In this document: positions 1 to 64,000 of the stretch, one piece after another
How the letters are laid out: each line of letters begins with the position of its first letter
Numbering within the stretch: position 1 is the first letter of the stretch
Assembly: GCF_963675165.1 (NCBI RefSeq)
Contig: NC_087377.1
Location: 7,891,122-7,955,121, forward strand
Direction of reading: 5' to 3'
DNA length: 64,000 nt
Source: Halichondria panicea
Lineage: Eukaryota; Porifera; Demospongiae; Suberitida; Halichondriidae
Notes under the pieces: model-generated
What the model was told of the DNA's origin: nothing
Databases searched by the model: none
Seen by the model: the letters and a program-made list of their open reading frames with translations, nothing else
Translations under genes and position numbers: made by a program

Positions 1-536
1 CTTTAGTGACCCTGTTCCATTGTTTCTGGACCTGGTACAGGATCACTTCAGTTATAAGTAACGCATGTGCAAGTTCTGTTCAAGCTACATTTTGCTCGCT
101 TTTATTAGACAACGAAGCTTTAACACCGAAAGCTGCCACTATTAGAAGTACTGACTTGTTGTGTGGAGGCTACCCATGCTGTAAACGCAGTGCTAGAGCA
201 TCCAGGTAAGCAGACCCAGTCACAAGCTTTTTAGCTTTTGCTCGTTTTTATTTGACAACAAAGGTTTAACATGAAATTCTGCCACTATTAAAATTAATAA
301 CTTGTTGTATGAAGGCTATCCATGCTGTAAACGCAGTGCCATGGCATGCAGGTGAGTAGACTCACACATTACAAACAAACAAACAGACCAACGGACTACT
401 ATACCCGTGGCCGCCCACGCGCGCCTCGGGTAACAAACCAACAGACTACTATACCTGTGGCAGCCCACGCGCCTCGGGTAACAAACAGACAGACTACTAT
501 AACCCGTGGCCACCCACGCGCCTCGGGTTAACAAAT
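1..536 (+). repeat. Dispersed repeat R1, copy A (5' truncated by window edge)
   Basis: The first 220 bases match 37941-38160 almost base for base, and the family recurs in reverse at 17690-18215 and 51215-51443 and partly at 44980-45140. The left end of the family, seen at 37646, carries a short hairpin (GCACTTTAGTGC). The right end carries the GTGGCCGCCCACGC segment that is tandemly repeated here. No terminal inverted repeats or coding capacity were seen, so the class is unknown. Confidence 0.85.
371..530 (+). repeat. Minisatellite, three units of about 48-60 bp, at the right end of R1
   Basis: Three consecutive units each contain AACAAAC..., GACTACTATA, CCGTGGCCGCCCACGCG and CCTCGGGT with few mismatches. 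The R1 copy at 38300-38377 has a single unit preceded by a (CAAA)n run, so the array expanded in copy A. Confidence 0.85.
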
Positions 537-690
537 GCCATAGACTAGGATCTACAACTGTAGTAACCACAGACCGTGCTCAGTGGCGTGTACAATGGGG
601 GGCTTTGGGGGCTTGAGCACCCCCCTGTCCTCCCAGACAACCATGAAATATCACTCAGTAGCTAGCTAGCTAACTGTGCAGCTCCAGAGA

Positions 691-1083
691 TACAGGGTTT
701 TGCAGAATCTTTGAAATAGAGGGTGTAGAGCGTTCCTTATATGGATATCTAATGTTTACACATTGAGGTGTCATATACACATTGTGGTGAAATGCCAAGT
801 CTGATTGGGAAGCAAAATTCAAAAACAAAATGGCTTTTTCTTGTGAAAAAAGCTGACCAAGGGGATATAAGGTGGAGAATAGTGCATCAGACAGAGCTGC
901 TTGGACTGTCTTATCAAAGTGTTGCTGAGAATCTTCAAGTTGATCCATCAACTGTTTGGAATAGTGCATTGTTGACATGCTGACTAAGATCTACAACTTT
1001 ATGGTTGACCACAGATAACCTTATAAGGAACGCTCAACGCAAAACGCTTTTTTGTGGATATTGCAGATTCTGCAAAACCCTGT
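691..1083 (+). mobile_element. Non-autonomous Tc1/mariner-like element, copy 1, with transposase HTH remnant
   Basis: Terminal inverted repeats start ACAGGGTTTTGCAGA and lie between TA dinucleotides, the usual target duplication of Tc1/mariner elements. A second copy lies in reverse at 20634-21030. Inside, 768-983 reads through a short peptide whose segment LGLSYQSVAENLQVDPSTVW resembles the N-terminal helix-turn-helix of IS630/Tc1-type transposases. The DDE catalytic part is absent, so this is a deletion derivative of an autonomous element. Confidence 0.8.
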
Positions 1084-2375
1084 ACATGCAGCTCTATCTC
1101 ATTGACACAACGACAAGTCATGATCTACCACGCCCAATTGAGCATGCGCAATCAGTATTGCCATTCCAATGGTTATGTAATGCTAAATAGCTGATCAAGA
1201 TCCTCTGCACTCTCCCAGTCACCTCTTGCTCCACTGAGAGATACTGAGAAGCAATGACTAACACCAGAATGACTGGACATCCCCATTGCAGTGATTGACC
1301 AGTTTGCTAGGATGTACCCCAGGAGAATAGTGCATGGAGATCCTACAAGATGACTGACTCATAATTATCACGCTATGAGATCCCATTTGAGTGTATTTAG
1401 CAGGGAACTATGAGCTATAGTACCGGTACTATAGATTGCTCTGGACTACAAACTACAACATTGTATTGTCATTTACAAGAAGATACACATGTAATAACAT
1501 AAAAACTAGTGTTCAAGCTGGCGCTGTGCTAATGCCTCTCGCCATGTTTTTGCTTTCGCTCAAAAGTATTAGAGTGTTATCTATAATGAATTTTATATTA
1601 AAGTTAGCTTATCTATATAAAGTCACTGAGAAGAAAAGACTTATTTACATGCATCTATTGTAAGTTATTATTTTTTGTATTATGTGGCTTACCAGGACAT
1701 CAAGAAAGAAGAAAATTGATTCTTCCAGGATCTGTAGTTCAGTGTATATAATATCTAAGAAGAAAAGACCTGTGTACATGCATATTGTTATCTATATTGT
1801 TATATGGTAGTGTTTTGTGGCTTACCAGGCCCTCAAGACAAAGATGATTCTGCCAGGAGGATCTGGATCTGGATCTTGGATATTATTTTCTCACACATGG
1901 GGAATGAGCGCGCATGCGCATTACATCCACAGGAATAATTAAAGGGTGTGTCCAAAGAGATCAATTTTACAAATGGCTACTGTACTGCTAGCTAGCTGTT
2001 TTAACAGATATTTTCTGAGTATTGTAGCTAACAAAAAGCTAGCGCTTTAGTGCAAGGCTAACTCATATGTTGAATAGAAAGTTTGTGCGGACAGATGATG
2101 CTATGAAAGATTCTGAAGAGACTGCAACAGCCTTCAATGTGAGTCAAACTAGCCATAACTCGAGAAAGAAGCTTTAGTTTGCTAATCCACGAATCAAAAT
2201 CCAAGAGAACGTGGCTAGAAGCCTATAGAAGCTGTTAGTTTTCGTCGCATTGTAACCGTTGAGCAGTTATAGCTGGAATACACACACACACACACAGACA
2301 GACACACACACAGTCAGCTTTACCGTATCCCTCGTGCGGCTACGCCTCGAGGCATAATTACTGTAGCTAGATGCT
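1084..2375. other. Non-coding stretch with a local duplication and a CA microsatellite
   Basis: No gene was recognised. A segment of about 130 bp starting AAGAAAAGAC is present twice, near 1629-1730 and 1757-1855, each followed by GTGGCTTACCAGG. A (CA)n tract lies at about 2279-2314. At 581 a CAGTGGCGTG end just upstream of this stretch looks like a lone hAT-like terminus. Confidence 0.5.
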
Positions 2376-2647
2376 TTAGGCCACTCCAAGTGACACTCTG
2401 GTTTCTGGTCCTGAAGTTTTTCTAATTGCATGCGGGCGGGCGGCTTTTCTCATTATGTCATTATCAATTTCACCTCATTATTTTGCAAATGAATATCATT
2501 ATCACACTATTTTGTACCACATGGACCATTCTGCGCATGCGTAGTAGAAATAATGAGATAGAAATCCAATAATGAGATAGAAATCCAAGAATAAAATCTG
2601 ATGCGGGCGGTGGACCAGAAACCAGAGTATCACTTGGAGTGGCCTTA
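2376..2647. mobile_element. MITE with terminal inverted repeats of about 35 bp
   Basis: The left end AGGCCACTCCAAGTGACACT is matched by the reverse complement of the right end, ending GAGTGGCCTTA, with a few mismatches over about 35 bp. A GCGGGCGG motif follows inside each end. No open frame is carried. The target duplication is not clear. Confidence 0.75.
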
Positions 2648-3300
2648 TCTAGTAACATAGTAACAGAACTATAGAATAGAAGAGAGAAGCTCTAGAGGAG
2701 AATAGTAGGAGCTGCTCTTTTCTTGGGCAGTGTGCTGTACTTTTTTTGCTGCAAGGCTGCATGGGGGAGGAGCTGGATGTATGAAAGATGCGCCGCAATA
2801 AATGAGGGGGCGTAAAATCGCGCGCGCGGCCCCAATTTTTTCTGTATTCTTGAGCACCCTCCTGCTTCAATCTCTAGAAACGCCCCTGGTGCTCTATTAT
2901 TCTGTGGTTGGCATTTTTGGAACAGTTTGGTAGTTAGAGCACGGCTGGGGTAGTTAGAGCACGGTTGGTGGTCAAAATAATTGATTTTTAAGCCATCGAA
3001 TTTTATAATAGCTACAACTGCTCCATGGTTGCAATGCGAGTACAGCTAAGTGATTCTATAAGCTTCTAGCAATGCTATCTTGCTAACAAAGGCTTTATTC
3101 TCGAGTAAAGGCTAGTTTTGCTTACCAGTACGTTGAAGGCCATTGCACTCTCCAGAATTAGAAATAGCAAAATCTTTTCGTAGAAGGTTGCTATTCTACT
3201 TAGTAGTTAGCTCTATACTAGAGCCGATAGCTATTGGTAGCTGCAAGAAGCTAAAAACTACAAACCAGTTAATGCACTGTTTTACGCTCGTGCTCAATGG
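2648..3300. other. Non-coding stretch
   Basis: No gene was seen. It contains a doubled GGTAGTTAGAGCACGG motif near 2928-2962. Bases about 3040-3250 are similar to 63640-63800 (ACTTAGTAGTTAGCTCT and TAGCTATTGGTAGCTGCAAG), marking another dispersed repeat. Confidence 0.5.
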
Positions 3301-3398
3301 ATATTATTGGCCTCGCGGAAGTTCTCGAAGCATCATGTAGCACTCGGCTTCGCCTCGAGCTACATAAGCTTCTCGAACTTCCGCTTGGCCAATAATAT
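3301..3398. repeat. Near-perfect palindrome, 40-bp arms
   Basis: Arms 3301-3340 and 3360-3398 pair through ATATTATTGG/CCAATAATAT and GGAAGTTCTCGAAG/CTTCTCGAACTTCC with a loop of about 19 bp. It would form a strong hairpin in DNA or RNA and is probably a tiny foldback element. Confidence 0.8.
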
Positions 3399-3427
3399 AG
3401 CAGGGGCTATCCTAGGATTCAGCAGAG

Positions 3428-4184
3428 ATACAAAAGAAAGGGGATTGGAAACGACCGCCCACGCCCTATGTAAAAGGACTGACATCCGGTGAAGCACTCC
3501 GTGTAATTATTGCGCTCGCAAATAATTACATGGAAAAGTTTTATATCCCTGGTTTCTAGCTCTCCTATCCACTAGAGATCACTCAGGGCCTGGGAGATAC
3601 TTGAGAGAAGTAAGCTTATACCACTGACAAGCTCTAAGTCCGTTGTCTTTACTCTGTTTCCAATTTTTTTGAGTTTAGCTTGAATTACTCTATGTCAACT
3701 TTTCTCTGTCCCTCCTGTGAAGTCAAAACAGCAAAGGACATTGCTTGACTTGGTTATTATGTATCTAAGTGCTACATAGAATGGCTTCATGCTATAAATA
3801 AGCTGTACTGTTCATAAACGTTTGCAGTATAGTCCTTCAAACTGCTTTAGTATACTTTTAGACACGCCACGGGCCTGTCCCTCCTACGACTTCATAGTAA
3901 AGGCTATTTCTTCTTGCATAGCATTTATTTGTCTAGTAATAGTGGCTGCATGGCTTAGTCGACTTTTTAGAGCTAAATTCTCTTTACTTTTTAGAAAAAT
4001 CAACATTAAAAATGATCAATTTCACTGTTTCTATGTACAGCACATTGTAGAGCAGTCAAGACTGGTAATGAGCATGCTGACTATAAATATAATCCTTTGT
4101 AGTTTTAGCCACGCCCTATAACGCGGAATGCTTCACGCAAAAATTTCATAAAAATTTCGTTTCCAATCCCCTTTCTTTTGTATG
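3428..4184. mobile_element. M1-family MITE with 27-bp perfect inverted repeats
   Basis: The first 27 bases, starting ATACAAAAGAAAGGGGATTG, are the exact reverse complement of the last 27. The core GGGATTGGAAACG also marks the ends at 8558, 10118, 48335, 49212 and 50229, which defines the family. The interior has no convincing coding frame. Confidence 0.85.
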
Positions 4185-5152
4185 GAGGTGCTCATTGAGC
4201 GCGAAGCGCGCCGCAAAATTTAAACCACGCCCACTTCGGGGAAGTCACGCCCCTTTTGTCGGCAACGCCCACTGTTTTCTAGATGGTGCACAGTACAACA
4301 TCAGCAAGTCAAGAATGTTTATGACCAGAAGCTCAATTCGCCTGGGATGGCAAACTCTAGCCAACTCTTCTTAAGGTATGTCAAATGTCAATGCAATCAT
4401 GTCTAGTCTACTCTGTGTAAATGTAGAAGTGTAAGTGATGATAAACGTTTGTTCCTTTGCTTGATCTGACGACAGTCTTGATTCTTTTCTTTTCAGGCCA
4501 CTAAAAGATTGATCAGCTTACCAGGAGGTGACAGGCAGCGTACAAAGTATGACCACCAGTACCTTGATGTTGAGGAAAAGAGACTTTGTAGTTTACATTG
4601 CAAACATTGATTATTATTAATTTATTGTACATACATGTAGGCTTAATTATATAATTATACTATACATTCATGTACCTCATGTACCTGGATCCAAGAACCT
4701 TGTCGTGCTGCATGTTGTGAAGCAATCAAGTGTTCTATGTGTTTGATACAGCAAACCACTTCCTGCTGCCTAGCCTTATTATTGAGCCCCTCCCCACTCT
4801 TTACTAGTTCCCATGGATATCCCAGTAACGATCGAAGAAAAGTAAGTTTTTTAGGCCAGCTTAGCTAGCTAGCTAGATCTAACTGGTATAAAGTTATTGT
4901 AACTATCACTATTAAGCTGTAGATAGCTGCAGTAAGTGTAGCTTCCTTCTAGCCAGCCAGTGATGGTTGAACTATCTACTTGAGCTTCTCTGAGTCTGTA
5001 TAGGGTGCTGGAGCACCAGAGTCTGGATGGGGGTGCTGGAGCACCCTAAGCACCACCCTGTGTACGCCCCTGATCCATAGAGCACTCGCAACCGTGCATT
5101 AACTAGTACTTAAATTCCTAAGGTCTTGCCGTGAAAAGGACTATTGCTCTAG
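4185..5152. other. Non-coding stretch, possible decayed exons
   Basis: No gene is supported. A segment ending TTCTTAAG before GTATGT (about 4374) and one starting after TTTTCAG (4498) look like splice sites, but the peptide they would join is short and unrecognised. Near 5065-5080, CTGTGTACGCCCCTG resembles a lone hAT-like end. Confidence 0.35.
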
Positions 5153-5941
5153 CTCTGTAGCTAGCTATAGCTGTAGGGTCCGCAATGGGAAAAATAAAAG
5201 TGAACTATCAGTCTCAAACTTCTGCTGTATACTCTAGTACATGATAGCAATACAGCAGCTGCACCTTTAAATTCCAGTTTCCGTTACTCTTTTTCTTGCA
5301 GTGGTGCTCTTTAATTTACAAAATTTGCCTGAAAGTTCAAAGGTCATAGCAGGCTCTAATAAGGCCATGCAAAGTCAATTTGTAGTTTCTAATGTTCAAT
5401 GTGACACTGGGGTTCAATTATGGGATGCATACACTAATTAAAATATAAACACCCTCCCCGCCAGATGGTAAGCAATGAGGAATTCATTTGATATTTGATA
5501 TATGAACTACTTAGGCTTAGTACTTTCTGAAAACCATATGCGAGACTTGCAAATTCAACAACATTACAAGTAAATTATCAAAATGCTTGACCTACTATAT
5601 GCTGCTAGCCTTGAAATACCTACCTGTGAGAATCTTTGCTCGGTTTATATGTGATGTATATGCCCCCAGTTAATTCAGTAATCGATCCAGTGCAAAAGTT
5701 AGTATGATAGTTGATCAGATTGTTCAAAAATGACACTTTATTAGAGCCTGCTATGACCTTTGAACTTTCAGGCAAATTTTGTAAATTAAAGAGCACCACT
5801 ACAAGAAAAAGACGGAAACTGGAATTTAAAGGTGCAGCTGTATTGCTATCATGTACTAGAGTATACAGCAGAAGTTTGAGACTGATACGTTCACTTTTAT
5901 TTTTCCCATTGCGGACCCTACAGCTATAGCTAGCTACAGAG
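5153..5941. repeat. Long inverted repeat, arms about 205 bp, spacer about 375 bp
   Basis: Arm 5153-5362 (CTCTGTAGCTAGCTATAGC to CTCTAATAAGG) is the reverse complement of 5738-5941 with few mismatches. Bases 5944-6001 repeat the outer part of the right arm directly. It is likely a foldback transposon. The spacer shows no gene. Confidence 0.85.
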
Positions 5942-6676
5942 AAACAGCAGAAGTTTGAGACTGATACGTTCACTTTCATTTTTCCCATTGCGAACCCTAT
6001 AATAGCTGTCCGTCCGTCTAGTAGCTAACTAATTATGAGCAAGCAAATTAACTCAAGAATACTGACTAATCTTGTAAGTAAAGCATGCATTGTGTCACTG
6101 TCATACCTTTTATATACTACCGGCTTTGAAGCTCAGGCTGTTCGTATATTAAACCGAAATTGGATAATTATTACAGGTGCTGTGGGCTATTTATATTGCT
6201 CAGATTGGCTCAAAGCTAAAAGGTGAGTGAGGCTAGATATACCCCTAGTCTAGGTACATTAGATGTGCAAGTAGTGTAATTTGTGTATTGTGCATTGTTC
6301 AGGTTCCCTGTTTGCAGTATTCATACTGCTATTTTTTGTTAACCTTTGCATTTGTTGCTATAATACGACATATTTTCACAGTAAATTGTGTGTGACCCTT
6401 TAGCTCAGTGAAATTAATGTTCATAGCGTTTCTAATTACGCGCAAGTGGTATCATTAGCCTCCTTCATTGCACTGCTACTGACTGCTTGCGCATGTGCAA
6501 AACATAAAATTTATCGGAGAAAATATCCTAAAAGTCATACACAGAGCTATATAAATTATATAGCTATGTATATATGTATATAGCCAGCTAGAGACAGAGC
6601 TATAGGTTTGTTGTAAAGCTATTTTCTTTCTGACACCTCATTTTTGTGGCCATTTGGGACACAGCACACTACTTAG
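5942..6676. other. Non-coding stretch, leads into a broken M1 copy
   Basis: An open frame at 6035-6226 followed by a GTGAGT donor-like site has no recognisable product. From about 6480, the GCTTGCGCATGTGC and GAGACAGAGCT text is shared with 27880-28060. Bases 6652-6676 (GTGGCCATTTGGGACACAGC) are the M1 interior interrupted by the element at 6677. Confidence 0.45.
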
Positions 6677-7552
6677 CAGTGGCGTAGGAAGATTTTTTGC
6701 AAGGGGGGGGCTTACAGTAGTTTGGCCACGCCCTCCCCAACTTTGTATTCGACTGAAAGAGACTGGAATTCGAGACTAGGCTCATACTGTCATAGATCAA
6801 TCATTATCTCTGTGGTAGATCTATCACTTTGCACTTTAGACTTTTGAAACCTAGCCCATTATGAAATAATCACGTAATTTACAGTTTAATAGCATGCAGC
6901 CAGCCAGCATGCTGTACTGTAGCTTAGCTAGCTCAACAGTTCAAGCCAGAGGAGGTACGACAAGCGGTTAAGTTCACGTGGCTGTTATTTCTTGATTGAG
7001 GCAAGAAAGACAAAAAAGTCGTTAAAAATACATTCCAATGACGACATTCAACTGGTGGCAAGTAAGCGCCATAAAGAGACAAGTTTAGAGCATAAAACTC
7101 AGTGAATTTGTTGCTGGCTAGTAGCTAGAGTTTTACAAGTACAGATTAGATTTGTTGTACGAACCAAGGCTCAGATGTTGGCAGTGATCCTATCCTGAAT
7201 GCAGGCACAGAATACTTATTAAATACTCTAAAACAGAATTACACTAAAAACAATAATATCTCAAAATCTAAGTGGTGGTTGAAACTGGTTGAAAAGCTAT
7301 TTCACATCAGTATAAGCAATCAACCAGCCTGATCTTAGAAACATCAAGTGTATTTCGAAAGATACACGCCAAACCAAATCCACTATCAAAGTACACAGTC
7401 TTGAATGATATTCATGCACAAGTTAATGAGATTCTTGATCCTTTTGGCTGGTCATGTGACCGTGTCGTACCTCCTCTGAGTTCAAGCTAAACATTGCTCT
7501 CCAACAAGGGGGAGCTCCAGCCCCTGGAGCCACCCCACTTCCTACGCCACTG
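6677..7552. mobile_element. hAT-like non-autonomous element, 5-bp target duplication
   Basis: Perfect 15-bp ends CAGTGGCGTAGGAAG and its complement lie between direct CTTAG repeats (6672-6676, 7553-7557). CAGTGGCG-type ends are typical of hAT elements, although hAT duplications are usually 8 bp. It sits inside an M1 copy and is itself interrupted by another element at 6947-7478. It carries no transposase. Confidence 0.8.
6947..7478. mobile_element. Inverted-repeat element nested in the hAT-like element, 8-9 bp target duplication
   Basis: Ends CAGAGGAGGTACGAC and GTCGTACCTCCTCTG are flanked by AGTTCAAGC on both sides (9 bp, or 8 bp if one base belongs to the end). A related truncated copy in reverse lies at 49321-49703. 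An 8-9 bp duplication fits hAT or Mutator-like elements. No transposase is present. Confidence 0.75.
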
Positions 7553-8267
7553 CTTAGTATTAGCTTTATCATAGGTGCTATAGGATGACAAGCATGAAAA
7601 AGTGCTTTCTAGCTACTTCAAGTCACAAAAATCAAGATTATATTTTCTTAATTTCCAAATGATACTCACTATCAGGGGGCATAATTATGTATGTATAAGG
7701 GTCTTTGCATTAGACACAATAAGTTTCCCGGGTTTTCGCAGGAGTTTTAAAGGCGAAACACGGATGGTTTCAGCATACGTGTTTCCCCGCGGTTTTAATC
7801 GAGGCTTACTTCCAACGTGGGGGTCTAAACCATGATAATTGTTTTTGCTGCATGTAAAATGTCGATCCATGAGCAGTTTTGCTGCTAAACGTCAACTTCA
7901 TCAACTACTTGTGGCCATTTGGGACACAGCACACTACTTAGACAGAATCCTATAGCTACATGTATGTTATAGTACGTATTTAGCTAAACTAACACAAGCA
8001 TGAAAAATGCTCTGTGTTAGACTAGCTACTTCACAACAATCAGGATCATATTTTTTCATTTCCAAATGATACTTACCATCGAGGGACACTTGGAGGGGTC
8101 TTTGAGACGCATGCATAAGACTCAATAAGTTTTCCGGGAAAGTTATTATCAAGTTCCCGAGGTAAAAGCGAAACACAGATTGTTTCTGAGCTACCACATA
8201 GAATTCATTGTGGAAGCATCACGTGAACCACTTCCGTTGCCAATCCCTCTCTATTCAACCTATATGG
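7553..8267. mobile_element. Two fragmentary M1-family copies in tandem
   Basis: GTGGCCATTTGGGACACAGC occurs at 6652 and again at about 7911, each followed by the same downstream text (AAGCATGAAAAA, TTTCCAAATGATACT, AATAAGTTT, GGCGAAACACGGAT and similar). The second ends with the family end CCGTTGCCAATCCCTCTCT near 8235-8267. The reverse complement of the same interior is at 49704-50229. Confidence 0.7.
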
Positions 8268-8557
8268 TTTTACTGAGCATAATTATACGATGTTATCCAA
8301 AGCCCCCCGGATACCGGAGTGATCAAGATTTAACGCATGTGCAAGCAGTCAATACCAGGCCCACTTCTGATGAAGTGTGACCTGGGATTGATAAGGTGGC
8401 ATATTTTTGCGGATGTTATTTCAATTAGAGTAAAATCGAAAAATAATTGTACTGGAAAATACAATGATACGCACCACTAGCCTCGATCCCAGGTCGCACT
8501 TGATCAGGGAAGTGATAATAGAAGCGCCAAATTCACTAAATTGTTACTTGTGTCGAG
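8268..8557. other. Short non-coding stretch with partial TAGCCTCGA-type element ends
   Basis: CAATACCAGGCCCAC...GTGACCTGGGATTG (about 8349-8393) and TAGCCTCGATCCCAGG (about 8481) resemble the small palindromic elements at 30430-30486 and 31490-31535. No gene was seen. Confidence 0.45.
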
Positions 8558-10118
8558 GCATAGATAGTAGAGGAAGGGGATTGGAAACACAGGCAATTAG
8601 CACTATTTCACACGGACCGTCCTCAATTATAGCCGCGACCATGGATGCAGCTTAAAGTGCTGAGCTTGCAATAAACTTTTTGTGCACTAATGCACTAATG
8701 GAAGTTTATGCTAAACTAAAAGCTTAAGCAAGCTTACAGTGGTTTTCCTTACCTTTGCAGGCTATACTGCAAGAGCACTGCAACCACAATGTAGTAAATA
8801 TAGTATTTTGGTTGGCTTCTGTTATGATTGTTAGTAACAAGCCAACAAAATTACTTGCTATGGCCTGCAAAATGCAAACTGTAACTGGTTTTAATTTGGC
8901 AATTTCAAAACTGCCAAATTAGTGGACCTAATTGCTGTAGTAGCCTAAGACGTCAAATTAAAAATCGCCAAATTCTAATAGCTCACTCGCCAAATAATTA
9001 TAATAGCCGCTAAATGTTCCAGGTGTCTCATATTTTGTCTGACTGAAGTGATGGTAGCTCAGCTAACTTGTTGCTTGGTTCATTGTGGCTAAAACTTGTA
9101 TGCATAGCTATAGGGAGCGGAGGGCCTATATTTACTAGGCTCAAAATTGGATATTTCCGAAAGCAGCTTGTTGACCTCAAGCATTATAATTATAGAAGGA
9201 GTGCTGTGAAAGTAGAGTAGTAACCCCTTGAGTTGTGTGAAAAGTCTGCAATAGCCAGTATTTTACCCATCATTGATTTTTGTGATGTGTGGGTGGACTA
9301 AAATAACACAGACAGGTAATCAGTACATTGTGGTTGCAGTGCTCTTGGAGTATAGCCTGCAAAGGTATGGAAAACCACTGTATGATCATGCATAGACAAC
9401 AATGAACAATCAATAAAAGGTATAAGCATGATCTAAACATAATTATACATGAATTATCAATGTTCTTCCAGTGATTTCTCAGTCCAAGTTCTTGCCACAC
9501 ATCGACACTGCGGTGACAAAATCAGAGCATGAATAGTGATTTTCAAAATCTAATGGATTGGAAGCAATAATATGGGCATTGATCTTTAATATTGCCGAGT
9601 CTCGAATATAAACTCAGCTTAGTTATGGAGATGCTACCCCGCAAAGATGGCTAGTGGAAATCAACAAATCGGTCAATAACTCGAGAAGTATGATATCCCT
9701 ACTTCCAATATATAGCTGAAGCAATAAACTACCATCATGTACTACTACTGTGATCATTCATTTACAATAGATGCAATTCATAAGTCAGTTCTTACCCCAC
9801 AAATAAAAAGAAGAAGCTAAGTGTTGTAAAATCTTCAAATTTTGTGTGCTACCAAAGAGTGAACATGACTTCTAGCTAGTAATAATGTTTCATTTTGTAC
9901 CTAGCCATGCCTCAAGACAAATTTTAGGGCTATTCATACATTTACTTACCTAGTATCCTCTCATTTGCTTCTTTTCAAAAGCTTCTCTTGACCTCAAAAC
10001 CAGTAAAATCACACCTCAAGGTGTCATAGGTTGCCACGCGCACGGTCCCAGAGGCCTTACATTGCAAGCATAAGCTCACGTGATCCCGTTTCCAATCCCC
10101 TTCCTCTACTATCTATGG
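8558..10118. mobile_element. M1-family element with 5-bp target duplication
   Basis: The ends (CATAGATAGTAGAGGAAGGG / complement) match over about 30 bp and are flanked by TCGAG on both sides (8553-8557, 10119-10123). The interior is non-coding and is enlarged by a separate element at 8737-9380. With 48335-49212 it shows that this family makes 5-bp duplications. Confidence 0.85.
8737..9380. mobile_element. TA-target MITE nested in the M1 element
   Basis: The ends CAGTGGTTTTCCTTACCTTT and the complementary right end share about 57 bp with few mismatches and lie between TA dinucleotides (8735-8736, 9381-9382), as for Tc1/mariner-type elements. It contains no transposase. Confidence 0.8.
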
Positions 10119-10854
10119 TCGAGGGTAAGCTCACGACTGCATGCAAGCTGCAGAACTAAAAAATGCTAGAGTGCATAGTGACTATTGCTGTTGCTGAGTC
10201 AGCTTATTTTGTTCTTGCGCTATGTTATGCTTATAAGCCACCAACTGTGAAATTAATAATAATGCTGTTTGAGTTTAGAACTATTTCGAAAGGACCTTTG
10301 TTTATTTTGCTGTGGTGCTTAGCTAATTAGAAAGCACATGGACTGTACTCTTCCGATGGCCTCAAAAAATTCTTTAAAGCAGTAAACGTGCAGAAAGAAC
10401 GCATGCCATTGAATATAGTCTCACAAGCCACGCTCGTTCACACGAAGGGTTTGGCAACAGTGTGCACGTCCCCAGTGGAATTTAACCCAGTCCAGTTAAA
10501 TTATATGGAATAAGCTCTGAATTGTTTATGTTGCAAATAAAAGAAAGAGTTGTACAGAAAATAAATGGCCGATTAACAGTTGACTTGTCCTGTTGGAAAT
10601 GTGGTGTGTAGTGTTAGAAATCGTTTTATGTGAGATTATTCTCTTTTATGTCTGCAGGAACTAAACTAACATGTTAGGCATATTGATTTATTAAATTGCG
10701 ATAGCTATTTAATCAATGAGACACTCAAGCTAGCGTTATTTATATGCATGTACAGTGTAGTATATACCTGCTTCTGTTATAACAATGCAAATTTTAAATA
10801 TAGGTGTAAAACCGTACCGTAATAATTGTTTCTTGTACATGTACCTATATACAG
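10119..10854. other. Upstream region of the first receptor gene
   Basis: No exon with a signal peptide and a phase-1 donor, which the gene at 10855 needs, could be recognised here. It may lie beyond the elements to the left or be missed. A short frame at 10163-10330 starts with text shared with 30854-30880, so it is repeat-derived. Confidence 0.4.
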
Positions 10855-13800
10855 TCCAGGCTACTCCAGGCCTCATACTGCCAGCAGAGAGAGAAATTGG
10901 ACTGGGTTGTATACCAGAGGGCATGACTGTCAGTTATGAATGCACTGTCACTGATCCAACAGATTCCCCTGTGGCCAATACAGTATGGCTGGGAACTGCC
11001 TTCAACTGTCATTCAGCAGCATCTGCTACAACGAACAATCGGATCACTCTAGCTCATAGTCAGTTTCAGCTTGGAGCTGTTGCTGGTGATTGTGGAGATT
11101 TGTCTGCAATGATTATCAGATTTATTGGAAATGAATACACGTCAAGACTGGTTCTAACAAACACTACCGGGTTGAATGGAATGACTGTCATATGTACTTT
11201 GAGTGACAAAGCTGCTGGAAATGACACTGTCAAAATCGGAGGTGAGTATAACTACATGTATATCTACCTCACTGTGTCTAACTTTTGACAGCCTCTCCTC
11301 CTCCCCCTCGAATTTCCATGGTGGAGGTCACTTCTACTTCATCCTTCACTGTCAGTTGGACCCCGCCCTCCGATATCAGCAATGTAGGGAGCTACGTGTT
11401 CACTGTGACTGGAGAGGACTGTGGATGTGTAAACACCAATGTCAGTTCTGACATAACTAGTGTGATATGTTCTGATTACATGGTCAATGGTCAAACCTGC
11501 TACTTTGAAGTCAGTACTATCTCTAAAGACTGTGGTTTCAACAGTGAATCTGTGAATGAATCTGTGTCATTGATGGGTAAGCACTAAGTACATGTAGCTT
11601 ACTTGTCAGTTTGTCATCAGTCTAGCTGCGTGTACATTTTGTAGTGCCTCCCACACCCGAACACTTCATGGTAACGTTTACTGAAGATGAATTAATAGTG
11701 GTGGGATTCATGCAGCCAGTAAGTTAAGATGTGAGGAAATAACTGTTTAAAACTATTTGATTAGATTGTTCCCCATCTTGCTATAACCTACACTGTGATG
11801 GTTGGAACCAACTTTTCAAGGAATTTCACTAAAGTGACTTGTAACGACACAAGCAGAAGATGTAATCTCACAATCCCTAATCCTAGCAACAGTTACAATG
11901 TCAGTGTCGTGGCCTCTAACATATTTGGCTCTGGACCTCCTGCACTTTATTTTGGTAAGATGTTAGATCCCTCCTACATGTACCCTTGCAATATAACTGT
12001 TGTGTTGCTTGACCCATGCACAGAATGCAATCCAGAAGATCTTGGTAGTAACCAGACTTCTCTCCGTGGACAAGGAATGGTCAATGTATCTAACGGACTA
12101 ATTCACTACAGTGGTGTGTCTCCTGACTCTATTGCAACGTTACAATGCAATGATGGGTACAGAGCAAATTCCTTCCTCAACAGGACGTGCATGTTTGATG
12201 GACAATGGAGTGAGGGGGCATTGGAATGCGTTATAGTGGATGGAGAAACTATTTCTCCTCGTAAGTTAGAATTGTCTTTCTTGTTACATTCATCGTGCGT
12301 TATTGATATCAACCAATGTCTTTCATTCTATTGTATCGTGGTGCTTTGGAAATTACGATACATACACTTCTTCGAGTTACATTGACTTTGATTGAGGTGT
12401 TTGTAAATTGAGAAGCCCTCATCTTTGAAACCAGTATGGACAAAGCCATATTTTTTTCTTAGATACCATGCCTGCCTGTCCTCTTTACTGTGCTGTTTTG
12501 GTTGGCGTTTTCGTGCTCATATTGATAATCGTTTGCATTGCAATTGCACTCTACATTCTAAAGAAGTCCGGAAGAGAATGCTTCGCATCAATCAACACTT
12601 CTGATAAGATTCAACTTAGTGCAGTCAATCGAGAGTAAGCCCGTTTTTTCATCAATCATAATTATTCTATACCTATTTATAGGAGCCCAACCACAAATGA
12701 ATCACCACTCTCCTCAGTTGATACGCAACCATCGAATGCCAAGATAAACGTAAACAGGTATATAAAATTATCTGAAAATCACATAGTTAACTGCAGATTA
12801 TCATGTTTTGTCTACAGGAGCGAGCCATCCAAATCCACTCAAGTGGATACGTATGCAAACCCTGAAGACTTCATTAAAACACCACCATACATGCAGCCAC
12901 AAAAGAACGAGAGGGCTGAGGATCAGGGGGAAGTTCCGAAATCCCTTAATGTAGCAATCACTGATGAATTGCCGGTGAGCCACAATTACTTTTCATGTCA
13001 TGTACGTAACAGTGGGTGGCAATTGTTTAAAGTTTGCTTGTTTTGACTGTATAGGGCTCGTTGTCTCTTTGTCCATAGCTAAATGTAGGTGTAGGTATAG
13101 CAGTATTGTCGATAATGCTATAAGTGCATAAGCCTTGTACGGGTATACAAATTAATGTGTCCATTGTTGCTGTTGTACTGTTCACTTAGTTTTGTACACA
13201 GTGTATTGTGGATCGGTATAAACTTTACTGAGCTCGAGGAAATTGAGTCATGAATTGAAACCACATCTGATTTCATAGCCCAAACACACAAAATTTATGT
13301 ATAATTGAGTAAACTTACTTACATCTGTCACTTACAGTAAGAAAACAATGAGCATGCAAGCGTTTTATAAGCTTATAATTATGGTCCGTACAGATATCAT
13401 GTGATTTTCTGCACTTTGGCTTAATTCTTTGTTTCCCTGTATGATAGCGAATCTATCCATTGTTTTACTACATGTCAATTCACTTTCCTACGAATCACTG
13501 CAGTTGATTGTTGAGTTTCAAAACTACTAAGGATGTCGAGTGTCTACATAGATAGAGTATTAAAATACAACTAAGCTGCTTGTGACTGAATGTCAATTTG
13601 ACCCAATACAATTATTACTGCATTTATTCAATTATGGCATGGCAAGGGTGTATGAAGAGAAGAGGGCATGCAACAGATTTCGAGCAAAAACAAAAACTGC
13701 AAGTGGGCGGTGGAATTTACTGGTAATTATCTAAAAATAGATGTGTGTAAGTACATGTGCAGATATAAGCAGTTTTTGCTCACACGTTGGACTAATAGTG

Positions 13801-14077
13801 AGTTGCATGCCCTCTTCTCTTCATACGCCCTTGATTATGGTGATCCGTGTAGTGTTGTACTGCATGTGCATTATTTGACTGAGTGAGTACCTTAATCACA
13901 TAATTATGCACACACATGCTTTATGTACAGTGTGCTCAGTACGAGAGCATTGAAGTAGCCAGACCTGTTAAAGTAACTTCAACCCAACCTTCGCAAGAAA
14001 TGTACTCTGAAGTTTTTGATGCCTTGCCAAAAGGAAAATCCACAATAATTGTGAAGAAAGTAACAGTCACAAATTAA
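10855..14077 (+). CDS. Type I membrane receptor: Ig-like, two FN3, Sushi, TM, tyrosine-rich tail (5' exon not found)
   Basis: Nine exons join without a frame break: 10855-11241, 11292-11576, 11645-11718, 11765-11954, 12024-12260, 12463-12634, 12683-12757, 12818-12974 and 13931-14077, all with GT-AG borders. They encode 573 residues plus stop. Order: an Ig-like domain (VSYECTV, VWLG, TVICTLSD), an FN3 (FTVSWTPPSD), a second FN3 split over two exons (YNVSVVASNIFGSGPP), a Sushi/CCP module (LQCNDGY, RTCMFDGQWS), a TM helix (VGVFVLILIIVCIAIALYIL), and a tail with YANP, YMQP, YESI and YSEV motifs that could bind SH2 domains when phosphorylated. It presumably sits in the plasma membrane and binds an unknown ligand. 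The first exon starts in phase 1 after TATACAG, so a signal-peptide exon is missing upstream. An ATG at 10785 would read through without splicing but gives a poor leader. Decayed copies of the tail exons follow at 15.4 and 20.0-20.5 kb. Confidence 0.8.
13643..13833. mobile_element. MITE in the last intron of the receptor gene
   Basis: Ends CAAGGGTGTATGAAGAGAAG and complement match over about 32 bp with one mismatch. A related copy lies at 50303-50520 in the first intron of the other receptor gene. It is non-coding. Confidence 0.8.
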
Positions 14078-14324
14078 ACTTAATTTCCTTCCAGTTGTGC
14101 TTATTGCATTCATTAATTATAGCTCTGTTTACTGTTTCATTTCACAGTATTGATTTAGAGTATCACTTAACAGTGTTTCATTTTCATCATTATTGTAATC
14201 TTCTGCAGACTCAACAAACTTGTTTAAGCCAAAAAAATGGATATTGTTGTAGTACTTGAGTAGTTTAATCCTGTTGGGCGTTGTAACATAATATTATTTT
14301 AAACCTCCCATGTCATGTGTAAAC

Positions 14325-14330
14325 AATAAA
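14325..14330 (+). terminator. Poly(A) signal AATAAA of the first receptor gene
   Basis: AATAAA lies 248 bases after the TAA stop at 14075-14077, the first good signal downstream. Confidence 0.5.
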
Positions 14331-14564
14331 CATCACCAACTTCCACCGAAGGCATCAAAGGCATGGTATTTGACCCATCTCTTCGCTACTTATAGCGTAA
14401 TCTTATTGCTACATGACTGTGTTGGGTATCAATATTGATATTAGTTTGTTCCTGCATGGTAGTAAAAAGGTTCTTACCATGCAATGTATCTATATGCTTC
14501 TGGAATCATGTGTATCATCCTGACTGGGAATGTTATAAGAACAAGATAAGTGTACGTCTATTAA

Positions 14565-14990
14565 ATATGTGATGCAATTTGAGAAAACAGACCACTTGGC
14601 TTGGTCTAAAAAAGTTGAGATCTCTATGCATACTGATAGAGCAGAGAAATGCCTACACAATGCTATACTTAGTCTGTACATACCTCATTCTATGACTAAG
14701 TTATAATCGTTTGAAGTTGGTTGCTATGAAATTGCATTATTGAAAAAACGCTATTCAAAGATGCCCTACTCCATTAGTAAGCCTATGTTTTGCGTTTTTT
14801 AACGAAGCACTGAGGTGAACATATTTGGATTTAGAGCACCAGACTTCACATAGAGATAGTAGAAAGGCTATAGATACTTGTGAGCTTATAAAACTAAATT
14901 CATCACTTGCACTCAAGGTCACAAATTTGCCTCTAGCTCAAATTGAAAATCTAAGCCAAGTGGTCTGTTTTCTCAGATTGCATCACATAT
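14565..14990. mobile_element. MITE with inverted repeats of about 35 bp
   Basis: ATATGTGATGCAATTTGAGA at the left end is matched by the complement ending GATTGCATCACATAT at the right, continuing through GACCACTTGGC. The interior is non-coding. Confidence 0.8.
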
Positions 14991-15172
14991 AGTGCCTATT
15001 TTACATGTAAAAAGGTTTCAGGAATTGTAGAAACCTTTGAAGAAAGTGACGACATCTAAATTTCAATGTACGCTGATCCAGTTGAACGACACTGAAATTT
15101 CTCCACACATGATCTACACCGATTACCGTAAGACTATAGACATGCAGCTAACCTAAATTAAGCTTTGTATAT

Positions 15173-15337
15173 AATAGAGAAGAGAGTATCGAACGTAGGC
15201 ATACTGTGTATCAGATGTATGCGGAGATTAAAGTGACTTCCTGTATCTGTCACAAGTTTGAAATTTGCACACTGACCAATCCAAACGTGGGTGATGTAAT
15301 CTACTTTCTTCCTACGTTCGATACTCTCTTCTCTATT
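15173..15337. mobile_element. Short MITE, 27-bp perfect inverted repeats
   Basis: Bases 15173-15199 (AATAGAGAAGAGAGTATCGA and on) are the exact complement of 15311-15337. It has about 110 bp of interior and no coding frame. Confidence 0.8.
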
Positions 15338-15372
15338 AACTCTTGACATTACCCATAATATGCATTTTGCAG

Positions 15373-15486
15373 GAGAAAGAAAGTCGAGCTCTCAGCTGTG
15401 AACATGCCGACAACCTCATACAAACTCTACCACACAAACATGAAGAGAGAGAACATGTGAATGTCCATTGTTCGAACACAAGTGTG
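15373..15486 (+). pseudogene. Decayed copy of a receptor tail exon
   Basis: A GCAG acceptor and a GTGAGT donor frame 114 bases that align along their length with the tail exon at 20211-20340. CATGCCGAC...CTCATACAAACT here matches TATGCAGAC...ATCATACCAACT there, and GAGAGAACATGTGAATGTCC matches GGAGAGCATTTAAACATGCC. The key tyrosine codon has become histidine (EHADN versus MYADP). No partner exons were found, so it is probably the remnant of a tandem receptor copy. Confidence 0.6.
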
Positions 15487-16555
15487 GTGAGTGTGCAAGT
15501 GGTGTATAGCATAAATATTTTACTTGCCAATCCTAATATGTAAACAAACAAACCTGACTTGAATCTGCCCTGTGTGTGGAGCAGCATAACTTCCTTGTAG
15601 AGTATTTGTGTTTGGTCTATGTGCAGTTATGGGATTGGTTAACTGTGTGTACTTGTGTACCACTCCTACATGTAGTATAGCTTATATATAAAGAAGTTCT
15701 CCAATTATGGTGTATAAACAGCTTGGGACTAGCCCAAGTTGTCATAGCTAGTAGCCAATCAAATGTAGATGACTGCAGACCAATAGTGAGTTCACCACTT
15801 GAGTATAAGCACAAATTCACTAATTATGCCTGGATTTGCCTTAGGTACCCACCCATTATGCATGTAGAAATTAGCATAGTGTCTCTGTGTGCAACTCTTT
15901 TCATCTGTAAAGCTATAAAAACAGGAAACTAATGCTAGATTCAATTGTGACCAGGTGTTGAGCTATTATATACACTGTTAGTGGTGTGACTGTAGAGTGG
16001 TTGACTTAGAAATGGTTTCTCTAACAAGATTTGGATTTCAAGTGAGATGAAAAGGGTTGTACCAAGAGTTTCTAATGAACGATTTCAAGTGAGCCGAAAA
16101 GGGTTGTACCAAGAGTTCCTAATGAACTCTTGGTTGTACTAAAGAGTGTACCCACTAGTACTCCATAAACTTACTTACATAAACTTACACACTGTGCAAC
16201 CCTTACTTGACATCAAGTTTGTAAAGTTGCTTTTCAAGTAAGTTACATCCTTTCAAGTAGGTTACAACAAGTACTCACTACTCACACCACAGCACTAACC
16301 AGCCTTTGTGGTTAAGCGTATTTTATACCTGAAGGTCCCATGATTTTATGCATGGTTTTATATGCCTGAGGGTATATAGCCCATGAGGGATAGATTAAGC
16401 TGACTGTGTGTCTGTCATTTCAACATTCAACTTTGCCGTATTTCGTAGGAGCTGTACGTCCAATACATTGTACACCCATGCAACTCCCGCCAACTTATTC
16501 AGGAGTTTTATTCGTACTAGTTCATTACCAAAATGGCTGAAGAATTAACTGAACT
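15487..16555. other. Non-coding stretch with a small tandem duplication
   Basis: TTCAAGTGAG followed by GAAAAGGGTTGTACCAAGAG occurs twice, at about 16028-16073 and 16083-16130. No gene was recognised. Confidence 0.5.
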
Positions 16556-17470
16556 TAGATCATGTTTGCCATAAATACTGCAATTTGATTGGCTAAAGGA
16601 AGTGTTCTATCCAACTTAGAAAATCATGTACTTACTTAGAAAATCATGTACTTTACTTAGAAAATCATGTACAACCTTTTTCACCTCACTTGAAATATAC
16701 ATTTTAAAAACAATAAAAGAAATGTACCACTAATTGACCTCAGGTATGTGTACATATAGTAATGGTCAGAGCTGAGCATGCTCACAGTAGTAATAATGGG
16801 GGAACCTGGCTGTGCAAAATCCTATAATCCTTGTATCTGAGGTGGAGAATGGTATGGCAAAAGCTTGTCAATTGCTGTACCATCGGGAAGCAGCAGATAG
16901 ATTGTTTGTTGCTGAAGCTACTACATGTTTGGGGGTTGTTGATAGATTTCAATTCACTGGAGATGTGTCGCTGCTTATAAAGCCAGCCCAAGGGAGCACT
17001 GTCTATATGATCTCACGATAAATTGAAATTATTTGTGAAAAGCCGACTACCTAAAATTCTGACCCAATTGCTTCAGATTACTGGTAGATCTAAAGTGCTG
17101 CCACATTATACTGTCTACTTAAACGCCTAGGATTCACTCGAAAGAAGGCTAAACACATCAATACAACGCTCTAAAAATAGATGTAGGTCTTGCACAACCA
17201 ATCATTCATTTACAATTTGAAACTGTGAGCATGCCCAGCTCTGACCATTACTATATGTACACATACCTGAGGTCAATTAGTGGTATGTTTCTTTTTTGTT
17301 TTTAAACTGAGTGAGGTGAAAAAGGTTGTAGCAAAGATTAGATAAGAACATTCAAATCTGATTGGCTAAATACTCATGGTTGCTATGATCTAAAATGCTT
17401 AGACACTGTTTAGGAAGTTTGGGGCTTCTAAATCATGTAGAAACTTCCTAAACAGTGTCAACTATTATAT
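16556..17470. repeat. Dispersed repeat R2, copy 1, interrupted by a TA-target element
   Basis: The flanks match 57630-58277: AGATCATGTTTGCCATAAAT on the left, TAGATAAGAACATTCAAATC and a hairpin of AAACTTCCTAAACAGTGTC on the right. This copy is split by the element at 16672-17328, whereas the other copy is split by an unrelated element at almost the same place. Confidence 0.85.
16672..17328. mobile_element. TA-target element with inverted repeats of about 115 bp and a 69-codon open frame
   Basis: Ends CAACCTTTTTCACCTCACT and complement lie between TA dinucleotides. The arms (to about 16787 and from about 17222) share TAATTGACCTCAGGTATGTG and CATATAGTAATGGTCAGAGC. Between them, 16812-17021 is an open frame (ENGMAKACQLLYHREAADRL and on) that is unrecognised but codon-like. 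It may be captured host coding sequence or chance. Confidence 0.75.
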
Positions 17471-17689
17471 GTATGTACGCTAGTGTTTGTTTGTTTTGGC
17501 CTGTAAAATCATCATGTGAGCTTCTATAATACTTCCTGGTGTAATGTTTGTATTTTCCCTTTCACAGTATAATTGTGTTCATATCGTACTGACCCTCTAA
17601 ACATGGCACAATGGCCAATTAATATCTATATCATTATTTTAATCAGCTACTGAGGCACGTGTGGGCAGTCGGTTTAGAATTTGGTTGTT

Positions 17690-18215
17690 TGTAATGTGCA
17701 AGTCTGCTTACCTGGATGCCATAGCACTGCGTTTACAGCATGGATAGCTATAGCCTTCACACAACAAGTTATTAGTTTTAATAGTGTTAAAGCCTCTTTT
17801 TCGAATAAAAGCGAGCAAAAAAAACTAAGAAGCTTAAACTTGCACGTCACTGTGGCCTTTATCAAATGCAGTGATCCTGTACCAGGAACAATGGAAAAGT
17901 GTCACTGAAGTAGAAAGCTAGAATTTTAATTGGTTTATGTCCAGGAGGCTTCTTTGCTGACTCTGGATCCTAGCACCAGGAGGCCGAGTCATACTTCTAA
18001 GCCTGGTCTTTAATGTGCCTGGTCTTTAATGTGATTCTAGTGCACATACAGTGCATGTCTCATGTACCAAAACACTAAAACTCTGTTCTCAAATTAATGT
18101 TTCGGTATGCTTATTACTCGAAAGCTCAGTCATACACACTATATGCACTGCATTATATCACTCCTCTGGTTTCTTTATAATCATGTCACCAACTGCACTT
18201 TAGTGCTATAGTTAG
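17690..18215 (-). repeat. Dispersed repeat R1, copy B
   Basis: Read on the minus strand it follows 37646-38290: hairpin GCACTAAAGTGC near 18205, CATGATTATAAAGAAACCAG, then CAGTGACACTTTTCCATTGT, and CCATGCTGTAAACGCAGTGC near 17730. It is moderately diverged. The GTGGCC minisatellite end is missing. Confidence 0.8.
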
Positions 18216-19211
18216 ATTTTTAACAGTTATTCATACTCAGTCAAAGTTGTGTTTGTCGCCAAGTACATGTAACTGTTTTGAACAACATGTCAGCTAGTAG
18301 ATTTTGTCATTTCTAACGCACTTTTAATTGGCCCGGGGAACGTATAATTATACTACATCTAGAACCTACATTTCAGTAATTTTCAATGTAGCCTAACATT
18401 TGAGTAAAGTGCGAGGTATCTGTATAAGCAGGCGCTGGGCATTATTGTGAGCTTTTAATTATGGTCCGAGCAACGTATTATACTTATTGTCCACTACATC
18501 AGAATTTATGGCAGTAAACCTCCGAGGACGGGGGCGAAGCCCCGAGGCCAAGGATCGATGGTTTGCGTTGCTATAAATTTGAATGTAGTGGATAATAAGT
18601 GTTATATACCCACTGGAATGAAATATGCTTGCTATACCTAAGCTACCTTACCTTGATACGACTAGCTAACTTTCTCAACAACTGTTGTAAACGAACGAAA
18701 AGCTGATGCCTATAGCTTGTAGCCAGTGCTTTTAGCCCATGTCCAAGCAGTGAGCCCCACCCTTTCTCCAGCCTTCCTGGTGTTTAGCGAGCCTGTCCTG
18801 CTAACAAGTGTCTAGCTTCTCTGGCTGTGCAGATCTAGCAGGGGTGTAACTAGCAATGATTGAGGCAGAGGAGCTAGGCCCATGCCTCCTGTACTATTGA
18901 ATCTCAAGCGTCATGTGACCCAACTCACTATAGTGTTGACCTTAAGCCAGCGATTTAATTATAATCATGTCGCCGATACAAATTATACAACTTTGTCTAT
19001 TGATCTTTTTCTCTGTAAAGTGAAAGGTATTATTATTATATTTTGTGTTTGTGTTTTTGCAGCCACAAAAGATTAAAATATTAGAATGACCCTTATATAC
19101 TTTGTACATTATCTTCACTGAAAGTTAGCACTTCAGTCTATGGTCATGCTATACTGTATGGCGGGTACTTTTCTTCGTTGGTGTAAATTTTTGTACAAAC
19201 TGCCCAATTAT
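18216..19211. other. Non-coding stretch
   Basis: No gene was seen. An imperfect inverted pair (TACTTATTGTCCACTACATC near 18481 and GAATGTAGTGGATAATAAGTG near 18581) brackets about 120 bp and may be a small foldback element. Confidence 0.4.
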
Positions 19212-19429
19212 GTACCGTATAGCGGGTATATTTTGAGGGTAGAAATTTTAGCAGAAATGCCTTGTTTAGAAAGGTTTTCGCAGATTTAATGTTCGTGGAA
19301 TAGTGCCTTTTTGCAGCATTCATGCATGCGGTATTTAAATTCGTGGTTATAAATGTTCGCAGTATAATTATGCCTAATCCGCAATAACCACGAACATTTA
19401 TATCTTCGAAATATACCCGCTATGCGGTA
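19212..19429. mobile_element. M4-family MITE (ACCGTATAGCGGGTA ends)
   Basis: The left end TACCGTATAGCGGGTATATT is answered by AATATACCCGCTATGCGGTA at the right. The same ends occur at 60421-60630, and lone or decayed ends at about 22001-22180, 32246 and 60238. The interior, with CGTGGTTATAAATGTTCG and complement, is non-coding. Confidence 0.75.
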
Positions 19430-19576
19430 TTTATACGGTATATTTGGACAGTTCAGGATAGTGGTGTTGCACCTATAATTATTGTGGTAGAATAAATTCA
19501 ACTAGTTTAATTTGTATGATGCTCTATACTAATACTATGAAAAAATACAGGGGCTGGAAATGGGTCAACCCTACTT

Positions 19577-20484
19577 GAAACACACGTGACTGGAGAGGAC
19601 TGTGAATGTGAGAGCATGCCAAGCATACGCAACAAATTAATTTTCATATTATGTACGGTTTTTTTCAGGACCATAGACTTTTGAGTCAAAATCATACACT
19701 GTACATGTTGCCCTTTTGTTCAGCACGTGTTCTAATGCATTACTCATGTATTTGATCTTTACAGTTTGTGCAGGCAATGTATAAGGGGTCGTTGACGGTG
19801 AAGTTTCCACTATCAATCAAGATTATTATGTTCACTTTTCTTTGTATAGTGTCAACCCATCAAGTAATGAAGCAGAATCGACACTTTACTCCTGAGAACG
19901 AAGTACCCCCTGTGATAAACTGTGAGTTTGTACTATACAACTTCTGTGCATGTTAAAAGGTTTCACCTTTGGAAACCATTCACTATACATTCCTGCATGC
20001 ATTTGTTTAGGGAAGTGACCTTGAGGCTTAAGGTTGAGATGTACGCAAATCCAATCAATCTCGTACCACCTAGTGATGGGTAAGTTATCCATATCCATAG
20101 TACATTAAGTATTTGTTCTCTAATACACTTTATATTTGTGTGTTACACTGACTATATAGACGCAGCCAGAACACATAATTATAAGTGAAGCAATACGTAC
20201 CATTTTGCAGGAAAGATACCTCTAAGCGTCAAGTGAAAATGTATGCAGACCCGGACGACATCATACCAACTCCCCAGCTGCCGCCACGCAATTTCGACAA
20301 AGGAGAGCATTTAAACATGCCTGTTCAAGACAGGGGTCAGGTGAGTAGCATGAGTATTTTTGCTAGCAATGCTGTTTATACCATGTTTGAAGCTATAAAA
20401 CACCAAATTTATTACATACATGAATGTCCGTAGAATGTATACACATATACTCCCGTTGGCAAATTAGTCAATCTCCATGCATAA
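19577..20484 (+). pseudogene. Fragment of a second tyrosine-tail receptor gene
   Basis: Exons 20011-20079, 20211-20340 and 20434-20484 have GT-AG borders with phases 2/2/0 and join into an open tail with MYANP, MYADPDDIIPTP and NVYTYTPV motifs, ending at TAA. The YANP motif, exon phase and position match the tail exon at 12818-12974 of the first receptor. In front, about 19585-19615 keeps a scrap of an FN3 exon (TVTGEDCEC, compare TVTGEDCGC at 11403). No TM exon or complete ectodomain could be found. It could be a truncated gene, or the 3' end of one whose other exons are too diverged to recognise. Confidence 0.55.
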
Positions 20485-20633
20485 TTATGTATGTGTGCAA
20501 TAAGTGTTCTTGTTTTCCATTGTTGTCATATGGTAGTGCCTTGTAGGGAATTCACTCCTCTTTGTGTAACGTAAGTGCACAATTATGTTGAAAGTGATTC
20601 TTCCTTGTTATTCTTAGGATGTTGTATAAAATG

Positions 20634-21030
20634 TACAGGGTTTTGCAGAATCTTTGCAATATCCACAAAAAAGCGTTTTGTGTTGAGCATTCCTTATAAG
20701 GTTATCTGTGGTCAACCGTAAAGTTGTAGATCTTAGTCAGCATGTCAACAATGCACTATTCTACATGATGGATCAACTTGAGATTCTCAGCAACACTTTG
20801 ATAAGACAGTCCAAGCAGCTCTGTCTGATGCATTATTCTCCATCTTAAATTAATGATGCCTTGGTCAGCTTTTTTCACAAGAAAAAGCCATTTTGTTTTT
20901 GAATTTTGCTTCCTAAGCAGACTTGGCATTTCACCACAATGTGTTTATGACACCACAATGTGTAAAGATTAGATATCCATATAAGGAACGCTCTACACCC
21001 TCAATTTCAAAGATTCTGCAAAACCCTGTA
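20634..21030 (-). mobile_element. Non-autonomous Tc1/mariner-like element, copy 2
   Basis: Reverse-orientation copy of 691-1083, with the same ACAGGGTTTTGCAGAATCTT ends between TA dinucleotides. The HTH remnant is more decayed here. Copy 2 has a second TATGACACCACAATGTG stretch that copy 1 lacks. Confidence 0.8.
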
Positions 21031-23090
21031 CTGTATAATCATATTGAGTGCTTTCATAATTGTTACAATAATAATTATTATATCCTCCACTAGAAATTGA
21101 AGCTTTGAAGCAACTTAAGCATGAACTGTACCATGTTGATAAACAGTCACAATTAAGCAGGCACAATAGTTTCATTTTCCGAGGCACTAGGTATTACGTC
21201 TATTGGTAGACCAATTAGTAGTATGTATAGTCCCGAGCCGCACACAGTACTTTGACTGTTATGTATGTGTAAATGTACTTGCGTCCAACACGTTTAACAT
21301 AGCGTATTTTGCAAGTTGGCTTTGGTGTGCACAGTAAAATGCATGGGTGTTGTCTGTGTACTACTGTAGTTACTATAGAAAATGCCCATATTTTACTGTG
21401 CACAATGCCAAGCAACTTGCAATGATGACTAAACTTGGGTCACTTCCAGTTTCAGTACAAACTATGTTCTCAACGTATCTTTATTTGTCATGCCTAGTGC
21501 TTATGCAAACATGTACTTGAAACTGGTGGCCTTAAGCATATAATATAACACAGCTATATACGAGTTCTTTTATGCGAGATGGTTATGATTTACAGCACTC
21601 TTAACCTTTATTACTCTTTTGGACTCTTAATTGTGGGGCCTATAATAATAATTTATTTACGACACACAGGGTTTCTGTCAGATGATTGCATTAAGTGGGT
21701 ATGTTTGTATAATAGTCATAGTTCAAGGGCGTAGACAACTTCAGACAAGTATAGGGGGCCTCTGAGGTTGACAAGGCACGGTGACTCTTGATACATGAAC
21801 TAATGGTAGGATTATTTTAAAGAAACTGGAAGAGTTTCAGGTACAATATTGCCTACAGCCTTGTATGTAACATGTAGTGTCATAGCCCATTAGTGTACAT
21901 AAGCGGCTTAGTAGCATAATTATGGGTTACCTAATGGATCTACAGTTTACTGTTAGTTTTTACTCTGTTGCAATCTGTGCATTATTAGTTTTGTTTTAAA
22001 GCGGGAAATTTCACGTTTCGAGTTCTAATATTCGCGTTTCAATGCCAGGAAACCACATCCACCATGCAATAGCTTTGCATGGGAAATACAAGTGCATGGG
22101 AGTTTTCGCGTTAACTGCTCTGCCCTCGAAAAACGTGAAATTTTGTACCTTACGAACATTTCCCGCTATAGTTATACGGTATACTATTTACCACTAGCCC
22201 TATGATATCGTTTACGCCTTGGGGTGGATTTCGTTAGCATAATTGATTAAGTACTTATACTCTTCAGTGACTAACAATTAAGCCCATTTTCGGGGTTGCA
22301 TATAATTATATGCAGGAGAGTGTACAGCAATTAATCCCATATCACATCCGGTCCAGTAATTGCACGTTGTCATTGACAGCGTGCAATTACCTTTCAAGTA
22401 ATTGCACGTTGCAATGACAATGTATTGTCTTCGAATAATAGGCCGCGGCCGAAAATTGCAGAGAACTTCGTCATACACGATTAGAAATTAATGGTATGGT
22501 TTACTCGTGCAATAAGTCACCTAATAGCACATCATAATAATTATTATGATAAATATTAATATCTTTATTTGTGAAACAAGCTCATCCTCAATTCCTATAC
22601 CAGTTGTATAATTAATTGTATATATATCTAGATCTGTACAAATCATGTACACCCTGACACATACACGTATACCTACATACACCTATATACGTATATACAT
22701 ACAATGGAACGAAAAACTAACTGATCATTAGTAACACTTATCTTTGCTCATAATAGTGTATGTTATTAGCTTACACTAAATCATTTAATGTAGTTATTCA
22801 TCGATTTTTTATTAATCCTTGTGTTTTTCGCCAAGTAAATGTTTTTTGTATCAGTTGGGGGATTTACACCAAGCCATGATTTATTTCTATATGTAGCGAT
22901 TGTAATTTACTCTATACTGGCCCAGTACTAAAATTATCACAATATACCGTGAATGTTTTCCTACAACATACAGTTTTCTTTCGGTATAGGCCAACAGTTA
23001 GTAAACAATCCGTTACTTTCAGTATATATATGAGCCGGCGCTGCATGTGCATAAGCATATTCGTAATTATGGTCTGAGCAGCGTTATCAA
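21031..23090. other. Non-coding stretch with scattered repeat pieces
   Basis: No gene was recognised. About 22001-22180 has AGCGGGAAATTTCACGTTTC answered by AACGTGAAATTTTG and CATTTCCCGC, a decayed M4-like MITE. At 22353-22421, TAATTGCACGTTG occurs twice with a complementary CGTGCAATTAC between, a local hairpin cluster. Confidence 0.45.
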
Positions 23091-23598
23091 ACGTAAAAGA
23101 GAAATAACTTATGATCAGAGTGTTTCCAAGATGTGTCACTAATATCAACTTGTAGCTTATGTAACAGGGTTTCGTATGGTATGTTGTGCGGCTTCTATTA
23201 ATCAATTTACCCTCTTTGTAGAAAAAATTTTGTGATGGGATTATAATGGGTTTTGGAGATAATAATTAATTTGTGGTATACTCAAATGAATTTTTTTGTA
23301 ATAAAGGTGTTAACAACATAATTACACATATCTCCAAAACCCATTATGATCCCATCACCAAATTTTTTCTACAAAGAGGGTAATTGTAGTTGAACATTAT
23401 ACATTAGAAAAAAAAATTTTTCAATTGGTTGTTTCAAAGAAAAATCTAAATAAAATTTTAACATGTATCCCATAATCAGTAAATTGATTAATAGAAGCCG
23501 CACAACATACCATACGAAACCCTGTTTTACATAAGCTACAAGTTGATATTAGTGACACATCTTGGAAACACTCTGATCATAAGTTATTTCTCTTTTAC
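23091..23598. repeat. Long inverted repeat with interrupted right arm
   Basis: Left arm 23091-23261 (CGTAAAAGAGAAATAACTTA to GGTTTTGGAGAT) pairs with 23331-23381 and 23481-23598. About 100 bp of AT-rich sequence (23382-23480) splits the right arm, so an insertion or a deletion followed the foldback event. No coding frame was seen. Confidence 0.85.
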
Positions 23599-25143
23599 GT
23601 ACACTAAGTGAGTGAAACTGTCGCAATGTTCAGGTGGCCATACCCCAGAAGCCATACAATAAATAACCCTAAATTCTTATGTGTGTTATTACCTCACCGT
23701 GCTCTATGTGTGTATGAAATTTCGGAGAATTCTGACAAGTCACCTGTTTAGGTAATGTTGAATTGGTATGGAATGCCCCACAGGCATGTTAATAATTGCA
23801 CCAACTTGCATTGCAAAGTCCATATCTTCTGATCCCATGAAGATCACATCACAAAACTTATACAAGCCGGGAAATAGTACCTAAAGACTAGTTTGGTAAA
23901 AAATTAAAGACGCCATTTTTGAGTAATGCTTAATTAAAGGTTACGATAATGACCTTTGACCCTTTAACGAGTGCCCACCCCCTTTAAGCACGTCACCGGA
24001 AAGATCATACCATAGGGAGTACGGTGGTACAGTTTTTATCTGTCATAATTAATCATGGCAGAAGTTATGCTCTAAGAAGCGTAGGTGGGTCACCGAAATT
24101 TTTTAGTTTTGGTGAATTTTCAAGGGCTCGTAAGTAAGAAGCCATACGACATATAGGGTTAAAATTGGGTGTGGTTATATAACTTATAGTAAGGTATGTA
24201 TATACTAAGTTTCGTTGAAATCGGAGGGGGTGCTCATTTTTTTGTGTTGAGTTCACATGGAATGTCCCACATGTGAAAATGAGTGTTTTTTTATATATAT
24301 ATATATATAACAAGAATGTAACAAAAATACTGGAGTGCATTACTCAACCACCATGAGCATTATTGCATCATCCTAGTGCACCAGCATTAAAACACACTGG
24401 CTTGTGTTATTGCTGATCACAAACCTAAGATCAAACTAGTTTTCAGGCTACCTAGCTTCAATGGCTGGGATGACTTGAATAGTGTATTTTAAAAAAAGAA
24501 GAGTGCAACAACAACTTATTGCACACTTGACTGGGTTTGATGATTTCATTGGCTGTAGGTCACATGATCAGAATTTATTAACGGTTTATCAGCAAAAACG
24601 TGCGATTAAATAATTGAACACGATTGATTAAAATAATTGTAGTATTAATAGTCAATTTTCTCTTCTCTCATGGCTAGTGCTTTCTCTCAGTGATTTGGTG
24701 AGTGCCTCTGGGTCCCGATGAAGACGCTGCAGCTGAACCATTTCTTCAGTGTCCCTATCCTACCAACTCTGAGAAGACCATGTTGGCACAATAATGCAGG
24801 AATGTCTAGAAAACATCTCGATTACTGGTTTGCAAATGCTATATAGAAGAAACATCAGTAAAAAGTTTTTTTGTTTTTTTTTTTTGTTTTTTTTTCTCCC
24901 CTTTTGCCTCCGGTTTTTTTGGAGTAATATAAAACATAATGGTAAAGCATAATGGTAAAGGTTATCCCCAAGAAAAATGTTGCATGCTCTGAGGTAGCTT
25001 GAACAATCAAGAATTATTTTGTGAACCATATAAAGGGGGGCTGCAGCCCTTGTTCCTACGCCACTATATTATAATCAAAAAACCATTGATCATCAGACTA
25101 GTTAGAACTGACTATTTACAACAATCAGCAAACAAGTATTTTA
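23599..25143. other. Non-coding stretch with T-rich tract and a lone hAT-like end
   Basis: Two diverged copies of a segment with AGAAGCCATAC... and TGGAATG(C/T)CCCACA occur at about 23650-23790 and 24137-24275. A T-rich tract lies at 24866-24900. GTTCCTACGCCACTA at about 25049-25063 looks like one end of a hAT-like element without a visible partner. Confidence 0.4.
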
Positions 25144-27167
25144 CGAGTTATTCTGAGGATCTGGCATTGGAGGCGGTCCTCCAGGGGATGTCATCTCAAT
25201 CTTCCGTTTCTGTAAGGGAGCTAATCCCCACCAATAAAGAGAGGTGGGTGTTATGGGTAATTCCATTAGTGATATAACAAAAATTAATGTGTACATAGCC
25301 ATTTTCCTTATGTAAACCTCCAATGACAAAATTTATTTGTTTTGTCGTGGTCAATGATTATGAATTAGCACAATTACAAATGAGACAACGCTGACTAGGA
25401 GGGCAACTACTCTTACAGGGTAGCAATGTCGCTGGCAACAAAATAACTACCTAAAAGTAACAAAAAGTGGTGCCAGTCTATGGTAACTTTGTGATTGTCC
25501 AACCATTATATAAAGACGTTTCAGGACCAATTAAATCTCTAGTGTGTGAATTTAGCTCAAATACACCCACAAAGTATAGCTATATATTTATTAGCGGACA
25601 CAAAAACCAAACCGATAAAATTGATATTAGAATAATTATGAGAAGCATAGGGCTGTACTTGCCCTTACGAGAGATCTTGCCATGATGTTCAAGCTGTATG
25701 GGCCCTTGTGGTTGGGGAAACCTCGCCCCCTCAGTTCAGGCACGAGATATCTACTTTGGGTGTAAGTAAACCTTTTGTATGCCCCTTACCCGACCTGATA
25801 AGATGCACATTCCAAGGACTTTATGGTCACTTTGGATACAACCACCTTGTCCGCCAAGAGAATCCGCACGTCCTCCAAGACACTCATTCCCTTTTGTATG
25901 CGTTTCTTTGACAACTCTAATCTCTTTTGCCCATCCACCTTCCTCTTGATCTTAAATCGTATCCTTCTCTCTTTCCTTCATTCATAATAAATTATGTCTG
26001 GGTCCTTAATAATTACCTCTATCATAAGAGAACGAAAGTACCCGGGTTCTATTCACGTTAAACAGTTTCTGACAGTCTTTACTAAGTGGGGTGGATTGGA
26101 TACAAAATGCGATGATCGCTCTTCTTTATAGATACTTTATGCCTGGTTATATAAAAACTATGCTCTATAATTAACATGCTATCATCATGTGAGAGAGATT
26201 TCTCATCTCTTGCTTGATCCTTTCTGACATTCTCATCATTCACATGCTCTTCTTGCTCTACAAAGATTTGAACACCATCATTCTCCACTGTCAACACCTC
26301 GATCGCCACTTCATCTTTAGAAACATTATTGTTGTGTATACGATTTCTTATAACTATCCTTCCATAACAAACTGGCTGCTTGGACTCGCTGTCAAGCAAT
26401 TCACATAGAATTCAGGGAAGGAATTGCTTTCCTAAAGTTTTACAAACAGCTTGCTTTATTGGTAGAGACTGGCTCCCTTACAGTATCTTCCTTTCCCCCA
26501 CAAATGGAAACACAAGAATCAATACCGACACAAGTGACCGCTATAATTATTGTTAGCTAAAGGTGTAGGAAATTTTTTCGTTTCTTAATCCACCATTCTC
26601 TTATTTTTTGAAGGGTAATGTGAAAACGTTAATTGAAATATTAAAGCACAAAATAATACTATATAGATTGCCGCCTAAGGCAGGCACATACAATATATAC
26701 ACATACAGTGCTTTAGAGTGTCTGGTTCTGATCAGAGAGCTGCAATTAAACAGAAAAGCTCAGGAAGTGAAACATATCAGCGGTGATGCATGCATGGACG
26801 CATAATTATATCTACGTCTAGATTACGTTCTCAATTACGAAGTGTGTAAGATCTGTCTACTGTACCGTATAGGCATAGCACACCAATCATATGCAGCACG
26901 TTATGGAACTGAATTTGTTCGTTCAGGCTTCACAACTGCATGGGCCACATCAGCATTTAGTGTAGTCAGTTTGTGTTTTGCTGCTGAATCTGGACATAGC
27001 CATTGATGATATTCTTAATACAAATATTATACCTGACTGAGTTCCATCTGATATTTTTAGAGTTGTATGTAACGAGCCAAAAGTGTTGTTGTGACAAAGA
27101 GGTATATAGCTTGACACATTTTGTTTTGTTGTGCCACAATTAACCTACACTACACTACACTACTACA
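25144..27167. other. Region with unassigned open frames, probably repeat remnants
   Basis: On the plus strand near 25146-25250 the peptide SEDLALEAVLQGMS recalls pipsqueak-type HTH segments of pogo/Tigger transposases, but the match is short. GTAAGGGAGC...CCAATAAAG at about 25213 recurs inverted at about 26457. Minus-strand frames at 26082-26399 (105 codons, rich in E, D and V) and about 25784-25970 (basic, SKKRIQKGMSVLEDVRILLA) are codon-like but unrecognised. Confidence 0.3.
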
Positions 27168-27842
27168 CTAGCTAGCCACAATGTTCTGAATTGTTCCGAA
27201 TTGTTCCGATTCCTCAAGCAGGACGCTGCTTAGGGCATCTCGACTCTGGGTGATGATCCCCTTTGCAAGCTGTACAAACATGCAAGTAGATGCAATCGTC
27301 CCCAAACAGGCAGTCAGGCTCCCCACGCTGACAAGGCTCCAGGATCGACGCCCGGAGGGGGCCTTCTCTTGAGTGATCGCTTGCTGGAGGTCGGGAAGAG
27401 ACGCTTCGAACCCATTGAGGGGGGGTCCTGAGCCCAAACAGGGCACGAGGCCGCAGAGTGGTCGAGCGACCGACAAGGACCACACCACGGGGGGACCGTC
27501 CACTCCCTGCCCGATAAAACAATAGGAGTGGAAGCCCCCATACACCTTCGGACCGTCCACTCCCTGCCCGATAAAACAATAGGAGTGGAAGCCCCCCATA
27601 CACCTTCGACCAATCGGTCCTGCCGGATTCTGCTGCCTCGCCACAGAACTTCAGGCCATACAGTAGCCACAACGGGAACCGATACCTCTTGCTGAATTGG
27701 GCCAATGTTGACGTGTAGCTGAGTAGGGACGGGGCTCGCTCTGGTGATTTAGCAATCAGCACAGCTGCGTATATCGCAAAACATTGCACCCAAGTATTGA
27801 AGTCTGGGACTCTACCCGAGTTTAGGGTCTTGGCTGGGGGTA
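27168..27842 (-). pseudogene. DIRS-like retroelement gag fragment
   Basis: On the minus strand a frame reads NTWVQCFAIYAAVLIAKSPE and ends in a Cys/His cluster, CLFGDDCIYLHVCTACKGDH. This layout (conserved QCF.Y block, W..Y..F..AA block, Cys-rich end) is what I associate with gag-like proteins of DIRS-type elements in cnidarians and sponges. The frame shifts midway, and a 56-bp segment is doubled at 27495-27605. The N-terminal part may lie at 30487-30569 and 31315-31490. Confidence 0.45.
27495..27605. repeat. Tandem duplication, two units of about 55 bp
   Basis: GGACCGTCCACTCCCTGCCC through CATACACCTTC occurs twice head to tail with one base of length difference, inside the gag-like fragment. 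Near identity points to a recent event. Confidence 0.9.
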
Positions 27843-28348
27843 GCCTCCTTCACAAGGCCTAATTATTAGGCCTGCTACGACTGCTTGCGCATGCGCAAAA
27901 TTATTGGATTAATATTCCCGTAATGTTTTCCATTAAACTGAATTTTTACCCGAATTATATCCTGAATAACATAATTACTATATAGACAAAGAATACTCTT
28001 CATATTAAAAGTCAGACACAGAGCTATATAGCTAGCTAGCTAGAGACAGAGCTGTATTGGTTACAGCAGCAATTTCTTTCTGATAGAGTCGACTTTCACC
28101 AAGGTTAGTGTCAGATGGGCGTGGCCTATCCATATAGGCTATTGTCAGCCTTCCCCTCCGTTCAGAGGATTGTTATCCACACTGTTGCAGGCTGTGAGTC
28201 TTTTGTTAACATAGTAGGTTAAGGGTAGCTATTAGAATGCTATCACACGGGCTAGAAACCTTCTTCTATCCACTTTCTTCAATCCACTTCCGTTCGTTAT
28301 GACGTCATTGTTTTACTGAGCATATACAATGGTATCCGAATTACCCAC
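27843..28348. other. Non-coding stretch, element remnants
   Basis: It starts with TAGCCTCCTTCACAAGGCCT next to a complementary AGGCCT, a short palindromic element end. Text from 27880 to 28080 resembles 6480-6640, and 28290-28330 resembles 8230-8290, so these are parts of the M1/M2 repeat set. No gene was seen. Confidence 0.45.
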
Positions 28349-28499
28349 TTTCTTTTTTTTTTTTTTTTGGGCGTGAAAGCTCTCCATCTCGGGGCTAAGA
28401 AAAGATTACATTGTACAAAAGAAGGAGGTAGTTTAGTGATAGTAAGTATATAGCAGTCAAAAATAAAAACAAAGCGAATATAAGTAGTTCATAGATGAA

Positions 28500-29450
28500 T
28501 TATGTATTCAGGAGGGGGACTCGCCGCTCCTGAGATACAAGGTTTATACTGTCCATGTAGACAGGTCTGTGCAGCGATGAACGGCTACCTCTAATGCACA
28601 TTATTGTAGAGCGGATCGATGCAAAGGATAGCCTGCATCTGAGCCATCCCATTACTGCTGGGTACGGATTTTGTCTTTTCGAGGATAATAGATCAGCGAG
28701 CCTCTTGTAGAACGTTGCTGCTTCTTTGCCCATTCCTCCCCAGGTTGAGAGGACTAAGGGTGTGAAGACTCCCCGCTCGATTTCTCTGACCCTTTGTCCG
28801 TATTCCCTCTTTTTTGCTTGCTCGTGTCTCCTGTAGGCATCTCCGGAACGGTTACTAGGTGCGTTAGGGTAGAATACCCTTACATCAAAAAATGCATCTT
28901 GGTGGTTGTTCCAGAAGCCTCTTGCACGAATATCGGGGCGAGCATGGTTGCTTGTGTTTACTGATCTGGCAGAGAAGAGCTCTCCAGTGAGGGGCTGGAG
29001 GGGTGGCTCTGTAGCGACATTATGGCATACTTCTGTGAGCAGTGAGGCTGTGATGTCACGAATTTCGTTGTGGCGAATAGTCGGGAAGCCCCCCATGTGG
29101 CAAATCATGGCGTGATCTACAGAGAAGTTTGCACCACAGTTGCATGTTTTAGGGATGTTGCTGAGCTGCCAGTTATATCTCAGACGTAGAGCGTCTCTGA
29201 AATCTCCCTTGTGTAACTGGAAGCCGTGTGTGCCTATGGGTATAACCGATAGCCATGATGAGGCTCCTTTTTCACTTGCCAGGTCTGCGTGACGTTTCAG
29301 ATCACTGGGTAACTTGTCCTTGACATCATAGGCTTGTTGAGCATGTTCCGCACGGTTTAGGGCTCTCACATCTCTTTTAGCGGTTGCTGTTATCATCGGG
29401 TCTGCATTCTGATCCATGTCTTGAGACACGATGAGAGAGACTATATAGGG
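28500..29450 (-). CDS. LINE C-terminal region with zinc knuckle and restriction-like endonuclease
   Basis: The open frame, read from 29510 down to 28500, holds CNCGANFSVDHAMICHMGG, a CCHC-type knuckle, then RPDIRARGFWNNHQDAFFDV, fitting the RPD...D core of PD-(D/E)XK endonucleases. In R2, NeSL and related LINEs this enzyme cuts the genomic target to prime reverse transcription. The frame overlaps the end of the RT frame at 29377-29510. The true junction is a frameshift near 29450, so the first residues of the open frame are probably spurious. The product is unlikely to be made intact. Confidence 0.65.
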   Translation of the reverse strand, partial: PYIVSLIVSQDMDQNADPMITATAKRDVRALNRAEHAQQAYDVKDKLPSDLKRHADLASEKGASSWLSVIPIGTHGFQLHKGDFRDALRLRYNWQLSNIPKTCNCGANFSVDHAMICHMGGFPTIRHNEIRDITASLLTEVCHNVATEPPLQPLTGELFSARSVNTSNHARPDIRARGFWNNHQDAFFDVRVFYPNAPSNRSGDAYRRHEQAKKREYGQRVREIERGVFTPLVLSTWGGMGKEAATFYKRLADLLSSKRQNPYPAVMGWLRCRLSFASIRSTIMCIRGSRSSLHRPVYMDSINLVSQERRVPLLNT

Positions 29451-30431
29451 GTTTACATATTGTTTCCGATGCCTTGTAGAATTGTGAGGGTAGGGTTGTA
29501 GGGTTGACAATGCCCAGTCCTCCGTGTCTCACAGGGAGAGCGAGTAGATCTCTTTCTAGCGTTGAACAAGATGGGAGGCCTGATAGAGCAGGGATGAGAA
29601 GATGTTTTATTGCTGTTTCTAGAGGGAGGAGGAGATTTTGTATGTCTGGGATTGTTCGAAGTAGGTAAGTCCATTTGCCTGTGAGACCATGTGTGAACGC
29701 TGCATATGCAGCCTGGGGTTGTGATACTGCAACCCGAGCAAGGCATTCGACTTCCTGTGTCCATTCCTCAACTTTTCCTGTGACATATTCTTTGGTAAAA
29801 CTGTTTGAGCCTATAGCAGCTCCAAGGTGGCGCTTGCCTTCTGTAGTGATCTGAACTCCGGTGTTAGCAAAGGCAGAGGTGGCGTTCTCCTTATGTTCTT
29901 CTTTTACAACCAGGTATGTTTTGGCTGGGTTGGGATGATAGCCATAGAGGGGCCCTAGTCGAGAGAGTTCGTTCCACCAAGACCTTAGGTTATTACATGA
30001 GGCGGCTCCGGTGGCATTGTCTGCATACCAGGCTTGCTTAACATCTGGGCACTTTTCCTTCAGTTTTCTAATTAGTGGTATAGTGGCAATGGCATACATG
30101 GCCATTGCCAGGGGGTCACCTTGGGTAGTGCCTTCTGTACTTTGAATTTCACCTCCATTTGTGATAAACAAGCGGACAGGATGACTATATGTGTTGATGA
30201 GCACTTGTGCAAGGGGGGGCACAGCACACTGACGTTATGAAGGGCTGATTTCCTATTGATAGAGTTGAAGGCATTGGTTGCATCCACTAGTAAGGCACCC
30301 TCTGTATCCTGGTCCTCGAAGATAGACTTCATCGAGTGGACTGCAGCTTCGCACCCACCATCTTGGCCGGGGCCCTGCTGCTTCTCCAATGTCATTACCC
30401 ACTTTCCGGGTAATAGGTGGCGCATGCGCAA
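29377..30431 (-). pseudogene. LINE reverse transcriptase, frameshifted
   Basis: Motifs in order on the minus strand: GPGQDGGCEAA, LLVDATNAFNSINR (motif A), EGTTQGDPLAMAMYA (motif B), QAWYADNATG (motif C, with YADN in place of YADD), then the thumb with VRHGGLGIVNP. The frame changes near 30215 at a run of seven G, so motif A and motif B are in different frames. The RT start is missing. Confidence 0.75.
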
Positions 30432-30569
30432 ACAGTCGATACCAGGCCCTCTCTTCGAGCGAAGAGCGGCCTGGAATCGAGGCTAGGCTGGGGCAGCTTG
30501 CTAAAGTCCAAAAAGGCCCCAGATAGAATAGTCTCCACCACCGATCGCTTGAGCGGTAGGATCCTCGAC
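30432..30569 (-). pseudogene. Possible DIRS-like gag N-terminal fragment with a palindromic MITE
   Basis: About 30487-30569 on the minus strand reads VVETILSGAFLDFSKLPQPS, which resembles a block preceding the QCF.Y block in DIRS-type gag proteins, so it may have been joined to 27842 before the LINE arrived. The adjoining 30432-30486 is a palindrome (CGATACCAGGCC...GGCCTGGAATCG) ending TAGCC on the minus strand, a small MITE. Confidence 0.35.
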
Positions 30570-31314
30570 CAGGGGCGGATCCAGGGGTGATTTTGAGGGG
30601 CTGAAGCCCCCCCCCCCTTTTGAAAAACTACCTATGTATTGCTAGTCTGAGGTTACAACAATTTTGCCACCAACCTTGTTACTTATGCATCTGCATGTAG
30701 ACTCACTGACTTAAGAGATGCTAGACAATAGCCAAGTCTAGCTACTAAGAGTATAAAGGATGTAGGCTAGCTAGCTGGACATGCATACTTAACTATACTA
30801 TACTATATGTACTAGCTAGCTAGCTAGAACTAATAAAGTGCATAGGTCAACTATTGCTGTTGCTGAGTCAGCTCCTTGTGCAATGTTTTGTAGCCTCGAT
30901 CATATCCCAGGCCTCTTTTCCTAGGCCAGGCCTTGTGAAGGAGGCTATTGTGCATGCTGTTGAGCTGCAACATGGAGACTTTTTCAGCTAGTTGCAAGGA
31001 AGCAGCCTTATCTCCTCTCACTCTCAGTGCAGTCTGGGTAGGCATTCTTTCATGTACCAAGAGTGCATGAATGTAGATGTCTACAGTATACATCCTTTTG
31101 TTGATTAGAACGAGTTTTTTGTATTAACTTTTCATATTCAGTATTCACTTATTAATATGATAGTTCAAAGGTAAAAGTGTGAGCAAATTGTAAAAATCAA
31201 AAAATTTCGCCTCCGGCGAGGCGGGAGGGGGATGCTCCCCCTCCCATACCCACCCCCTGGGTGGCTCCGCCACCCTCGAGCCCCCCCCTTTCATTTTTCC
31301 TGGATCCGCCCCTG
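30570..31314. mobile_element. hAT-like element, 5-bp target duplication
   Basis: Perfect ends CAGGGGCGGATCCAGG and complement are flanked by TCGAC on both sides (30565-30569, 31315-31319). CAGGGGCGGATCCAGG is a well-known type of hAT end. It is non-autonomous, and a G/C-rich subterminal zone lies at 31210-31290. Removing it makes the gag-like reading frame continuous across the site, which supports the exact borders. Confidence 0.85.
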
Positions 31315-32411
31315 TCGACAGCACCACAATGGTGTCCGGGGTTTTGCCAAGCCACCAATGACATCGAAGCAGAGCAGGAGGTGTCTGCCAGACCGGCCAG
31401 AGTGCTGACTCCTATAGCGCATAGCGCTCCCAGAGCATGGGAAGCGGGCATGGACCCTAGGTGCAATGCTGCGAGGGTCAAATACAATACCCAGGCCGCC
31501 TTTCTCTTCACGGCCTAGAATCGAGGCTGCATGGACTAGGCCCTCATAAATTATGCTTGGAATAAATTTTTGCTCGATTAAGATCATTACATTTTACATT
31601 ATAAGATAATCACATGGATATGATGAAGAGTTAGTAAGTATTGCTTTAACTTTTAGGTTCAAATTGTGGACTTTTTTTGGTCTTTTGCGATTGTATTGAC
31701 GGTGAAGTGAGGGATGTCTGAAGGATATCAGAGAGTGTACATTGCTTTGATGATGTTTCAATCTTTTTTGTCAATGACTCGCACACCAAAGGATGTTACT
31801 TTTGGAAGTGAAGACAACGCTATGCGGTGGAACTCTTTGGCTCTAAAAGTATATTAGGAGCATAATACAGACAGCAATTGCCTGTTCTCTGGTCTGTTCT
31901 CTCACCGGCAGGTCTACATTATTGTGTGAACCGGCACAAGGGTTGGGTAATTCTCATATACTGTATATACTTACAATAGCTTCCCGTTTAGAAGTTCCTC
32001 ATACATTAATCTTTCTGATTATGCCGATATCCATATCTAATGTTTGCCTATAATTGAATGGTCGTAAACGTGCCATATGTAGACGCACTTCTCCATACAC
32101 GGTTATACGCACAATGTTTGTTTTATACGTTCTAAGTATACATTTTTGAATAGACTAGGGAGACCGGAGAATCCTCTCGTTTGGTATATGTCTAGGAATA
32201 GGCTAGTGAACACCTGGATGTTGCTTCCCTCCCTGTATTGAGATACCGTATAGTGGGTAATTTTTGTTGGTGCAAATCTTCGCACAAACTACCCATTTAT
32301 AATTATATATTTCGTATTTTGACGTTGAACCTATATTGTGCCGTAGGTGCTCTACTGATAAAAATAAGAAAACTTCCACCATACGAAAATTGCTCACTAT
32401 AACCATAGATA
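31315..32411. other. Retroelement scrap, then non-coding stretch
   Basis: 31315-31490 on the minus strand continues the gag-like text upstream of the hAT-like insertion but has stops. 31490-31535 is a palindromic TAGCCTCGA-type MITE copy. 32190-32217 shares an inverted stretch (TAGGCTAGTGAACACCTGGA) with 39238-39268. An M4-like end lies at 32246. No host gene was seen. Confidence 0.4.
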
Positions 32412-32585
32412 TGTAACAATTATTCATTGATTATAATATTATTCATTGTTTTTGTGACAGTTGGTCATGTGATGTGACAGAGTCTTGATATGATAAAATT
32501 AACAGTGAAAGTGAGCATGGAGCAAGCTGCTTTTATCTAGTTGCATCGCCTGCAATAAATAGTGTTAGTGGCCGTAGCCGTCACA
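32412..32585 (+). repeat. 5' LTR of the Ty3/Gypsy element
   Basis: 174 bp, TG...CA ends, matched to 38703-38876. CAATAAA at about 32552 could serve as the poly(A) signal. Directly after it, TTTGGCGACCCTGCCAGGAC is the expected place of the primer-binding site. The tRNA was not determined. Confidence 0.95.
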
Positions 32586-32615
32586 TTTGGCGACCCTGCC
32601 AGGACCTGTGTGTTC

Positions 32616-33764
32616 ATGTCAAGGCGTGAGTTGCAGGCTTTGACCCAAGACTCCGGACACGTGTTGTTACGAAAACGGTTGAGAACTACTCATACGGAGA
32701 GTATAGAGACCATGGAACAGTTACAGACAGATTTGGAGACACTTCGACAAGAGTTGGCTGCTGCTAAGGAAGAATCCAAGAAGCAGTTGGAGGAGATAGA
32801 GCAGCTTCGAGCTGAAATGACGGAGACGACCCGTACCCATCGCATTCAAGTAGAAGAGGCGACCCGGAACCGTGAAGAAGAAATCCGTGCGCTGCTCCAA
32901 GGACAGCTAGAGGAATCTGAGACAAGAGCTGAGCTAAAGCATTTGAGGGCTCTGGAGCAACTTAGAGTTGAGCATCAAGAGGCGATCCACCGAGAACAGA
33001 ATTAAGTGGACAGAGAGCGACGACAAGCTCAAGAGAGGGAACAAACCCTGACTGATGCGTTTGAATTAGAGAAGTATAATCTACAAGGACAATTGGAAGC
33101 AGTTACTGCTGAACTACGATCACTTCAGGAAGAAGTTGACTCGGAGGATGACCCGTCTATTGACGATGAGGCGGAGGTTGGACATACCACACCGCTAGAG
33201 AGGGCAGAACCCTCAAGTACCCCCCATATGGAGAGAGGTACCGACCCAACTGAAGATCGAGGAACTGAAAGAACTGATCGAGGAACTGAAAGAACTCGAG
33301 GAACTGAAAGAAGAACTGAAGACCGAGGGACTGAAAGAAGCACTGATCGAGGAACTGAAAGAACTACCGATCGAAGAACTGAAACTGATACACGAAGAAC
33401 AGAGCCACCAGGAGGAGAGGAACGACTGCTGCCCCCTGCTGGAAGAGAGTCTCCTAGTGAGTCATTACTTGTAGCGACAATGACAAGGCTTTTGGAAGCT
33501 CACACAGAGGCAATTGCTGCCCAAACACAAGCTACAGCTGCCCAGCACCTACCACCTACCACCCCTAAAGGCCTTTACCGGTGAAGGGAAACAAATGGAA
33601 GAAGATGGATTCGAGCGTTGGATTGAACAGTTTGAAGAACGAGCTAAAGTTGCCGGATGGAGTACTGAGCAAAAGTTACATCAGAGTTACATCAGATTAA
33701 ATTGTTATTGGAGAAAACGGCTCTGAGAGTTCTCCGTGCTCTCCCAGACATGGACCAGAGTCTG
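32616..33764 (+). pseudogene. Ty3/Gypsy gag, disrupted
   Basis: From ATG 32616 a coiled-coil-rich frame runs to an in-frame TAA at 33003-33005 and stays open after it to 33584. The typical Gypsy gag core (FTGEGKQ, ERWIEQFEERAKVAGWS) lies in the next frame from about 33560, next to a doubled CACCTAC. A further frame change occurs near 33690-33705. A 33250-33400 stretch encodes a minisatellite of RGTERT-type repeats. Gag would form the particle shell, but this copy cannot encode it in one piece. Confidence 0.75.
33250..33400 (+). repeat. Coding minisatellite within gag
   Basis: Repeats of GATCGAGGAACTGAAAGAAC with variable 15-24 bp units give a charged RGTER/TDRGTER string. Unit length is a multiple of three, so copy number could change without shifting the frame. 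Confidence 0.8.
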
Positions 33765-34036
33765 GGTAGATTATCACATTCGTTACCCAGTCGCTTTACA
33801 GCTATCAGGGCTTCTAACTGTTCTATTGACAAACTGTTCAAATGTGTCTCCTCACTTGGTTTGGTCTCCAGTAGTGCATTACGGGATGTACTGGGGTTAG
33901 AGTTATTTCCACTGTGATTTCCACTGTGATTTCCACTGTGACGGTTTAACTGACTTGACCTCCCGCTTCTGTAAGGGTTAGTGTTTCTCCCAGGTGCTTC
34001 CGGCTGATTCGTAACGAATGTGATAATCTACCCAGA
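33762..34036 (-). other. Inverted segment between gag and pol
   Basis: CTGGGTAGATTATCACATTCG at about 33762 reappears as its complement ending at about 34036. The bases between them are open on the minus strand in the register expected for a gag C-terminus (Asn/Ser-rich, with repeated HSGN) and read as nonsense on plus. The simplest reading is an inversion of about 275 bp. Confidence 0.65.
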
Positions 34037-34048
34037 GACGAAGCTACG

Positions 34049-37000
34049 ATGAATACCGTGACCGTCAACCAAGAACAAAGCCCCAAGGCAGTCGGTCCTA
34101 CAGTGTATGTGCCTGTGAACGTATGTGGAGTGCCTGTAGAAGCCATGTTGGACACTGGTGCTCAGTCTACCATAATCTCTCGAGAGTTGCTACACGAAAT
34201 TGTACGTCACCTCCGAACCGAAGACCAGCCACTACCTGAACTAAAGACACCCTCTGCGAGACTCTATGGCAAGGATGGAGTGGAAGGCGGCAGAGAGATA
34301 GTGATCACTGCCCAGATTGATGTAGACATTGCCGTGGATGGTGAGTCAGTTTGTGTACCTGTATTTGTACAACCAGGAAGTTCCCAACCCTTATTGTTAG
34401 GCATGAATGCTATACCGGCCTTAAGCTTTTCGTTGTTGAGACCTAATGGACAATCCCTCATAGCAAGAAGTAACCCTAACCCGGAAATATCTATTGTGCG
34501 GTTAGTGAAAGGTGTTATAGTACCCAGCTTGAAAGGCAGTTTTGTGAGAGTCAAAATCGACAATGTACATGCCCTACCTGGAGGTTCTGTTTTGTTTGAA
34601 CCAAGTAATGGTCAGCTTGAGCCTAAGGGTTTGTATTCCCAAGAGTCCCTTATTACTATTGACGATGATGGTTGTATGCTAGTCCCAATGGTGAATGTGC
34701 ATGGTGCCTCGACTCAACTTTTGGAGGGCATGGAGATAGGGTGTGTACAACCTTTGGACGTTGTGCCTGTTTTGAAACCCGGAGATGTTTGTTGTACTAA
34801 TACTACATGTGCATCTGTAGACACCGTTGTTAAGACCTCCGAACGTATGAACCAAATTAAGACTGTCTTAGGTATTGATTCCATGATCCTTTCGGAAGGA
34901 CAGCAAATTCAGCTTACCCAATTGCTTTATGATTACTCTGATGTATTTGCCCTTAATGGTGCCGAGTTAGGTTGCACCAATGTAGTGCGCCATTGCATTG
35001 ATACCGGAGATAGCCACCCAGTAAAGCAACAACCCTATCGCACCCCATTTATCCACCGAGAAACGATCAGTCGAATGGTAGAAGAGATGGAGGAGCAAGG
35101 TGTAGTGCAACCCTCTATGAGCCCATGGGCCAGCCCCGTTGTAATAGTTCCCAAGAAGGACGGTAGCAAGAGGTTTTGTGTCGACTATCGCCGATTGAAT
35201 GCTGTCACTAGACGAGATGTATACCCTCTACCCCGGATTGATGATATTTTGGACGCAGCAGGAGGTGCCAAGTATTTCTCTTCGTTAGACCTCGCCTCAG
35301 GATATTGGCAAGTAGAGTTGGACCAAGAGGCACGCGAGAAGTCTGCATTCACGACTCATCGAGGATTGTTTGAATTCACAAGAATGCCATTTGGACTTTG
35401 TAATGCCCCAGCGACCTTTCAGCGACTAATGCAGGCCACACTGGCTAGACTGGAAGGAACGAGCTGTTTTGTCTATTTGGATGACATCCTTGTCGTGTCC
35501 GATACATTCGAGGATCACCTCAAGCATCTCTCGGAAGTGTTTATGAGGTTGAGAAGAGCTGGTTTACGTCTTAAACCAAAGAAATGTATCCTTCTTCGCA
35601 AAGAAGTCCCTTATCTAGGGCATGTACTGTCTGCTGCTGGAGTCCGACCAGATCCTGCCAAGATCGACACTGTTAAAAACTATCCAACCCCCACTGACGT
35701 GACGAAGATACGACAATTCTATGGCCTTGCTAGTTATTACAGAAGATTTATCTCTGGATTCGCACGCATAGCCCACCCTCTCCATCGCTTGACCAGAAAA
35801 GACGTCCCCTACGAGTGGAGTCCAGACTGTGAGACGGCCTTCGAACGCTTGAAGGAGTGCTTAGTGACAGCACCTATTCTCTCCTACCCAGAGTGTGGAG
35901 CAGGCAAGCAGTTTGTGTTGGAGACAGACGCCAGCGGACTTGGCCTTGGTGCTGTGTTGAGCCAAGAGAAAGAAGGACAGCTCCATCCCATCGCATATGC
36001 CTCCAGAACGTTAGACATCCACGAGTGCAACTACGGTATATCCGAATTGGAAACACTTGGTCTTGTCTGGGCTGTACGACACTTCCGCCCATATGTCCTT
36101 GGACATCATACTGTTGTGTACACTGACCATGCAGCATGTACTTCGTTGTTAAACAACCCCCGACCCACAGGGAAGTTGGCTCGCTGGGCACTCACCATTC
36201 AAGAGATGGATTTAGAGATAAAGCACCGGTCAGGAAAAAGCAATGCCAATGCTGATGCCCTTTCGCGGAACCCGATCATCAATGCTGTGGAGACGTTTGC
36301 TATGACCATTGGAGAGGATGAAGCCATCCCACGACCCGATGTTGAACAGATGACCAAACTCAAGGAAGCTCAACGGAGCGACCCAGAATTACTAGACTTG
36401 TGCCGATACCTTGAAGCTGATGTCCTGCCAACGGATGAAAAAAGAGCTAAACGAATTGTCCTCGAAAGTGATCGTTTTGAGTTGATACATGGTGTTCTAC
36501 ACTATGAACCCCCGACGTCCATAGGCCGCCTGTGTGTTGTAGTCCCGAGAAGTGATCGTGACAATCTTTTACAAGAAGGCCATGCCAGTTGTTTTGCCGG
36601 ACATTTCTCTGCCAAGAAGGTGTATGATCGCCTGCGAAGGCACTATTGGTGGAAGGGTATGCGAGCAGACGTGTACCACTTTTGTCGGAAATGTTTAGTC
36701 TGTGCCAGTCGGAAGGGTCCTGGTAGAGCTGTTCGACCACCCCTTGTACCTATTCCTATTGGAGCTCCATTCCACCGTGTTGGAGTTGACGTGCTGCAGT
36801 TGCCAGTTACTCACAAGGGCAATCGTTACGTTGTTTGTTTTGTGGACTATCTCACCAAGTGGGTTGAAGCATTCCCCATGGCTGACCAAAAGGCCGATAC
36901 TATAGCCAGAATTTTGGTTGAGCAAGTCGTTTGCAGACACGGCGTTCCCGAACAATTACTTTCAGACAGAGGAACCAACTTCCTTTCCGAGTTGATCAAA

Positions 37001-37645
37001 GGAGTGTGTGATGTACTTGGAATCAAAAAGATAAACACCTCAGGTTATCACCCGCAAACCGATGGTCTAGTTGAAAAATTCAATTCGACACTTGTTAGTA
37101 TGATCGCTAAATGCTGTGATACTAAGAAACGTGACTGGGACGATCATCTACCATACCTTCTGTATGCGTATCGAACAATGATGCAAGAGTCCACCCAGGA
37201 ATCACCATTCTATCTTTTGTATGGCCGAGATGCACGAATACCTACGGAGACGGGATTGAGTATGCCCACACCCGTGTATGAGCTGGATGCAGAAGATTAT
37301 CGGACTGAACTTGTTTTGAAACTTTCCAATGCGTGGAGTATTGCTAAAGAGAAGATTGAGAGAGCACAAGATCATCAGAAATTACAGTATGACAAGCACA
37401 CCCGGAGAAGTGAAATACAAGTAGGCGATCGTGTGATGGTATTCATGCCAAGCAAAGTGCAGGGTAAAAATAGGAAGCTCGCACGACCATACCACGGCCC
37501 CTACAGAGTGTTAAATGTAACGCCTACGAATGCAGAAGTAGCCTTGATCGACAGGCCACGTAACCCTTCCATATTTGTGTCTCTGACCCGAGTTCGCAGA
37601 TGTTATGATGACATGGATGACCACTCGTGGACAGGTAGCAACTAG
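34049..37645 (+). CDS. pol: Ty3/Gypsy Pol polyprotein (protease, RT, RNase H, integrase)
   Basis: An open 1198-codon frame. Aspartic protease LDTGAQSTIIS near residue 35, RT with FVYLDDILVV near residue 476, RNase H beginning FVLETDASGLGLGAVLSQ near residue 626. Integrase has a zinc-binding HHCC domain (GHFSAKK...CRKCLVCASRK) and a DDE core with SDRGTNFLS and DGLVEKFNSTL. It ends with a GPY/F-type module (YHGPYRVL). These make the cDNA and insert it. The ATG used is the first in the open frame. The frame is open further upstream to about 34010, consistent with gag-pol continuity before the inversion. A tail of the polyprotein is probably cut off at 37645 by the R1 insertion. Confidence 0.95.
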   Translation: MNTVTVNQEQSPKAVGPTVYVPVNVCGVPVEAMLDTGAQSTIISRELLHEIVRHLRTEDQPLPELKTPSARLYGKDGVEGGREIVITAQIDVDIAVDGESVCVPVFVQPGSSQPLLLGMNAIPALSFSLLRPNGQSLIARSNPNPEISIVRLVKGVIVPSLKGSFVRVKIDNVHALPGGSVLFEPSNGQLEPKGLYSQESLITIDDDGCMLVPMVNVHGASTQLLEGMEIGCVQPLDVVPVLKPGDVCCTNTTCASVDTVVKTSERMNQIKTVLGIDSMILSEGQQIQLTQLLYDYSDVFALNGAELGCTNVVRHCIDTGDSHPVKQQPYRTPFIHRETISRMVEEMEEQGVVQPSMSPWASPVVIVPKKDGSKRFCVDYRRLNAVTRRDVYPLPRIDDILDAAGGAKYFSSLDLASGYWQVELDQEAREKSAFTTHRGLFEFTRMPFGLCNAPATFQRLMQATLARLEGTSCFVYLDDILVVSDTFEDHLKHLSEVFMRLRRAGLRLKPKKCILLRKEVPYLGHVLSAAGVRPDPAKIDTVKNYPTPTDVTKIRQFYGLASYYRRFISGFARIAHPLHRLTRKDVPYEWSPDCETAFERLKECLVTAPILSYPECGAGKQFVLETDASGLGLGAVLSQEKEGQLHPIAYASRTLDIHECNYGISELETLGLVWAVRHFRPYVLGHHTVVYTDHAACTSLLNNPRPTGKLARWALTIQEMDLEIKHRSGKSNANADALSRNPIINAVETFAMTIGEDEAIPRPDVEQMTKLKEAQRSDPELLDLCRYLEADVLPTDEKRAKRIVLESDRFELIHGVLHYEPPTSIGRLCVVVPRSDRDNLLQEGHASCFAGHFSAKKVYDRLRRHYWWKGMRADVYHFCRKCLVCASRKGPGRAVRPPLVPIPIGAPFHRVGVDVLQLPVTHKGNRYVVCFVDYLTKWVEAFPMADQKADTIARILVEQVVCRHGVPEQLLSDRGTNFLSELIKGVCDVLGIKKINTSGYHPQTDGLVEKFNSTLVSMIAKCCDTKKRDWDDHLPYLLYAYRTMMQESTQESPFYLLYGRDARIPTETGLSMPTPVYELDAEDYRTELVLKLSNAWSIAKEKIERAQDHQKLQYDKHTRRSEIQVGDRVMVFMPSKVQGKNRKLARPYHGPYRVLNVTPTNAEVALIDRPRNPSIFVSLTRVRRCYDDMDDHSWTGSN

Positions 37646-38377
37646 AGCACTAAAGTGCAAACCCTCGGCTGGTGACATGATTATAAAGAAACCAGAAGAC
37701 TGATATAATGCAGCGCAGTGCATATAGTGATGTTGTTATCATCATCATGCATGACTTGCACAGCAACTCAGGAGCAATAAAACTAAACTAGACTGGAGGC
37801 GTGCTGAAACATTTGAGAACAAGTAGTACTATAGATAATATGCACTGTGGATTAGGATCACAGCAAAGAAGCCTGGAGTCTCAGAGAAATATGGCTCCAG
37901 GTCCTGCATGGATCCCAGTCAGCTAAAGCAAGCTTTCTACTTTAGTGACCCTGTTCCATTGTTTCTGGACCTGGTACAGGATCACTTCAGTTATAAGTAA
38001 CGCATGTGCAAGTTCTGTTCAAGCTACATTTTGCTCGCTTTTATTAGACAAAGAAGCTTTAACACCGAAAGCTTAGAAGTACTGACTTGTTATGTGGAGG
38101 CTACCCATGCTGTAAACGCAGTGCTAGAGCATCCAGGTAAGCAGACCCAGTCACAAGCTTGTTCAAGCTTCTTAGCTTTTGCTCGACAAAGAAGCTTTAA
38201 CATCACAATCTGTCACTATTTAAACCAAGATATTGTTGTGTGAAGGCTATCCATGCTGTAAACGCAGTGCTGTGGCATCCAGGTGAGTAGATATACTCGT
38301 GACAAACAGACAAACAAACAAACAAACAAACAAACCAACAGACTACTATACCCGTGGCCGCCCACGCGCCTCGGGTA
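37646..38377 (+). repeat. Dispersed repeat R1, copy C, the most complete
   Basis: It starts at AGAGCACTAAAGTGC, just after pol text, and ends at GCGCCTCGGGTAA, just before a frame that looks like the original pol C-terminus. It matches copies A, B, D and E. The left end has a GCACTAAAGTGC hairpin and the right end a (CAAA)n run plus one GTGGCCGCCCACGC unit. No inverted termini, no clear target duplication, no coding. Confidence 0.8.
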
Positions 38378-38595
38378 ATAAAAAGTCCCAGAAGAAGGCC
38401 CAACAAGAAGTACCCCCTGATCAAGAAGTGCCACTACCACCCCCAACAGTAGAGAATTTGGACGAGGATTTAAACGAGAATTTGGACGAGAACACCCCCT
38501 CGGAACCCCCTGAGCCGTCACCTTTGAAGGAGTCAATAAGCCAGAATACCCGAGCAAGGACCCGCGGTAGGAAGGAAAACCCGGAAGTTAAGTAA
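38378..38595 (+). pseudogene. Displaced C-terminal tail of Ty3/Gypsy Pol
   Basis: An open frame starting KKSQKKAQQEVPPDQE and ending RARTRGRKENPEVK is basic at both ends with an acidic Pro-rich middle, a usual low-complexity tail after Gypsy integrase. It is separated from pol by R1 copy C. The assignment rests on position and composition only. Confidence 0.45.
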
Positions 38596-38702
38596 CGTTT
38601 CTACATTTAACTGTTAGAATACCATTATTTATCTTATTCAGTTATTAGCTGTATGGTTGTGTTTTGAGAATCGAGGACGATCTTCAGAGTAGGAGCGGGA
38701 AT

Positions 38703-38876
38703 TGTAACAATTATTCATTGATTATAATATTATTCATTGTTTTTGTGACAGTTGGTCATGTGATGTGACAGAGTCTTGATATGATAAAATTAACAGTGAA
38801 AGTGAGCATGGAGCAAGCTGCTTTTATCTAGTTGCATCGCCTGCAATAAATAGTGTTAGTGGCCGTAGCCGTCACA
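38703..38876 (+). repeat. 3' LTR of the Ty3/Gypsy element
   Basis: 174 bp matching the 5' LTR. The purine run AGTAGGAGCGGGAA directly before it is the polypurine tract for plus-strand priming. Confidence 0.95.
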
Positions 38877-39224
38877 GATAGAAGAGTAAGAGGGATTGGT
38901 AACGGAAGCACATTGAATCTGCAGTAAAACCTCGAAAACTATTCGCGTTATGCCCTATAAACGAGGCTATTTTGCCGGGTAACTCGCTCAAAATAAGAAA
39001 GTTGTGTTTTCTCGAGACATAATCTTTTTCAGCAATATATAACACGCCCAGTCTGTGAGCCATGTGTTGTACTTGCTAATGACTGACCACACCCAGTAAA
39101 AAGGGACATTCCAGTAAAGTTTTAGGCGAACAGCTGTTATTTATAGTCTTGTATTGCTAAAACGTGTAAGCGTGCTGCTAAAATAGGTATAGACCTTTTA
39201 ATGAGTAGACTGAGCATATAAATT
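38877..39224. other. Non-coding stretch starting with an M1 end
   Basis: GATAGAAGAGTAAGAGGGAT is the rest of the M1 end in which the Gypsy element landed. The remainder shows no gene. Confidence 0.6.
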
Positions 39225-39757
39225 ATGCTAGGGAAGCACATCCAGGTGTTCACTAGCCTATTCCTATCAGAAAAGGTTATCTGGACCGGTGAATGTGATC
39301 AGTCTTTCATAGCTTTGAAGGAAACTCTGTTGAAGCATCCTGTCTTAGAGGTATTCGATCCCAACAAACAGTTTCTGTTACAAACTGATGCATCAGAACG
39401 AGGCCTTGGGGCGGTTTTGAGTCAGCGAGATTCGGAAGGACAAGAAAACCCAATCGCATTTGCAAGTCGGAAATTGCAGCCGAGGGAAAGGAATTACGCA
39501 ACAATAGAAAAGGAGTGCTTGGCGGTTGTGTGGGCTCTTAAGATCTTCTATACATACCTTTATGGTCGGAAAATTGAAGTACAGACGGACCACCAACCTC
39601 TCGCCTGGTTACACAAGATGCAGAACGCGAATGCCCGATTGACGCGTTGGGCGCTGGCTATTCAGCCCTATCAACTGGAAATCACCCATCGTCGAGGAGT
39701 TTCGAATGGCAATGCTGATGGACTGTCACGAGCTGGCCCCCTTTTAGGAGGGAGGGA
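39225..39757 (+). pseudogene. Second Ty3/Gypsy element: RNase H fragment
   Basis: The open frame to 39773 contains LLQTDASERGLGAVLSQRDS, IEKECLAVVWALK, VQTDHQPLAWLHK and SNGNADGLSR, the RNase H domain of a Gypsy element of another lineage than the one at 34 kb. RT in front is lost and the integrase behind it is missing. The frame runs straight into a purine tract (about 39747-39757) and an LTR, so an internal deletion joined RNase H to the 3' end. Confidence 0.85.
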
Positions 39758-40034
39758 TGTGGCGTACTCCTAGTAGCCACTAACCACAAACACTCAATCT
39801 GTGGTCAAGTTGAACTATGTGCTGACTAGAAATATCTTAGTTGTTCTAGAGTATTCTTACACTAAGCAATTCTGGACTATTCTATGTATTGTTCTGGTTT
39901 GTACTAGAACTGTTTTGTTTTGTATTTAAAACAGTTCAGTTTTGTGTGTAAGGTGTGTTATTCGTGCGTGTTCTTTATTGTTCAAGACAGCTATTAAAAG
40001 TCAATTCTCCTATAGTCAAGAGTACTACGTTACA
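39758..40034 (+). repeat. 3' LTR of the second Gypsy element
   Basis: 277 bp with TGTGGCGTACTC...GAGTACTACGTTACA ends, so TG...CA and short inverted ends. The next base continues a Calx-beta-gene exon in frame with its paralogue at 59238, which places the LTR border inside coding sequence. No upstream LTR was seen. Confidence 0.75.
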
Positions 40035-41491
40035 CCCTACTTGTATGTAGACATCACCTCCCCTCTGTTGTTGTTCAACAACTCACCTCAAATCAGTGGG
40101 AGAGATCTGACAGCTTTCTACAACCTGACAGGCTGTGCCAGGGTAACTTGTAAGGTCAGGAATCAAGAAGATTGTGAGTCCTTAAAATACTATACATGCA
40201 CCGATGTTTACCAATCATTAATTTTATTGCATGGAGTCAGTCACGGTATTATAAGGTTCTAATATTCTGCCAAGATTCTATAGTGATTTCCTAAATCTAT
40301 TATTATAGTATAATTATTCATGTGTGCATGTAAAAACACGCAGGTTCTCAACGTATCGGTAGTTTCGAGGGTGTGTGGGGTTTGGACAGAGTGCGATCAA
40401 TAGGAGGACACTGCGACAGTTTAAACTCGCAAGTCGTCACTGTTGCAGGCAAACAGTAGACTGGTCAAACTCCGTGTAGAGACTCGTGTTGCACAGTCAG
40501 CATATCAGATAAGATTCTAACTGGCTGCGGTTTTCGTGACGTCACTATACTGCTGTGCTACGTAGAGTTTTCTAGTGATACGTCACTATCAACGATATTG
40601 CGGTAACCGCATGCGGTTAGTTGCCACAAATATCGTGGCAAACCTTACACGAGTCTCTACACGGAGTTTGACCAGTCTACTGTTCGCCTGCAACAGTGAC
40701 GGCTTGCGAGTCTAGCGACAGTTTACTATTACTGTGGATGCATACTGTCCCAACCAGATAGTCCCAGTGTTTGAGGACAGGCCAATCAGAAGTGGTGAGT
40801 CATAATACAGTAACGCAGCAGGATACTTGCATGTATAAGTATTTTGCATTTTGTCTGTTCTGAGACTCTCCAACGTATATACAGATAATACTCAGTGCAG
40901 TCAGCACTTCACTGACCAACAGTACAAGTTTGACCCCGTCTCTGGAAATGTGACTGTGGAGTGGGAGGGAACTGGACCCGATGCAACTGTTCAAGTCACC
41001 CAGTTCATGTGCATATTACCCAATACGGGCATATTTTCCTGTAAGTCCAGAAAAAACTGGCTTTATATAGTGCTACGTATAAGCATATACAGTATGCATA
41101 GCAGGTAATTATTTTCGTATTGCATGCATGGTGAACATTTTTGAATTTTCGTATTGTAGAGCATCATCCAAAAATTGCTCTACATACCGCAATATCACTA
41201 TATAATTTATATGCTGAGCTGTACGAATGTTAAAAAAACTTAGTTGAGTACAAAAATGTTCACCAACGAACTCTACGGTATATATGCAGCCATTAAAATT
41301 AATGTGTAGTCATAAAATAACCGTATTGCTTGTGATCTCAATCACGTTATTTCATATTTTTACCCAATACAGGTATTAGTCCCCTTGTCATCACCAGTCT
41401 GTCCCCTGGAAGCCACACCCTCTTCGTCACACCAGTGGGAATCAGTGGGTGTACAAGGATGAGCCCTACGAGCTTACTTATAACCATCTGA
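40035..41491 (+). pseudogene. Broken paralogue of the Calx-beta gene C-terminal block
   Basis: Exon equivalents 40035-40173, 40344-40421 plus 40724-40794, 40885-41040 and 41373-41491 correspond to 59238-59375, 59754-59900, 60039-60194 and 60719-60837, with the same splice sites and similar introns. Lesions: the first exon is cut by an LTR, the second has a 2-bp insertion (GTGTGGGG for GTGTGG) and is split by a 293-bp MITE, and everything upstream is replaced by retroelement. The last two exons are open and end at the same TGA position. Confidence 0.85.
40422..40714. mobile_element. Mutator-like MITE with 9-bp target duplication, inside an exon
   Basis: Ends TAAACTCGCAAGTCGTCACT and complement match over about 65 bp. 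GCGACAGTT flanks both sides (40413-40421, 40715-40723). A 9-bp duplication fits Mutator-like elements. A piece of the same end is at about 51676-51730. Confidence 0.85.
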
Positions 41492-41697
41492 ACAAACTCA
41501 TAAAATAATAATTATGCAGACATACATTTGTGCTCCTCCTATTCATAACGCCTCTCAGATTAAGCATCATTATCATAGCTGTCAATAATAACATGTTCAT
41601 CAAACAGAAAACAGAACATTGTAGCTGTCAAGTTTACTCATGTAGACTATATATTTTGTCATTGTGGTGTAGCAACACACTAAAATATATTTGTTTA

Positions 41698-42155
41698 GTT
41701 AATGATCTTTACCCACCTGTAACCGATCTCCGAACAATGGTCTGATGTTGTGTTTGTAGATCCTCGAGTGTGACACAGTACGTACTGACATTGATCAGCT
41801 TGTCTCCAATCCCTGGATTAACAGGTCAATTAATCTACTTGCCGTAATGTAATTTCCGACCCTCTGTGGCACCATACATGCATTCCCCCTATTGACGGCT
41901 ATTATCACTTGCAATCATGCACCCGCATGTCCCCTCCCCGGCAGTGTTGGACTACATTGATCTCTCCACCACCTTCACATTCTCTTCTGGCACCTTGAGT
42001 GCATGTATGCAGTTATCGGCCATTGATGACAGTACGTACGTCAGTCTCCGTACGAGTCCACAGAAAGGTTGAGTGTAGAGCTGGAGTCCACTGACCCCTA
42101 AGTCACTGTATATCCACTCCCTCCGTACTCGTCACTCTAATGGACAATAATGATG
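41698..42155 (+). pseudogene. Decayed Calx-beta exon and flanking unit
   Basis: 41945-42155 matches the Calx-beta exon at 57302-57496 but has small insertions and a stop (CTCTAATGG for CACTATAGTGG). The block in front starts GTTAATGATCTTTACCCA and includes TTGATCAGCTTGTCTCCAAT, both shared with 61192-61350 and 62666-62815. Confidence 0.8.
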
Positions 42156-43802
42156 GTCAGTGATATAAATACGTAATAGTCTAGAGCTTTATGTATTTAC
42201 GATTATTTTGGGGTGTTTGAATGACATGCATAATTATACATATCATGCGACCACTTGGTGCATGCCACTTGGTGCTGAGTTTATCAGCGTTTACTTTATC
42301 AAAAAACTGTGAATTCGAAGCAATCGTGTTAATTGTGAAAGTTGAAACTCATGTAGGTGCATGTTTGTCAACCACAGTATTATACTTATTTATTATTATG
42401 TAGTCATTATTTTGTATTGTAGCACTACCTGAGGTACCATTACAGAAAGTGAAAATAATTATATAATCCTCTAGTGCTGAGTTTTGCAAAAGAGAAAATA
42501 CTCCTCTATGCCTACCTATATAGTGGCTAGTGCTTACAGACTGCTATAGTGCATAAGTGCATTAATTTTTGCAATTGCTTTTAGCATTTATTAATTTTAT
42601 CAAAACAATGTGTATACTCGGAACAAATCATGTTTATTGTGAAAGTTTACTCAAGGTGTTTGTCAACCATGCATGCATGCAGCTTTACTGACAACAATAA
42701 TATTATCATTACAATACACTATTATGTAAACGTAATAATTATTATAGGCGACTGTTGCACTTACTCTGAATTAATGCATGAGGTATAGCTATACAATGTC
42801 ATCTTATAATAGTCTAAGAGAACATTGATTCATTCTGGTAATTAAATCATTAATTTTGAGGGCACAATAAGTATAAAAATTGACCTGTGTTTATAAAGTA
42901 GCAGCTATATAGTATCAACAGTACACAAAACTGAAGAGGGTAGCTATAATTCAATATGCATGGTTACTCTACAACTTGACATCTTCATAATCATTATAAT
43001 CGACAATGATTGACATTATTAATGAGCCATGTGATCTTGAGGAGCCAATTTACTGACGCTCAATCTCAGACTGTTATAGGTATAATTATGTGCAATTAGT
43101 TTGAATGTTTTGTTTGTGCATTTTACGTACGGACTTTGATATCTGATTGTGACAGAGTTCAGCGGTTACGTACTCTAATTATAATTATATAAATCAGTAA
43201 AGTCATTACAAGTATAGTTATGATTATACGTACGACATGAGTCCAGCTAGTGATTCCAGTCGCTTCCTTGTGCCAAAAGCATTAACTTTACCTATATAAT
43301 AATATTATATCCAGCAGTTACAATTATATCCAAATCCCAATTATAATTATAGCTCTATTATTTACGAGCAGCGTAACCATGGATAAAGTAGTATAATGCA
43401 GAATATGGAATGGTATATGCGTGCAGTATAATAATTTATTACACACCTTTTGTTTAAGAGTTATACACATGCATGTAAACATGCATGCTCCAAGAAACGG
43501 CTGTGAAGGGTCAGTTTCTATAATAATGGATTGCGTTTATAATTATAATGGTTGTGAACTCATTTTGAGACAGCATTTTATGATAATTATCATTAATCAC
43601 TGCATGAGCACTTATTATTAGTTATTATAATATCTCCATTTTACTCTTAAAACCATGCACGAGCGAGGTCTTTAAAGTTACTGTAACAATCTACCTACAC
43701 CTAAGCTATAGAAGTCATAATTATGTACAACAGTTCAGTGAGTTAGTGCAGTATTAAACTATATGAATCCGTAATCTGTTTCAGTGCGAAGTTTGCAACA
43801 AA
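42156..43802. other. AT-rich intergenic stretch, 3' flank of the minus-strand receptor gene
   Basis: No gene was recognised. On the minus strand an AATAAA at 43440-43435 lies about 363 bases after the receptor stop and may be its poly(A) signal. TGATTATCAGCGTTTACTTTATCAAA-like text near 42280 and 42590 occurs twice, hinting at a diverged duplication. Confidence 0.45.
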
Positions 43803-46800
43803 TCAAACAGCTGGTATACGAGTTAGAAGCATCGGCTCATCATATATGTGGGGTGGACTAGGACTTCTTTCCGTCATCTGACTGCACATACCGCTTCTGA
43901 TATTCAAAATATTGTAGGCATCATTTTCAGTCAGCAACGTCACTGGATCGTACGCTTCATTTCGCTTTAGACCATCAGAAATGCTTGGCTCCTGTAAAGT
44001 ATATACATGTAGTATATCGAAGATTTATCATACCTGTTTAGTGGGATTTGCTATGCTTGATGCACCAAGGCCTGTGATCAGATCCTGTTTAAAATAGAAT
44101 ATAGTCGCATAATTATACAAGATGAAGGGTTAAATGGTTAGTTACACTCTGTCCCCCTATAATTAGAAACAGGTATCTCACTATAATTCTATAGTAAAAT
44201 GGCCCCCAAATCTCTTCAGCGTCATGTGTCACAGTGCATTCTGGAATTACATTTTGAATTGGCTCCAGTTCCGTAATGGGAATCATGCACGGCTATGACA
44301 CTACAATGACAGCCTATTATTATTATGAGCATGCATGTGGCATTGCCCATGCACGCACGCAGTTATATATAGTCAGTGTCGATGGCCATGCACCTTATGC
44401 ATGCAGTAACGACATTTTGGTACCAAAATTACCCGATAATTGTACGGTATTATCAGTGAACCGTAATCATAGCTGACACTTTTGTTCTGAGACAGAGAAA
44501 CATCATAAATATTACGAGGATATAAGCAATCTCAAGCAAATCTCCATTTTGAACACTTGGAATTTTACATGTATGCATGTCTTTCTAATATTAATTTGTA
44601 CTAAGTTACCTTATCTGTTTTCCTTCTCCAAACAAACACAATGAAGATCACCACTACTACTAGTACTAGGGAAGTAATGAAAATAGCAGCAGCAATTCCT
44701 CCTGCAAGTTTTCAAAATATAATATAATAGCCAGATGTGCATGCATGCCATTGTATATAGGTGATCATTGACAAATACAATGATAGGCTGATTATGTACT
44801 ACGATGAAGGCTCCCTGTGAAGTTAACAAAAAGCATAATATTATAGAGTCTTCATATGAAAATTAATTATTATGTCTATGTGTAGTGCAAATCTGGATGT
44901 AATCATTATGGTGTACTTCAAACTAAAGACAGTAGTATATAGCCAACGTGCAAGGTATAATTAAGCTTCCTATATAGCTTTTATTTGACAAAGAAGCTTA
45001 AAACACCAATTCAAAATCTGCCACTATATCAATAACTTGTTGTGTGTATACTAAACACAATGCTCTGGCAGCCAGGTGAGCATGCAGACTCAGAATTTAC
45101 ACAGACACACAAACCAACAGACTAGCCGTGGCCTCCTATACGCATCTCGAGTTAATTAGTTTGATCACCTACTATCGCTGTCTCTACATCAGGGGTTGCT
45201 GGAGTATGAGCATCTGTACGAGTGTCTGCAAAGGAGACAGTATGATCATTAATTTGTGAAAATCTGATACTGGTATACCTGAGGCAGTAGTAGAAGTGGA
45301 CAAGCCAATGGGAATCATGGTTTTGTATGATGGCACTTCATGAAGTGCATTAGACCATCGTTTGAATATGGCAGCAAAGTAGATTCCCTTAGGTATGCTT
45401 TCAGTGCAGTTTTGGCCAGAGTCATTGACAGTCCGTGGAATCAGTGTGATGCTGCCTTGGTCAAGCCCATATTGGGAGTGGATGATCCCCACACAACTAG
45501 AGCTGCAACTGATGCAAATCATTCCGTTGACTTCAGTAGCATTCATATCCTCTCCTCCTGGATTGGGTACAGCATACACGTGTGTAACAGTATACTTTAC
45601 ACACAATAATTACATATTATTAATATTGTACCCACGGACATTTACCTGCCCTGCGTTCAGTGGTACCATATCGAGTATTATCCAGTGTTTTGGTAGGTAG
45701 AACAGCCGGAAAAATTAGTTTTCTCTCAGGTTTCATAACATCATTCAAATCAAAAACAGCCAACTTGTAAACACGATCAGCAAGGTTACCAACAGTGGAT
45801 GAAGTATTTTCCCTGTACACTGCTTGGTAGTGTAAATCATAAGGGGAGTCAACAGAGTACACAATGGCAACGAAACCAGTATCATTAGACTTTTGAAGGT
45901 AGTTGACAGTGATTGAAACTTCATTTTCCTCCATAATTAAATTGGTCACTTTATACACGTCATGAGTACCTATAGGAAAGAATATTCACAAATAGACATT
46001 GGGGCGCTCTGTGATTCCCCCCCTAGAAACCTGAAAAATTAATGATATGTAAATTTTCATGGTTTGAAACACACAAAAAATCCAAATTGCACCTCAGATA
46101 ATCATTTGTAAAATTCTCCGGGGAACGACCTCCAGACCCCCCCCCTAAATTAAATATATGAAACCCTGACAAGTATACTTACTTATATCCATGGTCATAA
46201 CTGGTGGTATGTTTTGTAGATTAATTTCAGCTAGTAGAGTCAAATTACACCGTCGATGGTGTTCAATATTACAGCTACTACAGTTAAGATCAAGTACAAT
46301 CATCTGTTTATTTCCAGAAACTTCAGTTGACGAATCAGTGGAACAAATACAGGGATCAGCAACTTCTCGGTCAATGTACTGAAGTAGAACGGAATACCTA
46401 TCTGGTACTCGACACTCATGGACGAGCTGCAAATAGGATTGTATATGCACATGCAGTATATCACCGACACCAATTTAATATAAAACAATACCTTGGTTTT
46501 ATAATTCAGCTGTATTAACTCACACTTGCGGGAAATGTCACTTGTAGAGGGTTCAATTCCGTATTTGTAGTGAAATTAACCTCATCAATGGGTATTGCTT
46601 GTGGTTCTGTTGCACAATAAAGTATACGTATTAACAATAACGTTGATTAACCTTACCATAGCTAAACTGTGCTGTGCTTGTGGTTCCATTCAAACTTCCG
46701 TCATTGTTGCTTCGTGGTGTCACAGAAAAGCTGTAAGTACCCACATGATAGGCTACATCAAAAAGATATTGGGTGGTAGTGATGTTACATCCAGACTGCA

Positions 46801-49800
46801 GCATGTTTTCCTCTGTTTCACAAGTGACGTTATACACATCCACACAGTACTGAATGTCTGGTTCAGCAGTGGTCAAGTTCAAGGAGAAGGGAGCATCCCA
46901 GGTGACGTTGAGTTGTAAACAGTTCCCAGCAACATTGCTCACAGTCAGATCAGCGACAGCAGGAAGAGGTCCTGGGTAAATACACAACTGAGTATACACA
47001 TACATTTGTGTGTCAGGATATTAGGGCCGGTATATATATAGTACTACAGCTACATGCATGTATATTCATTAGTGTGAACAATAACACGCAATAATTTACC
47101 TTGCACTTGCAATGTAGCATTTACTGACAATTTGGATATGAACACTCGTCCGTCTCTAACTACTGCCTCACACTGCACAACAATGTTGTTGTACTGTGCT
47201 GTGGCTGGGATAGTCAGTGTTGCTGGGGTATCACCAGACGATGGGGTAAAAGTCACATCAGGTGGGTAATTACCGTCAGTGGGAAACTCTCCATTGAGCC
47301 CCCAATTGTAACTTTGTGCGCCAAGATACCGACACTCGAACACTGCATCTACCCCTTGGGCCTGCACCACTGATACTGGTTGCACCATAAATTGGCATGC
47401 TACAGATACAGTAAAATGCATTCACCGCAGGGTTGAGATTAAAGCACACTGTATAGATCTCACATGTATACCGCCTATAAAATAGCTACCCTAAAGGTGC
47501 CACCGTTTAATCTTAACACCAAACTGAACAGCCTAAGTTATGCCAAATTAATCAACCACCAAGGTAAATTTGAATGTGGTCGCCAGTCTAAAAGCCCATC
47601 TTAATTTTAAGGCGGACAAAGTACTAGGCTCTCATTTGATGCGAGAAAGTATATAGGAAATCATTTTGTTGGAACAGCATTAAAAATGTTAAAGGTCGTA
47701 AAACTTACTTTAGGCCCAGCCCACTGCAACAAAAAAGAAACAGGCGGGCCTGATAACCAAATAATCTGTTTTTTCTGGCCTGACGAGTCGGTACATGGAC
47801 ATGCAAGCAAGGTACATGCATGTATACAGTAGTGTGATTGTGTGTGAACTGCTACAGCTGCTCATTGATCAATAAAGTGCGATTTCTATAAGTTTCTAGT
47901 CACGTTTTCTATGTGTCGAGTTTGCAAAATAATGTAGAGTTACTTATGCAAAGGTCAACCGCGAACGCTTGACCAGCAGCTATGAATTTTAATTTGTCTT
48001 GCTCCAAGAATGCATTTACTAAAGGAACAAAAAAAGGGTTGCACAGGCCAACTCGACTTAATATAGCTCCTTGACTGGCTAACAGTAGCCATAGTTAGGC
48101 TGACTATAAGCACTAGCCTCGTTCCCAGGCCGATCCATCTCCAATTGAACGCTATAGGTCGACAAATGCGTCCTACTATGCATACACTTCTTAATTTTGA
48201 TCTGATCGGAACTCCGACCTGACCAAAAAAATGCAACTAAAGTGCTCTTTCCTGTGAAAATAGAACAGGCTAGACTAGAAGCTTCTAATCAAAAAACAAC
48301 AAAAACAAGTTGACATTCAAACATCTTAGCGTAACCATAGACATAAGAAGGGAGAGGGATGGGAAACGAAGCACGTGCGCACAATCACTTCTGTGTAATG
48401 CCAAAAGTTGATCCGTGTTTCGTCTCTAGACACCCCGCCAACCCAGCGGGAAATGTTATTACTATCATTCACAGCTCCCCACTGGGACTCCTAGTCCTGT
48501 GCTGAGCATCCACGCCTACTGTGCATCATATAGAAGCGTTGTGTATCCGGCTCACCAAGAGCTTGAAAGGCAGTTTTTGAGTGTTGTATTATCGTTTCGG
48601 CTCTATCTAGTGGCTTTGTGTACCTTCTACAAAGAGAGGCTGTGACTACAGCCCAAAATATTAATGATTCCCTCTTTCTTAAGTAGCTGGGCATTGTATG
48701 CAAGTAAAATCAAAGCCACTTGGCTTTAGGTTGGGAAGTAATATTCATTTTTGTCTTAGTGAGCTGGTTTTTGAAAAGCCGACTCTTTGTGTACCCATTT
48801 AGAAAGTTATGTCAATGATTGAATGTAGGTAAATGTCTCTTTGTATTCATTGATAGTTCGTTCATCGTATCGGCACAGTATTTTACGACAGAACTTTGCT
48901 ACATAATTTCCATAATTCTCTATCGTGTCTGTGACTGTACTGGAATACTCAACGGTACAAACAGAGCTCCTCTCAAGAATTTGCCTGTCAAAGCTGCTTT
49001 TTACTGCTTGGAGGGGTCTCACTAACTATTGCTGCTACCTTGTTGTGACTGTGTTCCACTAGCCATTGCTAGCTCAGTAGCTAGTTTATAGCCTAGTACT
49101 ATAGCTAGAAGCATGGGCTGGAGGAAATAAAGAAGAAAACGTTGACCGAAACGCGGATCGTCAATGCTATTTACGTAGCGTTTCCCATCCCTCTCCCTTA
49201 TTATATCTATGGCGTAACAACAACTGACATTTTTTTTACAGAACTGACATTAATCAAAGAGGCTCAAACTAAATACTAAGAGCAGAGTCCCTAGGTGGAG
49301 TTTCAGAAAAGTGTGAACACAGAGGAGGTACGACACAGTCACATGACCAGCCAAAAGGATTATGAATCTCTTTAACTTGTGCATGAATTATCATTCAAGA
49401 CTTTGATATGGTTTTTGGCGTGTATCTTTCAAGAAATACACTTGACGTTTCTAAGATTAGGCTGGTTGATTTTTGGGCTTATACTGACGTGGAATACCAA
49501 TTTCAACAACCACTTAGATATTATTGTAATTCTGTTTTAGAGTGTTTAATAAGTATTCTGTGCCTGCATTCAAGATGCCAATATTTGAGCCTTGATTCTT
49601 ACAACAAATCTAGTAAAACTCCAGCTACTAGCTAGCAACAAATTCACTACTCTAAATTTGTCTCTTTATGGTGCTTACATGCCACCAGTTGAATGTCGTC
49701 ATTGGAGATTGGAAACGGAAGTGATTCACGTGATGTTTTACAATGAAGTCTACATAGTGGCTCTGGGACCATCCGTGTATCTCTTCATAACTCCCGCAAA

Positions 49801-50967
49801 AGCCCGGGAAACTTATTGTGTCCAATGCATACATCTCAGAGCTACCCCCATTACTGAATCACATGCCCCCTGATAGTAGGTATCAATAATATTATTGGAA
49901 ACGAAGAAAATATAATCTCGATTGTCGTGAAGTAGCTAGAGGTACACAGAGCGCTTTTCATGCTTGTGTTCCTATATAGAACCTATGATATAGCTAAGGC
50001 TGTGTAACTAAATAGTCTCCTGTGTCCCAAATGGCCTCGAGTATGAGATGAAAGTTGATGTTTAGCAGCAGAACTGCTCGTGGACTTCTTACAGAGAGCA
50101 AAACAATTCTCATGAATTATTCATGTTTAGCCCTCGTGTTAAAAAGTAAACCTTGATTAAACTGCGGAGATACACGGATGGTACTTTGAGGGTACTTCCG
50201 TTTCCAATCCCTCTCTACTCTATCTATGGCTTAACCGAGTGTCGTACTTCCTCTTGAACAAAAGACTCTAGTACTATGATGCAATACAGCATAATACCAA
50301 TGGTGTAAAGAAGAGAGGGCATGCAACAGCAAAAGAGCCGAGTTCAAACGTGGTGAATGAATGTGCATGATGTGCATGAAATGCTAAAAAATAGAAATTT
50401 TTATTTTTAGCACTGTATGCAAATTCAATTCATCCGACCACGTTTGAATTCTGCTATAGCTACGTGTACGTGTACTGATAGTGAGTTGCATGCCATCTTT
50501 TCTTTTATACGCCCTTGATAATACTAAGTGTAGATTAATTAACATCAGCAAACATAAACAGTGCTCAGACGGTCTCTCCCCTATATAGGAGGAGGGCGGC
50601 TGATTCATGTAGCCTCGAGACCAGCCGTTCGTTATCTGAAAGAACGCCTGGTCAAGTTCTAATGTAGCACTCGTTCTATGGTCCAGGAACTTCTTGGACC
50701 GGTAATTGCCCACACAAGGTCCGTACAAGGTGTATTACCCATGAATATCATTATGATGCTATAAAACGCTGACTTAGCTGGACAAGTTGCACATTAGAAC
50801 TTGACCAGGCGTTCTTTCAGATAACGAACGGCTGGTCTCGAGGCTATGATTCATGAGACTAGATTTACTTACAATAATAGTTACTACTCACTTGTCGTAT
50901 GTGATAGTATGAATGTGAGCATCACTAGTCCAGTCAGTCCCTGTGACCATCTATGATGTGACCCCAT
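43803..50967 (-). CDS. Type I membrane receptor: signal peptide, Ig, FN3 repeats, TM, ITAM-like tail
   Basis: Twelve exons (minus): 50967-50892, 47399-47100, 46971-46657, 46606-46524, 46426-46183, 45969-45646, 45557-45279, 45225-45169, 44701-44610, 44292-44182, 44084-44034, 43991-43803. All have GT-AG borders and fitting phases, total 2121 nt, 706 residues plus stop. Residues 1-25 are a signal peptide (LTGLVMLTFILSHTT), 26-125 Ig-like (VFECRYLG, YNWGLNG, NIVVQCEAV), 126-230 FN3 (LQLNVTWDAP, YSFSVTPRS), 231-339 a diverged FN3, 340-540 two extracellular regions I do not recognise, and about 558-583 a TM helix followed by WRRK. The tail has Y658-DPV, eight residues, Y670-NIL, then Y694-DEP after a Pro-rich stretch. 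It probably sits in the plasma membrane and recruits SH2 proteins when phosphorylated. The ligand is unknown. Intron 1 is 3.5 kb and full of MITEs; the others are short. The Ig-FN3-TM-tyrosine-tail plan matches the gene at 10.9-14.1 kb, and the ectodomain sequences are far apart. Confidence 0.85.
44980..45140 (+). repeat. Dispersed repeat R1, copy D (partial)
   Basis: GCTTTTATTTGACAAAGAAG, ATCTGCCACTAT, AATAACTTGTTGTGTG and CAACAGACTA...CCGTGGCC follow the R1 order. It lies in the intron before the TM exon of the minus-strand receptor. Confidence 0.75.
48335..49212. mobile_element. M1-family element, 5-bp target duplication
   Basis: CCATAGACATAAGAAGGGAG and the complement at the right end (ending ATATCTATGG) share the GGGATGGGAAACG core. 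CGTAA flanks both sides (48330-48334, 49213-49217). It lies in intron 1 of the minus-strand receptor. Non-coding. Confidence 0.85.
49321..49703 (-). mobile_element. Truncated relative of the element at 6947-7478
   Basis: It starts CAGAGGAGGTACGAC and follows the reverse complement of 7478 down to about 7035, then stops abruptly where M1 sequence begins at 49704. One end is missing. Confidence 0.75.
49704..50229. mobile_element. M1-family element, left end truncated
   Basis: GAGATTGGAAACGGAAGTGA begins inside the left terminal repeat. The right end CTTCCGTTTCCAATCCCTCT continues to CTATCTATGG. The interior is the reverse of that at 7553-8240. Confidence 0.8.
50303..50520. mobile_element. MITE related to 13643-13833
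   Basis: GTAAAGAAGAGAGGGCATGC at the left and GTTGCATGCCATCTTTTCTT...ACGCCCTTG at the right. Both receptor genes carry this family in an intron. Confidence 0.75.
50610..50846. mobile_element. Mutator-like MITE with 9-bp target duplication
   Basis: TAGCCTCGAGACCAGCCGTT and complement match over about 55 bp. TGATTCATG flanks both sides. TAGCCTCGA-type ends also mark the small palindromes near 8481, 30486 and 31530. Confidence 0.9.
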
Positions 50968-51214
50968 CTGATCTACACCTGTAATGGCCAGCTAGCTGTA
51001 CTGTACTGTATGACAATCTTGCATACAATAATGTAGTCTACATGTGAATGTAAAATAATGTGTGTGTATACCAACCTGTAGCTTGTGTGGGTATTGACTG
51101 AGGGTCTCGCTATTACCTGCTCTACATAATAATCTGCTAATGTGCATCTATGTGTTTTATCAGTGGAATTCTTTAGGGAAAGGGGCGTGGTTTCCAGTAT
51201 AGTATGACGCCTTG

Positions 51215-51443
51215 TTGCTCTACCAGGAATAATGGAAAAGGGTCACTACAATAGAAAACTAGAATTGTGATTTGTCTGTCTTTGGCTAAAAACTCTGTTC
51301 TCAAATGTTTTTAGTTGTGTTGCTCCTGAGTTGCTGTACTAGACAGGTCATACATCACTACATGCACTGCATTGTAATTATCACTCCTCACTCCTCTGGT
51401 TTCTTTCACCAGCCTAGGGTTTGCACTTTAGTGCTCTATCAAT
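51215..51443 (-). repeat. Dispersed repeat R1, copy E (partial)
   Basis: ACCAGGAATAATGGAAAAGG, AAACTCTGTTCTCAAAT, CTCCTCTGGTTTCTTT and GCACTTTAGTGCTCTA follow R1 on the minus strand. It lies just upstream of the minus-strand receptor start. Confidence 0.75.
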
Positions 51444-51456
51444 TGCTTATTGTTTA

Positions 51457-52625
51457 GTTAATGATCTTTACCCAATTTAAGTTTTATTTCGCACAATAAT
51501 TATTGTTGCTATAATTATTAATTTATTATTCACTGCAGTGGCTTCCTTCTCTCCTGGCAGTATCTGAGTCAGTGCTACTGTGTGTGTGGAGTTGACCTCT
51601 CTCTCCCTAGCCCTATACTGATGGATTGGAGTGTGACACCGACATCAGCTTGTGTCTTCGAGCCCTGGATCAGCATAGACTCGCATGCTGTCACTGTTGC
51701 AGGCGAACTCAAGGGCTGGCTGGCGAGTCTAGGATCAGCAGGTATGCTCTAGCTCTAGTTGGGTATCATCGATGATCAGATTGTTGAGGACACTCAATCA
51801 TTCACCTTTTCTCTCCTAACGGCCTCCCCTGAAGACACTGTCACAAGTAGTAGTGTCTTCGAAAAATCAATATCATAGATGCATGCATGATAACTGTGAG
51901 TTTACACTAGATGTATGTACTATGCATGTACATTGTATGTAATAGTTTTAAGCCATCTATGTGTTTTTACGGTTGGAACAGTCTAGAAGTCAACGTTTTT
52001 TACTGTTGTGTGTGCATGATTCAGCTAAATAGCAGGATTATCCAGATTAGTTCATATACATGTTCCTGTGTGTGTGTTATTCTCCAATCAGTTGCAGCGA
52101 TCGGTCACTGCATGTGAGCAGTCACTACAAGGGTGGTCTCACCAACATACTCAGAGGTGCTGGTCGGTGACATAATTATACAGTGAGGTATTGTTGTATT
52201 CAGCTATAGAGTACTAGTATATTGTTTCTTTACATTCGCTAAAAACATTATTTTGATTTTGCGTGATTCTGTATAATTATATAGCTTATTATAGTTGCCA
52301 GTTAAAGCATATGCTACATTTATCAAAGTGCCATCTTGGCCTGTAATAATTATGTGGCTGTATATAAAATTTCACACGTTTCATTGTATAAAATGTACAT
52401 TTGCAGGAGAAGTAAGGTCAGGTATTACTGGCCCATCGTACCTGATTGGGGCGGGTGCTAGTTCCACCAACACCCAACACAGTGGAGCCAGGGATGGTGT
52501 GTGAGTCAAAGAACAACGAAGAAGACACTGGGAACCACACTCTCTGTACTACTCAGACTGAACAGCTCTGAGATGGCTGTGAAGATTGGTTGTAGGCAAG
52601 CGCTGTTCATTGAGACTGCTAATGA
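51457..52625 (+). pseudogene. Decayed material upstream of the Calx-beta gene
   Basis: GTTAATGATCTTTACCCA at 51457 and GGATTGGAGTGTGACAC at 51632 are shared with 61192-61320 and 41698-41780. At about 52404-52625 an acceptor-like TTTGCAG is followed by coding-like sequence in changing frames (EPGMVCESKNNEEDTGNHTL, then LLRLNSSEMAVKIGCRQALF) ending near AATGATG/GT. It may have been an Ig-like exon in front of the first Calx-beta module. At least two frame changes are needed, so it is not functional as read. Confidence 0.45.
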
Positions 52626-52719
52626 TGGTTCGTTATAAAATATATATACTGGGACAATATTATTGTGGCCATACACTGTTTCTGTGTGCACTAACGGTTG
52701 TGATGTTTTTCCTCTCCAG

Positions 52720-55700
52720 TCGTGTTGGCTGAGTTGGTCACTTTGAGTCCAATGGTGTATGAGAATGACAGATGTGCGTGCAGCTGGACCACCTACCAGT
52801 GGGAAGTATCGTCACTGTGGCACTGACAACACAACCTTTGACTGCTACAGGTATCCATGCAGCAAAATGACTTATCAGCACCCAGCAGAGCTGATGTATA
52901 ATTTATGTAGTGTATGCATGCATATCTTGCGTGTATAATTACGGTTATTTTCCCCATCAAAAATGGTTGGTGGTGAAGCCTCAAAGGCTCACACAGCCTA
53001 ATTATTATATACCCTCTGCTCTCACTAGCTGCTACCCACCCCCACAGAAGATGAGGACTACCTGTCATTAACTGCAACCCTAGAGTGGTACTACGACTCC
53101 CCCAGCGTGGTACAGTGTGTAAGTGTGCCCATCATCAATGACGAGTGTGTGGAAGAGAAAGAAGAGGTGTTCATCATCTCTCTGTCCACGGAGCAGGCGT
53201 GTGTTCAGTTGGGGGCTAATCTGACAACTGTCACCATTCAAGACGATGACGGTGAGTACAGTATATTAAATAGCTTAGTATAAATTAATATGCAGCACTT
53301 GCATGTGCCGAGAATGATCGAATGCATTAAGCAATCTATCTAATTTTATAATTATGCATGTATGCTACTTTAAAAGTGTATGTTTGTCAACTAGTAAGAG
53401 TATTTTGTCATCTTCTTACAGTGCTGGTACTTGACCTCAGACCAGTTGGTGTTGTTAGTGAATCCAATGGCACGGTGGACACCTGTATCTATGTTTGTGA
53501 TGGCCAACTGAAGAGAAATTCCTCCATCATTGTCAGCTTCTGGAATGGAACTGCTCAATGTGAGTACATTTCTTATTATGCTTGTACATTATGGCTGGGG
53601 TGAAAATTCATGTCTTAGGTTCTTAAAACTATGCATACACATGTACATGTATCTATAGGCTCAAAAAGGTATAATCAAGGGTTTCTCCTACTTTGATTGT
53701 TTTGTCGTAAGATTTGTAGCTACATATTAATTTGTCAAATTGTTCTCTATGCTTATCTGTGCAGCAGGAATGTCTCGATTTAATGCTTGTTCACCCTATG
53801 TTACTCTAGACCCAGCAGACTTCGCCAGGCCTCTTCTAACTGAAGAAGTGGTTCTCAGGCCAAACAACACTGGGTCAGACCTCTGTTTCTCAGTGGAGGT
53901 GGTGGATGACCGTGTGTACGAGGAGTTAGAGTATCTCCAGGTGGCTCTGTCTACTGAGGATGAATCTGTACAGTTTAAGGAATCATCTGTTACACTGGAT
54001 ATTGTGGACAATGACTGTGAGTGTATGTATATCCATATGCATAATTATTATTATTATAGTGAAGATTGTATATAATAATTTTTTTATGCTGTATTGCTGT
54101 TTTTGTCAGTTAGCCTATGAAATGAAGAATGGCTCGATCCGAATTAGTTTGTGATTGTAATCATCGCCACAAACACAATGAAACCTACTCGATATACATT
54201 AATTGTATCTGCTACGCTAAACTTCTTAACTTTGTCATCCCCAGGTGTTAACATTACCCTATCCCGTGAGCTGTATGCTGTATCTGAGAGAGATGGTTTT
54301 GTGGAGGTATGCGTGAGTCTGGAGGGAGAGACGGAGGTCACAGTCGAGGCATCTGTCTTCACCATAGCAGGATCTGCTCAAGCTGAATAATTATTATCAG
54401 TGTATAAATCAAGGGCCTAGTGCGTGATATACATACTGTGTTCTACGCCTATACTACTTAAGTCTGCTCAGTAATTATTAGTGGAGGATTAGCAATTACT
54501 TTAGTACCAGTGTATACTATAGCTAACCAATTGTACTTCGCGACTGTTATGCACTATCGTTCAAAGCATGGTTTCCTTCCTACACATGCACAGCTGTGGC
54601 TGACTTCACTTTCGGTGACACTGACCTGGGATCATCTCTTCTGTTTAGTGGTCCGGGTGAGCAGTGTCTCAACCTCACCATCCAAATGGACTCTGCACTA
54701 GAGACCAACGAAGACTTCTATGTAGTGCTGCTCTCACAGCAACTAGCTGTTAAAGTGCTCCAGAGGTCCGCTCAAGTCATCATCTTAGACACACCAGGTA
54801 AGATGCACAATTGTATGCGCAATGTAACTGCACCGCGAAGAACATTACAGAAGTTGAATTTTTATGTCAAGTATAGTTATAAATATGTATCCCATCACTT
54901 CAGGAAATTTGTTGAGGGAATAAACACCTTGATCGGCGTTTAATGTCTACAATTTATTCAGTAGAGGGATTGATTTACTAAGAACAGAGCGGTATTTCAA
55001 ATAATTGTGTATATATGCCTTTATTTTTCTAATAATTATCAATGCTATCCGTCTCCAGTTGTGACGGTGGCGTTCCAGAAGACCAGGCTGGAGTTGCCTG
55101 AGGAGGAGTCTGGAGAAGGGACGGTGTTCCAAGTGTGTGTGGAGGTGCTCTCTCCTGGGATCCTCGAGAGACCAGTGGACGTCTACCTCACTCTGGAGGA
55201 GGGTTCCGCTACTGGTGAGGGTCTGATAACAAGTCTGTATGTCACAGCAAACCTAATTATGGAAATCACAAATCTACACATCAGCGCATTAGCTTATTTG
55301 AATGGGTTGTGAGTAAGTTTGCTCCTTCCAATGACTTCTCCCCTCCATAGCTGATGTTGACTACGTGGACACACAAGAGGTAAACATAGTGGGTCTCACC
55401 ATCACCACACCCCTCCCCTCTGGTCGACGGAGGCGCATGCAACGGCTCACCATTTGTCCAGTGCACTAATCTCAGTCTCCTGGCTGACTCCATTGTGGAG
55501 GAGGATGAGAGCTTCAGTGTGATTCTGGGCTCCTCTGACAATGGGGTCGGTGTGGACCCCACTCCCCTCACCGTGGTCATACTGAACAATGACTGTGAGT
55601 GCTTTGAGGGCTATATAGTGCTGTATGTACATATTATATGTATGCAGTTATGTTTTGAGCGGTATTCTTTATTTCCTGTTTCGGTAGAGAGTGTATGCTT

Positions 55701-58700
55701 AATTATGTGATTAACTGAAACCTACCTGTGCGTGCAATGTTGACTATAATTTTTATTAGACTGTGCAATTAGTGGTTGCCTTTCACTTCGGACAACTTTA
55801 CTTGCTTTCCCAACTAGCTAATTATATTGTTGTGTGTTTGATCGACATTTTCTTGCTTATAGTTGCGAATGTATCTCTGGAGCTTGCTAATTACACTGTG
55901 GGGGAGGATGACGGGTACGTGACTGTGTGTGCCTCTCTGGAGGGGGTCTTGGAAAGGATCATCATCGTCAATATGACCACCACTGAGGACTCAGCACTTG
56001 GTGAGTCTCTTTATAATTATAGTCCTTATATAGACCATGCTACATGTAGCTCATATACGTGTGTCAATAAACTAGATACATTTTTCTGTCATAATATAGC
56101 AATATAACATTAGCAAAAACCAGGTCTGTATATAGGTTTTCCCCCACCCAGCCAACAGTGACTACTCTGCTCTCACAGACTACCCTCTTGAGTTCTCCGC
56201 AAGTGTGGACACTGCTTGTGTGAATGTCTCCATCTTGGAGGAGGACATCGTTGAGCCTGACCAAGTGTTCCAAATATATCTAGCCAGCTATGATCCAGTT
56301 ATCCTCACTCCCAATTCATCAGCCTCTGTGACCATTCTGGATAATGATGGTGAGTCAATTCCCATGGGGTGTCATGCATTTACATACACGTATAATTATT
56401 GATGCACACAATTAATTAAAGCAAACCCTGCACATTCAAACATGTGCATACCAGTCCTATATATATACTTTGTGGTAAATTACATGGCCATGATGCGTAC
56501 TATGTATTAATTGTCAAATTGATTTGCTAGATCTGTTTTCACATACATCTCTTATAATTCAGTGCTAGGTATTGGTCTCAGCTCAGCATCAGTGATGGCT
56601 AGTGAGGTGGCATCTCCTCTCTCTGTTGCCGTAGTGATTTTATCTGGCAGTCTGGAACTAGATGTCACTGTCAGTGTGGCAGCATTCAGTTGGGTCAATG
56701 ACACTGCCACTGAAGGTGAAGGGAGATACGTGTGTGTCTATAGTGTCTGATGTTGAGATAATATAGTTACATTGACCAGTATATTCCTCAGCAAGTGTGT
56801 ATAGTATCCAGTTTTTACTCGAGTGTATAAATAATTCGTAGTCAAAAATTTCTTATGATGTATAAATGTTGACACAGATTTCGACTATCGGTCATTGAAC
56901 AAAACCATCACCTTCCCTTCTGGGTCAGGGGTGGGCTCCATGGAAACCTTTGATGTCATCATTATTAACGACATCATTGTAGAAGAATTGCTTGAAACAT
57001 TCACACTGAGGCTGACCACACCCACTGGAGCACCTGTTGCCGTGATCGAACTGGAGGTGGCCACTGCATTCATACAAGAGGACCTTACTGACAGTGAGTT
57101 GTCAACTCAGTGTGTGTTATTCATGACATGAGGCTTGCAGGGGTCAGGATTAACTTGCCGCAGGAAGGCTGCACAATAAATGCCTAAACAGCTTGATGGT
57201 TGTACAACATATCTGCGACTCTGTGACGGGATAATGTACATGCATGCAGTCCCTCATTTGCCAATTCCCACGTGTAATTCAACTGTCCTTCTCCCCGGCA
57301 GTGTTGGACTACATTGATATCTCTACCACCCTCACATTCTCTTCCGGCACCTCGAGTGCCTGTGTGCAGTTATCGACCATTGATGACAGTACGTACGAAT
57401 CTACAGAAGGGTTGAGTGTAGAGCTGGAGTCCACTGACTCCCAAGTCACTGTAGCCACTCCCTCCGTACTCGTCACTATAGTGGACAATGATGATGGTCA
57501 GTAGTAACAACAGAGCTTCAATGTACATGTACAGTATTTTATTATATACAACACAATTAACCGTACTTGTGCTAGTTATAAATGTATCCCACATGTGTAG
57601 AACTTTTAGTGACAGTACTATACTCAATCTAGATCATGTTTGCCATAAATACTGCAATTTGATTGGCTAAAGGAAGTGTTCTATCCAACTTAGAAAATCA
57701 TGTACTTATTTAGAAAATAATGTACTTACTTAGAAAATCATGTACAGTAGAACCTCGATTATCCGGACACCTTGGTTCCAGAAGCAGGCCGGATAAGTGA
57801 ATATGCCGGATAATCGAATAGATAAACCACGCCTTGATCCACCCACTTTATTGATGAACAGCAGTGCCACATGTTGTCTGCGCATGCGCAAAAGAAAAGC
57901 AGGCATGTCTCCATGGTAACTGCTGCACCGCGCATGCGCATTTGAGGGACACGCCCATTTTCTGAATTATGTAATCTGATTAAAAAGAAAACTGCCAAGC
58001 CGGATAATCGAGGTTCCGGATAATCGAGGGCCGGATAATCGAGGTTCTACTGTACTTCACTTAGAAAATCATGTAGCAAAGATTAGATAAGAACATTCAA
58101 ATCTGATTGGCTAAATACTCATGGGTTGCTATGATCTAGACACTGTTTAGGAAGTTTCCACATGATTTAGAAGTCCTCAGGGCTAGTAGAACCCTCACTG
58201 CGTTCGGGATACTACAACTAGCCCTTTGGGCTTCTAAATCATGTAGAAACTTCCTAAACAGTGTCTAACTATTATATATACACTACCAAATAAGAGTCAA
58301 GTTATGTACATAATTATGTAGTTTTGCTTAAATGCCAGAAGTGCAAGATCGTTTATTTTCACTATTTTCTCTCCCCCTGCATGTAGTTGTGCTTTCCCTG
58401 TCTGCCCCTGAGTCTGTGTGTGAAGGAGGTGGTGTCGTGCAGATCTGCGTCACCTTGGAGACTGACATTGAGAGAGATGTGGAAGCTACCATAGACCGCT
58501 GATGCATTCGCAATTGGTAAATCCTATTGGTACAATGCTATAAAAGCGTTGAGGTATCAACTGTTTATTTGTTGGGAGGGCTATCCATACTAATTATTAC
58601 TGGTACTGTATACACAATAGATGCACAGTAATAGGCATACTCTGGTTACTGAAGGCCTATATACACACGTCGTTGCATGCATTATAATTATGCACAGCTT

Positions 58701-60837
58701 ATACATTATTCCCCCTTACATATACTCCCAGATTCTGAAGATTACCAGAGTATTACCATCACCTACTCCTACTCCGCCCCCCTATCTTCCCCCCTTACCA
58801 ACTGCACACTAGTGACAATACTCGACAATGACATTATCGAGCCATGTGAAGACTTCAGGGCCAACCTTAGCTCACCCTCTGAGAGAGCGGTGCTCAGTCC
58901 AAGCTCACTTAGTATCATCATTCATGATGATGAAGGTAAGGGGGGCTATTTTAAGCAATGATGAGGTGTTAATGTTTCCTCGTGCATGTATTCTGGAAAT
59001 AGTGGTCATTATTTGTTATTTTGTTTCTAAGGCACCCATTCTAATGCTCCAATTTGGTATGTAAGTATTAATAATTATTCTCTTCAAAGGTCACATCTAT
59101 ATAATTATTTGGATGTGTGCCAAATATGTACATAATGATATAGGCTCAAATTGTTTATCCTGACTTGATCAGTATTAAATTGCTCTGCATGTATATGCAG
59201 AGAGAGTTCAAAACAGCCAATTTGCTATTCACCTGTCCCTACTTGTATGTAGACATCACCTCCCCTCTGTTGTTGTTCAACAACTCACCTCAAATCAGTG
59301 GGAGCGATCTGACAGCCTACTACAACTTGACGGGCTGTGCCAGGGTCACTTGTGAGGTCAGGAATCAACAAGATTGTGAGTTCTTATAAATTAATACAAT
59401 ACAGTATAGGACGTGTCGTTTACACCAATTTTAATCATTAAATGTTAGTGCATGAAGTCTAATAAGCTTTGCAAATACCAGTTACGGTATACTGCTGTCA
59501 CAATAATTATTTATAGTATAATGTCGTTCAATAACTGTCAATAACTGGAGTTATTGAACTCTGATAGATGTAAAAGTGCACTGACTTATAAAAACTGCTA
59601 CAAAATGTTCCAGGTATACAATACCTAAAAGTATTGGCATCTAGAAGGTTCTACATCTATTAATATTTTGCCAAGGTTCTAGTGATTTTCTAAATAAAAT
59701 TCCTATAGTATATAATAGTGTATGCATGATTGTAATAACACTCTGTTCCGCAGGTTCTCAACCTGTCGGTAGTTTTGAGGGTGTGTGGTTTGGACAGAAT
59801 GCGATCAATAGGAGGATACTGCGACAGTTTGCTATTATCGTGGATGCATACTGTCCCAACCAAATAGTCCCAGTGTTCGAAGACAGGCCAATCAGAGGTG
59901 GTGAGTCTTTCAGTTAACAGTCACTCAGTAAGATACTGTACGTAATATAGGTGATGCAAAGACTGTACATGCATGTACTATGATTCAGTATTTATGAAGA
60001 TGCATTCTGTCTGTTCTGAGACTCTCCAACTTATACAGATAATACTCAGTGCAGTCAGCACTTCACTGACCAACAGTATGAGTTTGACCCCGTCTCTGGA
60101 AATGTGACTGTGGAGTGGGAGGGAACTGGACCCGATGTAACTGTTCAAGTTAGCCAGTTTATGTGCAGGTTACCTAATACAGACACATTTTCGTGTAAGT
60201 TCAGAAGAAAAACTGACTTTAGTCTGGGTATAAGTAACCGTATAGCGAGTAATTATTTTTGTATGGTGGATTTTCGTATTGTAGAGTCATCTGAAAATTG
60301 ATCTACCTAACCGCAATAGGTTCTACGTCACTAGAGTTGTATAAATATTCAAAATATTTAATTGGATATATATAATTATATAGTTGGTACAAAAATGTCC
60401 ACTATAACGAACCCGCTATATACCGATATAGCGTGTAATTTTCGTGGGGCAAAATATTCGTGGTTTTCGTGGTTGGTGGTCTGACCACGAATATTTTACC
60501 CACGAATGAAGCGACCTTGCCTACCTTACCTGCAGTGCAAGCTCCAACCACGAAAATATTACCTACAAAATGTCTCAATATTGCTGAACCACGAATATTT
60601 TGTCCCCCGAAAATTACCCGCTATACGGTAGTATAATTTTGTGTAGTGCATAATTATAAATCATAAAATAACCGTATTGCTTTGTGATCACGTTATTTCG
60701 TATTTTCACCCAATAAAGGTGTTAGTCCCCTTGTTATCACCGGTCTGTCCTCTGGAAGCCACACCCTCTTAGTCACACCAGTGGGAATCAGTGGGTGTAC
60801 AAGGATGGTCACTAGGAGCTTACTCATAACCATCTGA
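52720..60837 (+). CDS. Calx-beta repeat protein, sponge aggregation-factor-like; several lesions
   Basis: Nineteen exons: 52720-52850, 53048-53251, 53422-53559, 53765-54016, 54245-54385, 54594-54797, 55059-55214, 55351-55594, 55863-56000, 56152-56349, 56563-56715, 56878-57093, 57302-57496, 58387-58516, 58732-58935, 59217-59375, 59754-59900, 60039-60194, 60719-60837. All introns are phase 1. Exons pair up: a first half (about 130-156 nt) then a second half (about 200-250 nt) of a Calx-beta domain, each second half closing with a D-N-D type loop (DIVDNDC, TILDNDG). That gives seven modules plus one lone second half (57302-57496), then a four-exon Cys-containing C-terminal block ending LLITI. 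No TM follows, so it is probably secreted. Calx-beta chains bind calcium and build sponge aggregation factors. Lesions: frameshifts in exons 1 (length 3n+2), 8 and 14 (each 3n+1), and no GT donor after exon 5 before an in-frame stop. The start and signal peptide were not found. Confidence 0.75.
57630..58277. repeat. Dispersed repeat R2, copy 2, in an intron of the Calx-beta gene
   Basis: Same flanks as 16556-17470. It contains four copies of a TTAGAAAATCATGTAC-like unit, and the 3' hairpin loop holds a TAGTAGAACCCTCACTGCGT stretch absent from copy 1. It is split by the element at 57745-58052. Confidence 0.85.
57745..58052. mobile_element. pogo/Tigger-like MITE
   Basis: Ends CAGTAGAACCTCGATTATCC and complement lie between TA dinucleotides. 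The CAGTxGAACCTCGATTATCCGG type of end is typical of pogo/Tigger elements of the Tc1/mariner superfamily. CCGGATAATCGA occurs several times inside. No transposase. Confidence 0.85.
60421..60630. mobile_element. M4-family MITE in the last intron of the Calx-beta gene
   Basis: TACCGATATAGCGTGTAATT and AAAATTACCCGCTATACGGTA form the ends. The inner CGTGGGGCAAAATATTCGTGG is answered by CCACGAATATTTTGTCCCCC. Non-coding. Confidence 0.8.
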
Positions 60838-60956
60838 ACAGTTATTCAGGACATTTTAATGCTGACATACGTGTGTGCTCCTATATTCATATAATGCCTT
60901 AGATTATAATTATCGACAATTTAAAGACAAATAGATAAACATCATAGCTACTATTG

Positions 60957-60962
60957 AATAAA
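60957..60962 (+). terminator. Poly(A) signal AATAAA of the Calx-beta gene
   Basis: First AATAAA after the stop codon, 119 bases downstream. Confidence 0.5.
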
Positions 60963-61191
60963 AATGTTTTCTTTATTGTCAAGTTGACTGAATGTTTTGC
61001 ATTTTGTGCGTTGTGAATGTAACCCCCTTGCTGCCTTACAGGATCGACACCTTGTTCTCGACACAGTCTTTTTTGTCAGCTGAAACACAACTGCATGAGT
61101 GAGAGAGAGAGAGGGAGGGGTAAATAATTATGGTAAACAAGATAAAAATCAATGGCCAAAAAAATCTGTGTGACTAAAATATAATTGTTTA

Positions 61192-62390
61192 GTTAATGAT
61201 CTTTACCCACAATAACAGCTTGGAACTTGCACTTGAATGTTCCTTCTCCTTGACAATGGTTCTGTGTTGGTTTTGTAGATCTTGCCTCTATCTCATCTCA
61301 TGGATTGGAGTGTGACACAGTGACATTGATCAGCTTGTCTCAAATCCCTGTATCAAAAGGACTTGTATGTTTGCCGTATAAACTCAGTGCGACATCTTCA
61401 CATAATTATAGGCCTACCATTGACTAGTTGATGTGAGCCTCTATAATTGGCAAGGTATTATACGGGTGTAATACAGTGGAATCTCCATAAAACAGATGCC
61501 ATTAATTGCGGGACAGCCTTTTGGCCGCTTCATAGAGAGGTGGTTCTTGTTAGAGTTTCGATTGCCAACCACATGTATAATATTGAGTAAATTCTGCTAA
61601 AAATGTCTTGGAACTTTGCTAACTGTTTTTCTAGTTTATATTCATGTTCTGATTCTGGGAGGTTATTTGTTAAAGTTGCTTGTTATACAGAGTAGAGAGG
61701 TGGCCGCTCCTGAGAGGTTGCTTTTACATTGTAGTTTCAATCTCTAGACCTGAGCGCTTGGCCGTTTTATAGCGTGTGGTGCTCTTCAGATGTGTTCGTT
61801 ATATTAATGAAGGTTCCAATGCATTTTGTTCTTTCATATACATGTAGTCATTATAGGCTTGGGTACGTGGCTGCGAGTATTAATAGCTGGGTAGTATTTT
61901 CTGCAATACTGTATCGACTACAGAGTTCAATAACTATGATGGAACCATGAAAGACTGTATAATAAGCCATTAATTGAGGTTTGATTCACTCACTGTACTG
62001 CAGAGGATAAACTTGCCGCAGGAAAGCTGCATAATACATTCAAACAATGCCCAAACAGCTTGATTTTAAATTTTGTTGTACTACATATCTGCGACTCTGT
62101 GACAGGATACATGTACATGCATGCAGTCCCTTATTTTCCATTTCCCATGTGTAATTGAACTGTCTATCTCCCCAGCAGTGTTGGACTACATTGATCTCTC
62201 CACCACCCTCACATTCTCTGCCGAGTGCTGGCACCTCGGGTGCCTGTGTGCAATTATCAACTATGGATGTACGTAGGAGTCTAGATCTACAGAAAGGTTG
62301 AGTGTAGAGCTGCATGGAGTCCACCCCAAGTCACTGTATAGCCACTCCCTCCATAACTCGTCACTCTAATGGACAATAATTATGATGATG
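61192..62390 (+). pseudogene. Downstream partial duplicate of the Calx-beta gene unit
   Basis: 61192-61400 repeats the GTTAATGATCTTTACCCA...ATTGATCAGCTTGTCTC block of 41698. 62000-62178 matches the intron 57130-57301 (AACTTGCCGCAGGAA, ATATCTGCGACTCTGTGAC), and 62179-62390 matches the Calx-beta exon 57302-57496, with insertions and a stop. The middle, 61440-61990, shows no gene. Confidence 0.75.
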
Positions 62391-64000
62391 GTCAGTGACG
62401 GAGCTTCAATGTACACGTATTACATTATGTTGTAGTATATAATACGTTGCAGTATAGGCTTAACTATAATTATACTATAATAATTTTATAGTCAGGGTGT
62501 CATACATGCAGGGGGAAGGGGATATCCCCCTCCCCTAAAATTTACATTCAGGTTACTATAGTTGTATGGCTGAGTTTCCATAGCTGGCAATGTTACAGGA
62601 AATTGTCAGTTACTTTTCAAAATCATGCCCAAAATCCTGGTAACACACTAAAGTATAATTGTTTTGTTAATGATCTTTACCCACATGAATTAATTCTGTT
62701 TCTTCTCCTTAACAGCTAGTGGTCCGATGTTGTGTTTGTGGATCCTCTATCCGGATTGAAGTGTATGTACTGACATTAATTGATCAGCTTGTCTCCAATC
62801 CCTGGATCAACAGGTCGTTCTACTTGCCGTATAAACTCAGTAGATTATTACGTCTTCACATGTATATCATTGACTACTTTATGCAGTACACCTCACATAG
62901 AACTGTCTGGACATGCTATGACACGCTAGATCTCTCTAGACTCGTGCGCCATCACTGGTGCATGACGTACAAAAGTGCTGGCTTGAGAGTCTATAAGGTC
63001 TCTCTGGTGAGGGGACAATCATCATCCTCAATTCATATAGTATAGGAAGCTATTTGGCTCCATGCAGAGCCCTCAGCAGAAATGTTCGTGGGTTCTATAC
63101 CGTATACCCTCGCAAAAATACGCCCACTCTTTTCTGCAAGAAGTTTAGGCTTATTAGAGGACTGGCCAGTGGGCGTTGAAATAGTTCGTTGAAATAGTTC
63201 CGAGTTGGCCAGGTTCACTGAAGGGTGCATGGTTCTGAGACCTGGCTGGCTGTCCACGACTGGAGCGGAATCCTCTGATACATTGAATGGCGGGGCGTAA
63301 GAGAGAGAAGGTAATTCGACTACTTAGCCAGGACAGTGTTCTTAAACTGGGCGTTTAATCGCGAGCGGCGAGTTTTCACTCACATGCATGTAAACTCAAA
63401 CATTATTTGCATATAATCGATAATAATATTATGTAGTCTAATAAATGATATGTACATAGTGTTGCTTCATAATTATTATGTTCATGCCATGGACGTGGTT
63501 TCGTGGTGTTTCTCATTATCGAACAATCACACTTTTATAATAGACAGATAAATTTGGATCAATGAAGTGCAAGCAAGAGTTTCAATAGGCTTCAAGTCAT
63601 GTTTTCTTGGATTTTAATTCGTGGATTTGCAAAATAATGCTTTAATTGTTCTCGAGTTTAATATGCCTAGTTTTTGGAATGCCATTGCAGCCTTTTCCGA
63701 AGAGCACGTAGCCAAACTTGTTTACCGAGTGTTGCTACTCTACTTAGTAGTTAGCTCTGCACTAGAACGCTAGCTATTGGTAGCTGCAAGAGTGAGAAGA
63801 GAGCTGCAAGCTCTGTTGATGCCATTAAGTCATTAGACTTGAACTTAATTCGATCGTTTTTAACAACAACAAATAATGGTCGATCATTACCCACTCTTTG
63901 AGTTTGCATGCAAAAATTAATGTTCATTATGAGCTGACTGTGTATAGTAGCTTTATGTTATGTAGCTTTGGCATCACCACCGAGGCATCAGCATGCACCC
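62391..64000. other. Third unit copy and non-coding stretch
   Basis: 62666-62850 repeats GTTAATGATCTTTACCCACA and TTGATCAGCTTGTCTCCAAT once more, within a 108-codon open frame (62719-63045) that is more likely a by-product than a gene. 63640-63800 matches 3040-3250. No other gene was seen. Confidence 0.45.

Follow-up and report, generated by a model that had tools for sequence, protein, structure and literature searches.

The last exon of a receptor gene in the sponge Halichondria panicea probably encodes a C-terminal cytoplasmic SH2-docking tail: we read this exon (E12) as an exchangeable tail type on a type I Ig/FN3-like receptor and put the probability of this reading at about 0.6. The exon lies in the window, i.e. 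the 64,000-nucleotide stretch of contig NC_087377.1 analysed here, whose positions are used throughout, and judged from its sequence it is a real coding exon of a cell-surface receptor, one of a large family expanded in tandem. A preliminary description of this DNA had stressed an ITAM-like tyrosine pair in E12; in our view, the variety of tails carried by near-identical receptors is more striking than the ITAM resemblance.

Starting with the Ig exon and ending with E12, eleven exons show AG/GT borders and compatible phases, with a total of 1988 nt. The signal exon, which ends in a phase 1 donor GTGAGT, was placed by homology to the paralogue L005 at 50967-50892, 3.5 kb upstream of the Ig exon. 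With the first exon relocated in this way, the proposed twelve exons in exact frame hold; the signal peptide stands as well, although the ~44-aa first exon formerly implied for it was not found. Because the signal exon lies at 50967-50892, the protein comprises 687 aa, and the two tyrosines, both present but formerly numbered Y658 and Y670, become Y639 and Y651 by arithmetic. The exons are as follows.

50892 to 50967, minus strand: E1, signal-peptide exon MGSHHRWSQGLTGLVMLTFILSHTT with a phase-1 donor; matches the L005 signal exon (70% nucleotide identity over 105 columns, E 1.8e-8)
47100 to 47399, minus strand: E2, Ig domain; splice sites and phase, PDB profile matches Ig-type by name, Pfam Ig_3 weak and below cut-off
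46657 to 46971, minus strand: E3, formerly called FN3-like; splice sites, sole Pfam match an Ig-like model below cut-off
46524 to 46606, minus strand: E4; splice sites, kept in L005, L006 and L008
46183 to 46426, minus strand: E5, ectodomain exon; splice sites, kept in L005, L006 and L008
45646 to 45969, minus strand: E6, ectodomain exon; splice sites, predicted mostly beta at low confidence (pLDDT 59)
45279 to 45557, minus strand: E7, ectodomain exon; splice sites, kept in L005, L006 and L008
45169 to 45225, minus strand: E8, stalk; splice sites, paralogue comparison
44610 to 44701, minus strand: E9, TM helix GIAAAIFITSLVLVVVVIFIVFVW followed by RRK; splice sites, paralogue comparison
44433 to 44486, minus strand: E10, putative tail exon NKSVSYDYGSLIIPYNYR; splice signals only
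44034 to 44084, minus strand: E11, tail exon DLITGLGASSIANPTKQ; kept in L005 and L007
43803 to 43991, minus strand: E12, last exon with Tyr1 (NEAYDPV), Tyr2 (NDAYNIL), Tyr3 (HIYDEP) and the stop; splice sites, copies, constraint

The gene model supports a complete single-pass receptor, as had been described, with a TM helix in E9 that is hydrophobic and contains no charged residue. The Ig domain is likewise borne out by its C-W-C core, as expected of an Ig fold (all 12 sequences compared have C22, W32 and C76), and by a PDB profile search, which returned 31 different chains with E values of up to 1, named as titin, antibody, TCR or sidekick; the best match has an E of 0.00029 (the single one below 0.001), and the other 30 lie between 0.098 and 0.94. 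The AlphaFold model of the domain is weak (pLDDT 65) and gave no Foldseek hits with E <0.001. The FN3 label of exon 46971-46657 is not borne out, its sole Pfam match being to an Ig-like model below the cut-off, and E6 and E7 together gave no Pfam match. Because it has no convincing counterpart in L005, L006, L007 or L008, E10 (44486-44433) is unsupported; skipping it preserves the reading frame. The tail ends at E12, with no kinase domain in it and no kinase in the window among the matches listed, on which grounds a kinase-tailed (RTK) receptor is rejected.

E12 is entered through the acceptor TATACTTTACAG and provides an open frame of 62 aa, EPSISDGLKRNEAYDPVTLLTENDAYNILNIRSGMCSQMTERSPSPPHIYDEPMLLTRIPAV, closed by TGA. 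The motifs attributed to it are present exactly as described: eight residues separate YDPV from YNIL (12 from tyrosine to tyrosine), and YDEP lies downstream. The comparison with an ITAM holds for the spacing, which falls within the 6-8 residues of the rule YxxL/I-x6-8-YxxL/I, but not for the motifs themselves, the first of which has V. In its strict form the rule is matched by none of the three copies of E12 and by none of 70 related tails. Allowing V in the first motif, a pair arises in 0.8% of 20,000 shuffles of E12 and in 3.6% of shuffles of the 104-aa tail with its seven tyrosines; because the motif was chosen after inspection of the sequence, the significance of these shuffles is only modest.

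The constraint on the exon is stronger evidence of its function than this chance test. As a query against the same genome, E12 alone found just 3 copies (window, L005 and L007), whose 54-codon core is 96-98% identical, with 3, 7 and 6 differences per 162 bases, while alignments that include introns and the 3' flank have 76% and 79% identity. Because the core so exceeds the 76-79% range obtained with the flanks, we consider E12 a constrained coding sequence, and the claim of a functional coding tail gains from this constraint across the three copies. The pN/pS values of the three copy pairs (0.008/0.057, 0.024/0.114 and 0.016/0.112) are rough, as they rest on only 1-3 nonsynonymous and 2-4 synonymous differences. 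The view that E12 is functionless, an open frame that is decaying or arose by chance, can draw on the stops or frameshifts seen in several related tails and on the mobile-element frames nearby, but it is highly improbable given the codon-level constraint in the three E12 copies and in 52 intact related tails (pN/pS 0.44 and 0.42 within clusters, 0.65 between them).

Because E12 as a query yielded only three copies, the wider tail family was approached through ectodomain paralogues. The 662-aa protein gave at least 77 exon-wise matches in the same genome, the window gene's own included (genome-search counts are lower bounds throughout), with receptor matches located on contig C1 at 3.44-3.70, 6.34 and 7.0-7.94 Mb and also on contig C8. 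The last-exon tails of L011 and L013 have the same motif order, i.e. NEAYxPV or NEAYxSV, then xAYxxx, then HxYExV, and the L011 tail as a query returned at least 74 matches in the same genome. Our tail set consists of 70 loci, the query L011 among them, that cover 73 of these 74 matches; tails were assigned to receptor genes by proximity and splice signals.

Orthologues had been expected to conserve both tyrosines and their spacing; among these paralogues of the same genome the expectation held for Tyr2 and for the spacing, and for Tyr1 only in part. Tyr2 is a tyrosine in 69 of 70 tails, whereas Tyr1 is a tyrosine in 54, His in 10, Phe in 2 and unreadable in 4. If His or Phe is accepted in place of tyrosine, the two sites lie 10 residues apart in 55 tails and 12 apart in 11; these are the 66 tails in which the distance is measurable, leaving 4/70 in which it is not. 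The 52 intact tails have Tyr3 in all 50 sequences without a gap there, Tyr2 in 51 and Tyr1 in 43, and conservation of Tyr1 is about that of an average column. Tyr3 stands in YDEP in E12 and in YEDV or YEEV in most relatives; we take the YDEP-type site to be one preferred by Src- or Nck-type SH2 domains. A further tyrosine occurs in YVNV- or YVNI-like ends, presumably Grb2-type sites, in 21 of the 52. We read E12 as a multi-tyrosine SH2-docking tail, the binding being a prediction. In the cluster at C1 3.44-3.70 Mb, Tyr1 is replaced by His in 10 of 19 tail loci, as if it were dispensable there.

The ectodomain exons of the window gene and its paralogues are clearly homologous, and an alignment of five tails, three of them E12 copies, has 13 invariant columns. 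Profile comparison of E12 with the tail family gave P 0.0021 in the expected register, with a probability of only 13.5%; E12 is not among the matches of the L011-tail search of the same genome, and its exon starts in phase 0, as against phase 1, by our reading, in those tail loci that show an acceptor. Homology of E12 to the 70 tails, based on short motifs, is probable, not proven.

A true ITAM, in which doubly phosphorylated YDPV-x8-YNIL would recruit Syk through both SH2 domains and activate the cell, is unlikely in the light of these relatives. Its spacing is in range, Tyr2 is followed by L at +3 in all three E12 copies, and a Syk gene is present in the same genome; yet Tyr1 has V at +3 in the same three copies, and the strict rule fails in every related tail. 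Nor is an ITAM the rule of the family: of the 69 tyrosines at Tyr2, 60 are followed by T at +3, 7 by I and one each by N and A, but none by L, and the one His copy has T at +3 as well, so the requirement for a hydrophobic residue fails. Even the relaxed pattern, with V allowed in the first motif and 6-12 residues between, is fitted by only six of the 70 Tyr1-Tyr2 pairs (L020, L035, L037, L051, L072 and L074); some match to it occurs in 19 of the 70 frames, the others pairing Tyr3 with a distal tyrosine or crossing a stop. On present sequences E12 is not a canonical ITAM, the motif being only approximate and without conservation in relatives; the three E12 copies might still act as ITAMs, though this is not the family rule. 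An ITAM can thus be suggested by one tail read alone even though its family lacks it.

A tail that serves mainly to control endocytosis is improbable, though a serious rival. The sequence of E12 does fit both motif types involved, YDPV and YNIL being of the Yxx-hydrophobic type, which we take to be AP-2 motifs, and DPVTLL and DEPMLL presumably of the acidic dileucine type. However, Tyr2 in the family mostly stands in YEQT, a non-AP-2 sequence, and is nevertheless the better kept tyrosine (69/70), and the LL pairs of E12 are absent from the family consensus.

The reading of E12 as an exchangeable SH2-docking tail draws on the comparison of four loci (window, L005, L006 and L008) whose ectodomains are 79-90% identical; identity to the window gene is 81.5% for L006 and 78.8% for L008, and L005 and L006 are 89.9% identical to each other. 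These ectodomains carry two types of tail, a short E12-like one and a long tyrosine-rich one (L006 and L008), so that highly similar ectodomains with different tails, the hallmark of paired receptors, are found here. Downstream of the TM helix, the exon chain of L008 reads STSLLENVYDVDPPLN; REYSIPSEAAG; GPPPIPYENVEL...; PHDQSVES...PVYDVAN...; VVYADLD...VVYALIDE...; and a Death domain (24.9 bits vs. a Pfam cut-off of 22.6), with GT/AG borders and fitting phases as read from the DNA. VVYADL and VVYALI fit what we take to be the ITIM consensus. L006 may be degenerate: next to its Death block it lacks the sequence that corresponds to L008 4207-4584 and makes up the first half of the Death domain, and the 46 aa that remain gave no Pfam match. 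On C8, L012 also combines a tyrosine-rich tail with a Death domain (28.5 bits, over the Pfam cut-off). Death matches number at least 148 genome-wide, and among the matches listed three fall within the cluster span at C1 6.9-7.75 Mb.

The ectodomains and the tails of these loci do not agree on a grouping. Fifteen ectodomain sites unite L005 with L006, the two alternative splits having 7 and 1, but by its E12 sequence L005 falls with the window gene; L005 and L006 are neighbours on opposite strands (C1:7.77 and 7.79 Mb). Because the two groupings conflict, exchange of tails between paralogues would explain the four loci best. Tail exons may also have moved between receptor families, as suggested by L007, where E12 lies beside an Ig-like/FN3/Sushi receptor; this arrangement, with E12 downstream of such a receptor, is found in L007 only. 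A closely similar Ig-like/FN3/Sushi receptor occurs both at L007:2443-5244 and in the window at 10761-13046 on the plus strand.

Proteins that could read such tails are encoded in the same genome, which has at least 71 SH2 matches, and the suggested search for tandem SH2 domains yielded Syk, Shark-type kinase and SHP2 genes. L085 has N-SH2 and C-SH2 exons, each with the corresponding SYK domain as best PDB match (128 and 127 bits), and at L085/L094 (C4:4840500-4857999) kinase exons, recognised by eye, follow the two SH2 exons. L009 has SH2, ankyrin, SH2 and kinase exons, an order that we take to be the Shark architecture. In its first exon, the ankyrin part best matches designed ankyrin proteins in the PDB, and the SH2 part ZAP-70/SYK (~72 bits); the top matches of its kinase are a chain named EGFR (287 bits, two stretches), ZAP-70 (180) and SYK (175); because an EGFR chain is the top kinase match, the Shark label comes mainly from domain order. 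L010, with SH2, SH2 and phosphatase exons, is by its sequence SHP2, the best match of the second SH2 being PTPN11 (176 bits). L084 has two SH2 stretches and is PLC-gamma-like by domain order. The putative Syk-type gene, with two SH2 and kinase exons, is notable in itself; PMC5978004 places Syk in invertebrates only together with CARD-CC/Bcl10, and PMC8662651 lists its origin in chordates.

We envisage that engagement of the ectodomain by a ligand would lead Src-family kinases to phosphorylate the tail tyrosines. Tyr1 and Tyr2, 10 or 12 residues apart, might then jointly hold a tandem-SH2 protein (Syk, Shark or SHP2) or, alternatively, each singly bind a separate SH2 protein, and Tyr3 would bind an SH2 domain of the Src or Nck type. 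The tail of E12 would be one of at least two exchangeable types on nearly the same ectodomain, the longer tyrosine-rich tail of other paralogues offering, in the best-preserved one, ITIM-fitting sites and a Death domain.

The tail resembles that of vertebrate ITAM receptors (CD3, FcR-gamma and Ig-alpha/beta, with Syk/ZAP-70) in being short, in its tyrosine pair about 10-12 residues apart and in the Syk gene encoded alongside it in the genome; it differs in that the first motif has V at +3, the relatives lack the +3 rule, and the tail sits on the ligand-binding chain itself, whose TM helix is uncharged. Draper/CED-1 with Shark in Drosophila likewise combines a tyrosine tail with an SH2-ankyrin-SH2-kinase gene; the Draper ectodomain is presumably EGF-like and unrelated to that of our receptor. 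Draper and Shark were reportedly the subject of a 2008 study by Ziegenfuss. According to PMC5978004, Shark mediates ITAM-dependent signals. The sponge family resembles paired immunoreceptors (FcR-like, KIR and SIRP; fester/FcoR of Botryllus) in its near-identical ectodomains with different tails, some of them ITIM-fitting, and in the presence of an encoded SHP2, but its long tail has a Death domain, and the activating or inhibitory polarity of its tails is putative.

It is tentatively conceivable, though doubtful, that dozens of tandem genes form a large system of paired receptors in an early-branching animal, with tails exchanged through recombination or gene conversion and signals passed on by Syk/Shark and SHP2; if so, swapping of activating and inhibitory tails, and a direct Death-domain signalling branch, would exist near the base of animals. 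PMC12065747 describes the allorecognition proteins proposed for sponges, cnidarians and ascidians as not conserved and their mechanisms as unknown, reports candidate receptors with ITAM/ITIM-type motifs for Hydractinia Alr, a likeness to the tails described here, and argues that ITAM/ITIM signalling is a convergence point from cnidarians to mammals. A clustered family of multi-tyrosine receptors in a sponge, together with ITIM/Death tails and their potential readers, is a concrete candidate for signalling of the ITAM/ITIM type; among the matches listed from the open-licence literature, no description of a comparable sponge receptor family was found.

Several further loci deserve mention. Adjoining the receptor gene, at 53029-56107 of the window on the plus strand, are seven Calx-beta exon frames, one over the Pfam cut-off and six below it; sponge aggregation factors are, we assume, Calx-beta proteins. 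Retroelement-like frames occupy 27168-39773, one of them on the minus strand at ~27-30 kb, and those at 33959-37645 and ~39.2-39.8 kb are presumably Ty3-like pol. At C1:15.5-17.4 Mb, at least 26 PF07714-type kinase matches (open frames of 276-493 aa, ~125-132 bits) form, by their sequences, a separate kinase expansion. Among the cathepsin/silicatein-type loci, L086, L089 and L090 have intact cathepsin sites, and L091 has an SSWAF-containing exon, the 5' end of which may be intronic.
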